DNA of 64,000 bases from assembly GCA_029834535.1 (NCBI GenBank), contig JAQMWT010000350.1, forward strand, positions 62,001-126,000. Reading direction: 5' to 3'. Position numbers and translations under genes: made by a program. The stretch comes from Chrysophaeum taylorii. Taxonomy: Eukaryota > Sar > Pelagophyceae > Pelagomonadales > Pelagomonadaceae. The notes under the pieces are model-generated. The model searched no databases. It had not been told where the DNA came from and saw nothing but the letters and a program-made list of their open reading frames with translations. Below are positions 1-64,000 of this stretch, one piece after another (the stretch's first letter is position 1; every line of letters begins with the position of its first letter).

Positions 1-318
1 CCCTGAGCTACCGTGAGTTAGTTCAAATGTTTGTTCCCCTTGTTTAGGTAACATTGTTGATTCACGCACACGTGATTACGGCTTCCGAAGAAATGAAGAG
101 TATTCAGACGGACGAAACTACACAGCCATTGCGTGAAGGGATGCCCGACCAATCTGAGCGCCAGGATGTTGAAGCCAGCGCAAAGAATAAAGCCTTTGGA
201 ACTTGGTTGTTGATGATTCGCACCCTGATTTTTTGGAACATTTGTCGGAAGTGGATTCCGCAGAAGATGACTCTGGCCGATCAAACGTAAAGCTCGCCAC
301 GTCCGCGGTGAACCAGGT

Positions 319-725
319 TCAGGCAGTGAAATCTGAAACGGAGGACCGGTTGCCAACAGTAGATCCGACTTTCTGATTGTCGGAGGACACGACGGGACCA
401 CGAGTTGGATTCAGCTCACGCTTGTATGCAAGTGTCCCATTGACGAAGCCACAATGTTGAGAAGGAAGGCGTTCCAAATAAAGCCACCAATTGCGACAAG
501 CTTGTTTGCAACCATACCAAGAGCGACGGAGCTTGTAAACGAGCTTGGAACAATCGGTGGGTTGGCGAGGAGCGCCTTCGGGTGGCAAGACATAGATGTC
601 TTCGTCAATGGAGCTTGTAAAAGCTTGCATCCAAGCTTGTGCAAATCCCAGTCATGAACAGCGACAAAGGTCAGAAAGAAACGGATCGGATGTGGGCAAC
701 CGGTGATTGTCATGGCATTAATCAA
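319..725 (-). pseudogene. Copia reverse transcriptase fragment
   Basis: Minus frames encode VAVHDWDLHKL (the N-terminal RT Asp region) followed, in another frame, by EDIYVLPPEGAPRQP and LVYKLRRSWYGCKQACRNWW, the classic copia RT segment 'DIYVxxPEG...KLxxSLYGLKQAxRxW'. The YVDD box is not seen. At least one frameshift separates the two parts. Confidence 0.75.
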
Positions 726-1353
726 GCCGTGAACCTGGGTGTCCGCGTCACAGCGACGTCAATGAAGGATCCACTCTTGCTTGGTTTGCATTTGCGTGAT
801 GCCAGGAGAATCACCTTGACAATCCCAGTAACCAAGAAATCCTTATAACATGGCTTGCAACCAGCAGGACGCTCAGGATTCGGAGCTAAAGCTTCCAAAT
901 GGTGGAAGTGATAGTAGTTTCGTCGGTCTGAATACTGGGACATTTCTTCCAGAGTAATACGTTCATGGGAGCAAGGGTGTTAGCTAAAGGGGGAAGTGAC
1001 ATAATCAACTAACAAATGAATACTGACATCACAAGGTGACAGTAAACAGAGTGACAGGGAAACCACAACCCGTAAACATCATGGCCCGTATCCCACAGAA
1101 TGAGTATCTCAAGACAGGATCATGGCCCGTATTTTGGTCGGATTTGCCCGTTCACTTGTGGTTGGTCCGACTTTGCTGGGTCGACCCCGATAACCGGCTC
1201 TCAAAAACAGAAGATATGGGGCTTACGGCCGAAGATAGACGAGGGTCGTAATAAAACAAGTCAGGAAAACGGGCTTCGGCGAAGATAGACGAGGGTCGTA
1301 ATAACAAGTCAGGAACGCGAGAATCCACGAGCGTCAAAAACAACATGGATGAC

Positions 1354-2129
1354 TTACGAGGTTTTCGTCAAAAACAACCAATGAGGTTGATGACAGGACC
1401 AGGGTTGAAGCAATATGCGATATCCAGGGCCTGCAGAGGGATACCCGCCATAGAATAGCTTTAGCAGGACAGCCGAAGACACGAAGAAAATCGACACGAG
1501 TGTTTCATGTAGCATTTCATATGGCGTCATATATCCAGGATTAGAGGCATTTGGCATACGCTCAGAGATGAAGTCAGCCGTTTCCATGGCCCAACGCCAA
1601 AAATCAGGTGGACGGTGCGCATGTACCAAAAGAGTGCGAGAAATATCCGCGGTTGCGCGATGAGAGCGTTCCACAACACCGGAAAAAGCGTGAGCCTGTG
1701 AACTTTTGGACTGTGCTGCCGGAGCGCGCCGAAGCGCAATATTGTTGCCCAGACAGAAGGTTTCGAATTGGCCCATAAGAGAGCGGTCACGATCGGTGTA
1801 GATGAGGGCAACGCGATATCCGAATGGGCGAACCACGGTAGACAGAAAAGTTCGAGTTGTCGAGCGTTCGTAAGGGCATCGTGTCGTGGAGCAAAGTAAC
1901 GCGTGCGGCGGCGCGTATGATCATCGACAAACGTGAGCTTCATGGGCCAACGTTGGAGGAGCAAGCGGTGAGCTTCGTTCGTCATACTCGAATAGACTCC
2001 GGTAGAAGTTGGCGACAGTGGCAAAACAGTTGTGGCACGTAAGAACGTTGCAGATAGCTTGCAGATAGCGTCGCAGTGGCACGTAAGAACATTGCAGATA
2101 GCGTCGCGGGTGCTGAGGACGGAATTCAC
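1354..2129 (-). pseudogene. Copia integrase fragment, frameshifted
   Basis: Two minus frames together give a copia integrase core. One frame has KLTFVDDHTRRR (the first catalytic Asp region). The other continues with VALIYTDRDRSLMGQFETFC and GVVERSHRATADISRTLL, which carry the second Asp and the catalytic Glu regions, and ends in NPGYMTPYEMLHE. The reading frame changes between the two halves, at roughly 1840, so no functional integrase can be made. Confidence 0.75.
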
Positions 2130-3044
2130 GTCGATAGCAAAACCGAATTTTAAAGGTCAGAAAAGCGGCGAAAAAGTGCGTGAAGGAGAACCACAAATCA
2201 CACAGCAAAGAAGCGTTTGTCCAGGATCCCGAAGATGAGCGATCCAACCACATAGGAAGCACGAAAACTGCGCACGCGAAAAATTGACAGGCACAGCTTA
2301 GTTGTGGCAGGTGAAATGCGCGATGAAATGCGCGATGGAACGTGATTCGCTGGTGTTACCAAAAACCGACAAGCACAACGAGGAGTGGATCAACGAATAG
2401 CTGAAAATGCACAACGGGGAGTGGAGCAACGAATAGGCGAAATACAGAACGAGGAGAGGAGCAACGACGAGGGGAAAATACAGAACGAGGGGCTGAGCAA
2501 CGAATAGCGGAAAATACAGAACGAGGCGCCTGTGCAATAGGAGCTAAAAACAAAAACGAGGGGCTTCCGTGGGATGGGGTTGTTGATGTGCTTGCATCAG
2601 CTTGGAAGAGTCTGGTGGCTGACGACGCGGCGGATAGCGCGGCGGAAGTGGTTGTGCATGCCATCGAAATTGGTTGTTGAACTTCTCAAGGGTACAACCA
2701 CATTCATCGGTACGAAACGCCAGACGATAAAACAAAGCCAGTTTGAAGCACGATGCACGTAGTCAAATGCGAGGACACACTCGAGGGTGCGTCGGATCAG
2801 GTACAATGCCGAGCAACTTGAACTGCGGTGATGGGTACAGTGCCGAGCAACTTGAACGCCGGTGATATGTACAATGCTGAGCAACTTGTATACTCCGATG
2901 ATGAACTTGTTGAGGAAGTTCGCTACGCGATCCCCACGGCCCATGTAGTAGACATCGGTAATGCGCTTGTAAAGTTTCGCGTGAAGTTCATGTCGCGGTT
3001 GTCATGTTGTTCGCGTGAAGTTCATGTCGCGGTTTTCATGGATA

Positions 3045-3353
3045 TCAACGTTGTTGTTTGACGCGAAAATCTTCTTCAGAGCAGCGAGATGCTGAGATGC
3101 TAGTCCAAGTGTCAGTGGTCAAGATGATGCGATCACCGGTGGAAATGATCATGTTTTCCAGGCGCCGGGTCCATTGGTGAAAAAGATGTCGCTCACCACT
3201 GAAAACATCGATTTTTTGCGAAAGCTTGCTATCCTTAATTTCGATCGAGGACATGATAGACGATAACGAACCGAACACGTAGCAATGAACCGAAGCCGAG
3301 GAGGAGTCGCTGTTGTCCGTGAAGTCAAGCTCAGGTCGTTCGGCCTTGAACAC
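3045..3353 (-). pseudogene. Gag-like N-terminus of copia element A
   Basis: About 100 residues are open, containing a segment (KIDVFSGERHLFHQWTRRLE) that resembles the 'F-G-x-N-x-x-x-W' start of copia Gag. The frame overlaps the primer-binding region: residues FKAERPEL are encoded by the same bases that resemble the tRNA complement, as in element B (FVSIERPL). The frame then closes, so this is a fragment. Confidence 0.5.
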
Positions 3354-3361
3354 CTGGTACC

Positions 3362-3506
3362 ATGTTACGAATGGTATGAGGCGTTAGACTAGCGATAAGA
3401 GAAAGACGTAAGGATACTGGATACGTGGTGCAGGGGTAAGTGTCATAGCTTCCTCACAAGGGGTGTAGCCTGCCTCGCACTGTAGGATACGGACAGAATA
3501 ATAACA
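3362..3506 (-). repeat. Candidate 5' LTR of copia element A
   Basis: Read on the minus strand, this segment begins TGTTATTATTC and ends GTAACA directly before the TGG of the primer-binding site, giving the expected TG...CA ends. It shares the string CTTACCCCT with the 5' LTR of copia element B. No second copy is visible to define the boundaries, so the 145-bp length is an inference. Confidence 0.4.
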
Positions 3507-3598
3507 GTCGAGACTCCTAGTAGTAGTTGTTCGGTTGATCGATCGCACTATGTGTCTGTCTCGAGGAAAAAAAGCGTCATCCTTGGCCCTGCCCGCAT

Positions 3599-4480
3599 TT
3601 AGGAAGGTTCGGGGTCGTGGCGCAACTCGACGTGATCCTCGGCGTCGGACAGGGAAGTGGCAGCGTCTTGCTCGACATTGGCGTAGGTCCGTCGAACGAC
3701 AGGCAAGATGCCCGCAATGGTGAAGAAGAGGGAGCCGACGAGGAAGCACCAAGTCCCGATCTGAACAGTCAAGTCATCGCACCCAATGTTCGGGAGGTAA
3801 AGGACAGAGCCGACGAGGAAGAGGAGTGCCCCCAGCATGGTAGAGTTGGTGGTACACAAAACCAGAATTTTGGCGAGAAGGACCTTGGAGGGGTCGTCGA
3901 CCTCGAGCGTAGGCGAAAATGCGTGCCCCGTGTGCGCGCCGTTCAAGAAGCACGCCATAACGAAAAACAAACTCCCGATAATGAACCCCCAAGAACCCGC
4001 GAGCGACGCTTGGTAGCCGCCCATCTTCGCCTCGACCGCGGGTGCGTACATGATTGTCGCGCCCAAGTACGAGATCGTGCCGACCACGTACATCTTGTTC
4101 ATGCACACCTCGAACTGACCCCCCCCTTTGTAGGCTTCTTCGAGATCAAACAAAGACGTCTTGAGGTAAATCACTCCCCCCATAAAGTACAGCCAGACTC
4201 CGTCCACGTACACACCCTCGAACCCCGGAAGGAAGCAGACCGAGCCCAAGACGAACATCACGCCCGCGAGGATGTACAGTTGGCCCAGCAATTTCTCGAA
4301 CCAATGAGTCGCATGTTTCTGCGTCAAAGACAAGAATTCGCTCCCACGTCCTGCGGGCCCGGCAAAAAGCTGCACGACCCACAAGTTTCGGAACCGCCGG
4401 GTGCGAGCACCATGCGCAACTCGCGGCATCTTTCTATCTGTGGCCCCTAAGCTACGTTCGGTCTCGCTAACGGGTCTCAA
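3599..4480 (-). CDS. Multi-pass membrane protein with YrhK-like repeats
   Basis: The 293-residue frame has six hydrophobic segments arranged as three pairs, roughly residues 65-115, 130-185 and 205-265. Each pair carries the pattern 'G-x-x-x-F-x-x-GS ... G-x-W-x-F-x-x-GS-x-x-F' (for example FVLGSVCFLPG, GSWGFIIGSLFF, GTWCFLVGSLFF). This pattern is typical of the YrhK domain, found in bacteria and algae and functionally uncharacterised. The C-terminus is acidic and soluble. The first 40 residues are basic and may not be used, since an internal Met at residue 18 (MPRVAHG) is an alternative start. No introns are evident. The product is probably an integral membrane protein of unknown function. 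Confidence 0.7.
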   Translation of the reverse strand: MRPVSETERSLGATDRKMPRVAHGARTRRFRNLWVVQLFAGPAGRGSEFLSLTQKHATHWFEKLLGQLYILAGVMFVLGSVCFLPGFEGVYVDGVWLYFMGGVIYLKTSLFDLEEAYKGGGQFEVCMNKMYVVGTISYLGATIMYAPAVEAKMGGYQASLAGSWGFIIGSLFFVMACFLNGAHTGHAFSPTLEVDDPSKVLLAKILVLCTTNSTMLGALLFLVGSVLYLPNIGCDDLTVQIGTWCFLVGSLFFTIAGILPVVRRTYANVEQDAATSLSDAEDHVELRHDPEPS

Positions 4481-5108
4481 AATTACACAGGTGCATGCAA
4501 TGACATCGTTAACAACTAATAAACCAACAGCCCCACACCCCTAGTGAGCGCTCTCCCCCAGCGACTGCGAGTACACCGCCTTTATTAATTAAGAGCCAAT
4601 GCCCCGTTCGTTCGGCGCGCGAAATTGAATGAGCCTCGTGGTGACTGGACTGACTCCGCAGCGACAGCTCGTCGTTCCAAGCTTGCGCAGCTCTCTTTTC
4701 CGTGGTTCTTAATTCTCGGATGGGGCGATTCGAGGAGAGGGTTGTGTTCGCTTTTCCAAATGCTCGGACGCGCCGCGCGCAACCATCGTCTGAGTGGACT
4801 CGAGGCAATATTGGCTTAGGGAGGTCAAAAGCACCGTTCGTCGTGCGGGCGCGGCACATCATGATGGACACGTGGCAGCGGCTGTAGTATATGCTCAATT
4901 GAGCGGCCGCCGTAGGGGTTGTCGATTTCTTCGTTTGTTCGTTGGCACCACGAATGAAGCGGGGCCAAGCTGATCGCTCGGCGAGTTCGTCGACTAGGTC
5001 GCGACCGGAGGGTGAGGACCGTCATCATCATCGAGATGCCCGCTAGTAAAATCAACTGACCGTGGGACCCCTCTCTCGAGAGCTGAAGCCGTTGGAGGGG
5101 ATTCAAAA
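4481..5108. other. Intergenic, no gene seen
   Basis: This spacer lies between divergent genes and presumably holds both promoters. Short open frames here look random, with no recognisable motif. Confidence 0.6.
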
Positions 5109-6200
5109 ATGGCGGCGGAAACAACACCTCTCGTTCTGAGGCTGGGGACGACGAGCACGCAGTTCAAGGAGTGGCGGCAGAGGGCCGAGAGCGCGCTATC
5201 GTCCCCCGGCGCGACGCCGAGCCGCGCGGTAACCGAGGACGACTGGGCGTTGCTCGAGTCGGCGCGGAAGGCGGCGTCCGAGGCCGAGGAAGCCTGGATT
5301 CTGGACCGCGTGCGGTGCGAGGTGCTGTCGCCCGAAGACGAAGACGAAGAAGAAGATGAGGAGGACCTCGACGCGGCGGTGCGGGAAGTCGAGGCAAGCG
5401 CGCGGCGGCTGCGTGCGGCCGAGGAGAAGCGGTGGCGCGCGGAGCGCGCGCTGCGAGCAAAGTCCGAAGCCGTCGCGGCTCGAATATCCGAATGCGAGGC
5501 GCTCGCCGTGATGGACGCGCACGTAGATCTTCAGGCAACCGAGCGCAGGCTGCTTGCCGAGCTCGAGGCGGTCGAGGCGGAGACCGCGGCCATCTTGGCG
5601 ACGACGTCCGAGCCTCCCGGCGTCGACGTCGCCAAAAGGTGCGACGAGCTCGCGCAGCTCGTCGAGGACCTTGGCGAAGCGCGCATCGTGGCTACCCGGC
5701 ACGTCTTCGACTCCATCGAGGTCGTCGTCGAGCTTAAGAAAGAGGTGCGCCTCGCCGTGATCTTGGACGAATCGTTACGAGTCGAAACGGCGCACCTCGC
5801 GCACGACGTCGTCGACGTTGCCGACGTCCTCGATGCGGCGCGCCGCGAACACCCCCCCGACGATTTCAGGCTCCTTGTGGCAGAGACGCGAGCGAGGATC
5901 CGCCAGCTCCATCGCCGCAAGGCCCTGGTCGCCTCCTTGAGGAGTAGCGACGTCAAGGTCCACGCCAACGACGACTGCGACCGTCTCGCCCTCGTCTCGA
6001 GGTCCTGGACGGCCACGCTCACGCTCCCGAAGCAGTATCCCGACCACCCGCCCGACGCGGCACCCAGACTTCACGCGCTTTCCGTTGGCGCTCTTAGCGC
6101 GCAAGTCGACGCGCTCCGGGACGACCTCGACCGCCAGCTCGCCCGCGGTGCCCCGCTCCTCGACGTTATCGACAACCTAAAGCGACATTTTTCTCTATAG
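5109..6200 (+). CDS. Coiled-coil protein with possible RWD-like C-terminus
   Basis: A single 363-residue frame with strong GC codon bias. Residues about 45-180 are Glu/Ala/Arg-rich and predicted coiled coil, with an acidic run (DEDEEEDEEDLD) near residue 75. A second helical section spans about 190-290. The last 65 residues contain SWTATLTLPKQYPDHPPDAAP, which resembles the 'LPxxYPxxPP' turn of RWD folds. It is followed by a terminal helix. RWD plus coiled coil occurs in kinetochore subunits and THOC5-like proteins, but I cannot choose between these. It is a real gene by length and codon use; its function is unknown. Confidence 0.7.
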   Translation: MAAETTPLVLRLGTTSTQFKEWRQRAESALSSPGATPSRAVTEDDWALLESARKAASEAEEAWILDRVRCEVLSPEDEDEEEDEEDLDAAVREVEASARRLRAAEEKRWRAERALRAKSEAVAARISECEALAVMDAHVDLQATERRLLAELEAVEAETAAILATTSEPPGVDVAKRCDELAQLVEDLGEARIVATRHVFDSIEVVVELKKEVRLAVILDESLRVETAHLAHDVVDVADVLDAARREHPPDDFRLLVAETRARIRQLHRRKALVASLRSSDVKVHANDDCDRLALVSRSWTATLTLPKQYPDHPPDAAPRLHALSVGALSAQVDALRDDLDRQLARGAPLLDVIDNLKRHFSL

Positions 6201-6290
6201 TTTTATTTCATTTTCCGACTCACTGACTCAAAGTGATATCGCAGCAGCAGCAGCAAAGTCAAGCCAAGGCAACGCAACCGTGTGGGCTAG

Positions 6291-6947
6291 CTATCTCTGG
6301 TGTGGACTCGCGACGCCCTTGGTTGTTTCGGCGTTGATGTCTCGTCCCCCCTGGTAGTACCAAACGCCGTCCTCGCGGACGAAGGTGGCGCGCTCGGTGA
6401 CGACCTACGAGAGAAAAATTGCTCGCTCTGACAAGAAGCGCAGAGTCTCACGATCGCCTTGGCCCCCTGGCCGCGCTGCGAGAGGGGCTGCATGTCGCAC
6501 TCGAAGGCGATCTCGGTCGTCTTATCGTCGAGATCGAGCTCCTGGACAACTCTGAGCGCGGTGAAGCGCGTCCTGTCGAGGCCCTTGGCGATGCGCGCAG
6601 CCCTGAAACAACAACAATAGAGCGTCGCGTCGCGTCGGAGCAGCGTACCAGGCCTCGGCGTCGTCTCGCCATTGGGGATTGGTCGGGTGCGTGGTCTTCA
6701 CGACGAAGCCCGGCAACTTCTTCGCTAACGCAGAGTAGCGCGCCCGGAGAAGCGCGTTCGCAGTCGGCGCGGCGGCGCCCTCGTGGAAGGGACCGCAGCA
6801 CTCCGCGTAGCTCCGCGGGCCGCCGCACGGACAGTCACGCTGCTGCTGCTGCTGCTGCTTCCTCCTCTTCGGGCCTTTGGGCGCCCCGAAGCCGCCGCTG
6901 CTGAGGGCACCAGCAGCGCCGACCACAAAAAAGTACCACTGGTACAT
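6291..6947 (-). CDS. YchJ/UPF0225-like SEC-C protein, three exons
   Basis: The first exon (6947-6649) encodes an N-terminal hydrophobic leader (MYQWYFFVVGAAGALS), a basic/poly-Gln stretch, then the SEC-C zinc motif CPCGGPRSYAECCGPFH. This is followed by NALLRARYSALAKKLPGF, the diagnostic YchJ sequence. GT-AG introns at 6603-6648 (46 bp) and 6405-6451 (47 bp) join to exons 6452-6602 and 6291-6404, restoring one frame through the conserved end TERATFVREDGVWYYQGG. The family binds zinc and is mostly bacterial, of unknown function. The leader suggests organelle or secretory targeting. A Met ten codons upstream is possible, but the chosen start places the hydrophobic leader at the N-terminus. Confidence 0.85.
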
Positions 6948-6961
6948 AATTTTGCAAGTGC

Positions 6962-7276
6962 AGGCCAGTAAGTTCACCTAGTCCCAATCTCTAACCCCAG
7001 TAAGTTCGCCTGGTCAGTAAGTTCACCTAGTCCAAATCTCTAACCCCTGTAAGTTCGGTGTAAACTCACTCGTGCTCACACCCACTCCTTTGAGCTCGTC
7101 GCTCTCACCCCCGCCAATCCAAGCTGCTTTGATCCGCACGCGCCGCCAGCCCGTGAGTTTACTCTTAAAACCCCAGTAAGTTCACCTGGTCTCAGTAAGC
7201 TCACCTGGTCACTATGTTCACATTGTCCCAATCTCAAACCCCAGTAAGTTCACCTTGTCCCAGTAAGTTCACCTAC
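6962..7276 (+). repeat. Scattered copies of an AGTAAGTTCACCT motif
   Basis: The string (C)AGTAAGTTCACCTxGTC, or a close variant, recurs at about 6967, 7011, 7172, 7193, 7241 and 7260, interleaved with 'CCAATCTCTAACCCC'. The copies are irregularly spaced, not a clean tandem array. Each contains GTAAGT, the ideal 5' splice-site hexamer. No coding potential is seen. Function is unknown. Confidence 0.7.
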
Positions 7277-7304
7277 AGTGTGCGTGTAGACGCCGGGAGG
7301 GGGC

Positions 7305-7860
7305 TTAATGGTATTGCGCAGCACGTGTGGGGTAGGGTGGAGTCGTCGACTCAGAAGAGCATATTCTCGGGGTTGCCGATCGACAGAGAGCCACGTAGCG
7401 CTGGACGTGACAGAAGACGGGCTTGGGCAAGAGGACGCCGACCTCGCGGGGCGTCTGGCCCTGGCTCTTGGTGATCGTTTGGCGTCGACGGGCCTTAAGG
7501 GATACAGGTTGGAGGAGCCTCGGTGACACGACGCGATCGATCATGTATCTGGTACCGTTGCAGTGGCCGTGCGACGGGTCGAGGTTGCGAAGACTTTAAG
7601 CTCGCGATCAAAGTCAGCATGCCGTTGGTTGTCGGGGAGTTCAAAACTCGACTCTTGAGAGCGAGGCGTCGTCTTCCGACCCAACGCCGAAAAGAACTCC
7701 GACGCCTCGTCTCCGGGAAAAAAAGGCCGCGGTCATGCGCGCGTTGTCAGCAGCGACAACATCGTTTCGACGGGGCGTGAGAATGGTGCGCTGAAAGAGC
7801 CGCCGCGGGTCGTGGAAATAGTCTGCGAGGTCGCCGTAGACGGCTTGGAGGATCAATGCC
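7305..7860 (-). pseudogene. Helitron/Pif1-type helicase C-terminal remnant
   Basis: Minus frames give RTILTPRRNDVV at about 7790 and then HCNGTRYMIDRVV, TITKSQGQTPREVGVLLPKP and CHVQRYVALCRS. These match the late helicase motifs of Pif1 and Helitron RepHel proteins ('ILTPxNxDV', 'CNGTR', 'TINKSQGQT...VG..LxxPVFxHGQLYVALSR'). The two blocks are in different frames and the mid-section is missing, so it is a relic. It lies just downstream of the Fanzor-like region on the same strand, with a SINE-like insert between. Confidence 0.75.
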
Positions 7861-7897
7861 CGTCTGGCTCGCGGGCCTACCTGATCCTTACCCTAAC

Positions 7898-8250
7898 TAA
7901 CTAACTTCAGACCTCTCCCGAGCATGGGAGCCAGGCCGGACCGACAGGAGCCAGTCCGGAATCACGGGCCTGTAGACGAGGAGTGCCGAAAGGCCGGTCG
8001 GCGGAGAGTGACCATCAATCGCCATGCGACGAGGAGACCGCGATGTGACTGACAACCAACTCGTCGATAACCTTCCGTCTTCGCCCCCCGGCCATACCCC
8101 GTCCCACTGCGAACGTTCCGGCTGCCAACCGGCCCGCCCGGGAGGCGAATAGGTGCCAACCTACGCCGGGAGGGCGGATGCCCTCGCAAGGCTCAGGATT
8201 CATGAGGCACCGTCCTCCATCGCAACCGCAGTCGGCGATCAGGGTAAGGG
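7898..8250 (-). mobile_element. SINE-like repeat, longest copy (family R)
   Basis: In the minus orientation the sequence ends in a (TTAG)n-type tail, seen on the plus strand as CTAACTAACTAAC at 7893-7905. It closely matches the insertion at 31566-31767 and partly matches 18836-18990 and 27808-27913. It extends farther 5' than the other copies. TTACCCTAA at 7889-7897 and 8251-8259 may be a target-site duplication. The 5' half can be read as GSRNVRS...GRRRKVIDELV, which resembles the start of LINE endonuclease domains, suggesting derivation from a LINE. Confidence 0.65.
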
Positions 8251-8452
8251 TTACCCTAAATCGAGGGACAAACGGCAGCACGCGAACGACCCCCGCCCGT
8301 CCTCTCTTCGCCTGCCCCACGCCTCAGCGATGACCCCGACTAGATCCCGCGTACTTATCTCCGCCCGTCAGGCACATCCCTCATACCCCACAAACCCACA
8401 CACATCCTTCATGCTCCCCACACACACCCCCCTCTTAGCAGTCGACATTTAA

Positions 8453-8505
<53 letters not shown>

Positions 8506-8997
8506 TCTGTCGATTAGTAGTAAGGACAAACAAACAACCAACCAAACAAACAAACGTCTGTCGATTAGTAGTTAAGATGCGAGCCTAGAAGCAAAAGGGG
8601 AAAAATTTGTCGAATATGCGGGTTTGCGAATCGAGGATTTTTTGGGGGAGGTGATTCGGGGGGTATAGGAAGTTACAAAAAAATCCGTTGTTACACAGCA
8701 ATGTTTTCGGACTCGGACAATAAAAATACTAACGAGACGAACCATAACGAACAATCAACAACAGAAAATCATGATACTCACGGGACAATCAACAACAGAA
8801 AATCATGATACTCACGGGTTGTCCAATTAAGAACAATCACCGGGCCCATGAATAGTAAATGAGGCCCGGCTTGCGTCGCCGTCGAGTAGGTGTATCCGCA
8901 CCTCCTGTGCAAGAAACACGCGCAACTTAGTCACAATCGCATCAAGAATATGATCTCACTTGCGCGGCGCGCCAAGGTAGTAAGGGAGAGAGAACGT
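8251..8997. repeat. Gene-poor stretch with simple and short direct repeats
   Basis: Contains a (GACA)n microsatellite at about 8457-8505, a duplicated 'CTGTCGATTAGTAGT' (about 8506 and 8560), and a perfect 34-bp direct duplication at about 8752-8785 and 8786-8819. The string CCCCTCTTAGCAGTCGACAT just before the microsatellite recurs at about 26867. No gene is visible. Confidence 0.75.
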
Positions 8998-10250
8998 TCA
9001 GGTCTCAACCTTGACCTTGCGCCAGCGGTTGTACTTCTTGACCTTGTTCCAGTTGAAGGCCTTCTTCTCGACGTCGTTCTTAGCCTTGGCGACGTCCGTG
9101 CACACGAACGTGTTCGCCTCGGGAGAATTGCGAAGCCGGTCGTGCACTTGCTCCTCGGGGTAGACCTCGGGGAAGACGCTACCCATGCCCACCGCGTAGA
9201 TGTTGAGGGTGGCGGTGCGTTCACGTCCCCAGCACATTGAGCATGACGTGCACCTCAGAGTCCCCCAGATTGTTCGCTCTCCGCCCTCCTTGAGGACATG
9301 AAGACATGCCCCGCCGCAGTTCGGGCACCATCGAGGACCGGAACTCTCCCGTCGAGAGCACCGTCGTTTGTGGATCTCTATCCATCGCGTGACCTAGCCG
9401 GCGCATAGGCGCGCGCCGGCTGATGGATAGTCTCTCCCTTTTCGGGCCAAGGTACCGAACGAAATAGTCACCGCGGAAGACGAGCGTCCGGACACCCCAC
9501 GGCACGAGCCCGCGGTGGGTTCGAATCACCCACCGATCCTCCCAGTCCTTCAATCTCTCGCGTCGCGTCTGCGCCTTTCCGGAATTTTCGATCTTGTACA
9601 ACGAGTACCAGCCCTCCAGCATCCAACGGTAGAGCTTGACGGTATCGTGCAACGACGGGTCCTTTTTATAGTCGTCGTCGTCTTCTTCTTCGTCGCGCCC
9701 TTTCCCCCGGCGTTTGTGCCGGAGATTGGTTCGCTTCTGGTGGTCTTTGACGAACTGATTATATGACCTGCCGGACACCGTGCAAAATACGGGGCTTTTG
9801 GCGCCGTCCCTCAAATTCCGAGGTCGCTTGACCCGCGATTCATACTTCTTCTGTCGTCCGTGGTCGCATGGACTCTCGGCTGGTCAGGCAAGGCAATCCT
9901 CTCCATAAGAAAAGTACCATCCGGCTTCTCGTCCAGAATCAGCTCGGGTACCTCATGTCGAAAATCAGGGTCCCCATTATTAATTCTCACGGCGATTGTT
10001 TCGTCATTGGTGAGATCAATGTCTCGCTTGAACAGCACCTGAAATTGGTGTTTTTTCGTATTTTTCTAGTAAACCCATTGCAATCGGGCTTTCCAAAAAA
10101 TGGTCTTCCAACATCGCTGCCGCATCCCCAGCTTCAAAATCTTCGCCTATCAACGTCTCGAGACTCGATCGTGCACACGGAACACTGCAACCCAGGAGTG
10201 TTGACGTCAGCGACGCACGAGACTCTTGACCTGGCACCTGTCGCCGCACT
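8998..10250 (-). pseudogene. Fanzor-like (eukaryotic TnpB) RNA-guided nuclease, C-terminal half
   Basis: Three minus frames together give the RuvC and zinc-finger half of a TnpB/Fanzor protein. In order: NNGDPDFRHEV near 9975 (the RuvC-I 'DPG' region, Gly replaced by Asp); SYNQFVKDHQKR; a helical Arg-rich segment; TLVFRGDYF; TTVLSTGEFRSS near 9345 (RuvC-II Glu in the usual 'DEFRTS' setting); the first knuckle CPNCGG; and then TLRCTSCSMCWGRER followed by TATLNIY near 9200, the second knuckle and RuvC-III region. At least two single-base frame changes are needed, one near 9850 and one just after GEFRSS near 9335. Unless these are assembly errors, the gene is dead. The family cuts DNA guided by a RNA encoded at the 3' end of its element. 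An inverted repeat lies inside it at 9378-9430. Confidence 0.7.
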
Positions 10251-10460
10251 AATCACACGACGGTTCCATTGGAAGTCCCGTACAAACCACGACGCCAACA
10301 CGGCGGCGCGCTCGACGACCAGAAGACCCTCGGCGTTGAGGGGGGCTTCAAATATGGTTTCCGCGCGCCGTTCTTTGGCGGACGACGAGAGCGAGTGAGT
10401 CGCTCCCCGGGTTTGTGCTTGAGACTTGCGTCCTAGCCGCTCGATGACCCGAAGCTTCGA

Positions 10461-11279
10461 TTACAACGTCTCAGCACCCTCTTCCGAATCTCGGCCGCCT
10501 GCGTCCCCATGGTGACGAGCCATGTTCAGAATATTCTGAACATCTGGAAGAGCGGCGAGGGCGGACTGTTCGACCCAATCCACGTTGCCGACGTCAAAGT
10601 CCATGTAGGTGACGACGTCTTGAACCCGCGTCTCCCCCTCCGCAGTACGTAACGCGACGTACCACGAGGCGTTGCCCGTGTCGTCTAGCGCGCTCGCGAA
10701 TACCACCGGCCCCAGGTCGCTTGGCGTTGCCCTCGTCTCGCTGCCGTCCGTTTCGGAGACAGCCACGTAGCCAACCACGCCGTGGTTGCTTGAAAGACGC
10801 ACGAGGCGCGTCTTGGTGGCGATCGCGAGGATCTGGCATTCCTCGGGCCGGGGCTTCAGTTTTCCCTCGCGGCACCGCAGCGCCCACTCGAGCGCTTGTG
10901 TCCGAGAATCGCAGTCACTCGGAACACCCTTCGCATAAAGCGTCCGTGCTACCAGCCGCCCCAACACCGCGTCGCCGTGGTTCTCTTCCACGTAGGAGGC
11001 TACGTGATGCCGACCACGCGCAAAATCGCACGTGCCGTCGTAGTCATCCGGTGGGCCATTGCCGTAAACGACGAACCGGGCCGCGTCGTAAAGGGAGGGC
11101 GGGGCGTCATACGTAACGAACCCGTCGCCAAGGGCGTCCACGATTGGCTTCGGGACGTTGGTCGGCCGCCGAAGGCGCCAATCGGAGTCGTCGTTGTCGT
11201 CGTGAGCGGCGTTGTTGTGGGGTGCGGCGTCGCGGACATCTGGTTGCCAGAAAGACACCCACGCAGACCCCGCTTCCAT
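10461..11279 (-). CDS. Unknown protein, possible degenerate OTU-like fold
   Basis: A 272-residue frame between the long ORF and the Fanzor-like region, same strand. It is a real-looking GC-biased frame, but no family is certain. Its spacing of motifs parallels the neighbouring OTU-like ORF: SLYDAARF, where an OTU protease would have the catalytic Cys; VASYVEENH; EECQILAIATKTRLVRL; a 'VGYVAV' strand; and a final NASWYVALR, where OTU proteins have His-Tyr. If the parallel is right, it is an inactive OTU-type domain. The true start is uncertain: the stretch before residue 1 is poly-Ala/Arg coding and open, and an exon may lie upstream. Confidence 0.45.
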   Translation of the reverse strand: MEAGSAWVSFWQPDVRDAAPHNNAAHDDNDDSDWRLRRPTNVPKPIVDALGDGFVTYDAPPSLYDAARFVVYGNGPPDDYDGTCDFARGRHHVASYVEENHGDAVLGRLVARTLYAKGVPSDCDSRTQALEWALRCREGKLKPRPEECQILAIATKTRLVRLSSNHGVVGYVAVSETDGSETRATPSDLGPVVFASALDDTGNASWYVALRTAEGETRVQDVVTYMDFDVGNVDWVEQSALAALPDVQNILNMARHHGDAGGRDSEEGAETL

Positions 11280-11588
11280 CGACGTCTCCGCCGCCGCCGC
11301 CGCCGCCGCGCGTCTCGTGGTCGGTTTGGACCGATTCGCGGCCGGGCATTTTTTCCTTCCTCACCCGCCGCCTGGACCCGACGACGCTTCGTTTTGTTGG
11401 TCTCTGGTCGGTCGGACGACGTTTCGGTTGGTGTGCCAAGTTCATTGTCAACAACGTTTTCGGCATCTGCTGCGGTGGTCGCGGTCGTTAAGCCCTTTTC
11501 CTCGTACTAATTGCCCACTTCTTCAGAGTTTTGCGACTCTTCAACTTTTTGTCTTTTGGGGCTTGCCCCGTCCGACGCCTTTTCCTTC

Positions 11589-13857
11589 TCAAGCCTCGCC
11601 TTCCTCCTTGTAGCCGTGGCTCGGCGGCCCAGTTCCCCCACCTCCCCCACCGCGACCCATCCCGTAGCGACCCATCACGTACGCTGAACGTTCCGCGTTG
11701 TCGCGTACAACATCCAATGCGTCGTCCCAGTCATCGCCACCACGCACGCGTGGCTCGATTTCAGGGAAACCCGTGTCCGTGCCCGCAGCGAACGCCCTGT
11801 CCTTGAAAACATTCACCTTGTGCCTGAACGCAGTGCCGTCGCTTGAAAACGATTGGCTGAGCGGCTTCATGTGTTTTCCCGTAATGTTTATCCCGAAAAA
11901 AGCATCGGGGTCGACGTTTTTGAGGGCCTCCTCGTCGACCGCCAACCCCGCGATGCCGCACAGCGTCCGCAACACGACCGGGAAGGTTTCCCGCGTCCAC
12001 GAAAAGAAAAAGGCCGCTCCTTTCTCCCTTAGCGGGAGGAGCTTCAGAGGGCGCATCATGTGAAGCGCGAATGCGCTTGCGCGTCGCACTTGTTCTCTTT
12101 CCTTTTTTCCATCTTCGTCGCTCCCCGCCTCGTCGTCGTCGTCGTCATCGTCCTTCATGAGCTTCCCAACTTCCTGATTGCGCAGCGCCACGAGGAGCTC
12201 GTTTGACTCGACCCGCTCGAGGAGGATCTCCGCACCCTCCACATACTCGGCACCTTTTTTTTTCCGGAAGCCCCGGACGCCCTCGCGGAGGCGCTGGACA
12301 ATCCTCGGACACAACGCGCGTATAACCCTCACGACCCTAGCATCGAGTGGCCGGAGCCTCGGGGGACCGTATGATGTCCCGTCGTACCACTTTTCCCCCA
12401 TGAGGTCGTGCAGCATGCACGTAGCGTCCTGCGCCGAGCGAGGCGCGTTTTCGCGCGCGAAGGGCGCCGTGTCGAAGCGTTCCCCCGGGGATGTGGAGGG
12501 ATTTTCGTTTTGCTGGATGCCGACCCTAAGCTCGAGCTTATCGAGGAATGGAATGACGCAAGGCCGCGTCAGCACCCGCATGACGCGCTTGATGTCCTCA
12601 GGGAGGTGCTGCGTGTTCGTCAGGCTGACTGTGGCATCGAACGAATCGCACAGCGACTCAAACAGCAGACGGGCTCGGCTTCCAAGGAAGCGCGTCGCGC
12701 ACGTCCCTGCACAGTTTTGCGAAGACTTCGTCTGCGTGGGAGTCCATGTAGTCCTCGAGCTGGCCAACTACCGCCTGGATGGCCTCTTGGATGATCTTGT
12801 TTGGGTGTGGGCGGCCGAGTCTGCATCGCTCCGCTTGCTTCTGCAGCTCGCGAGTCTCGAAGTTCTGAATCTGCACCATGATCCCGAGTATAGAGTCGCG
12901 TTTGTAAAGGCCCGTCGCCGCTTCGACATCCTTCTTGTCGGCGCACATGCGCAACGCATTCAACCAAGCGTACTTGGCCGCGCGCCATTTCAAATCGCAG
13001 GCCACGACCAGAATCTTGAGGCTCTTCCTAAAAACACGCCGCAAGTCGACACGGACGACTGCTCCGGCGTCCTCGTCGTATTTGTGCGCGGCCGTGTCGT
13101 GTTGCGTGCCCGTCATCCAAACCGGCTCGTACACGGCCCCCGCTTGTTTGCTGCCTATCCCCAGGCGCGCCGAAAGCCACGAACGCACGACGCGCTTATC
13201 GAAGGTCGCACGTTCGTAGCCCCAGTTGTTCTGGTACTCGGTCTGCACCGACCCTCGGAGACCCGCTGCGTTTCGAATGTAAACGCGCAAGTGGCCCTTC
13301 GATTCCACCGCTCTTTGGGTGAGCACGCGGTGCGTTTCGTGATCCCCGAGAATGTCATCGACCATCGTACGCGCTGACTCGCTCGAGCGCATCGCCCCAA
13401 GATCGCCGACCAGCCGCTTCAAGAGGAGTCGCGCAGCTTGCAACGTCAGCATTTCGCGCGTGGTGTTCTTCCACAACGAAATGATGACGCGATCGCCATC
13501 GCCATCGTCGTCGCCCGCGTGCTCAGCACGGAATTCACGAAGCATGATTGGGGTAGCTCTTTCCCCGAATATGACCTCGATTTGCCACGGGGTGTCTTGA
13601 TCACCTTCGCTCGCGTGCAAACGGCGCGAGAAGTTTGATGGGACGTACTGCTCGTGCCATCCCTCGACTTGGATGGCCGTCGTTTCTCTGAGGTCGTTGT
13701 CGTTGTAGACGATGATGAGGAGCGCGATGAAGAGCTTGCGCGGCGTTAGCCTAGTCGCCGCCGGCGTTGAGGTTGTCCAAGTCTTGGACATCGACTCTGC
13801 TCGTCCAGCTCTCGGCCCCCTCATCGTCAACGAAGACGAGTTCGCCGGAAATCGCAC
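11589..13857 (-). CDS. Long two-frame protein with a possible Fanzor N-terminal motif
   Basis: Two GC-biased frames, 13857-12658 and 12767-11589, overlap by 110 bp. They read as one protein of about 730 residues if a single shift occurs near 12690 (CTTCCTTGG context). The first half contains YERATFDKRVVRSWLSARLG and many long helices; I recognise no enzyme. The second half has a Glu/Asp run, then a segment with FFFSWTRETFPVVLRTL and LSQSFSSDGTAFRHKV. The latter resembles the 'F-x-T-D-G' strand that precedes the RuvC domain in Fanzor proteins. That is a weak, single-motif match. The C-terminus is Gly-rich. It may be one frameshifted gene, two genes, or a gene with an unrecognised intron. Confidence 0.5.
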
Positions 13858-15340
13858 CGCTTTCCACAGACTGCGTCCGCGCGCCCCCCGCGCGCGTCAA
13901 GTCGAATCCCCCCTCTCTGTCGTCGTCGTCGTCGTCGTCGTCCTCGTCCTCATCCTCGTCGTCGTCGATGATGAGGACATCGTATCGTCCCCACGCAGAC
14001 GCGAGTAGAGCGACGCGCTTTTCGTCTTCACGCGCCCGTCCAAACGTCGACGAAGTGATCGTGCGACGGTACACGTAGCCTCCACCCTCCGCCCTAGCAT
14101 ATACGTCGACGTGGCAGCCGGACCAAGCCGCCCACATGTAGATGTCGACGTCGCCGTATAATTCTTCGCCGCCGCACATCAAGTTGGCATAGTCGCCAAT
14201 ATCGCAGCCGACAGCATTCCAAATCCAACGAGCCCACGACGCGACGCCCGAGGGGGCGGCGTCGTTCTGGTGCTCGGTCAACCACGCCGCCAACTTGCTG
14301 CGAAGGCTGCGCGTGGACGTGACGACGCGAATTGCGCTGTCACCCGACATGAATATCCCTTGGGTAACACACAGCGCTCCGAAAAGCGACGCGTCGTTGT
14401 CCGGCGCACGGACGACGTGAGCCTCGGTGTCGGTGAGCCTCTTTTTGCGAGACCCAGGCGTGTCCTCCTCTCCTGCGCGGGAGTCTGTTCGGACATCATC
14501 GGCGCGCAGCTTCCAGGACGTCAACGAGGGCGACGAGAAGATGACGTCGTCAGCCACGCCGTCCGCATCCGTCCCCGGTTGATCGCCGTGTGGAGGTTGC
14601 TGGTGCATGAAAGCCTCGTAGTCGTGGTCCACGTCTTTCTGCGCGGCGTAGGGGATCCCCTCGTCGGCAGGCTCGACCAACGCCTCGCACGGAGAAACAT
14701 TACTCCGGCTCGGCAAAATTACCGGGAATACCCCAGCGCCGGAAGCACGAGACTGCCCGTCGTCGTCGTTGCCGTTATCACCATCGTCTTCGTCCGCGTC
14801 GTGTCCAAGGCTTTCGCCGCCGTCGCCACAGTAAGCAGCCTCAACGCCTTCGCCCGCATCGCCATCTTCACGGACGACGCTCGTCCCGCCTTCGTCGCCA
14901 CTTTGGCGGGCGTTCGTCCCCTCGCCGATTACGTCGTCGTCGCCGCCGCCGCCGCATGTCCCCGAGGTCGTCACCTCCGCCCGGCCTCCGGCGCCGCCCA
15001 AAACGTCGCTGCCGCCGCCTTGACTTTCGTCATCGCCGCCGCCGCCTTTGTCGCCACCATCGGCGTCGCCACCATCGGCGTCGCGCCCGGCGACGTCTTC
15101 GCCGCCGCCCCAAACGCCGCCGCTGCCAAGTCGAGGAGACCCGTCTTCGTCCTCGCCGCTTACGTCGCCGTCATTATCGTTGGCGCCCCCACCGTCGTCA
15201 CGGGCAACCATGCCTCTCGCGCCGCAAATCACGGTATCTCCACCGCCGCCGTCAGCGCCATCCACGTCGCCGCTGCAGCAGTCATCGTTGCCGCCCGCAC
15301 ATTCGCAATGTTCGCGCCACGCCGGCGTCGTCTACCTTCG
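13751..15340 (-). CDS. OTU-like protein lacking the catalytic cysteine
   Basis: The frame is open from about 15340. No ATG is seen near its start; the first in-frame candidates are a GTG at 15265 and a Met in ARGMVARDD. The first 200 residues are a Gly/Asp-rich low-complexity tail. Residues about 300-430 look like an OTU domain: DNDASLFGAL (OTU motif D-G-x-C-L-F, with Ser for Cys), LRSKLAAWLTEH, then MCGGEELYGDVDIYMWAAW and CHVDVYA, and GRYDVLI where the His-Tyr box should be. A poly-Asp run follows. OTU domains are known in some Helitron2/Helentron proteins, which would fit the Pif1 relic nearby. The 3' end overlaps the next frame by 107 bp. Confidence 0.5.
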
Positions 15341-18099
15341 TCACTCGGATACGGCGACCGGCCACGGCGCCACCACAAGCGACCACCACAAGGACCATTT
15401 CCGGCTCCTCCAACAGCTTCTAAGTCACAGGCCCGGGTGCTGTGTCGTCGAAGGTCGCGTTGCACGGCCCGCGGCGGCAGCAAAAGAAGCACAGAGGGCA
15501 CCAGTGGTCTGGCGCCCTCTCGGGCGGAGAGCACGTTGGCGTGGTGGTAGCCTGTTGCCGAGGGAGGCTTGATTCCGCCCGGAATTCGTCGTTTTGAGCA
15601 CGGGTGTTGTTAACTTCCGGCGGCGGACGCGTCGTCGATCCGAGTCCCTCTCGCAACAAGGCGGGCCGCGACTTCGCGCCTTGTGGTCGGAAAAGCAACG
15701 AGGCTCTTGTTCACTTTCCCGGTCCACACGCCCGTAACGTGCGCGCGCCTCCGCGTAGGTAACCACGAGGCAACACCCGTACTTTGCGACAAAAAAAGCC
15801 GCGGGACGCCGGACCGGCTCGCGGCGCAGCACATGCCGCAACGACAGAAAACCACGAACCAGGCGCAGCTGCGCTACCCGGGAGTATGGTGAATAGCGGT
15901 GGGCACGGTTGCGGCATGTGCCACGGGTTCGACATCGGGCATGCGGCATGACCTGCACGAGCCTCTTAAGTAAAAGGCCGTGCACCGTGAGAGGCCAGCC
16001 GTGTGCGCAACACACGGGCACGATGGCGCCGCATTCGAACGACAGGCCATGTAGGCAGGTGTACCCGGCTGCCAAGGAGAGACCGGCCGCGACACCTTTC
16101 TCCAATGCGAAGATGACCCCCCCCCGAAGAAAAGCAACAGAAGCACCGTACGAGAGCGGATGCACAGCACGAGAAGTAGGAGACGAAGCAACAGCTCCAT
16201 ACTATACCCTAGTCGTATCCCTAGGGGGGAATGAAGCACACACACCAGCACCACCAACAACACCGACGATTCGCGAAAAGGAAAAGCATTTAGCACAAAG
16301 TACAAGGTGACGTGATGGGATATGTAATAAGCCGCGAACAGCGCCTGGAGCACCGGTGACGGGGAATAAAATTTCTGGCGAGTGATGGCATCGAGGAAGA
16401 AGGCAGGGTATTTTAAGTGACAACGGCTCCTTGTCTCGCGGTGAAGAGGGACGTGGGGGGCGGGGAACAACTCGTCCGAGTGACGAGGGTTCATCGAGGG
16501 GATCGTCTGCAGTCGGCGGCGGTATCCGTGGCAACCAAAATAGAGGCGTAGGCCGGCGACATCGAGTAGTCCGCGAGGGTCGCGGCAACAACGGCAAAAT
16601 GGACTCAGTCTGTCGTAGGCGCACGAAAGGCCACGCTGGTCGGGACGTGGAACCCGTTTTTTTTCGTTGTCGTCGTCGATACGATACGACGCTTCTAATT
16701 CCATCGCCGCGTTCGAGGCCATACGAGAGTAAAAAAAAAAATGACCGGCTTGTCTCCATTATCCAACACCGCCCCCTTCCAGCGCCCTGTCCGATAAATG
16801 TTGTGGTCGAGCTAAACAAAACCCACCTAGAGGTGGTGGGGAATGAAAAATTGATGATGAGGAGGAAGTAGAGATGGGGAACAAGAAGGAAGGAAGCCAC
16901 GAACGAGACTGACTTTTGAGGCACGGTAAAGACAAGAAGGGAAAAGATAGTCGTTCGCTCTAAAGCGCGAACGAGTTTAAAGAGAGCACCTAGACAGAAG
17001 CGACGGGAATCGGCGAAAACACGCGTAGGTTTCGCAATATCCCCCCAGCAGAGAGAAAAATAAATACGTGGGTGCGATCAATCCTTCGTGCTCATCCTCG
17101 ACAATGGAAAAAAAAAAGGGGCCCTGCAATAACCTTTCCTCCGGAGTGGGCGAATATCGGATGTCTCTCGAGCAAGGCTCCGTAGAGAAGAGAACGTGCA
17201 GCAAAAAACAAAAAAACCATGGACACCGACGCAGCATTAAAAAAATGACAGAAAGTGTTGATGTGCCGTAGGAAGCAGAGAACCAACGCATGCTTCCACA
17301 AACCAAGCAAACCAAACCGACATTTTGGGCCCCTTCTCTCGCGTGACTCCGGGGCCATAGAATGGCGCATCCAGCAGGCACAGGGACCCAGCATGTCGGT
17401 CGGTCGGTCGGATTGGTCGCAAATGGGTGACGCCACGTGGTGCTCGCTCGTATTTGACGCAACATGGCCCATAAAATGGGAAAGACACATCGGTCGCGCG
17501 ACAACCTCGTCCTTTGTATAACGCAGGCACTACGATCGCAAATCGCAACTATCAACATCCGGGTTCATTTTCGTCGCGTCGCTCTTTATGGGCACAGCGA
17601 GGTGATGTCGCCGAGACAAGCATGGCGCGAACGATACCCTCCGACACGTGGCCATCAACTTTCAGTGGTCTTCAAAGTCTCATCACGGGACGACGACGAC
17701 GACGACGATGCGGACACGTCGGGTATGGCTTCGCGACAGGTCCGAACTTGTCGAACTTCCTCATCTCGCCGTTCCTTGGCGCCGTTGAAGCTGACTCCAA
17801 CGGTGAATACGAACGGGAAATGCGAGGGTAATAAAAATGGGATTTGTGGATGCGGTTGGTTACGTCGGGTGCGGTCCGGCAAGGCAGAATCCGTCACTCG
17901 CGCCGCTGTCTCAAAGTTGGAGTATACAAAGCCAGCGCCCGCGTCGGACGGTGTGTCGTTTCTACATTGCGGTAGGTATTATGCGCGCCGCGCCATAAAC
18001 TGGCCGCACGAACGGGAGATTTTCAGCGGTAAGTCGTCTAGGCTGGGAAGTTCTTGGGATAGGCCGCACGAGACGCAACTGGATTCGGAGGATGCACAC
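15341..18099. other. Gene-poor region, nothing convincing
   Basis: Several open frames of 100-280 codons exist on both strands, but they lack consistent codon bias, recognisable motifs or low-complexity-free cores. A (GAC)n run near 17690-17706 creates some of them. No tRNA or rRNA seen. Confidence 0.5.
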
Positions 18100-18990
18100 G
18101 AGTGCTCGGTGATCAGAGTCCGGAAAGGCTCACAGTGAAACCTCCATCCGAAACTAAAAGTTTTGGCTTTAGACGATGGTCAATGATGACGAGTTCGAAG
18201 GCAAACACGACAAATAAATGTACCAATGGCCCGTGGTTGGGTTCGGCGAAGAAGGTGACAGGTACTGCCAGTTCCCTCTTAGCGAGAAAGGTGAACATCC
18301 CGCGGCTCGCGTCATTCACTTTCGGCGTGGACAATATACTTGTCTGTCGTCCAAATCAGCCCACGCGCCAATGATGGTGTTCCCATCCATACCAACGATA
18401 TGCCGTTTCCGTTGCAGAGCGGTGATTAAATCATCAAAGAAAGAAATGCCAAAGCCTTCGCAGAGGCATCAACGACCGGTGCGTAGGCACTGACGAGGAC
18501 GAGCCCGAGATCACATCCTTTTCGCATCTCTCGCAAAGAGTAGTTGAAACATCACGCAACCCGAGTCTCAAATCTGTTCTTCACCGTTGTCTCGTCATAT
18601 CCTCGACGAAGAGGAGCTGAGAGTAACGACGACCATTCGTTGTTGGCCTACGTAGTGGCTTTTTTGTTCCTCGGTGGCTTCAAACAGGCGCGTGATTCCA
18701 TCCTCTTCCTCCAACGAATGACTCCGTAAAGAAAAAAAAAAAAGACTTCCTCGTACATGCCCCCATAAGTACGTCGCCTCGGCAAATTCGCCACCAAGTC
18801 GTCAGTCTTCGCCACGTTTTCTTAGACGACGAATTGACTAAAAACGATATCGTCATAAACGTTTCCTTCTGCGTCCCCCGGCCATACCCCGTCACGCTGC
18901 TCACGTTCCGGCTGCCAACCGACCAGCCCGGGAGGAGAACACGTCCCAAGCCACGCCGGGAAGACCAATGGCCTCGCAAGACGCAGGTTC
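18100..18990 (-). pseudogene. LINE (non-LTR) endonuclease-domain relic
   Basis: Minus frames contain REMRKGCDLGLVLVSAYAPV, FFDDLITALQRKRHIVGMDG then NTIIGAW, and MFTFLAKRELAVPVTFF, followed by IIDHRL. These follow the order of an APE-type LINE endonuclease ('LxLVSAYAP', 'FYDDL...GDFN', 'NTFF', 'QIDYIL'). Each block is in a different frame and stop codons intervene, so the copy is dead. GSRNVSSVTGYGRG at about 18920 may be its start ('GTWNVxSLTG'). No reverse transcriptase domain was found downstream. Confidence 0.65.
18836..18990 (-). repeat. Partial copy of family R
   Basis: CCCCCGGCCATACCCCGTC, CGTTCCGGCTGCCAACCG and CACGCCGGGA are shared, in order, with the 5' half of the repeat at 7898-8250. 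The (TTAG)n-tailed half is absent; LINE endonuclease sequence continues instead. This links family R to the LINE. Confidence 0.65.
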
Positions 18991-19120
18991 ACCCAAAACC
19001 GTTCTTCATCGCGACCTATGACAGTAGTTATAATATGTGTCACGGGGAAGTCGCGGGGAAGAGGAAATCGCAGAGGAATCCGCGGGGAAGGGGATTTTTT
19101 TCTTTAGACTCTCCTGCATC

Positions 19121-20130
19121 ATGCGAGGCCTTGTCACAACTTCGTGGCTCGCAGAGCACCTCCGCCAGGTGTCGGTGGTCGACGCCTCCTGGAGCCTGCC
19201 GGGCTCGCCGTTCGAGGCCAAGGTCGCAGAGGCATTTGCGGCCTCGCGCATCCCCGGGGCGCGGTTCTGGGACCAAGACAAGTGGAGCGATGAGAGTGCT
19301 TCAATCGCGCCGCATAATATTCCGACAAAGCCGCAGTTCCTGGAGGCGGCCAGGGGCCTCCGCCCCCCCGTCGTCGTTTACGACCAGTTCGGCATCTTCT
19401 CGTCCCCAAAGCTCTGGTTCACCTTGAGGTATTTCATTTTATTTCGTCTAGTAAAGTAAATTCGAGGTATTACGGCGTCGCCGCGGCAGTTCTCGATGGT
19501 GGCCTGCCGGCGTGGGTGGCGGCAGGGTACGACCTCGAGTACGGCCCGCCAACACCGCCGGGTTCCGAGGTTCTGGCAGCGAGCGTCCAGGGGAAACAAT
19601 GGCGCCTCGGAGACGTCCGCGGATGGCTCGACGACCGTCGCGAGAAAAAACTCGTCGACGCGAGGTCGAAACAACGGTTCGACGGCGCCGTCCCCGACCC
19701 GCGCGGCCTCAGGTCCGGCCACATCCCCGGCTCCCTCAATCTCCCTTTTACCGACCTTCTCGACCCCGTGCCAAACCCCGAAAACCTCCCGGGCGGCCGA
19801 TGGCGCGGGGCAAAACTCAAATCCGATGAGGCTCTCTGCGACCTCTTCAGCAACATCGGCGTGTCCCGAGGTTGGCTAAAGACAAAATAACGCGCACTTC
19901 GTCGTCGTCGTCGTCGCAGGCGACCCCGTCGCCGTCACTTGCGGCTCGGGCATGACGGCCGGCCATATCGCTCTCGCGCTCCACCGCATCGGCACGGACG
20001 ACGTACGTGTTTCTTTTCTCCTCGTATAATTCGCCACACGCCCCTTCTTCTTCGACAGATCGCCCTCTACGACGGTTCTTGGACCGAATACGCCCAGACC
20101 GAAGACCTCCCGGTCAGTACGACGCCATGA
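19121..20130 (+). CDS. 3-mercaptopyruvate sulfurtransferase (rhodanese family), four exons
   Basis: Two rhodanese domains: an inactive N-terminal one (VTTSWLAEHLRQVSVVDASW, ... RIPGARFWDQDKWSD) and a catalytic C-terminal one (KLVDARSKQRFDGAVPDPRG, SGHIPGSLNLPF, then VAVTCGSGMTA with the catalytic Cys). It ends in ALYDGSWTEYA. It transfers sulfur from mercaptopyruvate or thiosulfate to cyanide or thiols. GT-AG introns at 19429-19466 (38 bp), 19871-19919 (49 bp) and 20003-20058 (56 bp) join the four frames exactly. The active loop CGSGMT is closer to mercaptopyruvate sulfurtransferases (CG[S/T]GVT) than to thiosulfate sulfurtransferases. The C-terminus ends a few residues after the conserved domain, as usual. 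Confidence 0.9.
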
Positions 20131-21158
20131 ATGATGACGCGCTCTCTCGGCTTCTTTTAGGGGTGTTTTTTGCCTTCTGTGTCATCATCGTTTGAATAAG
20201 GAGAATCTTCTTGCGGGTCGAAGCGACGCCCGAGAGCTGTCGAGGGACCGATGAGTTGTTGATGTTCGCGCGCTCAGCGTCTCCGGACCTACCGCGACGC
20301 CTTATTGAGGCGCATGGAATCGAAGACGTCTGGTGTTAACAACCCGACGGTGGTTGCTGTTTAGGACCTACGCCTAATTTATGCGCGCAGCCGCCGCGAT
20401 TCTCCAGTGTCGTCGACTGGCTTCGCGCGTGTCATGGCTTCAACGACGACACACACTGGCAGAACACCCCACGCTCGCCAGTTACGTGCTGGCATTAATT
20501 ATCAGCAATCCCCGACCTTGGCTCTTAGGACGCACAACCGTATATTCTCTGTGAGGAGGCTGATGCACACATTTTGCGTCGAACAAAATTAAGTAGAGGG
20601 CCGGTTTCCGTCGTCACTTCTCGACAAAAAAAAAAAAAAGGAGCCGCGATAAACGAACCGAAGTGCCTATACTCCTTCTTCTTGTGTCGGCGGATGATGC
20701 CGGCTTGGATCAAGAAGCACCGGGGAGGGAAATTTTGGTCGATGCGGCCAAGGAAAAGACTGCGCGAAGATGGTTCCGTACGAAGAATAGACGCGCAATT
20801 AATTAATTACGCTTCGGTCGTTCGCAGGAATTCAGGAGCTTGATGCACGCAATTTTTTCGGCGGTGCAGGAAACGCCGCTTTTGCCGCAGCTGAGCTTGC
20901 GCACCGCGGCAATACGATCGTGACCAAGCCAGGTGGTAAGAAACAAACACAGTCGCGAATCCTCCTCATTCCAACAGCACATCTTTCTCTCTATCCATTT
21001 GTGGGTAGGGAAGGGGCGAATTCGTGCGCGCGGCGCACACGTCTCGTGGCCACGTCGCCGAGTAAAAACGTCGGCCGTAAGTCTAGTATTTTTCATTCCG
21101 ACCAGGTAGGAGGTACCCGAACTCTTACCCGTGGTTTGTGAGCCAACTTTCCGTGTCG
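20131..21158. other. Intergenic, no supported gene
   Basis: Small frames only, with an A-run at about 20626-20639. A minus frame near 20805-20930 has a Cys/Lys-rich tract (RKLSCGKSGVSCTAEKIAC) that could be an exon, but nothing around it supports a gene model. The promoter of the following hydrolase lies at its right end. Confidence 0.5.
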
Positions 21159-21905
21159 ATGAGTTGCTGTCCCGAAGGATCTCTAGGCCTGGCCGTGACC
21201 GAGGACACGAAGCGGACGTTGTCCGGTGTGGTCGATGGGAAAGTGTATTACGCCCCTCCGCCCGCGCCGTCGTCGGCGGGCGTGGTGGTGATTTACGACG
21301 TTTACGGGTTCTCGGGCGGTCGCATAAAGTCTGTGTGCGATGCCATCGCCTCGTGCGGCTTCCACGTCTGCATGCCCGACATCTATGATGGCACAAATCT
21401 TGGAGAAAAAGGAATGTTCGAGAATCCGGAGGCGGTCGCGTGGCTGAAAGGGCTGACGGTGTGGGACGTTCAGGGCCCGCTCGTGGCGCCCGCTTTCGAG
21501 TATCTCGCGCAAAAGGGGGTCACCAAATTCGGGGCGATCGGCTTCTGCTGGGGGGCCTACGGGGTCTGCAAGCTCGCGGCCGAGGGCAAGATTTCTGCGG
21601 GAGTCTCTTGCCACCCCTCCCTCGTGATCGGGAAAATGTTCTTCGACGAATCCGAGGCTTCGCAGGTCGAGGCGACCAAGTGTCCTCTGGCCTTCTTACC
21701 CGCCGGGAACGACCCGGACCACTACAAGGACGGGACCCTCGCCAAGTTGGTCGAAAAGGCCGGGTACGAGTACGTCAGCGTCGAGTTCCCTGACATGCAG
21801 CACGGCTGGGTCCCGCGCGCGGACGCGTCCAAGCCGGAAGCAGCGCGCGACGTGCAGAAGGCACTTCAGGTTACCTCCGACTTTTTCAAGAAATATCTGT
21901 TGTAA
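21159..21905 (+). CDS. Dienelactone hydrolase family protein
   Basis: An alpha/beta hydrolase of about 248 residues, the usual size. The catalytic triad is visible: Cys in GAIGFCWGAYG, Asp in PAGNDPDHYKDG, His in PDMQHGWVPR. GVVVIYDVYGF is the oxyanion strand. Family members hydrolyse dienelactone-like or other small ester/lactone substrates in the cytosol; the true substrate is unknown. The start is placed at MSCCPEGSLG, which matches the typical family N-terminus (CCP..); an in-frame Met seven codons upstream is an alternative. A single exon. Confidence 0.9.
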   Translation: MSCCPEGSLGLAVTEDTKRTLSGVVDGKVYYAPPPAPSSAGVVVIYDVYGFSGGRIKSVCDAIASCGFHVCMPDIYDGTNLGEKGMFENPEAVAWLKGLTVWDVQGPLVAPAFEYLAQKGVTKFGAIGFCWGAYGVCKLAAEGKISAGVSCHPSLVIGKMFFDESEASQVEATKCPLAFLPAGNDPDHYKDGTLAKLVEKAGYEYVSVEFPDMQHGWVPRADASKPEAARDVQKALQVTSDFFKKYLL

Positions 21906-22045
21906 CTCTGCGTTGATCTTCTTCTTTTGTGTTTGTCTTCCTTCCTTTGCGCGATCATCCATTCGTTTGGTCTCTTCTCCGTGCCAGGGAGTTGCTAACC
22001 ATAATGATAAGTGACTTCGGACAAAAAATTGGCCTTATATAATAA

Positions 22046-22960
22046 TTAGCTGCGCATGAGACCCAACCACGACGGAGTCCACTTCCAAGACCGCTGGTGC
22101 GCAGGAGGAGGGTCCTCGGTACCATCATCGTCGCGATCTGAAGGTGCGTCGCCGTTGGAGGGTATGACGCTAATCCCCATTCTCCGCGCTTGGCCGGGGG
22201 ATTGTGCCGGGAGCGGAGAATCTAGGGCCTTGCGCATCGCGTCGTAGGCCTTCTGGCGTGCGATGGGGCCCATCTTCTCGAGGTTCACGGGCGTGACGAA
22301 GGGGACCCCGAAAATGTCTAGCACGAGTCCCTCGGGGAGCGACGGTGTCTCGGGCATGAAAGCCCTCACGAACAAATTCACAACAAGCACTTTATCTTGG
22401 GGATCGACCCCGTCGATCCCCAAAAAGTCACCTCCGACCCCCCCGTCGAGCAAGAGCGAGCCACCGTCCGGAACGCCGCGCATCATGACGGGCACGGCCG
22501 CGCTCGCCGCTATGGCCGCCGCGAGGCGACCAGAGCGCACGACCCGGTTCTTCCGCAGTCCCGCATCGTAAACCGACACCGCCACCGGCACGCGGCAGTC
22601 CTCTATGGCTTTTCTTCCCTCCGCGGGGCTTTCCGGCCCGAGACACTTCTCCTCGAGCGCGTCGAGACGTTGGCGGTAAAAGCCAACAACCGGAAAACCC
22701 CAATACAACGACGGCCGGAACTCGAGCAGGTCCTTGAACTTGAGCTCCTCAAACAGCTTGGCCATCTCGTCCCCCGGATCGTATCCGGCACCATACAGCC
22801 CCGCCACGACGGCGCCGGCGCTCGAGCCGGTCACCTTGTTCGGCCGGAGCCCGGCTTCCGTTAACGCCAGCAGAGCGCCGCTGTGTGCCCAGTACCCGAA
22901 AAAGGTCGTGCTCATGGACAGCGTGAACTGCTCCCGCGCAAGCCATTCGCGGACGAGCAT
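22046..22960 (-). CDS. Patatin-like phospholipase
   Basis: 304 residues. The Ser-Asp dyad is intact: GSSAGAVVAGLYGAG (nucleophile elbow G-x-S-x-G) and LLLDGGVGGDFLG (DGG). The usual Gly-rich oxyanion loop is replaced by TTFFGYWAHSGALLAL, a variant found in a protist/plant subgroup of patatins. It acts as a lipid acyl hydrolase. The last 50 residues are low-complexity and acidic. It is the last gene of a five-gene co-directional array on this strand. The start may be internal (MSTTFFGYW) given the short N-terminal extension. Confidence 0.9.
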   Translation of the reverse strand: MLVREWLAREQFTLSMSTTFFGYWAHSGALLALTEAGLRPNKVTGSSAGAVVAGLYGAGYDPGDEMAKLFEELKFKDLLEFRPSLYWGFPVVGFYRQRLDALEEKCLGPESPAEGRKAIEDCRVPVAVSVYDAGLRKNRVVRSGRLAAAIAASAAVPVMMRGVPDGGSLLLDGGVGGDFLGIDGVDPQDKVLVVNLFVRAFMPETPSLPEGLVLDIFGVPFVTPVNLEKMGPIARQKAYDAMRKALDSPLPAQSPGQARRMGISVIPSNGDAPSDRDDDGTEDPPPAHQRSWKWTPSWLGLMRS

Positions 22961-23166
22961 CGTGGCTGGAGCTCTGACGACTCGATCACAGGCCCGTTGC
23001 GCCTTAACACACGTACACTTTTGGAAGAAGAAGAATTCTGCTGTGTGGGCGTTCTAATAATAAATAACCCCCCCTGACGATGGCGGTGGTGTGGTGGGGC
23101 GACTTTCTTAGAGAGCCGAGAGTGTCTAGTTGCGAACGTGCGTGCGTCCCGGAGAGAGACAGGGCG

Positions 23167-23867
23167 CTAGTAGAAGTCGTATGTGCACGTCGCCGTGCGC
23201 CATTTCGACTTGACCTGACGTGAGTAGTGGATAAGAGTAGTAGTAGTAGTAGTAGCAGGAGCAGAAAACATACGTTGCGGAGGCGGGCCGCCGCCCCATT
23301 CTTCATTTTGCCGCGCGCGCTGCCTCTCAGCTTGAGCTCCGCTTCGCCGTTCAACCGGCACAAGCTGACCATGCGGAGGTAGGCTTCTTCGTTTACGTCG
23401 GAGGCCCCGGACAAGTAAAAATCCTTGCTGTCGCCCTTGCCGACGGTGACGCTCTTTTCGCGGACGAAGGTGAGAACTCGATATACTTGTGAGTCAATCT
23501 TGAGCATGAGGTCGACGTTGAAGTGCCTCCATGTCGCGGGATAGCTGTTCTTGTTCCTGAGTTTGGCGGTAATCGACGAACCTCGCACGACCTCATCGAC
23601 CTTTATGTGGGGCTGCACGAGAGTACCATAGACGCACGACAGCACGATCACCAGCGTGGTGAGGATGCAGCAGCACATTGCAGGGAGGACCGCGACTCCG
23701 CGCGGCCCGGGAGAGATCGAGTACCTTTCGTAAAACAAGAATTGTGTGGCTTGGGATTCGGTCGGGCCGCCGGGTGGCGCCGCCGTCGCGGCGACAACCG
23801 GTGGCGACTCTGTCGCGACAGGCACATCGACGTGGAACGGATTCCGCGTCTTAGTCGGCTCCGCCAT
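23167..23867 (-). CDS. Single-pass membrane protein, LEA14/NDR1-like, two exons
   Basis: Exon 1 (23867-23284) encodes a Pro-rich cytosolic head, one membrane segment (AVLPAMCCCILTTLVIVLS, about residues 60-80), and a beta-type domain (VVRGSSITAKLRNKNSYPA, FNVDLMLKIDSQVYRVL). This is arranged as in LEA14/NDR1-like proteins. A 69-bp GT-AG intron (23215-23283), containing a TACTAC-type repeat, joins to a short last exon (23214-23167) ending KWRTATCTYDFY. Without the splice, the frame runs into the intron as poly-Leu. The function is unknown; relatives are stress or defence proteins. Confidence in the domain assignment is moderate. Confidence 0.65.
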
Positions 23868-24067
23868 GTGTTGTGGTCTTTTGTGGCAAAACGAACAACA
23901 CAGGCGTGGTTATAACTTACTACTAAATTTTTCTAAATTTTTCTAAGTGGTGGTGGACAGGAGAAAAGAAGGGCCTGTTTGTTTGTTTTTTTTTTTTGTT
24001 TGTACACACTCGGCAGCAACAACGAAAAAGCTCTCGGGCGGCGGCGCGCAAATCGGTTGTCCAGGGT

Positions 24068-25057
24068 TCAGATTGAACGCACAACGCAGACTGAGGCACG
24101 CGCAAGCTTGGCCATGGCGAGCTGGCGTCGGCGCTCGAGAGCGTCAAGGTCGGCATGGAGCTTGCTAAGAGCGTGGTCTCGCCGGGCGGTAGCCGCCGCA
24201 CGGTCGGCATCGTAGAACCAGGCCCGAACAGAGGCCTCCTGGGAGCGGAGTTTGGTCTCGTAGGCCTCGAGGTCGGGCCGGAGCTTGTGGGCGAGGACGG
24301 GCTCGGCGTTGAGGTTGGACTTGACCGCGTCGAGACTTTTGATGAGTTCGGCGAGATGGTGGGGATCATCGGGGGGTGGAGTCGGCGCAGCGCGGGCGTT
24401 GACAGCGGCGGCGGCCTGCGCAGCTCGGAGCTGAGTCTCGAGCTTGCGGAGGTCCCGTTCGCGCGCCGCGACGGTCGCCAGCTCGGCCTGGGCATCAGCC
24501 CGCACCGCCGCCGCCTGTCGCGGGTCGAGCGGCCTATGCCAGCCGTACCACGACGACGGCGTCGTCGACGTCGTCTCGCGAACCTCGAGCACGGGCTCGG
24601 GACGACCAAGTTCGGACGCGGGCTTGGGATGGACTCGCGCGGCCTCGGGGGGGAGTCCCTCTTCTCGAATCGTTGCGTTGTGCACACCGAAGGTGGCGTC
24701 GAGGCCCTTGCGCAGCGTCGTCTCGCCGAGTCGGCCGACCGCGCGAAAGAGCTCCGACACCGAAGAGTCGTTCTGTGTCGCCGCGTAGCCCGCCGTCACG
24801 GCTGCTACGGTGGCGAGCTCGAGGTCCGTCGCCGGCACGAGCAACCCGAGCGTCGTCAGCCCCGCGATGGCCGCCGCCGCCGACGCCATGTCTAGCGGCT
24901 GGCTCGCGTTGTGCTTCTTCGGCTTCTCCGGGTATTTCAGTTCCGTCAGCTGCTCGGCGAGGGACGCGCGACGACGACCAAGGGGCGGGGAAACGCTCGG
25001 CACCATCACGGGACCGACGAAGGCGAGGGCGCTCGGCACCAGCAACAAGAAGACCAT
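24068..25057 (-). CDS. Probable plastid-targeted coiled-coil protein
   Basis: 329 residues. The N-terminus MVFLLLVPSALA|FVGPVMV is a signal peptide with Phe at the cleavage site, followed by a Ser/Arg-rich stretch. This is the bipartite plastid leader of red-lineage complex plastids (ASAFAP-type). Next come two Ala/Leu hydrophobic stretches (about residues 57-92) and a long helical section (about 180-320) rich in Arg/Glu/Ala, probably coiled coil. No known family is recognised. Its start lies 49 bp from the stop of the next gene upstream on the same strand. Confidence 0.65.
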   Translation of the reverse strand: MVFLLLVPSALAFVGPVMVPSVSPPLGRRRASLAEQLTELKYPEKPKKHNASQPLDMASAAAAIAGLTTLGLLVPATDLELATVAAVTAGYAATQNDSSVSELFRAVGRLGETTLRKGLDATFGVHNATIREEGLPPEAARVHPKPASELGRPEPVLEVRETTSTTPSSWYGWHRPLDPRQAAAVRADAQAELATVAARERDLRKLETQLRAAQAAAAVNARAAPTPPPDDPHHLAELIKSLDAVKSNLNAEPVLAHKLRPDLEAYETKLRSQEASVRAWFYDADRAAATARRDHALSKLHADLDALERRRQLAMAKLARASVCVVRSI

Positions 25058-25105
25058 GATTCAGGAGACCTGTATCACTTCATACATACTGGATTGAAGT
25101 TGAAG

Positions 25106-25765
25106 CTAGAGGGGGGCACCCTCGGGGAGTGAAGCGAGGGGCTGGCGCGGCGGCGCAATGGCGCGACGCGCAGCAGGGGAGGAGGACGACGACCTCCCCC
25201 GCACATGCTTTGACGGTAACAGCATCGCGGGGAGGTGGTTCCACGCCGCGCGGAGCACGGCAGCAGCGCGCCGGCGGAGGGCGCGGGGCAAGCCGGCGAC
25301 GTGGGATCTTAGGAGGTCGTACGCGTTCGCGGCGAGGGCACGGATGTTTCGCTTTTCCGCCTCGAGGGCGTCGATCGTGCGCAGCGCCCCCCCGAGCTCG
25401 GCGCGCACGTCCTCGAGCTGCGCCTCGAGCGCGGACCTCTCGTGGAACGCGTCGAGTCTTACCCGCGTTAACTGCGCGCCGGCAGCGTCGAGCTCGTCCT
25501 GGAGCTTGTCGACGTGCGCCTGCCAGCGGGTCTCGAGCGCGACCTGTTGGGCGCGGCTCTCGCGTCGCACGTTTGAGATCTTCTCCCACGCGATGCGAAC
25601 TTCCTCGCGCAGCTTTTCGTTCTCCACTCGCAACGCGGTCTTCTCCTCGCTCAACGCGGCCTTCTCCTCGTTCAACGCCACTAGGGAGTTCTGCGGCACG
25701 GCGCTGAACGACGCCGCCGCGACCAGCCACACGCCCGCAAACAACCTTCTTAGGGATTCTCCCAT
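25106..25765 (-). CDS. Probable plastid-targeted coiled-coil protein
   Basis: About 219 residues from MGESLRRLFAG, which begins a signal peptide ending in VAAASFSAVP, again a plastid-type cleavage context. An upstream Met (25798) is possible but would bury the signal. Residues about 30-150 are heptad-rich coiled coil (LNEEKAALSEEKTALRVENE). The C-terminus is Arg/Ser-rich and poorly conserved in type. Family unknown. It is tightly packed between co-directional neighbours. Confidence 0.65.
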   Translation of the reverse strand: MGESLRRLFAGVWLVAAASFSAVPQNSLVALNEEKAALSEEKTALRVENEKLREEVRIAWEKISNVRRESRAQQVALETRWQAHVDKLQDELDAAGAQLTRVRLDAFHERSALEAQLEDVRAELGGALRTIDALEAEKRNIRALAANAYDLLRSHVAGLPRALRRRAAAVLRAAWNHLPAMLLPSKHVRGRSSSSSPAARRAIAPPRQPLASLPEGAPL

Positions 25766-25825
25766 GACTTCTTCGTGCACATTGAAGTTCAACAACAAAG
25801 GGTTTCTATTTTATTTTGAATGTGT

Positions 25826-26758
25826 TCACGCGCCTTCTTCCTTGTCCACAACAACAGACACGTCGTCGTCGTCGTGGTGGTGGAGGACCCGCTCGAGCTT
25901 GCAGAGCCCATCGGAAGGCGAGAGGTGTGCCACTCTGACCTTGATAGTGTCGCCCTTTTCATAATTGCCCTGCGGGTCGAGGAGGACTGCAGAGACGAGG
26001 CCTCCAGCGTCGACCGTCGCCTCCCGGCCCTCGACGGAGACGATGGTCGCGATGCGCGTGCTACCCGCCATCAGCGTGCCGCGATCGATCTGGCGGCGGA
26101 TGCGCGCCAGCGTCCGCTCCTTCTTCAGGTCGTCCTTGGTGATGGGGTCGGGGGACAGCGTTAGTTTGCCCGAGTTGGGCTCGGCGAGGCGGACATAGCA
26201 CGGAAACGTCGAGCCGACGACGACGTGCCGGGTGTCGCCGAGCGGAAGCGTCGCGCGGACGCGGAGGTGGCCACCGTCCTTCGAGTTGCGATACACGTCG
26301 CCGCAAGAAACGAGAGCGACGCGCGGCGCGACGAAACGCAGCACCGTCGCCTCGATCTCCTCCCCCACCTTGAGCGACCCGAGCAACCGCGCGCCGTCGG
26401 GCAGCACGTCGCCGACTACTGTTTTCTTGACCAGCTTGGCCGCGCGTTTCGTCGGACTCACCACTAACCCTTCCACGCCGGCGTCCACCACATACGTGTC
26501 GAGTGTCGAGTTCACCACGGCGAGAGCGAGTTGCGATGGAGCCAGCCGCACCCACCCCTCTTGCCCACCGCTTGTGACGCACGGAAACAGTTGCGGCGAC
26601 TGACTCCGCCGCCGCTTCTTCTGCAGCTTTCGTGGAAACCCACCCGTGATTCGGACGCGCTCGCGCTGCCCGACGCTCCCTGATCGGGGTTGGCGCACCG
26701 ACCACGACAGGGAGGACGCCGCCTGCAGCACCTGCAACAGCAACAAGTAGTTATTCAT
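25826..26758 (-). CDS. S1-type RNA-binding protein, possibly plastid
   Basis: 310 residues. The first 20 form a signal-like leader (MNNYLLLLQVLQAASSLSW) followed by a basic stretch. Two S1-like segments follow: LKVGEEIEATVLRFVAPRVA (about residue 125) and ATIVSVEGREATVDAGGLVS, followed by YEKGDTIKVRVAHLS (about residue 240). S1 domains bind single-stranded RNA, as in ribosomal S1 and plastid RNA-processing factors. The leader and the plastid-leader genes next door suggest a plastid role; that is inference. The stop lies 27-60 bp from the start of the next gene. Confidence 0.65.
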   Translation of the reverse strand: MNNYLLLLQVLQAASSLSWSVRQPRSGSVGQRERVRITGGFPRKLQKKRRRSQSPQLFPCVTSGGQEGWVRLAPSQLALAVVNSTLDTYVVDAGVEGLVVSPTKRAAKLVKKTVVGDVLPDGARLLGSLKVGEEIEATVLRFVAPRVALVSCGDVYRNSKDGGHLRVRATLPLGDTRHVVVGSTFPCYVRLAEPNSGKLTLSPDPITKDDLKKERTLARIRRQIDRGTLMAGSTRIATIVSVEGREATVDAGGLVSAVLLDPQGNYEKGDTIKVRVAHLSPSDGLCKLERVLHHHDDDDVSVVVDKEEGA

Positions 26759-27807
26759 TATTCAACTCTCGCGGCGAGCTGAATCGGGTGATGAACTTCG
26801 ACAGCCTCATCCTTACCCCGGAGAGTTCCATCTTTCTGACGGACACAAACAAACCCGCACACACACCCCTCTTAGCAGTCGACATTTAAAGACACAAACA
26901 AACCAAGGGGATTTATACAATCCCCTTGAACAAACTCTGCTATTTCGTAGCTATGTAGCCGACCCGTCGCCAGAACCTTCCTGTGGACGACGTTTCGTTT
27001 CGGTGTACTCCTGCAAGAGGACGGACAACTCGCCGCATAATACAACGTCAGCGGCCTTGCCGACGCGACTCGAGGCGACGTAGAGCAAGTCACCGATAGG
27101 CTAGTCAGCAGGGTAGTCAGCAATTTATATCCAACCGGATGCGTAACATGGGTCATCCATCCTGTAAAATCGCGAGCTCGACGACAACCTACGTAAGGTA
27201 GCCGTCCATCCGTCGATTTCTTTTCGCTCTTCTGAGCGGGACCCCATGATGAATCAAACAAGCGTGAACTCCGTCACCGATTGAGATCACGAAGATGATT
27301 CCATGATAAAGCTGACGAGGAACCGCCAATTGTTATATCATCATCATTAATATTATTGGCTTGCAACTCCGAGGGTCAAAGAGCCAGACTGGATGAGCGC
27401 AGAGTCATATTTAGTCGGCTTCCTCCACAGCCTCCGCCTATAATAACCAAAAACTACTTATCTAAAACCTCTGCTGACAAAATCGCCTACAAATCAAAAA
27501 AGTCGCTAAGCATGCATCTTCACACCTTGGTGGTCTCTCTTACGTATACCCCAGTCGTCACGTATTTCGCAAGCGCCGGTGGTGCTACTTACGTTGGGTG
27601 TTTGGCGATACAAGCAACACAGTCGGCACTTCACTCCGCGTTGTGCTGGCCGTAGATTCAGCACTTCAGTGCGAGACTCGAAATACACTAATCGCGTCAA
27701 TTTTCGCATTATTCCGCACACTGTTATCAGGTCGGGGCCACTCGCACAAGACCGCGCGCAGTGGCGGTCCGCCATCAACACGTACTCGTCCCCCGCCTCT
27801 ACCCCAA
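26759..27807. other. Intergenic with a shared short repeat
   Basis: The segment around 26863-26900 (CCCCTCTTAGCAGTCGACAT and following) repeats a sequence also present at about 8430. Open frames are short and unconvincing. Confidence 0.55.
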
Positions 27808-27913
27808 CTGTGTGATTTTCCTCTGTGATTCTGGACCGGCTCCTGCCGTTCCGGCCTGGCTCCCATGCTCGGGAGAGGTCTGAAGCTAGGTAATTAGTTA
27901 GTTAGTTAGTTGC
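27808..27913 (+). mobile_element. 5'-truncated copy of family R
   Basis: CCTGGCTCCCATGCTCGGGA and GAGAGGTCTGAAG match the 3' end of the other copies, followed by a TTAGTTAGTTAGTTAG tail. The left boundary is uncertain. 5' truncation with a simple-repeat tail is typical of target-primed reverse transcription. Confidence 0.65.
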
Positions 27914-30532
27914 CAGGTCGGGAAAGTCACATCGGCGAAACTACGATCTCGCTACTAGTTCTTGACAGTTCGAGGCTTCGACATGTGCGCGTTTTAAAGC
28001 CAGTCCTCCTTGCATTTGCCAACATCGTTATAGCGCGACGCCCAGCAAGTGCAGCTACAGCTTCCTAGATATTACGTCTATCTAGAAACGCGCCGTTTCC
28101 AAATGAAGAATGGACGTTGGAGCAAGAACCCTGCGTCCATGTCAACTATTAACCACACACACACACACAGCATGTGGATGAATTTCATGCTAAAAACTCC
28201 AGATTCGCATTAAACGCGCACAAGCTTCATCGCGTGCAAGGCTGGTATCCATTATCAGCCTGCTCTTAAACGTGCGTCTCCGAGCGTAATTGATGGCGTC
28301 CCAGTACCGCGTTTAGAGTGTACCTGGACAACCTCATTTTGTTCTCACCATTTCCAGTTGACACGCTAAAAGTTTGAACCTCCCATTGCCGTGACGCGCA
28401 ACAAACTCCGAACAGTCCCGCGTCCGAAAAGGCCCGCGTGTATCTGCCTCTTAAAATCACTCCAAGTGAGTCGAGACATCATGACGAGTCCAACGATGTG
28501 GAAATGGGAGACAATGCCAGAAAGGAAGCTTTGGATATTTAAGAGAGATAGCTGCCACTACCTTCCATGGCGCGCGCTGTCCTCGCGTTCGCCATGTCTT
28601 CTCACCAGAGATGCGCAATTCGGGCCAGGCACACACAGCTGGAACATCGACGACTACAGCCCAAGCACCCCTTGCGCCGATTCTTGTCAAAGTCTGAGGA
28701 CGAGTTGTCCTGAGATAGAAGTACGTTGTCGCCAAAGTCACGGAGTGTAAACGTGCAGGCGATTCAAGCGCAAAATTCGCGCGCGCAAAGAGTGAACAAG
28801 TCCAATAAAGAGTGAACGAGAATCAAGGCGCGTAGAGTGGCCGCAGACGAAAATCGTAAATGCGCGTGGAAATATAGATAAACAAGAGCATCCGGCGAAG
28901 AGGGTGGAGCGGAATCTCGAGCGTGATGGAACAGCCGGGGGTTGTGGAAGAGCCGGGAGTAGTGGAGTATATGTCGTAGAAGGCAGCGTAGAGCGAGAAG
29001 AAGACGTGAGATCCAGCTTTGGAACTGGTCTGAGGTTGATATTGCACTCTGTGCAGCCAGTGGCTGAAAGGCCAAGGAACAGGAGATTGGGCCGCAATAA
29101 AGTCAGCGACATGATGGTCCAAAAGACGGGGAAGTTGTTGTACGCGCGGTGTTGTTGAGCAAGGAATTTGTGGAATATTTGATGTGGCCTTATCGACCGC
29201 CAAAGTGGCATAAACTCATCAATGCAGCGGCAGAAGCGAGTAGGACGAAAACCGTGAGGAGGACCTTGAAAAGACGAGGGCGAAAGTATTGTGGCTGGTG
29301 GCGCGGCGGCGAATATTGGTAAGTGGGCCTAGGATGCCAGCACGTGGGGTGATTTGGACGAAATCTATTATGTCTTGGGTACAAAGCATCACCCTTAGAA
29401 GTAAAGTTAGTCCAGAGTGTGCTCGTATAATTTGGACATCGAGAGGCGCGCAATATAAAGCCATCTTATCCCTGAAGAAGATTCTGATTACGCGAGATGT
29501 GACGCTATCAGCTTGGTGTTTGGAAAAAATGAAGAGCAAAAAAGGCGGAGAGCGTGCGATGAACAACATATGGCCAAGCAGAAAGCAGTCGCCCAGCGTC
29601 GAGCCCAGCAGGCTGAATGCCAATGCCGCAATCGCCAACGGGACCGCGAGGCAGCGGCGGCACGCTATCCAGATGCGCCTAAACGTCGGGCGCGCAGAGG
29701 TGAAAGCAAGGAGCGAGCGCGCCTGGCACAACGAACTCGAGCTGACACCCCGGCAGCGCAGGTGAAGCTCACGGAAGCTGCCATGAAGTCGCGAGTGGGA
29801 CGACGCTGGGGTGATCTCTCAGACCAGCAGCAAGTGGAGCGCAACAGCGCTTTTAATCGGACCATCTTGATATGTGCGACGATCCGGATAACGCGATCCC
29901 GACTACGACACGCTAAAATTTGGGGTGAATTTGAGCTCACAACTCCTTGATTGCAGTTGGCGCGTGCGGAGTCCGAAGGCTCGAGACGATTGAACGCTGC
30001 CGCAGCTACGTATCACGTGTGCAGAGGTCGCTTACAAACTAACAAGGGACATCAAGTAGCGCGCTCTCTGCCAGCGCTATAATGCCTCGTAACCTTCGCC
30101 TGGGTTCAGATCGGGGTCACCATGGTGCCTCGTAAAACCTCGTAGAGTTCCACGATTTACAGGCAACGACGAAAGTGCTATCATCTCTTCCCGGCAATGT
30201 GCCAACTCAAACTCAAAGGAAGAACGACTCTTCCGCTGCAGTCGGTAACTTTACGTTGGCATCTTTAATTAACGAACGAGGAAGATCAGATTTCGGGCGG
30301 CGGGCGCAAGGATGTCAGACCCTGTTGCTAGAAAATTCTACGAGAGAGCGAGCGAGCTATCACCTGGCACTGCAGAAAACCAAGAAAAGTGGGAGGCCGT
30401 TTTCGCTAGCGGCACCAGCAGCCCATCGTATAACCATCGCAGGACACGGCTTGAGTATTGCCTCCCCTCCTTGCCCTCCCTCTTTCTTCCAACCCATCGC
30501 GCGATTCCGATTTCAATTCTTTTGGACTGGGT
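27914..30532. other. Gene-poor region upstream of copia element B
   Basis: Open frames of 100-170 codons occur on both strands (for example 29219-29731 minus and 29513-29950 plus) but share no motif or codon bias with the real genes. A (CA)n run is at about 28153-28167. A frame starting MSDPVARKFYERASELSPGT at 30312 looks protein-like for about 45 residues and may be a host exon left of the copia insertion; it has no supported continuation. Confidence 0.45.
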
Positions 30533-30635
30533 TGTTGGTAGATTAGCTCCGGTACCTCGGACTGTGTGTCCGGCACCATGTACCGGAACATGACATTACT
30601 TACCCCTAACCTACTCAATCATCATTCCATCAACA
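30533..30635 (+). repeat. 5' LTR of copia element B
   Basis: 103 bp beginning TGTTGGTAGATTAGC and ending CATCAACA, directly followed by TGG of the primer-binding site. The first 30 bp are identical to the sequence at 34698; afterwards the two diverge, with only scattered matches. This is short for a copia LTR. Confidence 0.75.
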
Positions 30636-30683
30636 TGGTAGCAGGTGTTCGTTTCGATCGAACGACCTCTGGGTTACGGGCAG
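30636..30683 (+). promoter_or_regulatory. Extended primer-binding region complementary to initiator tRNA-Met
   Basis: Read as its reverse complement, this segment has the CCA end, discriminator A, a seven-base acceptor strand, a perfect 5-bp T stem around loop ATCGAAA (the eukaryotic initiator-type T loop), the AGGTC variable region, and an anticodon-arm match through the anticodon, with one mismatch to CAT. Copia elements are known to prime with initiator tRNA-Met. Here the similarity covers about 47 nt instead of the usual 10-18. The 5' half of the tRNA is absent, so it is not a tRNA gene. Confidence 0.75.
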
Positions 30684-33600
30684 TTTTATACTTACCCTCA
30701 ACGCCTTCAACAAAATCAACGTCCCTTTCTTGCAATTGAGACTGCTAACCTATCTTCTTTTGATTTAATGCTCAACCCTCGCCCTGTGATTATGACGTTG
30801 ACGTTGCCACAATCTGAGTTTTCTCCATCAGAGCAACACATTTTTCGTGAAGCCAACATGCAAGCTGTTCTTCTGGATGGCTGCAGTTCTGTGACTGTTG
30901 TTCCTGCTCAATCCATGCTTCATGATCTGTACAATGAATCTACGCCGCTTTTCAGTTTGGGAGGTCCATCTCAGTCTGCAATTACTGGCACCTTGAAACT
31001 TCTATTGCCAGCGCGTTGGTCTGTCCGGCCGAACTTTGCATCTATTCGTCAGAGCACTGAGATGTTGCTTCTTGAACTTCCTCAAGCTCTTTTTGTTCCA
31101 AATGCACCTAGGATTATCATCAGTAAGGCTACGATCAAAGCCCTTGGATATCGTGTCTTCACTGATTCTTACAGTGGCTGCGAGTTTCTCCAGAATCTTC
31201 ATACAGGTCATCGCATACCCGTCGTGGCTCGCAGTCGTGTTGAATGTATCTTTGTGTGGATAATACCAGCTCGGCATCATCATCAAGCTTATATGACCGA
31301 TCATGCTATAGCCCCATTTTCTTCGATCGTGCCCGCTGTTGGTCCGCGTCGTGTCGACTCAGATATCCTACACTGTCGCTTCAACCATATCAATTCACAA
31401 CATATGCAAGTGCTTCCTCGCATTGTGTAGGATGTCGACTTTACCACTGGACCATTATCGGCCTTTCGTCCAGGTTGTGCTTTTGGCAAAGCGATACAAG
31501 TCTCCCCAACTTCAAGTACGCGCACACGCGCTACGCGTCCATTTCAACTAGTACATGCTGACATTGCGAAGACGGAAGGTTAGCGACGAGTTGGTTGTCA
31601 GTCACATCGCGGTCTCCTCGTCGCATGACGACAAGCTTGATGGTCACTCTCCGCCGACCGACCTTTCGGCGCTCCTCGTCTACAGGCCCGTGATTCCGGA
31701 CTGGCTCCTGTCGGTCCGGCCTGGCTCCCATGCTCGGGAGAGGTCTGAAGTTAGTTAGTTAGTTAGTTACATGCTGACATTCTTGAATTTCGTACGCGAT
31801 CGAGGTACGGCAATTACAAATATAGTCATGTTTTCTTGTGTGATTGCACTCAGTACGCTCGTCGTGATATGTTAGAGCACAAACTTCAAGTTTCTACTGC
31901 TCTCTCTGCCTTCTTGCAGTTTGTTTCTAGTCAAAATTACAGAGTTGAGTGCATATATATTGATCGGACTGGCGAGTATGCTGGCGAATGGCAGCAAATT
32001 TGCAATCAGAACGGCATTGACTTGCGTCGTTCTCCTGCCCATGTCAAAGGCATGCATGGACGTGCCGAACGCAAGAACCGCACTGATGGTGAAAATTGTC
32101 GTGCACTACTCGCCTTTGCACAGAGACCCATTGAGCTGTGGCCGTATGCGCTTGATACGTGCACTTATGTCTCAAATCGCTCTCCTACATCTACTAATCC
32201 TGGCTTCATCACCCCATATGAAGCGATCACTGGTGCGCGTCCAAGAACGTACTATTTTCGTGACTGGGGATGTCCCGCATATCTCATCACGCATGAGAAA
32301 GCTGGTGAAAACCCTCGTATACGTTACAGTGGCATTTTTCTTGGCTATGTTCGTGACGGCCCAGGTTATTACATCATGGATGCCGTCACTGACAGGATAT
32401 TTACCTCATGATCGGGCAATACTATCTTTGATGAGCGTTTTGCTCTCAGGAGTCCTCTCTCTGACTCAGATACGCGACGTTATACGGATATTTTTGTATA
32501 TTTGCCTTCTACAACGGTCGCGTCTCGCCCTGCTACAGTGGATGATTATCTGACGGGCGTTGACTTAGTGGAAGCTCCTGTACCGGCCGCTGATTCAGTT
32601 ATTGCCACTGTGCCTCATTCTGACGTGTTTTTTTGTAATTCTGCATCTTCAGCAATGGACGTTGAGTCCATGCAACGGGACATTACCGCCACGTCACCAT
32701 CTGTTGCCAATTTTGCCGCAACTGACGTTGCAAACGGATGCGGGGGGAAGCCTCTGGAATCCATGAGTCAGCTTTCTCTTTCGGGTACCACTGACTCACC
32801 GCACATGGACGTTAACTTTCCTCAAACGTCCCAAGTGTCACAATTTGATGACACAAGGCACACACGTCGTGTTGCCACTCGTGAGGAGCAACGGCAACTT
32901 ACTGCGCATTACATGCGCTTGCCTTTGTCTTGTCATCAAACGATCATGACTGCCATGACTCCAGCTACAAATGTTCTTCGTTCGTTCTGTTATTTTGTTA
33001 CTGTTGGTTTATGTTTCCTGTCTACCCTTGATGAATCTGACATCAATCAAGTTGATGTCCGCGAAGCTTTAGGATCCCCTGAACGTGAGTCATGGATCAA
33101 TGCGATGAATGATGAATATTGCGCACTTGAACGTCTTGGTACTTGGGATGTCGTTTGGCTCCCACCTGATTTTAGTGGCAATATTTGTGGCACCAAGTGG
33201 CTTTTTGAAGAAGAAGTATAAGGAGTGGTGAATTTGACAGATATAAAGCTCGGTTTGTGGTATTAGGTTATACCCAAGTATATGGCGTCGATTTTTTCGC
33301 AACTTATTCCCCAGTTGCTACGGCAACTACAGTAAGAGTATTTTTGTGTCGTGTCGCTCATCTCAATTGGGAACTTGTCAAACTTGATATCAAGAATGCG
33401 TTCACACGCTCTGAAAATGTTTACGTTTGGCCCGCAGAGGGGTTTCCTATTCAACAACCACCTTCGGGCTATCACGTTATGAAACTCAAACGATCATGGT
33501 ATGGTACTCATCAAGCTAGTCGTAGCTGGAATGTCCTCCTTCATAAGATTCTCACTGACTTCGGTTTTGTTGGCAACTGACGCTGATCGCTGCTTAAATT

Positions 33601-34683
33601 TTTTTTTACGTTCAAATGCAGGTTGTCATCATGTTGATTGTGATTGTAGATGATATGCTAGTGTCTTTTGATCGAGCTAACTCTCATCATTCATTACCAG
33701 CGTCTTGATGTGTTCCTTCGGACACGTGTTCATTCACCTTCTGATGTGAAAGAACTGGGCTCAGCTTCTGGCTTTATTGGTTTTGAGATATTTCGCAACC
33801 GCCAAACGCGCACGATTCAATTACGGCAGACCAAAGCTATCAATGATCTGCTTAAGGTTGCGCGTCTGGGCCCTTCTCAAGTTGCTTCAACACCAGGACA
33901 GCAAGGTGTTCATCTGTCAGCTGATTCTTGTCCGCAAATCATCTCTCCGGAATGGCATTATATGCAACGTTTACCTTATCGAGGCACTGTTGGAGTTTTA
34001 CTGTTCATTGCAATTATGACGAGACCTGATTTTTTGTTTCAAGTCGTTCAAGCTTGCCGCTTTGGTAATAATCCTGGTCGCAAGCACTGGACATATGTTC
34101 GTCATATTCTGAAGTATCTGCACGGCTCGCGCCACTTGTGTTTGACTATTTATGGCTCCAAATGGCAACAATTTTGTATCTACTGTGACGCCGATTGGGC
34201 TTCAAATCCTGATTCACGCCGCTCTGTATCTGGATATGTTTATATAGGCTATGTGGCTGTGCTATTGCTTGGTGTTCTTCTGTGCAACATCTGGTCGCTC
34301 GTTCTAGTTTCGAATCAGAGCTCATTTCCCTTTTTGGCTGCACTGCCTGACTGCTATGGCTTCGCCGCTTATTGACTGTTATCGGTTTGCAAACGGATCC
34401 CGTGCCATTGTGCATGTGCAACAAAACTGTGATTCATCGCATGAAAGAGTTCGCTATCACGAAACACACTCGTCATATCGGGATACGGCACTTTTCTGCA
34501 ACTGACATGCTTAATGCTGGTATCATCGCTCCTGTTAAAGTCAACTCCAATTGGAATGCCTCCGATTGCCTTACCAAGTCGAGCAAGTACGAGATATTTA
34601 TTCGGCAACGTGCCATTCTCTTGACTCTCTCTGCTGCTGACATTCAGACACCTACGTCTGCTGCTCCTGCCCCTGCTCCTTAA
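30645..34683 (+). pseudogene. Copia gag-pol polyprotein, multiply broken
   Basis: In order: VLLDGCSSVTVVPAQSM (protease, DSG replaced by DGC, about 30869); LHCRFNHINSQHM (pre-integrase zinc region, about 31370) and CAFGKAIQVSP; integrase with CIYIDRTGEYAGEWQQIC and HGRAERKNRTDGENCRALL (about 31950-32110); RT start with WINAMNDEYCALERLGTW (about 33090) and GYTQVYGVDFFATYSPVA (about 33265); IVDDML (about 33645) where YVDD is expected; RNase H with YCDADWASNPDSRRSVSGY (about 34180). Frames change near 31430, 32410, 33220, 33580 and 34250. No CCHC Gag knuckle is seen between the primer site and the protease, so gag is deleted or extremely short. Confidence 0.85.
31566..31767 (+). mobile_element. 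SINE-like family R insertion inside copia integrase
   Basis: A 202-bp insert ends in a (TTAG)n tail and is flanked by perfect 14-bp direct repeats TACATGCTGACATT at 31552-31565 and 31768-31781, a clear target-site duplication. It interrupts the integrase coding line after LVHADI. The body matches the 3' part of the copy at 7898-8250 almost base for base and is 5'-truncated at GCGAAGACGG. These are hallmarks of target-primed reverse transcription by a LINE. Confidence 0.85.
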
Positions 34684-34697
34684 ACTTTAGGGGGCGG

Positions 34698-34800
34698 TGT
34701 TGGTAGATTAGCTCCGGTACCTCGGACGGGTATCCGAAACATACCAGCGTGTGAAAAAAAATGAGGGCTTAGGATGAGTAAACTCGAAGAAGGTCTTAAA
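34698..34800 (+). repeat. 3' LTR of copia element B (start certain, end uncertain)
   Basis: TGTTGGTAGATTAGCTCCGG and the next ten bases repeat the start of the 5' LTR, preceded by the purine-rich TTTAGGGGGCGG. After about 30 bp the sequence diverges from the 5' copy. No clear CA end or target-site duplication was found. Confidence 0.6.
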
Positions 34801-34947
34801 TAAATAGTAAGGGTTTAGCAAGAAGAGATTCGGTGGTGAACAGTTAGTTACCACCAGGTCGGCCCAAGATTTGTTCCGGGCACAGCGTCAGAAGGCGCGT
34901 CAGCGCGTTTCTACAGACAGACAGGTTGTTGTTGTTCGAGGTGGTGA

Positions 34948-36543
34948 TTGATGATGGGAGTGTTGCTGGTGCCCGCCGTCGTGACGGCGTTCTTGAGTCC
35001 CCCTCCGAGTAGGAGCTGGGCGCGATGGCGGGCACCTCCTCGGGCCGGCGCGACGGTGCCGAACGAGGTGACGGCCGAGAACCCGTTGCGCGTGGTGATC
35101 GCGGGCGCGGGTGTTGGGGGTCTCGCGCTCGCGAACGCGCTCCGGTCTTGCCCGCACGTGGAGGTGACGGTGTTCGAGAAGACGTCGGAGTTCAAGCGGT
35201 TTGGCGGTCCGATTCAGTTAGCGTCGAACGCGATGCAGATCTTCAAGGCGATCGACGGGCAGGTCTACGCGGAGATCGAGAAAAAGTTCACGTGGACGGG
35301 TAATTTGACGAACGGTATCAAGGACGGACTCCGCGACGAGTGGTATGCAAAGTTTGACTTGAAGTCGCCGGCCGACGCGCGGGGGATGCCGTATACGGGC
35401 GTCATCGAGCGACCCGAGCTCCAGGATATTTTGTTGCGGCATCTGGGGCAGGGGGTCGTGCTGAACGGCCAGGCCGTCGCGGGCTACGATCAGGAGGCGA
35501 GCGAGGTGTTGGTCGAGCTGACGGACGGGAGCCGCGTGGGCGCCGACGTGCTCGTCGGGGCCGACGGGATCTGGTCCGAGGTTCGGGCGACGATGCGGTC
35601 CGAGCCGAGCCGCGGCGAAGGGTCGGGGGTGGCCTATTCGGGGTACACGGTGTTTGCCGGCGAACTCGACTACGAGTCCCCGACCCGCGGGATCCAGGGA
35701 TACTCGGTGTACATCGGTCCGAACCAGTACTTCGTCATCACGGATATCGGCAACGGGCGGTACCAGTGGTACGCGTTCTTGGCGCGGCCGCCGAACTCGG
35801 CCGAGGTCGAGGAAAAGCCCGATGGAAACGTCGGGTACCTTCGGGCGATCTTCGAGGGCTGGTCCCCAGACATTCACGACATTCTGAGCGCGACCGGCGA
35901 GCACGAGATAGAGCAGCGCGACCTTTACGATCGGCCGCCGTCGGCACTTCGGTCGTGGTCGGACGGTGCCGTCGCGCTTTTGGGAGATTCGATTCACGCG
36001 ATGATGCCCAACCTCGGCCAGGGGGGGTGTCAGGCGATCGAAGACGCTTTCGTCATCGCCCAAGAGCTCAACGCGACGACCGCCAGGACCCGCGTCCCCG
36101 TTGCCCTCAAGCGCTACCGCGACCGCCGCCTCGTGCGCTCCGCGACGGTCCAGGGCCTCTCGCGGTTCGCGAGCGACATCATCATTCGCGGTTTCGACAC
36201 GCCCTTCAAGCTCGTCGTCGAGGACGGCAAGAAGCTCCGCTTCGAGAACGCCAATTACGCGGGCATCGTCACCCGCCTCATGCAGGGCATCCTCCCGCTC
36301 TTCTTCATGGCGCAGTTTAACTTTCTCTACGACGGCTGGCGGAACGAGGTGGCCTTCGACCTCAAGGCCGGCCTCATCATCGCCTCCTTTGGCGCCCTCC
36401 TTCTTCTCCTCGCCGCCGGCGCCGTCGGCGACCTCGCCATCCTCCTTCCCTTTGGCCTCGAGTCCCTTGGCGCGACCGAGCTCTTTGCCTCTCTCTCCGA
36501 AACGATCTCCTCGGTTCTCCCCTCCATCGACTCGGTTCTCTGA
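34948..36543 (+). CDS. ZEP: Zeaxanthin epoxidase-like FAD monooxygenase, plastid
   Basis: 531 residues. The leader MGVLLVPAVVTA|FLSPPPSRSW is a signal peptide with Phe at the cleavage site followed by a transit peptide, as in complex plastids. Next come the FAD dinucleotide fold VVIAGAGVGGLALANAL (about residue 48), the conserved DG motif VLVGADGIWSEVR (about 205), and the second FAD motif VALLGDSIHAMMPNLGQG with GGCQAIEDAF (about 345). Together they match zeaxanthin epoxidases, which convert zeaxanthin to violaxanthin in the xanthophyll cycle. The last 90 residues carry two hydrophobic segments, an unusual membrane-anchoring tail. No introns. The closest alternative is another FAD hydroxylase of the same superfamily. 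The retrotransposon ends about 150 bp upstream. Confidence 0.85.
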   Translation: MMMGVLLVPAVVTAFLSPPPSRSWARWRAPPRAGATVPNEVTAENPLRVVIAGAGVGGLALANALRSCPHVEVTVFEKTSEFKRFGGPIQLASNAMQIFKAIDGQVYAEIEKKFTWTGNLTNGIKDGLRDEWYAKFDLKSPADARGMPYTGVIERPELQDILLRHLGQGVVLNGQAVAGYDQEASEVLVELTDGSRVGADVLVGADGIWSEVRATMRSEPSRGEGSGVAYSGYTVFAGELDYESPTRGIQGYSVYIGPNQYFVITDIGNGRYQWYAFLARPPNSAEVEEKPDGNVGYLRAIFEGWSPDIHDILSATGEHEIEQRDLYDRPPSALRSWSDGAVALLGDSIHAMMPNLGQGGCQAIEDAFVIAQELNATTARTRVPVALKRYRDRRLVRSATVQGLSRFASDIIIRGFDTPFKLVVEDGKKLRFENANYAGIVTRLMQGILPLFFMAQFNFLYDGWRNEVAFDLKAGLIIASFGALLLLLAAGAVGDLAILLPFGLESLGATELFASLSETISSVLPSIDSVL

Positions 36544-36727
36544 TGATGCGAGAGGATGGTAATAATTAAGTATAAGGGTTTGTGATTAGAGGTCGGTCGA
36601 CTAAAAAAAGCTTCCCCTGGTAGATACGATTAATTAATTAGGAAAAACAAACAACAAAAGGTAGAGAGAGGTGGTAATACATAAAGTGAAAAGGGGGTTA
36701 GCGGGAGGTGTGGTGTGACGTCGAATA

Positions 36728-39628
36728 ATGATCCTCGTCGTCTGGTGCACAATATTGACCGTCGCGAGCGCGCTCGCGCGTGCGCGGTGGGTGCGCGGCG
36801 GCGGGTCCTCCTCCTCCTCCTCGTCGTCTTCCGTCGAGGTGGACGAGGAGCTGTACAGCAGGCAGCTGCTCGCGTTCGGTCGCGATGCCCAGGGCCGGCT
36901 GAGCGAGGGCCGGGTGCTCGTGGTCGGGTGCGGTGGCGTGGGGATCGAGGTGTGCAAGAACCTAGCGCTGGCCGGGGTCGGGAGCCTGGGGATGTGGGAC
37001 GACGGCGTGGTTGGCCCCGGGGAGTGGCAGCTCTTTGCGTCGACCTCGGACGAGGGTCGGCGTCGATCCGACGCGTCGGTTTCTCGCGTCGCCGAGCTGA
37101 ACCCTTATTGCCGCGTGCGCGTCGTGGAGCGGCCCGAGTGCTTTGACTTCGACTGCGTGGTCGCGTGCTCCGTGTCGGCCGAGCTGGTGGCGCGGCTCGG
37201 CGCGGAGTGCCGCGACGCGGGCGTCGGGTTCGTGTACGCGGGCGTTAGAAACGCGACGGAAATCGTCGTCGCCGACGACTTTGGCGATGGATTCGAGGCC
37301 GTCGATCGCGAGGTCTCGTCGTCCTTTTCCGACCCCAAGCTCGTGGAGGAGGCGGTGGAATCTGGGGAGGTGGTAAGCGTGCGGCTCGCGGGCGGCGAGC
37401 GCCACGACTGCCAGGCGGGCGATCGCGTGTTCGTCGGAAGCGACGGTCCGTTCGAGGTGACGGCCGTGCCGCGGCCCGACCGCCTCACGGCCACGACGAC
37501 TACCAAGAAGAAGAATAAGAATAATAATAATAATAAGACGATGATGATTAACACAACCACCTCGTCAGAGATGATGATGCTACGCGCGATTCCGTCGCGG
37601 GTTGTCGTGGACGGCGAGGCGGTGACCGAGAGCGACGCGGTCGACGACGACGAGCGGGCGACGCCGCTCCGCGCCGTGGCTGGGGGCGTCGCCGCGCACG
37701 AGGCCCTCAAGTACCTCGCCGGGGGCCTTCTGGGTCCCCCCGTTGGACGGTGGACGATGGACGTCTCCGAGGAGCTGGGTCCCGAGGAGCACGACCTGGA
37801 CGAGGCGTCGGCGTTCGTCGTCGGCGCGGGCGCGACGGGCTGCGAACTGCTGAAGAACCTCGCTCTGATGGGCGTCGGCAGGGTCGTGGTCGCCGACGAC
37901 GACGCCATCGAGACTTCGAATCTCAACCGACAATTTCTGTTCCGCGCTTGCGACGTCGGCAAGCCGAAAGCCCTCGTCGCGGCCGAGAGGGCCCGAGCTA
38001 TGGGGACGTCGACGCGCGTCGAGGGCGTCGACAAGAGGGTGGACTCGACGTCCTCCGCCCTCTTCGAGCGCGAGGTCGTCGCCTCGGCCGCGTGCGTGTT
38101 TTCGGCCCTCGATAACCTCGAAGCTCGGCGGTTTCTGGACCGTCTGTGCGTGGCTCACGCGCGGCCTTTCGTCGACACGGGAACGCTCGGCGCGCGCGGA
38201 AGCGTCCAGGTGTGCGTGCCGCACGTCACCGAAACCTACAGCAACTCCCAAGACCCCGAGGACGCGGGGGCCGTGCCGCTCTGCACGCTCAAGCAACACC
38301 CCTACAAAATAGACCACGTCGTTTCCTGGGCGGCCGACGTCTACGACGGCTACTTCAACCGCAGGGTGAAGCGCTTGGAGGCGCTCCTCCGGTCCTACGA
38401 GCGCGCCGGCGGCGTCAGGACCTGGCTCCGGTCCCTTGGAGGAGAACAGGACCTTCAAGCTCTCTCGGCCGCGCTCGAGGACGTCTGCGACCTGCGGTCG
38501 CCGAGCCCCGACGCCTGGGCCGCCCGCGAGTTTTCAGAACACTTCGTGAATAGCGTTCGCTCGCTCCAATCCGCGCGCCCGCGCGACGCCCTCGACGACG
38601 ACGATGGCATGCCCTACTGGACTGGCACGCGCGTCTGGCCCCGCGCGGCCGAAACCACCGACGACGACTTCGTGCGGAGCGCGGCGCGCCTCCGGGCCGC
38701 GACGCTCGGCGTCGACGATCCTCCTCCTCCTCCTCCTCCTCCTAGTACGCCGGATCCCGCCGGTCCTAGTACGGTCGAAGACCTCGAGCTGAGTCTCGCG
38801 CGACTCGTCCATGCGACGGGCCGGGCCCCCGCCGAGATCGCCGCCTCGCTAAAACCTCGTACCTTCGACAAGGATAATCCCGACGACCTGGCGTTCGTGG
38901 CGGCGGCCGCCAACGCGCGCGCGCGCGTCTTCTCTATACCCCCCGCCGACCCCCTCCGCGTCAAGCAGATCGCGGGGAGCGTCGTCCCCGCCATCGCGAC
39001 CACAACCGCTGTCGTCTCTGGCCTCGCTGCCCTGGAGTTTCTTAAACTCAGAAACGACGGCAAACCCATGAACGCCTTCGTCAATCTCGCCATTCCCGAC
39101 ACCTCTGCCCGCGCCGAGCCCTTTCCCTGCGACTCCTGGACCCTTCCCGACGGTACCCTCGTCTCCGACTGGTCACCGCGTGCCCATCTTAATCTCCCGA
39201 CCGGCGCGACCGTCCCGAAACTCCTCGACCTTATCGTCGATCACTACTTCCCCGATCGACGCGACGTTCACGTCGCTTCCATCGCTCGCGAATCCGACGG
39301 CGACCTCCTCTACCTGGCCGCCTTCAACCACGTCTATGCCAAGACCCCCGCCGCCGACCTCCTCCTCGCGACCGACGACGACGACCGACCGGACGACCAA
39401 CCGCCGCGTACGGGGGCTTCGGCTTCTGCTGCGGATGATCTCACGCCTTTTCCAGAGGAGGAGGAGGAGGATGCCGCCCCAACCTTCGTCGACCTCCTCG
39501 TCACCGTCGCCCCCGGCCATCGCCGCCACCACCACCCGAGGGACGACGACGACGCGGATATCCCGCTTCCCCCGATTCGACTCTGGATAGACAACGCCCT
39601 CCTCTCCAGACACCACCAAAACCCCTGA
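36728..39628 (+). CDS. Uba1-type ubiquitin-activating enzyme E1 with signal peptide
   Basis: 966 residues. The inactive N-terminal adenylation half has LVVGCGGVGIEVCKNLALAG. The active half has AFVVGAGATGCELLKNLALM, IETSNLNRQFLFR and KPKALVAAE (ATP and Mg binding). The catalytic Cys is in AVPLCTLKQHPYKIDHVVSW, matching 'P-I-C-T-L-K-N-F-P' of Uba1. A C-terminal ubiquitin-fold domain is suggested by LPTGATVPKLLDLIVDHYF. The N-terminus is a signal peptide (MILVVWCTILTVASALA) followed by Arg-rich, Phe-free sequence. In algae with red complex plastids, such leaders send proteins to the periplastidal compartment, where a symbiont-derived Uba1 serves the SELMA import machine. That assignment is inference; the E1 identity is firm. 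A Lys/Asn-rich insert (TTTTKKKNKNNNNN) near residue 257 is low-complexity. Confidence 0.85.
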   Translation: MILVVWCTILTVASALARARWVRGGGSSSSSSSSSVEVDEELYSRQLLAFGRDAQGRLSEGRVLVVGCGGVGIEVCKNLALAGVGSLGMWDDGVVGPGEWQLFASTSDEGRRRSDASVSRVAELNPYCRVRVVERPECFDFDCVVACSVSAELVARLGAECRDAGVGFVYAGVRNATEIVVADDFGDGFEAVDREVSSSFSDPKLVEEAVESGEVVSVRLAGGERHDCQAGDRVFVGSDGPFEVTAVPRPDRLTATTTTKKKNKNNNNNKTMMINTTTSSEMMMLRAIPSRVVVDGEAVTESDAVDDDERATPLRAVAGGVAAHEALKYLAGGLLGPPVGRWTMDVSEELGPEEHDLDEASAFVVGAGATGCELLKNLALMGVGRVVVADDDAIETSNLNRQFLFRACDVGKPKALVAAERARAMGTSTRVEGVDKRVDSTSSALFEREVVASAACVFSALDNLEARRFLDRLCVAHARPFVDTGTLGARGSVQVCVPHVTETYSNSQDPEDAGAVPLCTLKQHPYKIDHVVSWAADVYDGYFNRRVKRLEALLRSYERAGGVRTWLRSLGGEQDLQALSAALEDVCDLRSPSPDAWAAREFSEHFVNSVRSLQSARPRDALDDDDGMPYWTGTRVWPRAAETTDDDFVRSAARLRAATLGVDDPPPPPPPPSTPDPAGPSTVEDLELSLARLVHATGRAPAEIAASLKPRTFDKDNPDDLAFVAAAANARARVFSIPPADPLRVKQIAGSVVPAIATTTAVVSGLAALEFLKLRNDGKPMNAFVNLAIPDTSARAEPFPCDSWTLPDGTLVSDWSPRAHLNLPTGATVPKLLDLIVDHYFPDRRDVHVASIARESDGDLLYLAAFNHVYAKTPAADLLLATDDDDRPDDQPPRTGASASAADDLTPFPEEEEEDAAPTFVDLLVTVAPGHRRHHHPRDDDDADIPLPPIRLWIDNALLSRHHQNP

Positions 39629-40210
39629 CCCATCTTATCTTACCATCCCGGGGTCATAATTATTCCACTACACTCCGCCGCCGCCGCCGCCGCCCTTATT
39701 ACGTGCCGCGCGTGCGACCACCGCATCCTGGTCTACTTCGAAAACCAGTCTTTCTTTGAGGGAGTCGCGTTGGATACCGGCCGAGGTTTCGTGTGCGATG
39801 TCTCGTCTAGGGTGGTCTAGTCTCGGAGAAGAAGAGTGAGTGAGTGAGTGAGTGAGTGAGTGAGTGAGTCATTCATTCATTCATTCATCCATTCATTCGA
39901 CCCCCCATTATTATTTCAGCATTTTTGACAAAGCATGATGGGGGTTAGGTCCAACTTAGGATGGATGAACACCAAAACGACGCCGACTTTTTATTTATTT
40001 ACCGCAGGCAATGGCGGCGGGATGCCGTACCATCTCACGTTGTTGGCGCGCGGTGTGGTGTGGTGTGGTGTTTTCTTCCTTTTCGTCACCTATCCTCTCG
40101 TGGTTGCTCCGATGAAAAAGAATCGAGTCGTCGCTCTTTTCGGGTTGTCGTTAGACGGATTATCCTGACAGCAGTTCGACGCCAGGCGAGGAAAGCCTGG
40201 TCAGGAAGGA
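39629..40210. other. Intergenic with back-to-back tetranucleotide repeats
   Basis: A (GTGA)n run at about 39835-39868 passes directly into (CATT)n at about 39869-39898. The (CCG)n run at 39676-39692 is another microsatellite. No gene seen. Confidence 0.6.
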
Positions 40211-41068
40211 TTGACCGTGGCTGCCACCCGAAGCGAGTGCTGGAAGGCATTGGCCGCGTGTCCGTACGAGTTCCACAGATATCTGTGCGAGGGCGACGCG
40301 TACGAGACCCACCTCGAGAACGAACCCCGTCCGTCGATCGGCGAGAACCTGTCGCGCCACCCGAGTCGCGCACACTCTTCTACGGGCCAAGCTACATGCG
40401 CGAAATTGCGAACGCCATCATCTGTTTACACTACGTCTCTGGGCTCGTGACGAGCTCGCGCTCGCCGGCGAACATAACTTACGAACCATCGGAAAACGTC
40501 TTTACGCGAGAGAAGACTCGTGGTGCGACTCGTCAACGACGCGACGTTGACGGTCGCCGCCAACAACCCCAAAATACAGACGAGCAATGCTGTTTACAGC
40601 GGCATGCTTACCAGGTACCTCGACAAAAACGAGTTCACGCACGCCGCGTTCGTGGAATCGCACCCTGACTGCAAATTCGCCGGCAAATACGCTTGGTGCG
40701 TCCCGACGGGCACGGGTCGCGTCGGCTTTCGCAATGCCACCTTCACCGAGCTCCTCCACCAGTGCGCCACACGTTCGCAAACTTCTTTTCGAAGGACGGT
40801 CGCTGGTGGACCACATCTCGTCGCCCGGGCCGAGCTCTTCGCGCTATCACGTTTTAACGCGAACAGCGGCAAAGCTGATCTTTTCTTCACGAACGACGAC
40901 AACAATTTAAATCAACACACCGTGTCGACCCGTGACCTGAAAGGCGACATCCTGCAGCGCCCGCGCATGGTACCACTTTGCACCGCGAAGGACGCGGGTC
41001 ACCAGTGCGCCCCTGGCCACCTCACCGCCCTCGAAACTGCGAAAAATAACATCTGGCCCACCTCCTAG
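40211..41068 (+). pseudogene. Broken copy of the GPSY-motif secreted protein
   Basis: Aligns end to end with the intact frame at 45564-46469 but needs at least three frame changes (near 40360, 40500 and 40775). Matching blocks: SECWKALAACPYEFHRYLCE; RTLFYGPSYMREIANAIICL; VRLVNDATLTVAANNP; ESHPDCKFAGKYAWCVPTGT; and AGHQCAPGHLTALETAK then NNIWPTS. The frame changes could instead be assembly errors or unrecognised introns, but none coincides with clean GT-AG borders that I could find. Confidence 0.7.
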
Positions 41069-41632
41069 GCTTTTGTCTGTCTTTTTGTTGCTAGATTATT
41101 CTAGTAAACATCATCTCCAGTGTACATACGTACTGCTCTGGTGCTCGCGCGACCCAGTGGGAGGCGCAAGAGATTGTGGAGTGCCAAGAGGAGTCATTTT
41201 TTAACGCTATCACCTGCTATATGAGGACTAGAGTCCGCCGCTCCAAGGCAGCAAGCCTCGCCACGGCGCATTGTCCTCCCTCCCGTCACGAGCACCAAGG
41301 CCAGACCACTGATCACAAGAGTCAACGTCCCCGGTGCAATAATGAATAGCTCCCTCGGGGAGCACCAGGTGATGAATCGAGACTTACTTGCCCACAATAT
41401 AGTAGTTCTACTAGAGTTCAACAACAGCCAACAAAACACAGCGGAGGAGTATAGTGCAGAAGCTGACTTTGTGCACTTTTGTTAGCTAGCTACAAAGACG
41501 CGAAGAAGAAGAAATTAACTTCTGCTGTTGCTCCTGCGAATTCCAACCTCCTTCGCGTCTCTAGCAAGGGTAAGGGATTTCGTGCCACCACCAACACACA
41601 CTTTTTCGGCGCCAGGTCAGCGCAACACGCGC
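41069..41632. other. Intergenic, promoter of the photolyase gene
   Basis: No supported gene or repeat. An upstream in-frame Met of the photolyase lies at 41528. Confidence 0.5.
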
Positions 41633-43423
41633 ATGAGGTTGCTGGCGCATTCGGTAGTAGGCGCGCACGCGCTTCAAATGAGCACTAGTAGTAGTAGCAG
41701 CGCGAGGACGATTGTGTGGCTGCGCGATGAACTACGGGTGCACGACAACGCGGTGATCGCGTGTGCAAAGGAATCGATGGAAATTGTTCCCGTTGTTTGC
41801 CTTGATCCGCGCGTCTACTCGGCGGAGGCAACGCAGGGCTGCTCGATGAAGAAGTGCGGGGCCAAGCGGGCCAAGTTCGTGTTGGAGAGCGTGGAGGATC
41901 TGAGGCGGCGACTACGCAGCCTCGGCTCTGACCTGATTGTCGCCGTCGAGCAGCCGGCGACGGCGATCGAGCGTCTGACGGCCGCGGCCGTCGCCGTGGA
42001 TCCTCGGGCCCGCGTCGAGGTAGCTTGCGCGGAGGGGGTGTGCACCGAGGAGCGCGACGACGAGACCGCAGTGGCCGCGGCCATCGCGCAGCACGGTGCG
42101 ACGCTGCGGCGGGTCTGGGAGAAGACTCTGTATCATTTGGACGACGTTCAAGGTCTCGGCGGCCAGCTCCCCGATGACGTCTTCACCAATTGGCGAACCA
42201 AGGTCGAAAAGGCGGATGCTCGATTGCGGTCAGATCTCCGTACGGACGAGGGGAAGTTGCCGCCGATCCCGCCAATTTTGGCGAGCGAGGCGGCGCGACC
42301 CGTACCCGGTCTGAAAGATCTCGGGTACGACGAGGCAGACGCGGTAGCTGATCCGCGCGGCGACTTCTTCGCACCGGTCGGCGGCGAGACAGCCGCGCTG
42401 GCCCGGCTCAAGCGGTACATTTGGGAGGAGGACCGCCTCAAAGACTATTTCGACACGCGCAACGCCATGATCGGACAGGGCTACTCGTCAAAGCTCGCGC
42501 CGTGGCTCGCGCGCGGCTGCGTGTCGCCGCGACGCGTCGCGGCCGAAACCCTTCGTTACGAGCGCGTGCGCGGTATCAAGAACAAGTCCACCTACTGGCT
42601 CCGCTTCGAGTTGACGTGGCGCGACTACTTTGTCTACTACGCTCGCGAGCACGGATCCAAGCTTTTTTGGCCTTCGGGCGCCAAGGGCTTAGGGCGGCCG
42701 GGGCACTGGATCCGAGAACCCGACAGTCGCGAATTCCAGGCCTGGTCCCGCGGTCAGACCGGCGTGCCCCTCGTCGACGCGAACATCCGCGAAATCCTGG
42801 CCACCGGCTTCATGTCCAATCGCGGCCGCCAAAACGTCGCTAGCTTCCTGACTCTCGACCTCGGGGTGAGCTTTTTGGGGTGCATTATTTATTTGATGAC
42901 TTGCGCAGGTCGACTGGCGCCTGGGTGCTGCCTTCTTCGAAGAGCACCTCGTTGACTACGCGCCAGAGGCGAATTGGGGCAATTGTCGCCGCCTGCGTAA
43001 TATTGTGCATTTTCGGCGCGTCGTAGCTAAGATAGTCTCGGCGCAGGGCACGCGGCAGCCGGTCTCAACGGTGGCCGCCTGAACAAGTTTAACATCCTCA
43101 AGCAGTCCAAGGATTACGATCCCGAGGGCCGCTACGTCAAACTCTGGTGTCCCGAGCTCGAGCGAATCCCCGTGCCCCAATGCTTCGAACCCTGGAAACT
43201 CAACCGCGGCGAACAAGCCCGCATGGGCTGCGTCATCGGCGAGGACTACCCGCCACTCCTTCGCTCTCGCGGGCAACCGCGCTTTCCAACCACCGACGCT
43301 GCTGCTGCTGGTGGCGACGTCCGAGACCGACGCTGGGGCAAGCTCGGCACAGGCCGCGAAGCGAGGAAGGACCAGAACAACCGCAACAAGCTGCGGCGCA
43401 AGAAGCACAGTCGCCTGCAGTGA
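41633..43423 (+). CDS. CRY-DASH cryptochrome/photolyase, three exons
   Basis: The photolyase N-domain begins RTIVWLRDELRVHDN. The FAD-binding half has YSSKLAPWLARGCVSPRRVA and TYWLRFELTWRDYFVYYA, then FQAWSRGQTGVPLVDANIRE and TGFMSNRGRQNVASFLTLDL, all diagnostic of DASH proteins. GT-AG introns at 42866-42908 (43 bp) and 42985-43046 (62 bp) restore LGVDWRLGAAFFEEHLVDYA and GNW-HAAG. The last exon continues KFNILKQSKDYDPEGRYVKL and ends with a basic tail at 43423. The family repairs UV-induced pyrimidine dimers, mainly in single-stranded DNA, and may sense blue light. A leader-like N-terminus (MRLLAHSVVGAHALQ) suggests organelle import; starts at 41528 and 41678 are alternatives. Confidence 0.9.
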
Positions 43424-45563
43424 ATATTGTACGATATTATAAGCTCGATTTCTTCTGATCCCTTCTTGTTCGCGTTCGAGTTGTATCCACCCAACCTACC
43501 TACCTATTGCTGGGTTTTGAAAAAGTCGACTGGTACTACGAAGAGGGGGCGTAATCAGGGTCGGATAAGAAAGTTCGAACGAGCCGTTAACTATGTTTCA
43601 GTTTGTACTAAGACATACTCAACGGATCGCTGAGCTATGTTCATTTGTACTCAAGCAGTATGTGCCGCCACGCCGCGAGATCGTCGCGATGGAACTAGTC
43701 CCCATAGTGAAGTCGGCATCCTTTCGTCCCCTCACGCAAAAAAAGGAAAAAGCCCACGCGTTGTAGGACCCGTCGTTGCGGCGCGGGCTAGTCTCGTTTT
43801 CTTATCCGACCCTAGCGTAATCCGGAAGCACGCGCGTTCAGGATACGGGGCATTGCGTGGAGACGTTAGGGATGCCTGGAAGCATGAGGTATCCAGGGGC
43901 CTACTGTTGTCGGGGTCACCGCCGAGCCGCGGGATAGGCGAAGAGAGGGCGGGTTGGCGGCTGCTGGTCATACGCATGCCGCCGCCGGGCGTATGTACGA
44001 CGACGTTTGACGTCCTTCTGGGTGCGTGCGGCCTAGGTGGAGCTGCCCGAGGCGGCGGCGACGTGGCTGAGGGCCGCGATGGTACGGCGCCCTCCCCACA
44101 AATTTTTTGGGTTTCAAGGGCGACTCGGACGCAGCGAGATAGCGCGCAACGTGGGTTGGGGAAGTGCGAGTGGCGCGTTGGTTCCATAATACAGCCGGAG
44201 TTTGCCACTCGGAGACACCCATCTCAAGCCAGGGCGCACCAGTTCATCAGAAAGTTTCTCGAGCGAGGAGGATCTGGATGTCACCAGTTTATCAGAAATT
44301 TTGTCGAGCTCGGATTGAGGAGGATCTGGATGGATGGGCTGAAATCGGAAACTCGAAGTCCTGTCGAGTGAACCATAAACACAAGCGTTGTGGGTAATAC
44401 GCCTTGCTTCCTGCATTTCTGTTCATTTGCCGTGCCTTTATCACTGCATTTCCGTTTCATGGCCGCTTTGTGCTAATGTGCGGTTACGTGCGGCATTTTC
44501 CCATTCAGAGCATTTGGGCATAAATAAGTCGTCGTGCTGCTTCGTGCTTGTGCATCGCACGCCACCTGCCTACCACTGTCCTGCTGGCTCTGCTGCTCCT
44601 TCTGCCCTTGTTTCGCCCCTAGCGTCTGCCCCCTTTTTTTTTTCGCCTCCCGACGAGGCCTTCCGCATATTCTCGTCCTTTCATGCTGACTTTTTTTTTC
44701 CCAACTTTTCTTCCTTGACATCCTCGGTTTAACTTTTCGAAAACTTCAGCGCCGAATGATATATTTGAGCCTTGCTTTTCAACATAATATGGGTATTCAT
44801 TTCATCTGGATATGCGCATGTCAAACCTTATGAATATGTTACAGTATGGCCTGGATCACACTTAAGGATTTGATCTGACTGCAATGCAACGTTTGTTGAT
44901 GTAATCTGGGTGACATGTTGTCTCTTGAGATTGTGGGGAGAGGGAAGAAGGGGCTCGAAGAAAAACAAAACAAGAAGGCAAATCCATAACTGTTCTATTA
45001 TTTTAAGCTTGTAGAGCAGCAGAAGCCATGATATCCACAAGTTTCCACAGAACGCTGCATCGCCGTAAGTAAAAACAAGCGGCGCACGCCGAAATCGTGC
45101 TTGTACGACATAGGCACGATATTTGTGCTCCCGCCACCTCCTCCGCCTCCTAAGATTAAGCGTTGTCGGGCTCGACAGTGCACTGCTACGCCCTCTTCTT
45201 CGCGGCGGGACGCTCGCGCACAGACGCCTGCAGGCCCGCACGTCCTACGACGCCTACACCAGAATCAAGCTGCGACCAGTGATAAAGGTGCATAAAGTTG
45301 CGCTTAAGCAAGGGTCTCATTCGACAGCCAATCGGTCGGTAGCAAATAAGTCGGTATCTTCACGGTGGCACACCACCTTGGTACCCTCGTCGCCTACGCT
45401 ATAGCTACCGGACCCTCCAAGACTTATTAGTGATTCTGACGCACTCGGATGTGCCTATACACGGATTGGTGTGGTATGTAGAGGGGGAAATTCTAGCCAT
45501 TCGCGCGCTGGATGCGCGGATCCATGTGACACAAGGAGTTACAAGTCGTCCTCTTGAGGAAGT
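43424..45563. other. Gene-poor spacer with an imperfect 45-bp duplication
   Basis: CACCAGTTCATCAGAAAG at 44237 and CACCAGTTTATCAGAAAT at 44282 begin two imperfect copies, each continuing through AGGAGGATCTGGATG (44237-44332). A pyrimidine-rich stretch spans about 44560-44720. The largest frame (43637-44371) includes this duplication and shows no recognisable domain. Confidence 0.5.
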
Positions 45564-46469
45564 ATGATAGATCCGGTGACCTTGATTTTCGGGCTCGCCG
45601 TGCAGCGCGGAGGTGCACGAAGCGATTGCTGGGAACGGCTGTACTTGTGTCCTTACGAGTTCTACAAATACGAGTGCGAAGGCCACGAATACGAGGCACA
45701 CCTCAAAGAACAGCCATGTCCAACAATTACCGAGCCCATTGTGCCTTCGAACTCGCGCACACTGTTCTACGGGCCGAGCTACCTGCGCCAGATCGCCAAC
45801 GCCATTATATGCGTGCACTACGTTGCCGGGTTTGTGCTGGGGTCGAACGCGGAGGAACTTCATGGATTCAACATGAGCCGCGAGCATACCACGCCGGAGC
45901 TCGAGGTACGGTTCGTCAACAACGCGACGCTGACTGTCATCATAAACCACCCCGAGCTCCAGCGGAGCGACTTCGTGTTCGAGGGTAAGCTCGCCCAGTT
46001 TCTCGTGGAGAAGAACTTTACCACCGCCGTGTTCATGGAGACGCATCCCGACTGTTTCTTCGACCACGATATTTGTGTCCCGACGGGGACGGGTGTCGTC
46101 CAGAACCGCGGCCCCTCCTACCCCGAGCTCCTTCACCAATGCGCCGCGCGACACACCCTCGCAGACTTCTTTTCCAAGAACAGACGTACGTGGACCCACC
46201 TCATCGCTTGGACAGGCCTCTTTACGCATGTCAAATTTAACGCCGATAGTTGTATCGATCATCTCATCTACGACGCCGGCAAGGACGTTCCGATTCCCGA
46301 CGTCTCGTCGCTCAATCTCCAAAGCGACATTCAACGGTTTCCTTGCTCGGCCTCGATTGGCCACAACTGCACCGCTTCTTGCGCAGGCCACCAGTGCGCC
46401 CCGGGCCACATCACCAACGTTGCCCTCCTTCGCGCCAAGCACGATATTTGGCCATCCTCAATTTTCTAA
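45564..46469 (+). CDS. Secreted GPSY-motif protein, possibly SGNH/PC-esterase-like
   Basis: 301 residues beginning with a short hydrophobic leader (MIDPVTLIFGLAV). SRTLFYGPSYLRQIANAI (about residue 63) resembles block I (G-[DNT]-S) of the SGNH/PC-esterase superfamily. CAGHQCAPGHITNVALL near the C-terminus resembles its 'D-x-x-H-W-C-x-P-G' end block, though with Gly replacing Asp. Several Cys residues (DCWERLYLCPYEFYKYEC) imply disulphides in a secreted or Golgi protein. If the match holds, it would act on acylated polysaccharide or glycan. The family name is uncertain; the gene itself is well supported by its paralogue at 40211-41068. Confidence 0.65.
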   Translation: MIDPVTLIFGLAVQRGGARSDCWERLYLCPYEFYKYECEGHEYEAHLKEQPCPTITEPIVPSNSRTLFYGPSYLRQIANAIICVHYVAGFVLGSNAEELHGFNMSREHTTPELEVRFVNNATLTVIINHPELQRSDFVFEGKLAQFLVEKNFTTAVFMETHPDCFFDHDICVPTGTGVVQNRGPSYPELLHQCAARHTLADFFSKNRRTWTHLIAWTGLFTHVKFNADSCIDHLIYDAGKDVPIPDVSSLNLQSDIQRFPCSASIGHNCTASCAGHQCAPGHITNVALLRAKHDIWPSSIF

Positions 46470-47853
46470 GGTTACGCCTTGCGTGCCTCTATACAAAGGC
46501 ACTTGTCGCGCGCGCCGGTTTATTTGCCTGCGCGGAATTACGATTCAGGCTCGGTTGCTGTTGTGTGCTGTTGTCGCGCGCTGTTGTCGCGCGCTGTTGT
46601 CTTGCTACCTTATGCCTCGCTAGACATTCAACATCTTGGGCCTGGGAGAAAGATGTTGCGTGTCATTACGGGGTCTGGTGTGAGGTCTTGCGCCAATGTC
46701 GACGTTTTGCATGCATGCAAAACGCCGAACCACCAATTGTGAGTCCTCGCGCCGAGTCGACGTCAAAATTTACCTCACTACCATCAAGATGATTGCGGTC
46801 TCTAGCTAGCTAGATAGGTGCGCTCCAAAGTGCCTTTAGACGTACGACGAGCCACACTGCTGTAGCCGCTTCTCGTGCTGCAGCACCTACCCCCCCGCGT
46901 GTCTTCTTCATGCCATATCTCAACACCTGAGCCGGCGGCGATAATAATGGGATTTCCGCTGTCCCCTCCGTGTCTGGGTACCCAGTGGAATTCCAGGCAC
47001 GTAGGTAGGTTTGGCGTTTCGAGGAAAAAGGGACGCTCGTCGAGGCTGCTGCCGTTCGGTGAGAAGCATGACGCGGAGTCGAGCCGACGAGACCCTCAGA
47101 TAGAGGACGTCGGGTTTACATGATGAGGAGAAAACCTTCAGTCCTGTGGAAAGTAATCCTCTGCCATTGGCACAACTCCCCTTGGGCCATGGTCGTAATG
47201 GTTGTTGTGTCGTTCGCCCGTAATGCACCACGAGGGAGTTGACGTCCGGCCAGGCTCGTGCGACGGTCTGGCAGCCCGTAGTATAGTGACTCTATTTGCA
47301 GCTTGAAAGCTCTCAACTAACGGAAACCCACGACGACGACGACACGTTCCAGTAGAGGACAATCCGAACAAACAATGGCTTTGTTAAGCTTGTAGTAACG
47401 AATCATAAGCCCGTTAAGAGATCGAAAACTACGAGAAGTCGTCGTTTCGCTTCGCTTGGGCCAGAAAATTTAATTGGGACACGAAAAAAAAGAATAAAAA
47501 TGGGAATCTACGGGATATGCCTAGATACCTGAAGAAGCTTTTTTTTCTCCTTCGCCAGCGCTTTTAATATGGGAAGGGGCACAAATTTTTATATCGCCCG
47601 AAAAATGTATGAATGAATATGAATGCGTGGATGTATGCGAGTGAACACCCCTCCTGACAAGAAATGACGTGTCTACCTGAGAGAGGGGACCTGGGGTCGG
47701 GCGAGCACCACTACCACCACCACATATAGATTCGGAGACGTCGCGGCACCTTAGAAGAAGAAGAAGAAGAGTAGAAGGAAGGTCCGCGGTGGTTTTGTTA
47801 AAAAGAACGTCGTCGTCATTGTCGTCGTCAGGTTGTATATGCGCCCGCGCTTG
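46470..47853. other. Intergenic, no gene seen
   Basis: Contains CTGTTGTCGCGCG tandem copies near 46575-46605 and AT-rich sequence at 47450-47640. Open frames are short. No convincing coding or RNA feature. Confidence 0.5.
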
Positions 47854-48657
47854 TTAAGGGGGGACGTGCACGGGGCGGGGTTGCACGGCGGCAGGGGGGG
47901 TGGAATCGCCGAGCCTCCGGAGGACGTTGAAGCTGGAGTTGGAGAGGGTGCGTTGAATAGCGATGACGAGGTCGTTCGGGCCATGCTCGCGCTCGTCGCG
48001 GCACTGGGGATGGAAGATGTCGTTAGCGTCGATTTGGGCGCGGTCGAGGGCATCAAGAGCATAGTGGAAGTCGATGTGGTGGGCTTCGATCTTGGGGGCG
48101 TCAAGGCGCGCGGCGAAGTATTGTTGGACGCCGTCAAGGTTTTCTTGGACGTCGTCAAAGAAGTGGACGAAGCGCGGCTTACAGCGACGTACCATCAAGT
48201 CGAGAGCCGCGGCCTTGCGCGCGGGCGTCGTGCCACGGCTGACCGTGTCTTCGAAAGTACGGGAGTAGACGCACTGGATGAGCTCGGGTCGGATGGGCCT
48301 CTCGAGGCCGAGCTTCACTGCGAGCTTCTTGCTGAGCCACTCGGGGTCGTGCGCGCGCGCCGACAAAATCGCGACCTCGGCGTTTTCGCGCGTGACGACC
48401 TCCCGCAGTTGCTCGGCCACCGGCTGGATGACGGCTGCCGTCTCGATGAGGTCGTGCGGGTCGCCGTGGGCGTCCTCCTCGCCGCAGTACCGGAAGTCTG
48501 ACCGTCGGCCCTCGGGGAGCGCGCACGATACATGAGATTCGATCAGCGGATGGATCCCAGCCCGCATGCCCGAGTGTTCGATGATCTCGCGCCCGTGCGA
48601 GACGAGGAGCGTGCCGTCGAGGTCGAAGACATACAACGTCTCGGCGCGGATCTCCAT
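47854..48657 (-). CDS. HAD-superfamily phosphatase-like protein
   Basis: About 267 residues from MEIRAETLYVFDLDGTLLVS, which carries the catalytic D-x-D-G-T motif. AILSARAHDPEWL is motif II ([S/T]) and FVHFFDDVQENLDGVQQYF is the DD motif IV. It is soluble and single-exon. HAD proteins hydrolyse phosphate esters; the substrate cannot be told. The start is chosen so that the motif lies near the N-terminus, as usual for the family; a Met 21 codons upstream is possible. The C-terminal 40 residues are low-complexity, Pro-rich. Confidence 0.75.
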   Translation of the reverse strand: MEIRAETLYVFDLDGTLLVSHGREIIEHSGMRAGIHPLIESHVSCALPEGRRSDFRYCGEEDAHGDPHDLIETAAVIQPVAEQLREVVTRENAEVAILSARAHDPEWLSKKLAVKLGLERPIRPELIQCVYSRTFEDTVSRGTTPARKAAALDLMVRRCKPRFVHFFDDVQENLDGVQQYFAARLDAPKIEAHHIDFHYALDALDRAQIDANDIFHPQCRDEREHGPNDLVIAIQRTLSNSSFNVLRRLGDSTPPAAVQPRPVHVPP

Positions 48658-48820
48658 GATGTCGGTACCCGGAATTGATGAATGAATGCCGAGAAGAGAA
48701 GAGGGCTGCTGCAAAAACACACAAAAATAAATGATTCAACCGCTGCTTGTATGTCGTAAGAGGAGTGACGATATTATTCCGAAACAATTCTTCACCCACA
48801 CGAACGGTCCAATCAGAATT

Positions 48821-51673
48821 CTACGACGATGTCAGTGCGGCGGGCCTCTGCTGGTGTGTTGTGTTTTCGTCGTCGTCGTCGTCGTCCAGGACGGACACTT
48901 CGTCGAATCCGAGGACGTCGTGGATGATATCGTCCTGCGAGAGGGCGGTGTCGGCGGGGAGCGGATGGCCCTTGAGAGCGGCCGTGCACATGTCCAGCTC
49001 GTCCTGGCTCATCTTGTCACCGTGGGCTTTGAGGAGATTTTGGAGCCCTTCCCAATTCATCGTCGTCGTCTTTGGGTCTTCGGTCGAAAAAGACCCCCGG
49101 TCATCTCTTGTCGTCGTCGAGGGGTTTTCTGCGCCGTCGGCTCGCGGCGGGATATGGGCCCTCGCGACGGCGAGGGCGTCTTGGATCTGAGCGAGGTCGA
49201 TCGGGCGCGTGGGTTTGTGGTTGACATAGAGTTTGAGGACGTCGTCCATTCTGACGCGGTCGACGATTTCTCCAGTCGTGGCGAACTCGGAATAGCGGAT
49301 TTCGGCGACCATGTTGGCGATGTCTGTTTCCGAGGGGTAGAACCCGACGGCGCGCATGATGACCGGGACGTCGGCGATATGAATGGTGCCGTCGCACTTG
49401 CGCTGGTCTGTCGCGTCCTCGCCCTGGCGTCGTAGCTGGAGGTAGTAAAAAAAGTCGACGAGGTCCTCGTAGACGTGATCGCCGTCGAGGAGCCCCAAGA
49501 AGGGGTCGAGTTTCCCGGCCTCGGCCTCGGCCTCGGCGGCGTCGAGGGCCGCGAGGTCGACGCGCCACATGTTCACCGTCGGGTCAGATCCGCCGGCCGT
49601 GACGACAAATCGTCCGCAGGGTGTCGCCTGGATGGCGCTGATCTCGCCCGGATGGCCGACGACGCCCATCATTTTGTTCGGGTTTCCGTCCAGCGGGAGC
49701 TTGAGCAATCCCAGCACGCGGCTTTTGGTCGAGTACGCGAGCACGTCGCTGCTGCTGCTGGTGCCTCGAGTGCTGCTCGCATCCTCGTGCCTCGGAATCG
49801 AGACGAGGCCGTTGATCGGGCCTCCAAAGGTCGGACCGAGCGACGTGCGCCTACATATTTTGTTTTCGGCGTTCCACTGCTTGAGCTTGAAGTCGCTGTT
49901 GGCCGTAATGACTCGCTCTTCGAAGTCTCCCCGCAGCATCGGGTGCCAGGCGCAGGCCGTCGCGACGGCCGTTTCTTCGATGTGGTACGCCCCCTTGACT
50001 TGGATGCCGGCTTGGACCGACGTCGCCGAGACGTCGTACTCGACCAGATTTTTGTCCTCGCCGACGCTCGCGAGCGCGAGGCCGGTGTCGGCGACGTAGC
50101 CAAACTCGAGGCCCGTGACTCTTCCGGAGTGCGACCAGCAACGCCCGACGTACGTCCAGCGGAGATCGTCGTCGTCGTGCGGTTCGACGGAAGAGGGTGG
50201 CTGGTTTGTTGTTCGAATCGCGTCGCGTTTTTTCAAGAACCAAAGGTGCGTCGCGTGTGCCGCGTCGGCCGCCGCGAGCCATTCACCATCTTGGGAAAAC
50301 GTGAGGAGCACGATGTCGGCCTTGGTGGGCCGGAAGTCGTGCGTCGCGTCCTCCAAGGTTGACGAGTCCAAAAACTTGACGAGCCCGCCCGCGAAACCCG
50401 CGGCGAGGCAGGCGCCCGTCGGGTCGAAAGCGACGCGGTGCGGCTTTTCGAACAGCCCCTTTTCAGCGTCTTCTTCGAACATTCTCGCGAGCTTCAGGAC
50501 CTTGAGATCGTAGTCCCACAAGTAGATGCCGCCCGAATGGGACGCGATTACCAACACCGGCGCCGACGGGTGGACGGCGATCCCGTGCGTCTCGCCGGCC
50601 GTGCCCTGGACGACGATCGTCCCGCGGCGGTCTTCGGCCCGCGCGCGCTCGAAGCACCGGGCCTCGAGGCTCACGATGCACGCGTTTCTCGTGCCCACGA
50701 TCATGTCTGGGAGCTCCCTCCCACTATTCGTGGTTGTTCGGGCGAAGCTGAGCGACGTGATCTCGCCGGCATCGATATCCTCGTAAAACGCCTCGAGGCG
50801 AAACGTGAAATCGAAGACGCGCACGGCGCCGTCGTCGCCGGCGATGGCGAGGTAGGACCCGACCGTCGTGATCTGATTGATCGCGCGGTCGCAGAGCTGC
50901 AACGCTTTGACCGCCACCTTTTTTTTGTCGTGGTCGTGGTCGTCGTCCGAAGGCGAGTCCCAGACGACGACCGTGCCGTCGTCCGTCGCCGTCGCCGCCT
51001 GCGTCGTCGCCGGCAGAAAGGCCGAGACCCGAAACTTCCCAAACGGCTGTCGGAAGTGTCGCCGCGACAGCTGCGGCGAATAGGACGCGAGGACGCCGCC
51101 TTCTTCTTCTTCTTCGTGCCACGTCCAAAACAACACCTTGGTCGCGTTGGTGACGACCATCTCTTTCGCGTCCGAAGGATTAAAGCGCACCGACGTCATC
51201 GAGTTCTTGCTCGGGACGACGGCCGTCGCGACGGGCGTGTCGCTCGTGCGCCGCCACTCCCACACCGACAGCTGCTGCTGCTGCGAGGTGGAGGTGGTGC
51301 CCGCGGCGAGGGTAGCGACCACGGCCGAGTCGGACGAGACGTCGACCGCCGCGACCCCCTCCGGGTGCGGGGCATAAAAAGTTCTCGCGGGCGTTCCCGT
51401 CTCGGCATCCCACACCACCAGCAGCGAGTCGTCGCCCGCATCGCCCGTCACGATCACCTTTTTGTCGGGCGAGACCACCGAGCATGTTATGGGGTTGCAG
51501 TGACCCTGGAGGAGCCGTTGCTCCCGAAAGACGCCGCCGTACTGGTAGATGACGCCCGTCTGCCCCGCCGAGTAGAATATGGCGTGCCGGTTGTCATCTT
51601 GGACGAGCGACGCCACCCCCCCGAGGATCGTCCGGTTGAAGCCCCAGGTCCAGTCGAGCGCCAGCGATGCCAT
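48821..51673 (-). CDS. CFAP251: WD40/EF-hand protein, CFAP251 (WDR66) family
   Basis: 950 residues. It begins SLALDWTWGFNRTILGGVAS, the conserved start of CFAP251. At least ten WD40-type repeats follow (for example QGHCNPITCSVVSPDKKVIV, IAVHPSAPVLVIASHSGGIY, GHPGEISAIQATPCGRFVVT with the Trp-Asp-like ends). The C-terminal 200 residues carry EF-hand-like helices (GTIHIADVPVIMRAVGF and RMDDVLKLYVNHKPTRP). CFAP251 is part of the calmodulin- and spoke-associated complex at the base of radial spoke 3 in axonemes, so the organism likely makes a motile flagellum. The tail is acidic. The start codon lies within a few bases of the divergent kinase start, so the two genes share a promoter. Single exon. 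Confidence 0.85.
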   Translation of the reverse strand: MASLALDWTWGFNRTILGGVASLVQDDNRHAIFYSAGQTGVIYQYGGVFREQRLLQGHCNPITCSVVSPDKKVIVTGDAGDDSLLVVWDAETGTPARTFYAPHPEGVAAVDVSSDSAVVATLAAGTTSTSQQQQLSVWEWRRTSDTPVATAVVPSKNSMTSVRFNPSDAKEMVVTNATKVLFWTWHEEEEEGGVLASYSPQLSRRHFRQPFGKFRVSAFLPATTQAATATDDGTVVVWDSPSDDDHDHDKKKVAVKALQLCDRAINQITTVGSYLAIAGDDGAVRVFDFTFRLEAFYEDIDAGEITSLSFARTTTNSGRELPDMIVGTRNACIVSLEARCFERARAEDRRGTIVVQGTAGETHGIAVHPSAPVLVIASHSGGIYLWDYDLKVLKLARMFEEDAEKGLFEKPHRVAFDPTGACLAAGFAGGLVKFLDSSTLEDATHDFRPTKADIVLLTFSQDGEWLAAADAAHATHLWFLKKRDAIRTTNQPPSSVEPHDDDDLRWTYVGRCWSHSGRVTGLEFGYVADTGLALASVGEDKNLVEYDVSATSVQAGIQVKGAYHIEETAVATACAWHPMLRGDFEERVITANSDFKLKQWNAENKICRRTSLGPTFGGPINGLVSIPRHEDASSTRGTSSSSDVLAYSTKSRVLGLLKLPLDGNPNKMMGVVGHPGEISAIQATPCGRFVVTAGGSDPTVNMWRVDLAALDAAEAEAEAGKLDPFLGLLDGDHVYEDLVDFFYYLQLRRQGEDATDQRKCDGTIHIADVPVIMRAVGFYPSETDIANMVAEIRYSEFATTGEIVDRVRMDDVLKLYVNHKPTRPIDLAQIQDALAVARAHIPPRADGAENPSTTTRDDRGSFSTEDPKTTTMNWEGLQNLLKAHGDKMSQDELDMCTAALKGHPLPADTALSQDDIIHDVLGFDEVSVLDDDDDDENTTHQQRPAALTSS

Positions 51674-51699
51674 GGGCGTTAGTCGTGGTAAGGTCTAGG

Positions 51700-52395
51700 A
51701 TGTTGTGCGTCCTCCTCATCCTCACGATGGGGTGCGCCCTGCGACGCGTCGCGCTCGTGCCGACCGCCGAAACCCGCGGGAATGTCGTCGTCGTCGCGAC
51801 AAAAACCACCAAGCCTCGCGTCATCTTTTGCCTCGGCGGGCCGGGAGCCGGCAAGGGCACGCAGTGCGAGCGCCTCGCTGACTTTGGCTACGTTCACCTC
51901 TCGGCGGGTGACCTTCTGCGGCGGGAACGCGCGAGCGGCTCGGCCGACGGCGACTTGATCGAGTCATACATCAGCGAGGGCCGCATCGTCCCCGTCGCCT
52001 TGTCCCTTGGCTTGTTGCGCAAGGAAATGGAGCGACTCGACGCCGCCCGCTTCGTCATCGACGGCTTCCCGCGAAATCAAGACAACCTCGACGGCTGGAA
52101 GGACCTCATGACCGACTTTCACGTCGACTGCGTCCTTTTCTACGAGGTTCCCGTCGAGGAGCTCGTCAAGCGAATGCTCTCGCGCGGCGAAACGAGCGGA
52201 AGGTCCGACGACACCGTCTCGGTCGCGGAGAAGCGAATCGCGACCTTCAACGACGCCACCATGCCGCTCATCGACCACTGGGAGCGCACGGGCGAAATCA
52301 AGGTCATTCGCATCCCGGGTGACCGCGACGTCGAGGAGGTCTGGCACCTCACTAAGGCTGCCATCGAGCCCTACTTGGCACCCTGTGAAGAATGA
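51700..52395 (+). CDS. UMP-CMP kinase-like nucleoside monophosphate kinase
   Basis: P-loop FCLGGPGAGKGTQCERLADF, NMP-binding LSAGDLLRRERASGS, VIDGFPRNQDNLDGW, and LID region MLSRGETSGRSDDTVSVAEK. The short LID with 'R-G-x-x-S-G-R-x-D-D' is typical of UMP-CMP kinase, which phosphorylates UMP, CMP and dCMP using ATP. The N-terminus (MLCVLLILTMGCA then Arg-rich) looks like a signal/transit leader, so an organellar (possibly plastid or periplastidal) isoform is likely. An upstream ATG at 51667 overlaps the CFAP251 start region; I prefer 51700 because it begins the hydrophobic leader. Confidence 0.85.
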   Translation: MLCVLLILTMGCALRRVALVPTAETRGNVVVVATKTTKPRVIFCLGGPGAGKGTQCERLADFGYVHLSAGDLLRRERASGSADGDLIESYISEGRIVPVALSLGLLRKEMERLDAARFVIDGFPRNQDNLDGWKDLMTDFHVDCVLFYEVPVEELVKRMLSRGETSGRSDDTVSVAEKRIATFNDATMPLIDHWERTGEIKVIRIPGDRDVEEVWHLTKAAIEPYLAPCEE

Positions 52396-52552
52396 TGCGT
52401 GCTCTCTCACACTCTAGTAAAGAAGTTTGCGGGCGGGTGGTGCTCGATAGGTTACGACGACGACGCAAGAAAAAAAACATAAAAAAAAGGGCAGTGAGTG
52501 AATCAATCAAGCTCCTACAGACGAAGACGACGGCGGCAGTTGGCATCGTTCG

Positions 52553-53080
52553 TTAGTACTTGGGGTTGTTGGTGGGCGTCGCCGGCATCCAGATGGAGGT
52601 GTTGTGGTAGACGCTCTCGCCAACCTTCCAGCCCTTGACGCCCTTCATGACTCTCGCCTCGTCGTCGAGGCGGGCCTGCGATCGTGCTTTTAGTCTTCTT
52701 CTTCTTCTTCTTCTTCTGTCGACGCGAGTTACCAGATAGAGCGCGTGGGCGCGGACGTCTTCCTCGGCCTGGAGGTAGGGGATGATGGCCATGCGTGCCT
52801 CGCGCTTCATCTTCTTGGCGGCATTCCGCTCGCGGTTCCCCTCGCCCACGCGATAAAGCCCAAAGACGGTCGCGAAGGTGGCCCCGAGCCAGATCGCCCA
52901 TCCCGGTGGGCCCCGCGGCCCGATCCCGCGAGTCGCGATCACCTCTGGGTATCCGCCCGGGGGCGGCATATCCTGGACGGGCGCCCGGAGTTCGTTGTAG
53001 GGGATGTGCGTCGTCGCTTTTCCTGACGCGAGGCGCCGCTGCGAGACCCGCAACATCATCGACACGCGTCCCGCCATCAT
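52553..53080 (-). CDS. NDUFA13: GRIM-19/NDUFA13, mitochondrial complex I subunit, two exons
   Basis: VQDMPPPGGYPEVIATRGIG followed by GPPGWAIWLGATFATVFGLY (one membrane helix), RERNAAKKMKREARMAIIPY and LQAEED are the family signature. It is an accessory subunit of NADH dehydrogenase in the inner membrane. A 57-bp GT-AG intron (52676-52732), containing a (GAA)n purine tract in transcript sense, separates exon 1 (53080-52733) from exon 2 (52675-52553), which ends GWKVGESVYHNTSIWMPAT. Read unspliced, the intron would give poly-Arg. The start is 31 bp from the stop of the next gene upstream on this strand. Confidence 0.9.
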   Translation of the reverse strand: MMAGRVSMMLRVSQRRLASGKATTHIPYNELRAPVQDMPPPGGYPEVIATRGIGPRGPPGWAIWLGATFATVFGLYRVGEGNRERNAAKKMKREARMAIIPYLQAEEDVRAHALYLVTRVDRRRRRRRRLKARSQARLDDEARVMKGVKGWKVGESVYHNTSIWMPATPTNNPKY

Positions 53081-53111
53081 TCAAGATGGCCGGCCGTTGA
53101 AGACACAACCT

Positions 53112-53479
53112 CTACCCCGGGGGCTGAACGAAGATGCGCATGGCCCTCTCGACGTGCGTGCGGCACATGGGACACACGGAGAGGGAGCCGCCGCACTGGA
53201 TGCAGACGCAGGCGTGGCCGCAGGGGACGAGGGCGCAGAGGTCCCGGTCTAGGACAAGTTCGAAGCACACGACGCACTCCTTGGTGATGGTGCTATGATT
53301 GGCTGCTGCTTCTTCTTGAGGAGGAGACATCGGCGCGGTGGTTGGCTTGGCGGGGGGCAGGTCCGGTGGCGAGGCGCCGTACACCGAGGGGGACCCAACC
53401 ACCGCGTCGTCGCCGTTTCCATCATCATCTTCTTCGTAGTAGAGGGGCGGGGCGGTGGCGCTTGGCGCGTCGTTTAAAA

Positions 53480-53521
<42 letters not shown>

Positions 53522-54698
53522 GAGAGAAATTGTGGTCGTCACGTGCGGGCGGGTCGCGGTGCGGGAGGAAGGCCGTAGTGGTAGAATGATGCTGGATCGC
53601 GAAGGTGCCGGCGTCGTCGAGGACCTGGTCCAAAAGCGCGTGGAGGCGGTGCGAATCCTTGAGAGCGGCTTCGAGTGCTCTGTGGGCGACGGCGGGCGCG
53701 ACGCCCGTGTCGGCGGGCATCGCGAGGGGGAGTTTGTGGTGGGGCATCTCGTCGCAGCACAGAAGCCACTGGAGGATGTCGAGAGCGGCGTGCTCGACGC
53801 CGACGCGCAGCACGGATTTTCGCGGATTGCCGGCGGTCTCGGCGAAGAAGCCGTCGACGGGACAGTATCGCTCCTCGACCAGCCACCGAAGAAGCGGCAG
53901 GGATCCCGAGGCGACCGCGACGTGCACGGGGAGCAAGCCCCCCACATCAAAGCCCGGAGGGAGGGGCCGCCAAAAGTTGACGTTAGCCCAGGCGCCGGCG
54001 TCGAACGCGGCGCGCGCGACGAAAACGTCGACGCCGTCCCGGAGGCTGCGCCAGAAGTGCGAGGTCGCGTCGTCGCACGCCGCGCACACCCTCACCGGCG
54101 AGCGGTCGGTCCATCGGTGCACGTAGTCCTTGGTGGGTGGGAGGGAGGACGTCGTCAGGCCGGCGGCGAAGTTGGCGGCCGCGCGGACGATGCCTCTCGC
54201 GTCCGAAACGAGGTAGCTCTCCGGGAGGGCCGCCGCAGGCCACCGCACGCTGCACTCGTCGCACACGCAGAGTCCGCAGTTCCGGCAATGGTGGACGCGC
54301 CGGAACACGGCGAAGCTGTGGGCGCAGAGGGCGCACCCCGGCGCCGCGTCTTGCCACAAAGGCGGAGCGAAAGCGCGCGCCGCCTCCGTGGCTGCCGCCT
54401 CGTCGGCAAAGGGCCCGATGCGTGCGACCGGGCCCACGCCGCCGGGTCGCCGGGCGGGAAATTCGATTTCGACGCGAACGCCGTCGGCTTGGTGGTGAAC
54501 CAGACGAAATTTCGCGAGCCGCCGAGGGACGCAGTGGCGGTTGCTGTTGTGATTGTTGGCGATCCCGCCGCCGCTCGACGACTGGTCGCGCTGTCCGAAG
54601 AGATTCTCGGTGACGCTGGTCGCGATACTGCGGAGCAGGAACGGCTGGGCCTGCGTCGTCACCTCCGAGTAGCTCGGAGGACGATGGTCGTCTTCCAT
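53112..54698 (-). CDS. FYVE zinc finger, ankyrin-like and RING protein
   Basis: About 528 residues from MEDDHRPPSYSEV. The FYVE domain spans about residues 115-165: CALCAHSFAVFRRVHHCRNC then GLCVCDECS, and a late CAAC pair. Its PI3P-binding RRHHCR-like box is present as RRVHHCR. A weak ankyrin-like region follows (LLPVHVAVASGSLPLLRWLV, HAALDILQWLL). After a poly-Gly/Pro linker, a C-terminal C3HC4-type RING (CVVCFELVLDRDLCALVPCG, CVCIQCGGSLSVCPMCR) resembles the short RINGs of IAP/MEX-type E3 ligases. It is predicted to be an endosome-directed ubiquitin ligase. An upstream GTG-initiated extension to 54758 is less likely. FYVE plus RING in one chain recalls rififylin-type proteins but the order and linker differ. 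Confidence 0.85.
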
Positions 54699-54774
54699 CT
54701 CGTGTGGAAAGTGGAAGAAGGGTTTGTGTGTATAGGCAGCAACTAGAAGCTTCCCCACTTCAACTCGTGTCAGG

Positions 54775-55851
54775 ATGCGTTTCGCGATGATGATGATGAT
54801 GATGATGATGCCAGGGCTCGCCTGGGGGAGCGACGACGGGGATCGGAACGCGGCGTACCGCGCCGCGCGGCAGCAATACGTGCTGGGCCCGACCTACGAG
54901 CAGGAGCGGGCGATCCGCAAGGCCAAGGAGAACGCCTTGCCGGAGACCCTCGAGGGTCGGTGGAAGTACCTCAAAGAGAAGATGGGCACATACACCGACA
55001 AGGAGAAGCGGCTCGAGAACATCGCCGACAAGATGGGGAATTCTGCGATGCTCGGGGAGACCTACGCGCAGGCGCAGAGGCGGTCGATGTTGATGCAGCG
55101 GATGTACAAGGGCGAGAAGGAGGACCAGGACCGGCGCGAAGCGCGGCGCGCCTTCGAAAAGGCCGAAGACGAGGAGTATGCGAAGCGCCGGAAGGAGGCC
55201 TTTGGAAAGGTCGCCAAGGCGGTGGGCGTTGGAGCGATCGCCTCGCGCTTTTTTCCAGGCTGGGGCGACGCCGCGAACGCCGCGACCAAAGTCGAAGAGA
55301 AACCCTCCGCGCCCGTCTCGACTGTGCTACGCGCGACCGTTGCGACCGCGTGCGTCGCTGCGGCCGCTGGGGCCGCGACGGTGGCCAAGATGGTGCACGC
55401 CTCCAGGGAAGACGACGACATATTTGCTCCCCCTAAGCGCCGCGGAGGGCCCCCTCCTCGGACAGCGGGCGGCGCCGCCGTGCCCGCGACGCAGCAGCAG
55501 CAGCCTGAGGAGCAGGAGGAGATCGTCACCCAGCAGGCTGTGGAAACCACCAACGCGACCAACGCGACCAACGCGACCAACCTCGTGGAGGACGACGAGC
55601 CCCGACGACATAACGGCATCGCGGCGGCGTCGATAGCTCGCCTCGCGACTCTTCGCGAGCGAGACGAGCTCCTCGGCCGCGTCGAGGGCAGGTACAAGCT
55701 CCTCGGCCAAGAAATTCCCTTTGGTGTGAGAAATAAGTCGCCCGAAGAACTCAGGCTTCTCCTCGCCGAGCTCCGCGATCAAGAACCGCCTTCGGACCAA
55801 CCGCCCTCCCCGGAGAAGGAGGAGGAGGAGGAGAAGCCCCCTGCCCAGTGA
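54775..55851 (+). CDS. Secreted or lumenal protein of unknown family
   Basis: 358 residues. The leader MRFAMMMMMMMMPGLAWG contains eight Met in a row from a (GAT)-type repeat, yet functions as a hydrophobic signal core. The body is charged and helical: RAARQQYVLGPTYEQERAIR, then KEKMGTYTDKEKRLENIADK. A second hydrophobic stretch (TVLRATVATACVAAAAGAAT, about residue 183-202) is a possible membrane segment. A Gln/Thr-Asn repeat section (TNATNATNATN) follows, then a C-terminal helix with a Glu-rich end. No family is recognised. Divergent from the FYVE-RING gene with about 75 bp between starts. Confidence 0.65.
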   Translation: MRFAMMMMMMMMPGLAWGSDDGDRNAAYRAARQQYVLGPTYEQERAIRKAKENALPETLEGRWKYLKEKMGTYTDKEKRLENIADKMGNSAMLGETYAQAQRRSMLMQRMYKGEKEDQDRREARRAFEKAEDEEYAKRRKEAFGKVAKAVGVGAIASRFFPGWGDAANAATKVEEKPSAPVSTVLRATVATACVAAAAGAATVAKMVHASREDDDIFAPPKRRGGPPPRTAGGAAVPATQQQQPEEQEEIVTQQAVETTNATNATNATNLVEDDEPRRHNGIAAASIARLATLRERDELLGRVEGRYKLLGQEIPFGVRNKSPEELRLLLAELRDQEPPSDQPPSPEKEEEEEKPPAQ

Positions 55852-56095
55852 TTTATTTCTCTGTCTACCATGCCGGCTGCTCCTTCAACGGGGCAGCACT
55901 TTCTGTTCCCCTGTTGTATACGTGTGTGTGTGTGTTCGTTCGTTCTTCTGCCACCGCGCGCAGGTGATCGACCTACTATGCATCTCCTATATTTGACGAC
56001 CGAGGGACTAGACCTCGAGAGGGGGAGGCGCGAGAGGACATCGCGTAGTAACGTTATGTCGCAATTCAGTTGGGGGCAGACAGGGGGTCGGTCGG

Positions 56096-57595
56096 TCACG
56101 CAGCGGCGGCGGCGGCGGCGGCGGCGGCGGCTTGGACGGCGACGACGACCAAGTCGGCGCCGCCGCCGCCGCCGCCGGCGGCGGCGCCTCGCTTGGTAGG
56201 GGTACTCGCAACGAGGTCCGCGAGGACGGCGGCCGCGGCGGCGTCGGTGGAGCCGAGTCTGTCGTCGTCGGCCCCTCCTTCTTGGCCGCCGTCTTGAATA
56301 GTGTGGTCGGAGGCAGTGTACTTGCGCTTGGGGAACTTGGGCTGCTCGAGAATGGCGGGGTCGAGGGCGATGTCGACCAATCTGGTGGCGAGGGTGTCGG
56401 GGGTGCCGTCGACGAGATCGTGGAGGGACGCTTTGAGAGTTGGCCAGTACCTGAGGTGCGCTCGAATGGTCTCCGTTATGTCGTCGGCGGCCGTCGGGTC
56501 GCAGCAGGGGTCCTCCTCGTCTTGGTCGGCCGGGGGAGGGTCTCCGAGGAGCGCGGTCGCGCAGGCGCAAAAACACCGTCCCAGCATGTCGAGATGGTAG
56601 CCGCCCTCGAGCATCAAGCAGACGGGCGCGAGGCGCGCAAGGGGGGCCAGCATCTCGTAGTAGCCGCGGGGCGTGACGCAGCACTCGCCCAACGGATCGC
56701 CGCGCGCGGCGTCGAAGCCGGCCGAGACCAAAACGAGCTGGGGCTGGTAGGCAGCGGCGACGGGTAACAAGAGGCGACGCCAGCAGGCCGCGTACTCGGC
56801 GTCGCCCGCGCCCGGCTCGGACCAGCGGCAGTTGATGTTGAGACCGCTGGCCGTCTCGCTGGGTTTTCCGGTCCCGGGGTAAAACAGGGCAGAGCCGCAA
56901 GTCTTTCTCGACTCGAAGCCTCGATGCACCGAAAAGTACAAAATTTTAGGGTCGTCGTAGCAAAAGGCCTGGGTGCCGTTGCCGTGGTGGACGTCCCAGT
57001 CGACGATGAGGACGCGGTCGAGCGCAAACAGAGTCCGCTCCGATCTGCCGCGATCCACGACGAGCTTGCCGTTCGTCGCGAGTTTTGCGCACGTCGCGAC
57101 AGAATTCAGGAAGCAAAAGCCCGAGGCGCGCTTGGCGCAGGCGTGGTGGCCCGGCGGTCGAATCACCGCCATCGCGTGCGCGTGGCGCCCAGCGACCACC
57201 GAGGCGCACGCCTCCAACGCGCATCCGAGGGCAAGCCTCGCGCAGGTCCACGTCGACGCGTTCACGTATACGTCGTGCTCGAATTCCTTGACGAGCTTCG
57301 CGCGGTACTTGCGGGTCGCCTTGGCAGACTGCGCGAGCGCCGCGACGTACCGCGCCGAGTGCAGCTCGAGGATCTCCTCCTCGACGGCGTGCCGGCTCTC
57401 CAGCTGCGCGCACCGCTCCTCGAGCCCGTTCTTCCTCATCGCCTTGACGATCGCCGCGTGCCTTTCGGGTTGCTCGGGATGGCTCGCGTCCCCCACCGGA
57501 AAGTGGTCTTCCATACGTACATCGTGGACGTACCCCACCGACCGGTTCACAACGTGCCCCACGAAGTGCTGTAGTATGCTTGGCTTTGGCCTCAT
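56096..57595 (-). CDS. Class II histone deacetylase
   Basis: About 500 residues from MRPKPSILQHFVG; the frame is open farther upstream but that part is not protein-like. The catalytic core is complete: HPEQPERHAAIVKAM, AVIRPPGHHACAKRASGFCF (active-site His pair), VLIVDWDVHHGNGTQAFCYD (zinc Asp/His), LVLVSAGFDAARGDPLGECC (second zinc Asp) and LMLEGGYHLDML. Spacing and 'DWDVHHGNGTQ' place it in class II (HDAC6/10-like), acting on lysine acetyl groups of histones, tubulin or other proteins. The C-terminus ends in a Gly run and a poly-Ala tract encoded by a (GCC)n repeat at about 56099-56130. Confidence 0.9.
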   Translation of the reverse strand: MRPKPSILQHFVGHVVNRSVGYVHDVRMEDHFPVGDASHPEQPERHAAIVKAMRKNGLEERCAQLESRHAVEEEILELHSARYVAALAQSAKATRKYRAKLVKEFEHDVYVNASTWTCARLALGCALEACASVVAGRHAHAMAVIRPPGHHACAKRASGFCFLNSVATCAKLATNGKLVVDRGRSERTLFALDRVLIVDWDVHHGNGTQAFCYDDPKILYFSVHRGFESRKTCGSALFYPGTGKPSETASGLNINCRWSEPGAGDAEYAACWRRLLLPVAAAYQPQLVLVSAGFDAARGDPLGECCVTPRGYYEMLAPLARLAPVCLMLEGGYHLDMLGRCFCACATALLGDPPPADQDEEDPCCDPTAADDITETIRAHLRYWPTLKASLHDLVDGTPDTLATRLVDIALDPAILEQPKFPKRKYTASDHTIQDGGQEGGADDDRLGSTDAAAAAVLADLVASTPTKRGAAAGGGGGGADLVVVAVQAAAAAAAAAAA

Positions 57596-57867
57596 CTCTT
57601 TGCTTTCGTGCTTGAAGAAGTCAACTGAATTGGTGGTTTGCACCCTCTTTGAAGAAGCGTCGATGAATAAATATATAAATAAATAAATAACCGAAGCGTT
57701 TTTTTCTTCTCCATAAAAACGCCCTGAGCGCGCTCGGGACAACAACAACAACATAAATAATCGACCAGGGGCCGCATTCCATTCTTCGTAGTAATAAAGT
57801 AAAACGGAACTTCCGAAGAAGAAGAAGATTAGAAGCGTGCGAAATTTCCAATGCGTCGTCCTACATT

Positions 57868-58632
57868 CTACGGAAGGATGGGAAAGAAGACCGCGAGCAC
57901 AATAAAGACGGAGAGGCCCATGAGGACGACCGGGACCGGAATTTTGGCAAGATGCGCTGCGAGGTACTCGGAGGACTCCATCATGATCCCGACGCAAGCA
58001 GCAATAACGGTGGCCCCCAAAAAAATGCCCGGGACGAGCTCGTACCACGCGAATACGCCGCTCAGTGCGAGGGAGACGTAAACGATGAAGTCATCCGTTG
58101 ACCCAAGACACGCGACGACAATGACGTCGTTGATGCGAAGGTGATCATCGGCCGAGGTTGCCTCGACGCAGAAGACGGTCTCGAGAAATGAAGAGAGCGC
58201 GCTTTTGCCGTCGACTTCTCCGTCCTTGTCCTCTGAGCCGTACTTTGACTGTTCACTTTCGAGAAGAGATACGTTGTCATCGAATGTTTTCGGTCTTCGA
58301 CACGAGTCGAAGTAGCCGTCGGTGATCATGGACGCGAGGGCGTACGAGAACAAGAGCCCCGCCGCGGCAAACGAGATAATGTGCCTTATCATATTGTTTT
58401 CCTTGTGAGAGGTGTTCTCCAGCACGACGTTGAGGGTTATCGATATGACGACCGCGAGGACGGTGAGGACGCTGACGGACAGAACGTAACGCGCGCCGAC
58501 ACCCCACTTCTGTAGGCGGTTCGCCTTGGCCATAAACGGCGTCAGCCAAAGCACATCGTCGCAGCCGCAGATGAATTTCAGGACCGCCGCCAAGAAAATC
58601 TTGACGAAGATCACATCATAATGGTGTCTCAT
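57868..58632 (-). CDS. Multi-pass membrane protein, paralogue 1
   Basis: 254 residues with six to seven hydrophobic helices in two halves. Each half carries a helix with paired Asp: KFICGCDDVLWLTPFMAKAN (about residue 20) and VVACLGSTDDFIVYVSLALS (about residue 175). The paired DD at matching positions suggests a two-repeat cation transporter, as in the LysE/CadD-like and GDT1/TMEM165 groups, but the exact family is not clear. A soluble, Ser/Asp-rich loop joins the halves. About 60% similar by eye to the next gene on the same strand (59198-60007), so the two are tandem duplicates. Confidence 0.7.
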   Translation of the reverse strand: MRHHYDVIFVKIFLAAVLKFICGCDDVLWLTPFMAKANRLQKWGVGARYVLSVSVLTVLAVVISITLNVVLENTSHKENNMIRHIISFAAAGLLFSYALASMITDGYFDSCRRPKTFDDNVSLLESEQSKYGSEDKDGEVDGKSALSSFLETVFCVEATSADDHLRINDVIVVACLGSTDDFIVYVSLALSGVFAWYELVPGIFLGATVIAACVGIMMESSEYLAAHLAKIPVPVVLMGLSVFIVLAVFFPILP

Positions 58633-59197
58633 CGCTCTGATCAGAAAATGGACTTTCGTACTACGGACACCCGAGAAAATGTTTTTCCGGTAAAAAATTG
58701 ATCACTGATATCGGAGGGTATATGCTGCTGATACCCTGAACTGATGCTCATAGGTGCGTTCGATCACGGTGTACACGTACTTGCAATGATGATTAATGAT
58801 GATGGCCCGTCATTTTTGAACAGGACGCCGAGATAACATCCCCACTTGCTGCGCTATGAAGGAAGCAATCAATAATAGTGCAACCAAGGACTTCGGAAGT
58901 CAAGGCGAAGCGTGGCTCGAGACGAGGGTCGAGCACAAGATGGCGTCAGGTGCTGAATGAAGTGGGAGCTCGCTCGCTCGCTCGCTCGCTCGCTCGTTTG
59001 TTGCGCACGCGAAGTGGGTGTGTCGCCGGAACGAGGGCGTATGAAAAGCATGAGGGTTTTAAAGCGTCGTCGAGTCAGCAAGAGCACAAACCATATATCT
59101 GGGGACGGATCATACATAGTCTCAAAGTTAGCTTATTATTATTATTAGGAACTAAGGAAGAAGAAGAAGAAGAAGAAGAAGAAGACTCTGGTTCTTC
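58633..59197. other. Spacer between tandem paralogues, with microsatellites
   Basis: (GCTC)n at about 58969-58996, and (GAA)n at about 59157-59184. No gene seen. Confidence 0.6.
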
Positions 59198-60007
59198 CTA
59201 GGGAAGAAATGGGACAAAGACAGAAATGACGATGTAGGCCGAGAGGAACATGAGGATGACGGGGACAGGGATTTTGGCGAGAAATGCTGCGAGGGATTCA
59301 GAGGCGGTCATGAGGATGGCGACACAGGCGGCGATGATGATGGCGCCAAACATAATGCCGGGGATAAGCTCGTACCACGCGAACTCGCTGCTCAGGGCGA
59401 TAGAGAGATAAACGATAAAGTCGTCCATGGAGCCGAGACACGCGACGACGACGACGTCATCGACGCGAAATTCGTCGCTATCCGCGGCGTCGGTCGGTGC
59501 CGTCTGACGACTCGAGACGGACTTAAAACACAAAACGCGTCCAAGGAACCAAACGAGCGCGCGCTTGGCGCAGCCATCGTCGTCGTCGTCCTTGTCGTCC
59601 GAGCCATAGGTCGGATGCTCCTCTCCGAGCAGAGGATCCTCGAGCGTTTTCTCGCGCGGTCTCCGGCACGAGTCGAAATAGCCTTCGTCGTACATCGTTG
59701 ATAGCGCGTATGCCATCAGGAGTCCCGCGGCGACAAACGAGATGATACTCGATACCAGGGTATCCTCTCGGTGCGAGGTGTTCTCCAGGGCCGCGTCGAG
59801 GGACACCGCGATGAGGATCGCGATGATGGTCAGCACTGTCACCGAGAGCACGTAACGCGCCCCGACCCCCCATTTCTGCGCTCGGTTCGCCTTTGCCATG
59901 AACGGCGTCAGCCACAACACGTCATCGCAGCCGCAGATGAACTTGAGGAGCGCCGCCAAAAATATTTTGACGGCGACCACCTCTGTCCGGCGCAACACCT
60001 TGTTCAT
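59198..60007 (-). CDS. Multi-pass membrane protein, paralogue 2
   Basis: Same architecture as its neighbour: KIFLAALLKFICGCDDVLWL, then a Ser/Asp-rich loop (DPLLGEEHPTYGSDDKDDDD), then VVACLGSMDDFIVYLSIALS and a C-terminal helix ending VISVFVPFLP. The start MNKVLRRTEVV is chosen because it aligns with paralogue 1; the open frame reaches 60178 but the extra 57 residues are Arg/Pro-rich and unmatched. The proposed role is cation transport via the paired Asp helices; substrate unknown. Confidence 0.7.
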   Translation of the reverse strand: MNKVLRRTEVVAVKIFLAALLKFICGCDDVLWLTPFMAKANRAQKWGVGARYVLSVTVLTIIAILIAVSLDAALENTSHREDTLVSSIISFVAAGLLMAYALSTMYDEGYFDSCRRPREKTLEDPLLGEEHPTYGSDDKDDDDDGCAKRALVWFLGRVLCFKSVSSRQTAPTDAADSDEFRVDDVVVVACLGSMDDFIVYLSIALSSEFAWYELIPGIMFGAIIIAACVAILMTASESLAAFLAKIPVPVILMFLSAYIVISVFVPFLP

Positions 60008-60363
60008 TGGTCCTGACTGGGCATCATCTGCGGGTGGTGGCGGCCTCAGAAAAAAAAACAATAAGTAAGTGACGTCAACCGGTTTGTTTGTTTCATTGAC
60101 GCAAGCAAGCCACCACCGTGTGAAACCGTTGTTGCGGCGGCGCAGGCCAGAAGGACCTCCTGACTCGAGATTGCTCAATCACACAGTGTGATGAGGCACT
60201 CGGCAGCTATAGGACGACAAGTCCCGTGCGGACCATATGCACCGCAGAGCATGATTATGATTGATTTCGTGCCGCGGCGAAAGCGAGGGTCTCCTCGAAT
60301 CGACGAAGAATAAATTAAGGGTGATTGATGATTACCTACTCAGTCAATCAATCAATCAATCAA

Positions 60364-60975
60364 TCAATCAGGACTGGCGTCGAGTCGGCGCAACGTCGCT
60401 GCCCGGATCTTGGCGCTCAGGTCGGTGGGGCTCGGCGAGGCAGCACCGGCGGACTCAGCGGCCATGCTGTAGCCTGTTCCTTGGAAGGCCTGGAAAGAGG
60501 TCGTGGTGTTGGCGGAAACCGTGGTGCCGCGGGAGGGCGCCGGGAGACCATCCGGCGGCTTGAGAAGGTGTCTTGGGAGCAGACAGGCGACGCACGAGCC
60601 GAGCAGGGCCATGCGGTTGATCCAGGGCGGAACGTGCGCGGTCGTTAGCTCGAAGACGAGGGCGTCGGCAAAGGCGTTGCAGTTGTTGGTCATGATGTCG
60701 TAGCCCGAGGGTGTGAAGCGGGCGCGGAGAGAGTCGATCGCGTCCGCGAGGGTCGCACGGCCGCCCTCGAATTGACCCATCTCAACGGTCCCGCGGAAGA
60801 CGGCGTTCGGGACGCTTCTGGGAGACGTGTCGTAGATCCCGACGTTGGGTGCGTACGAGTACTCGCGCCCGTCGATCTCGACCCCCGAGTGATAGAATCC
60901 GAGTCCCACGGATGACAGGAACTCGTTGGCTTCGTTGAAGTCACGCAGGGCGTACACGTTGAGCGCGACTCGCAT
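60364..60975 (-). CDS. PPPDE (DeSI-type) peptidase
   Basis: About 203 residues from MRVALNVYALRDFNEAN. The catalytic pair is visible: His in LGFYHSGVEIDGREYSYAPN and Cys in YDIMTNNCNAFADALVFEL. PPPDE thiol peptidases remove SUMO or ubiquitin from substrates. The Pro-rich lid segment WINRMALLGSCVACLLPRHL follows as in DeSI proteins. The C-terminal 50 residues are low-complexity. Divergent from the SEP-UBX gene with about 75 bp between starts. Confidence 0.9.
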   Translation of the reverse strand: MRVALNVYALRDFNEANEFLSSVGLGFYHSGVEIDGREYSYAPNVGIYDTSPRSVPNAVFRGTVEMGQFEGGRATLADAIDSLRARFTPSGYDIMTNNCNAFADALVFELTTAHVPPWINRMALLGSCVACLLPRHLLKPPDGLPAPSRGTTVSANTTTSFQAFQGTGYSMAAESAGAASPSPTDLSAKIRAATLRRLDASPD

Positions 60976-61049
60976 CGTCTTGCATCGATGTTCGACGACC
61001 AAGAAGCAAGAGGGTAAGGAGTTTTTCGTTCGTATCTTGTGATAGAGAT

Positions 61050-62180
61050 ATGGCAGCAGAAGCGAAGAAAGAGCAGCTTCCGGAACGGCTCCGCGAGGCC
61101 CTCAAGAGGCAGCCATACAACACGCCGCCGCCGGAGACGCACGACATCGAGCGGCGGATGGTCGATGAAATTTTGGGAGGGTGTGGCGTCGCCGACAGGA
61201 GTCAACAGGGCGGCAGCATCGTCACGCAGATGGCGGCACGGCTGCGGCGCGTGGAGCGCGCGATGCAGGCGCTCCGGGCGGAGGTCGCCGTGAAGGAGCG
61301 ACGGGTCTTTGAGCTCGAGGCGGAGAACGCGAGGCTCAGGGAGGGTCTGGTGGTTCGGAGAGGCGAGGAATTAGAACGGCTACGACAACAGGTCCGGGAT
61401 ACGGAGGCATTTCTCGGCGACTACGGTCTCGCGTGGGTCGGGCAGCAGGAGGTGGACGTGGCGCGATTTCTCGCGTCCCTCCGCGATCTCACCGCGCGCG
61501 TCGGTATGTGCGGTAGCAAGCAGATCGCGAGAGTTGGTCGAGTCGCGAGCTTCGAAACGCGAGAGACGGAAAAAATAACGGTCTACCGCGACGGCTTCAT
61601 GCTGCGCGCCGGGCCGTTCCGGCCGTTTTCCGGCGACTCGGCGCGCGCCTTCGTGCGAGACGTTCTCGACGGATACTTCCCGGCCGAATTTAAGTCCGCG
61701 TATCCCGACGGCGTGCCGTTCGACGTCGTCGACGAGACGGGCGAGGCTTACACTTCGGGCAAGGCGCTGGGACCGACCCCCGACGCCTTTTTGGCCAAGC
61801 TGCCCAAGTCGGTCGTCGACAAGCGCGGCCGTATTTTGGAAGTTCGCGACGGAGTCCGGAAGCGACTCGAGAAAAAAGAAAATCGACGGCCTCGCCGCGA
61901 CGCCGCGACGACGCAGGACCCAGCACCGCACAATGTGGCGGCGATCCAGGTGCGCGACGACGACGGCAAGCGCATGTTGCTTTCGATGCGCGTGGACGAC
62001 ACGGTCGGCGACCTGCGCGCCGAGATCGACAAGAACAGACTCGTCACGCCCGGCCTTTTTCCCTCCTACGAGATCCGCACCGCCTTTCCGAGCCGCCGCG
62101 TCTACGACGACCCCCAAGTGACCCTGAAAGACGCCGGCCTCGCCCCGACGGCCACAGTTTTCTTGCGTTTGGTAGTGTAG
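61050..62180 (+). CDS. Coiled-coil, SEP and UBX domain protein (UBXN11-like)
   Basis: 376 residues. Coiled coil at about 60-130, then a SEP domain (ITVYRDGFMLRAGPFRPFSG, VLDGYFPAEFKSAYPDGVPF) and a C-terminal UBX domain (IQVRDDDGKRMLLSMRVDDT, then VTLKDAGLAPTATVFLRL with the terminal strand). This order matches UBXN11/Socius and related p97 (Cdc48) cofactors. The UBX domain would bind the p97 N-domain; the usual Phe-Pro-Arg loop is seen only as TAFPSRRV. It probably links p97 to specific substrates. Single exon. Confidence 0.85.
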   Translation: MAAEAKKEQLPERLREALKRQPYNTPPPETHDIERRMVDEILGGCGVADRSQQGGSIVTQMAARLRRVERAMQALRAEVAVKERRVFELEAENARLREGLVVRRGEELERLRQQVRDTEAFLGDYGLAWVGQQEVDVARFLASLRDLTARVGMCGSKQIARVGRVASFETRETEKITVYRDGFMLRAGPFRPFSGDSARAFVRDVLDGYFPAEFKSAYPDGVPFDVVDETGEAYTSGKALGPTPDAFLAKLPKSVVDKRGRILEVRDGVRKRLEKKENRRPRRDAATTQDPAPHNVAAIQVRDDDGKRMLLSMRVDDTVGDLRAEIDKNRLVTPGLFPSYEIRTAFPSRRVYDDPQVTLKDAGLAPTATVFLRLVV

Positions 62181-62426
62181 GGAGTTCGATTTTGACAGAA
62201 TCCTGAAGACGCGTCTCTCCTCGTATGATATTATTATTTACCCCTGGGGTGGGATGGGGTGGGGCGGTATCGACGAGGAGGCGGTATCGACGAGGAGGCG
62301 GTATCGACGAGGAGGCGGGACGAGGACTCTCGGACTCGAGGACTCGAGGACTCGAGGACTCGAGGACTCGAGGACTCGAGGACTCGAGGACTCGAACTCT
62401 CGAACTCTCGGACTCGAGGACTCGGC

Positions 62427-62460
<34 letters not shown>

Positions 62461-62576
62461 GAGCACCCGCGCGTCGGTCGGCGAGGACGACGAGATCGCG
62501 ATCTCGAAACGAGTCGAGTTAGTGCGCGCACGCACGGAGGGGAATCAGCAGATCGATCGAGGTGCATAGTCAGGGA
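62181..62576. repeat. Minisatellite cluster between genes
   Basis: Three adjoining arrays: four near-perfect 17-bp units (CGACGAGGAGGCGGTAT type) at about 62269-62322; about ten units of GGACTCGA/GAGGACTCGA at about 62329-62425; and (ACA)n at about 62428-62460. The middle array codes for repeating peptides on both strands, but these are artefacts of the repeat. No gene. Confidence 0.85.
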
Positions 62577-63992
62577 TTAGGAGAGCGAGTTTTGCCTGGA
62601 GGCGCCGTAGTCGAGGGTGAGGCGGGGGCGCGTTCGGACCTTGAAGACCGCCTCGTGCTCGAAGCCCTGGATGTGGTTTCTGGTGGCAAAGACGAGGGCT
62701 TCACCGTCGCGCATCTGGCGAGCGCGTTCGAATCCGTCGTCCGGCATGGGGAGCTTGGCGGCGAGGTACTCGAAGGAGTCGTTCGAGTGAGCGCGATGCA
62801 CCACTGCGACGGAGACGAGCTCGAGGAGCTCCCCCGGCACGGCGAACGGGGACTGGGTCGAGACGAGGACTCTGATGCCCTCGTGACGCATCAAGCGGAC
62901 CGCGTCCAATATATCCGCAGCCAAACCCGAGGTCTTGCCGTCGAGGTATTTGTGGGCCTCGTCGAAGGCGACGACCTTGCCAAAGGGGAGGCGAAGCGCC
63001 CGGAACTGGGAGAAGAGAACCCGAAAGATAGCGTTCGCCTCGAGCGCGGACAACACGGGGTCGGCGAGGTCGGCGACGACGAGAGCACCGGCCTCGACGA
63101 CGCGCGAAAGGTCCCGCTGCTTGTCTCTGAGATCCTGGTTGATCTCCGACTCGGCAACGATCGATTCGAGGAGCGCGATTTGTTGTTTGAGAGGCCCGTT
63201 TCGGCCCTCGAACTCGCTCTCGATTTCCTCCAAAAACCCCTCGAAATCAGGAATTTTCGCGCGGCGCTGGTACCCCCGAAGCTTGTCGAGCATCGCGGAC
63301 ACGTACAGCTGCTGCTGCTCCTGCTGGGCGTCGCTCTCGCTGATGCGCATCAAAATTTTCAACTGCCGCGCGTCGAGGCTCGCCCAACGAAACAACAGCG
63401 GGAAAACCTCGGCCCCCATTCCCTCGTAAAACTTGCGGCGTTGCGAGTAAAAGGACGGCGACACCAGGACCACGACCTTGCATCCGCTCGGCAGGATCGC
63501 CGACTCGCGCAGGGCCGTCGCCTCGCAGACGCTTGTCTCGCACGTGTCGTAGCGAACCACCAGGCCCGTCATCTCCCGCGCCAACCGCACGACCGGCCGC
63601 TCTTCGGGCAGCTCGCACCGAAGGAGACAGTTCTCCAGGACGCACATCATCGTGTGGGACTTCCCGGCACCCTGGACGCCCGTCACCACCAAACAAAAGG
63701 GTTCGCTCGTGTTGAGGAAGACGTGCTTGTCGTCGTCCGGCACGGACTCGATCAGGCGCCCGAGATAGCCCGCGTCGCCCGAGGTCGCTTCGTACCACCG
63801 CTCGCCCCCCAACGGCGCGCGGTGTCTTTCTTCCACACTTGCCACATCCTCGCCGAAAAACGTCTCGTACATGTCGACTTCGGTCTCGGGCGCGACGTCC
63901 CTAAGCGACGTCGAAGGCCGTACCGCGTCCGTCTCCGGCACCTTCCCGTTCTTCTTTTTCCGCCTCAAAGAACCGTCCACCACCCACACCAT
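62577..63992 (-). CDS. HerA/FtsK-like P-loop ATPase
   Basis: 471 residues, possibly continuing beyond the right edge at its N-terminus. Walker A is LVVTGVQGAGKSHTMMCVLE (about residue 105). Walker B is GKVVAFDEAHKYLDGKTSGL (about residue 345) followed by RVLVSTQSPFAVPGELLELV, a sensor-like segment typical of HerA-type ATPases. A helical insert (about 190-300) lies between. HerA proteins pump or unwind DNA with NurA in archaea; eukaryotic relatives of this kind occur in algae and fungi without a known role. The first 40 residues are basic. Confident in the P-loop fold, less in the HerA assignment. Confidence 0.65.
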   Translation of the reverse strand: MVWVVDGSLRRKKKNGKVPETDAVRPSTSLRDVAPETEVDMYETFFGEDVASVEERHRAPLGGERWYEATSGDAGYLGRLIESVPDDDKHVFLNTSEPFCLVVTGVQGAGKSHTMMCVLENCLLRCELPEERPVVRLAREMTGLVVRYDTCETSVCEATALRESAILPSGCKVVVLVSPSFYSQRRKFYEGMGAEVFPLLFRWASLDARQLKILMRISESDAQQEQQQLYVSAMLDKLRGYQRRAKIPDFEGFLEEIESEFEGRNGPLKQQIALLESIVAESEINQDLRDKQRDLSRVVEAGALVVADLADPVLSALEANAIFRVLFSQFRALRLPFGKVVAFDEAHKYLDGKTSGLAADILDAVRLMRHEGIRVLVSTQSPFAVPGELLELVSVAVVHRAHSNDSFEYLAAKLPMPDDGFERARQMRDGEALVFATRNHIQGFEHEAVFKVRTRPRLTLDYGASRQNSLS

Positions 63993-64000
63993 CGACTTCT

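Follow-up and report, generated by a model that had tools for sequence, protein, structure and literature searches.

The window, a 64-kb piece of contig C350 from a genome of 70.8 Mb in 697 contigs, probably carries a mobile element of more than 10 kb, in a copy that is dead and has lost an internal stretch. In better preserved sister copies the last gene of this element encodes a RuvC/zinc-ribbon nuclease of the Fanzor lineage, with a USP-like domain before it. The first-pass annotation had confined the feature to 8998-10250. The element was instead found to span 8585 to about 19108-19117. Coordinates are given in Table 1, and other loci are named by their contigs.

Table 1. Features of the element copy in the window.
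Feature	Position	Strand	Basis or remarks
Fanzor-like nuclease remnant, C-terminal RuvC part	8998..9844	-	GEFRSS Glu motif, C4 zinc ribbon, GRER
Small frame-shifting indel inside remnant	within 8998..9844	-	sister-copy comparison
Conserved segment of about 150 nt, taken as non-coding, candidate omega-RNA scaffold	8835..8983	-	conservation
Element 3' end, ...GCTTCTAG	8585..8588	-	copies agree, flanks differ beyond
Upstream element part	9845..14790	-	about 94% identical in C40, C409, C586
Element 5' part	16201..19108	-	copies at C443, C40, C424, part at C314
Possible target-site duplication, 3' side, CTCGCAT (minus reading)	8577..8583		
Possible target-site duplication, 5' side, CTCGCAT (minus reading), 12 nt before TCTAAAG	19121..19127		
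Deletion junction, internal, about 4.1 kb	9844..9845		lost: RuvC-I (DPG), USP-like domain, most of C48-like frame

The zinc finger and the Glu motif that had been annotated were both read in the window. The minus-strand frame 8998-9393 translates as CPNCGGACLHVLKEGGERTIWGTLRCTSCSMCWGRERTATLNIY and contains the finger as CPNCGG...LRCTSCSMCWGRERTATLNIY. The minus-strand frame 9221-9883 terminates in GEFRSS, and the frame breaks after it. The zinc-ribbon piece of the window alone matched PF07282 at E 0.14, below the cut-off, and Pfam searches with the window's own pieces gave weak sub-cut-off matches only. RuvC-I had been assigned to a DPD stretch in frame 9811-10065. This assignment was rejected: the homologous stretch of C409 reads MVDLGFEI, a short way ahead of the C48 frame, while the true RuvC-I (ANDPGIT) is located within about 4.1 kb that is missing from the window.

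Copies of the gene were found at 12 or more loci when the 70.8-Mb genome was searched. These are C350 (the window), C671, C586, C409, C40, C29, C314, C548, C337, C9 and two loci on C242. By BLASTN the homology of C586, C409 and C40 to the window stops at 9844 and resumes at 9845, and these copies have the 4.1 kb in between. Window 8584-9844 and the sequence from 9845 onward were both homologous to one element in the sister copies, and the 9844|9845 junction is readable in the sequence. On this comparison 9845-10250 is read as a different part of the same element. Two single-base frame changes had been proposed. The reading frame is indeed broken, and one break is a small indel, lying after the Glu motif and ahead of the first CxxC, but the other is the large deletion. 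The description as a decaying remnant holds for the window copy, which has both the deletion and the frame-shifting indel. It is a dead, decayed pseudogene with no working nuclease, and it cannot work because RuvC-I is gone.

Seven close copies were mostly 85-97% alike in protein, and C337 was nearly identical to C548. Codon periodicity was weak among the close copies, and pN/pS of the nuclease part in the close family was 0.17-0.63. Between C548 and C409 dN was about 0.58-0.61 and dS about 1.9-2.1 (dN/dS 0.27-0.32). Between C9 and C409 dN was about 0.35 and dS about 1.1 (dN/dS about 0.31). As dN is well below dS in both comparisons, the protein was constrained over that span. Beside the C548 Fanzor copy, at L044:1809-2984, a GCN5/PCAF-like acetyltransferase with a bromodomain was recognized by eye.

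All seven sister copies that are readable at RuvC-I (C671, C586, C409, C40, C314, C548 and C9) have DPG there, a count that omits the window copy (deleted) and C29 (not readable). In C409 and C314 DPG is followed, 209 residues on, by a Glu placed exactly six residues ahead of CxxC. Six residues after the second CxxC these two copies have another Glu, followed by a TATLNI-like stretch (RE...ATLNI). The alternative Glu, at this distance of six residues from the first CxxC, lies in GEFRSSMTCPNC in C409, C314 and C29, in GEFRSLMTCPNC in C586 and in DEFRSSKTCPGC in C9. It is also present in C671, where the CxxC is altered, and in C40, where the CxxC is partly deleted. The C4 zinc ribbon is CPNC-x21-CTSC and is located between RuvC-II and RuvC-III. 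DPG with the alternative Glu is described as the Fanzor molecular fingerprint in PMC10711439. The search pattern of that paper is DPG-x(120-160)-ExxxxxxCxxC-x(12,18)-CxxC-x(4,8)-D, and the family exceeds it in the zinc-ribbon spacer (x21 compared to x12-18) and in the DPG-to-Glu spacing (209 compared to 120-160). The common TnpB/Fanzor motif published in 2013 is D-x(125-275)-[TS][TS]xx-[C4 finger]-x(5-50)-RD, and every part of it except the last Asp is present in the family (PMC3627910). Because Glu stands where RD has its Asp, the family is termed a divergent relative and not a typical Fanzor member.

Five of eight family members, several of them nearly identical, matched the Pfam TNB domain PF07282, with a best E of 8.9e-5. 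C409 scored 20.3 bits, below the curated cut-off of 26.3. The best PDB match of the family profile was the TnpB-like protein L79. This match was weak (E 0.049) and its alignment covers the C-terminal motif, where RD of L79 stands opposite RE of the family. No TnpB match was obtained in NCBIfam, nothing meaningful was returned by PDB sequence searches with single proteins, and no relative of the C409 protein was found in viral contigs. A full profile built from 28 alternative-Glu TnpBs of viral contigs did not match the family. With a short viral-TnpB profile family copies ranked 1, 3 and 5 but did not reach significance; a reversed decoy came second and an unrelated frame fourth. AlphaFold models of both halves were too poor for use (mean pLDDT 35 and 33). 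Forty mononucleotide shuffles of the window, 2.56 Mb in all, contained no instance of the pattern Glu-x6-CxxC-CxxC-[D/E] with widened spacing. The window's own match to it takes another, out-of-frame Glu because the frame is broken. The TnpB/Fanzor ancestry first proposed for the feature is supported by the PF07282 matches and by the DPG/alternative-Glu fingerprint of the relatives. As judged from sequence the family is a divergent Fanzor variant, with modest profile evidence.

GRER had been noted at RuvC-III, with the Asp missing or replaced by Glu. The comparison of copies bears this out as a replacement. The third catalytic residue was Glu in 9 of 9 readable copies, in the form GRER or GREC in the seven close copies and DHERSATLNIY in C548 and C337. 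The count omits C9, which is unreadable there, and the two C242 loci, which are without the 3' half. It rests on two independent lineages, since the close copies are alike and C337 resembles C548. With all nine readable copies agreeing and two subfamilies under constraint, Glu at the third position is a lineage trait; the Glu itself was read in C548 and is not readable in C9. GtFz1 of Guillardia theta has a natural Asn at this position and cuts DNA, and in SpuFz1 the D606N change raises cutting above the wild-type level (PMC11423790). The third position is therefore not invariant among accepted Fanzors, and Glu need not kill the enzyme. For the role of the third RuvC residue in Fanzor the family supplies a natural Glu, in two subfamilies, beside the working Asp and Asn of PMC11423790.

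An RNA had been guessed at 8850-9000 on the minus strand. Sequence conservation backs this guess and makes the segment there a candidate. The segment starts about 15 nt past the Fanzor-like stop. Pairwise comparison of seven copies over the 150 nt that follow the stop gave 56 differences at 3150 positions. In the same seven copies the differences were 297/5649 at third codon positions and 388/11262 at first and second positions, and one 100-nt coding window was roughly as conserved as the segment (1.9%). Segment identity was 110/143 to C9 and 91/142 to C548, figures which are inflated somewhat by the choice of alignment. Synonymous sites are near saturation against C409, with 58% differing in C9 and 69-71% in C548. 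A 28-nt core, designed on the same copies it finds and allowed up to three mismatches, has 10 occurrences in the 70.8-Mb genome, and every one of them directly follows a copy of the Fanzor-like gene. The reversed core, used as a control pattern, had 0 matches in the genome. The two C242 loci without the 3' half are omitted from the segment counts.

Support for a fold of the conserved segment was mixed. A covariance model matched window 8835-8983 (minus) at 178 bits, with the window itself in the training set, and all 10 of its matches in the 16 sources searched were training sequences. Five pairs had changed on both sides compared to 1.7 in shuffles (2/500 reach this), the alignment tested being also the source of the structure. 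Pair types were unremarkable in number, which 85/500 shuffles reach, and in helix 1 three of the eight pairs were broken in two of ten sequences. Single-sequence fold z was -3.0 for C409, -0.3 for C9 and +1.0 for C548. A longer stretch past the C409 stop had a fold z of -1.68, with 14/200 shuffles as good. Rfam gave no match up to E 0.1 in window 8000-20000. The segment stops short of the element end by 224 nt in C409 and by 250 nt in the window, so a guide from flanking DNA is not obvious. Omega-RNAs are known beside Fanzor genes, and a candidate omega-RNA scaffold is the likeliest reading of the segment. On it the presence of a guide RNA in this new lineage could be tested directly and at low cost.

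The 5' start of the element has a conserved (AGAG)TCTAAAG, and the exact first base is uncertain within the range given above. Four of five copies begin with AGAGTCT on the 5' side, and C314 differs. C586 was comparable only as far as window 12304, where its contig ends. The stretch 16201-19113 was considered as a separate repeat and rejected as such. It is the element's own 5' part, as order and orientation are the same in the window, C40, C443 and C314. A derivative on C5 of about 243 bp is made up of just the two element ends, which links the 5' and 3' ends to one element. AAAGGGGAAAAT forms a short imperfect inverted repeat. At the 5' end it was exact in 2 of 5 copies (C40 and C5) and absent in C314, and at the 3' end it had two or fewer mismatches in 10 of 11 copies. 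A CTAG end is present on the element. C40 has an 8-bp flanking duplication, GAGGGTAT, which abuts CAGAGAGTCTAAAG on one side of the element and on the other side lies one base beyond CTAG. The flanking duplications of the window and C5 are imperfect or offset by several bases, and none was evident at C443. The first 7 nt of the 3' flank after the CTAG end, GCTCGCA, were identical in C671 and the window. Copies of the element include extra 3' fragments and internal deletions. A 34-bp stretch at 8769-8802, found in the window and not in C409, lies beside a near-identical copy, as a tandem duplication confined to this part of the non-coding 3' region.

No transposase was recognized in the frames tested, and the tested open frames of the element had no Rep/helicase Pfam match. 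The Helitron Rep domain PF14214 had 40 matches in the genome, and the contigs that carry the 12 Fanzor loci had none of them. Of the Helitron 3' end, which combines CTRR with a subterminal hairpin, the element has CTAG; no hairpin was found, and the window end folded no better than shuffles (z 0.61). The element was not filed under Helitron because the expected 3' hairpin was not found. Several of the 40 PF14214 matches are in long open frames, and rolling-circle transposons are therefore abundant in the genome.

Other repeats and frames were seen around the element. Short repeated units at 6955-7275 recur at the C671, C9 and C242 loci. A GACA microsatellite at 8460-8520 lies just outside the 3' end, with similar tracts at C671, C586 and C242. 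A GC-rich low-complexity acidic repeat occupies 14600-15400, where the window diverges from C40 and C409. The C40 element is abutted and interrupted by a repeat (C40:46421; L049:5421 onward) that has over 30 copies, the majority of them 89-97% identical. A repeat of about 1 kb at L050:937-1971 has very many copies, often in tandem, and is a satellite or subtelomeric repeat. By eye, the window also holds an oxidoreductase-like frame with a signal-peptide-plus-AF start (34948-36543) and two ordinary host genes, a ubiquitin-activating E1-like frame (36719-39628) and a histone-deacetylase-like frame (56096-58090). Some genes of the window, such as the oxidoreductase-like frame with its plastid-type start, resemble those of algae with a secondary plastid.

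The order in C409 is a Ulp1-type protease frame, a USP-type frame and a 408-residue nuclease frame, the last of which holds ANDPGIT. The C48 domain of C409 matched PF02902 at E 1.4e-5 (25.5 bits, above the cut-off of 20.7) and its USP-like (C19) domain matched PF00443 at E 2.2e-5 (24.6 bits, marginally above the cut-off of 23.9). C409 was the only copy with C19 and C48 matches above the Pfam cut-offs. USP remnants were found directly upstream of the nuclease in the close copies, in C9 and weakly in C548 (E 1e-4), so that the USP-like domain adjoins the nuclease in three subfamilies. Since C9 and C548 have it too, the USP-nuclease linkage appears older than the subfamilies. In the close family pN/pS of the C48 frame was 0.54-0.69, and that of the USP frame was 1.03 in C314 and 0.70 in C586. 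These values give little sign of recent constraint on the two domains.

The USP frame of C409 overlaps the nuclease frame in another phase, and no Met precedes RuvC-I. By their coordinates C671, C314 and part of C40 have the same phase difference, and C586 differs. Splicing or frameshifting would be the simplest reading of this offset. The minus-strand window frames 10461-11360, 11589-12767 and 12658-13896 had no Pfam match over the cut-off. The second of these reads FSSDG in the window and FSTDG in C409, and from this FS[TS]DG motif, noted by eye, it may be the N-terminal (REC/WED) half of the Fanzor. Profile searches with this frame gave no match to the Fanzor WED/REC half. In the literature searched, with matching papers covered in part, no Fanzor-like nuclease was linked to deubiquitinase-like or deSUMOylase-like domains. 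The nuclease-protease linkage suggests that proteins of the element act on host ubiquitin or SUMO control.

Two alternatives would remove the feature as a decayed Fanzor relative. That the frame breaks are errors of assembly and the window gene is intact is scarcely credible. One of the indels is small, and nothing else favors it; 4.1 kb including RuvC-I is absent at one junction, and the lesions differ from copy to copy across the other loci. An unrelated zinc-ribbon protein of a mobile element could resemble TnpB by chance, and the weak profile scores, with the reversed decoy second between two family members, fit this. It is nonetheless a very improbable account, as DPG, the exactly spaced alternative Glu, two CxxC and ATLNI co-occur in order, the pattern was absent from the shuffled sequence and PF07282 matched as strongly as it did.

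Two further alternatives concern function. The conserved segment could be a cis element, such as a 3'-UTR signal or a transposase-binding site, or a protein tail in another frame, and not an omega-RNA. This has a sizeable chance, somewhat below even. By eye, one frame of the first 50 nt or so gives TTLARRASEIILLMRL-stop for C409, and for C548 it gives TTLGRGAREIMLLRRL-stop; the Leu and stop-codon changes between the two copies are synonymous. Conservation runs about 96 nt past that stop, however, and the C9 copy is without a stop there (both by eye). The location of the segment inside the element end and the folding of the C9 and C548 segments, no better than shuffles, count in favor of this alternative. 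The pairs changed on both sides count against it, in a structure from the same alignment and with an unremarkable number of pair types. A slightly less probable alternative, on the doubtful side, is that the lineage is nuclease-dead and that loss of the third Asp left an RNA-guided DNA binder with a regulatory use for the element, like the TldR proteins known in bacteria. Glu for Asp throughout the readable copies, in two subfamilies with constraint between them, is in its favor. The RuvC-I Asp and RuvC-II Glu are both retained, however, and activity is known for a natural Fanzor whose third residue is Asn (PMC11423790).

On the preferred reading, a dead copy of a Fanzor-bearing element, the ancestral protein would have bound RNA made from the conserved segment and found matching DNA by a guide. 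It would then have cut the matched DNA or, with altered chemistry, only bound it. Cutting or binding could help the element to persist at its site or to be recopied to it. Such a role in persistence or recopying has been proposed for known Fanzor/TnpB systems. A more elaborate version is unlikely as a whole. In it a transposon Fanzor would work with Glu, have USP/Ulp1 domains fused or inserted between its WED and RuvC halves, take its guide RNA from the segment after the gene, and shield itself or its target chromatin from ubiquitin/SUMO control.

KDZ/Zisupton and Ginger elements are transposons with Ulp1-type proteases, and the element described here likewise has a C48-like domain and, in its C40 copy, an 8-bp flanking duplication. 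It differs from them in its USP-like domain and Fanzor-like gene, and no transposase of these groups was identified in the frames tested. CRe-1, 2 and 3, Chlamydomonas elements of the Helitron2 group with Fanzor1, differ from the element in that no significant 3' hairpin and no Rep/helicase were found here, and the element has a CTAG end and short inverted repeats. CRe-1, 2 and 3 resemble it in that 3' ends outnumber 5' ends, copies are internally deleted, target duplications vary, and a few additional bases sometimes stand on the 5' side (PMC3627910). Fanzor1 proteins differ from the family in having Asp (or Asn) as third catalytic residue where the family has Glu, and the family differs in that its element also carries protease domains, USP-like and C48-like, ahead of the nuclease, with a putative WED half. 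The two are alike in being carried by eukaryotic DNA transposons (PMC3627910, PMC10432273, PMC11423790), in the D-x(125-275)-[TS][TS]xx-C4 finger motif with DPG and the alternative Glu, and in a conserved segment at the gene's 3' end that resembles an RNA, here a candidate. GtFz1 is a parallel at the third position, as it shares with the family a natural residue other than Asp, an Asn in an active enzyme there and a Glu read from sequence here (PMC11423790).
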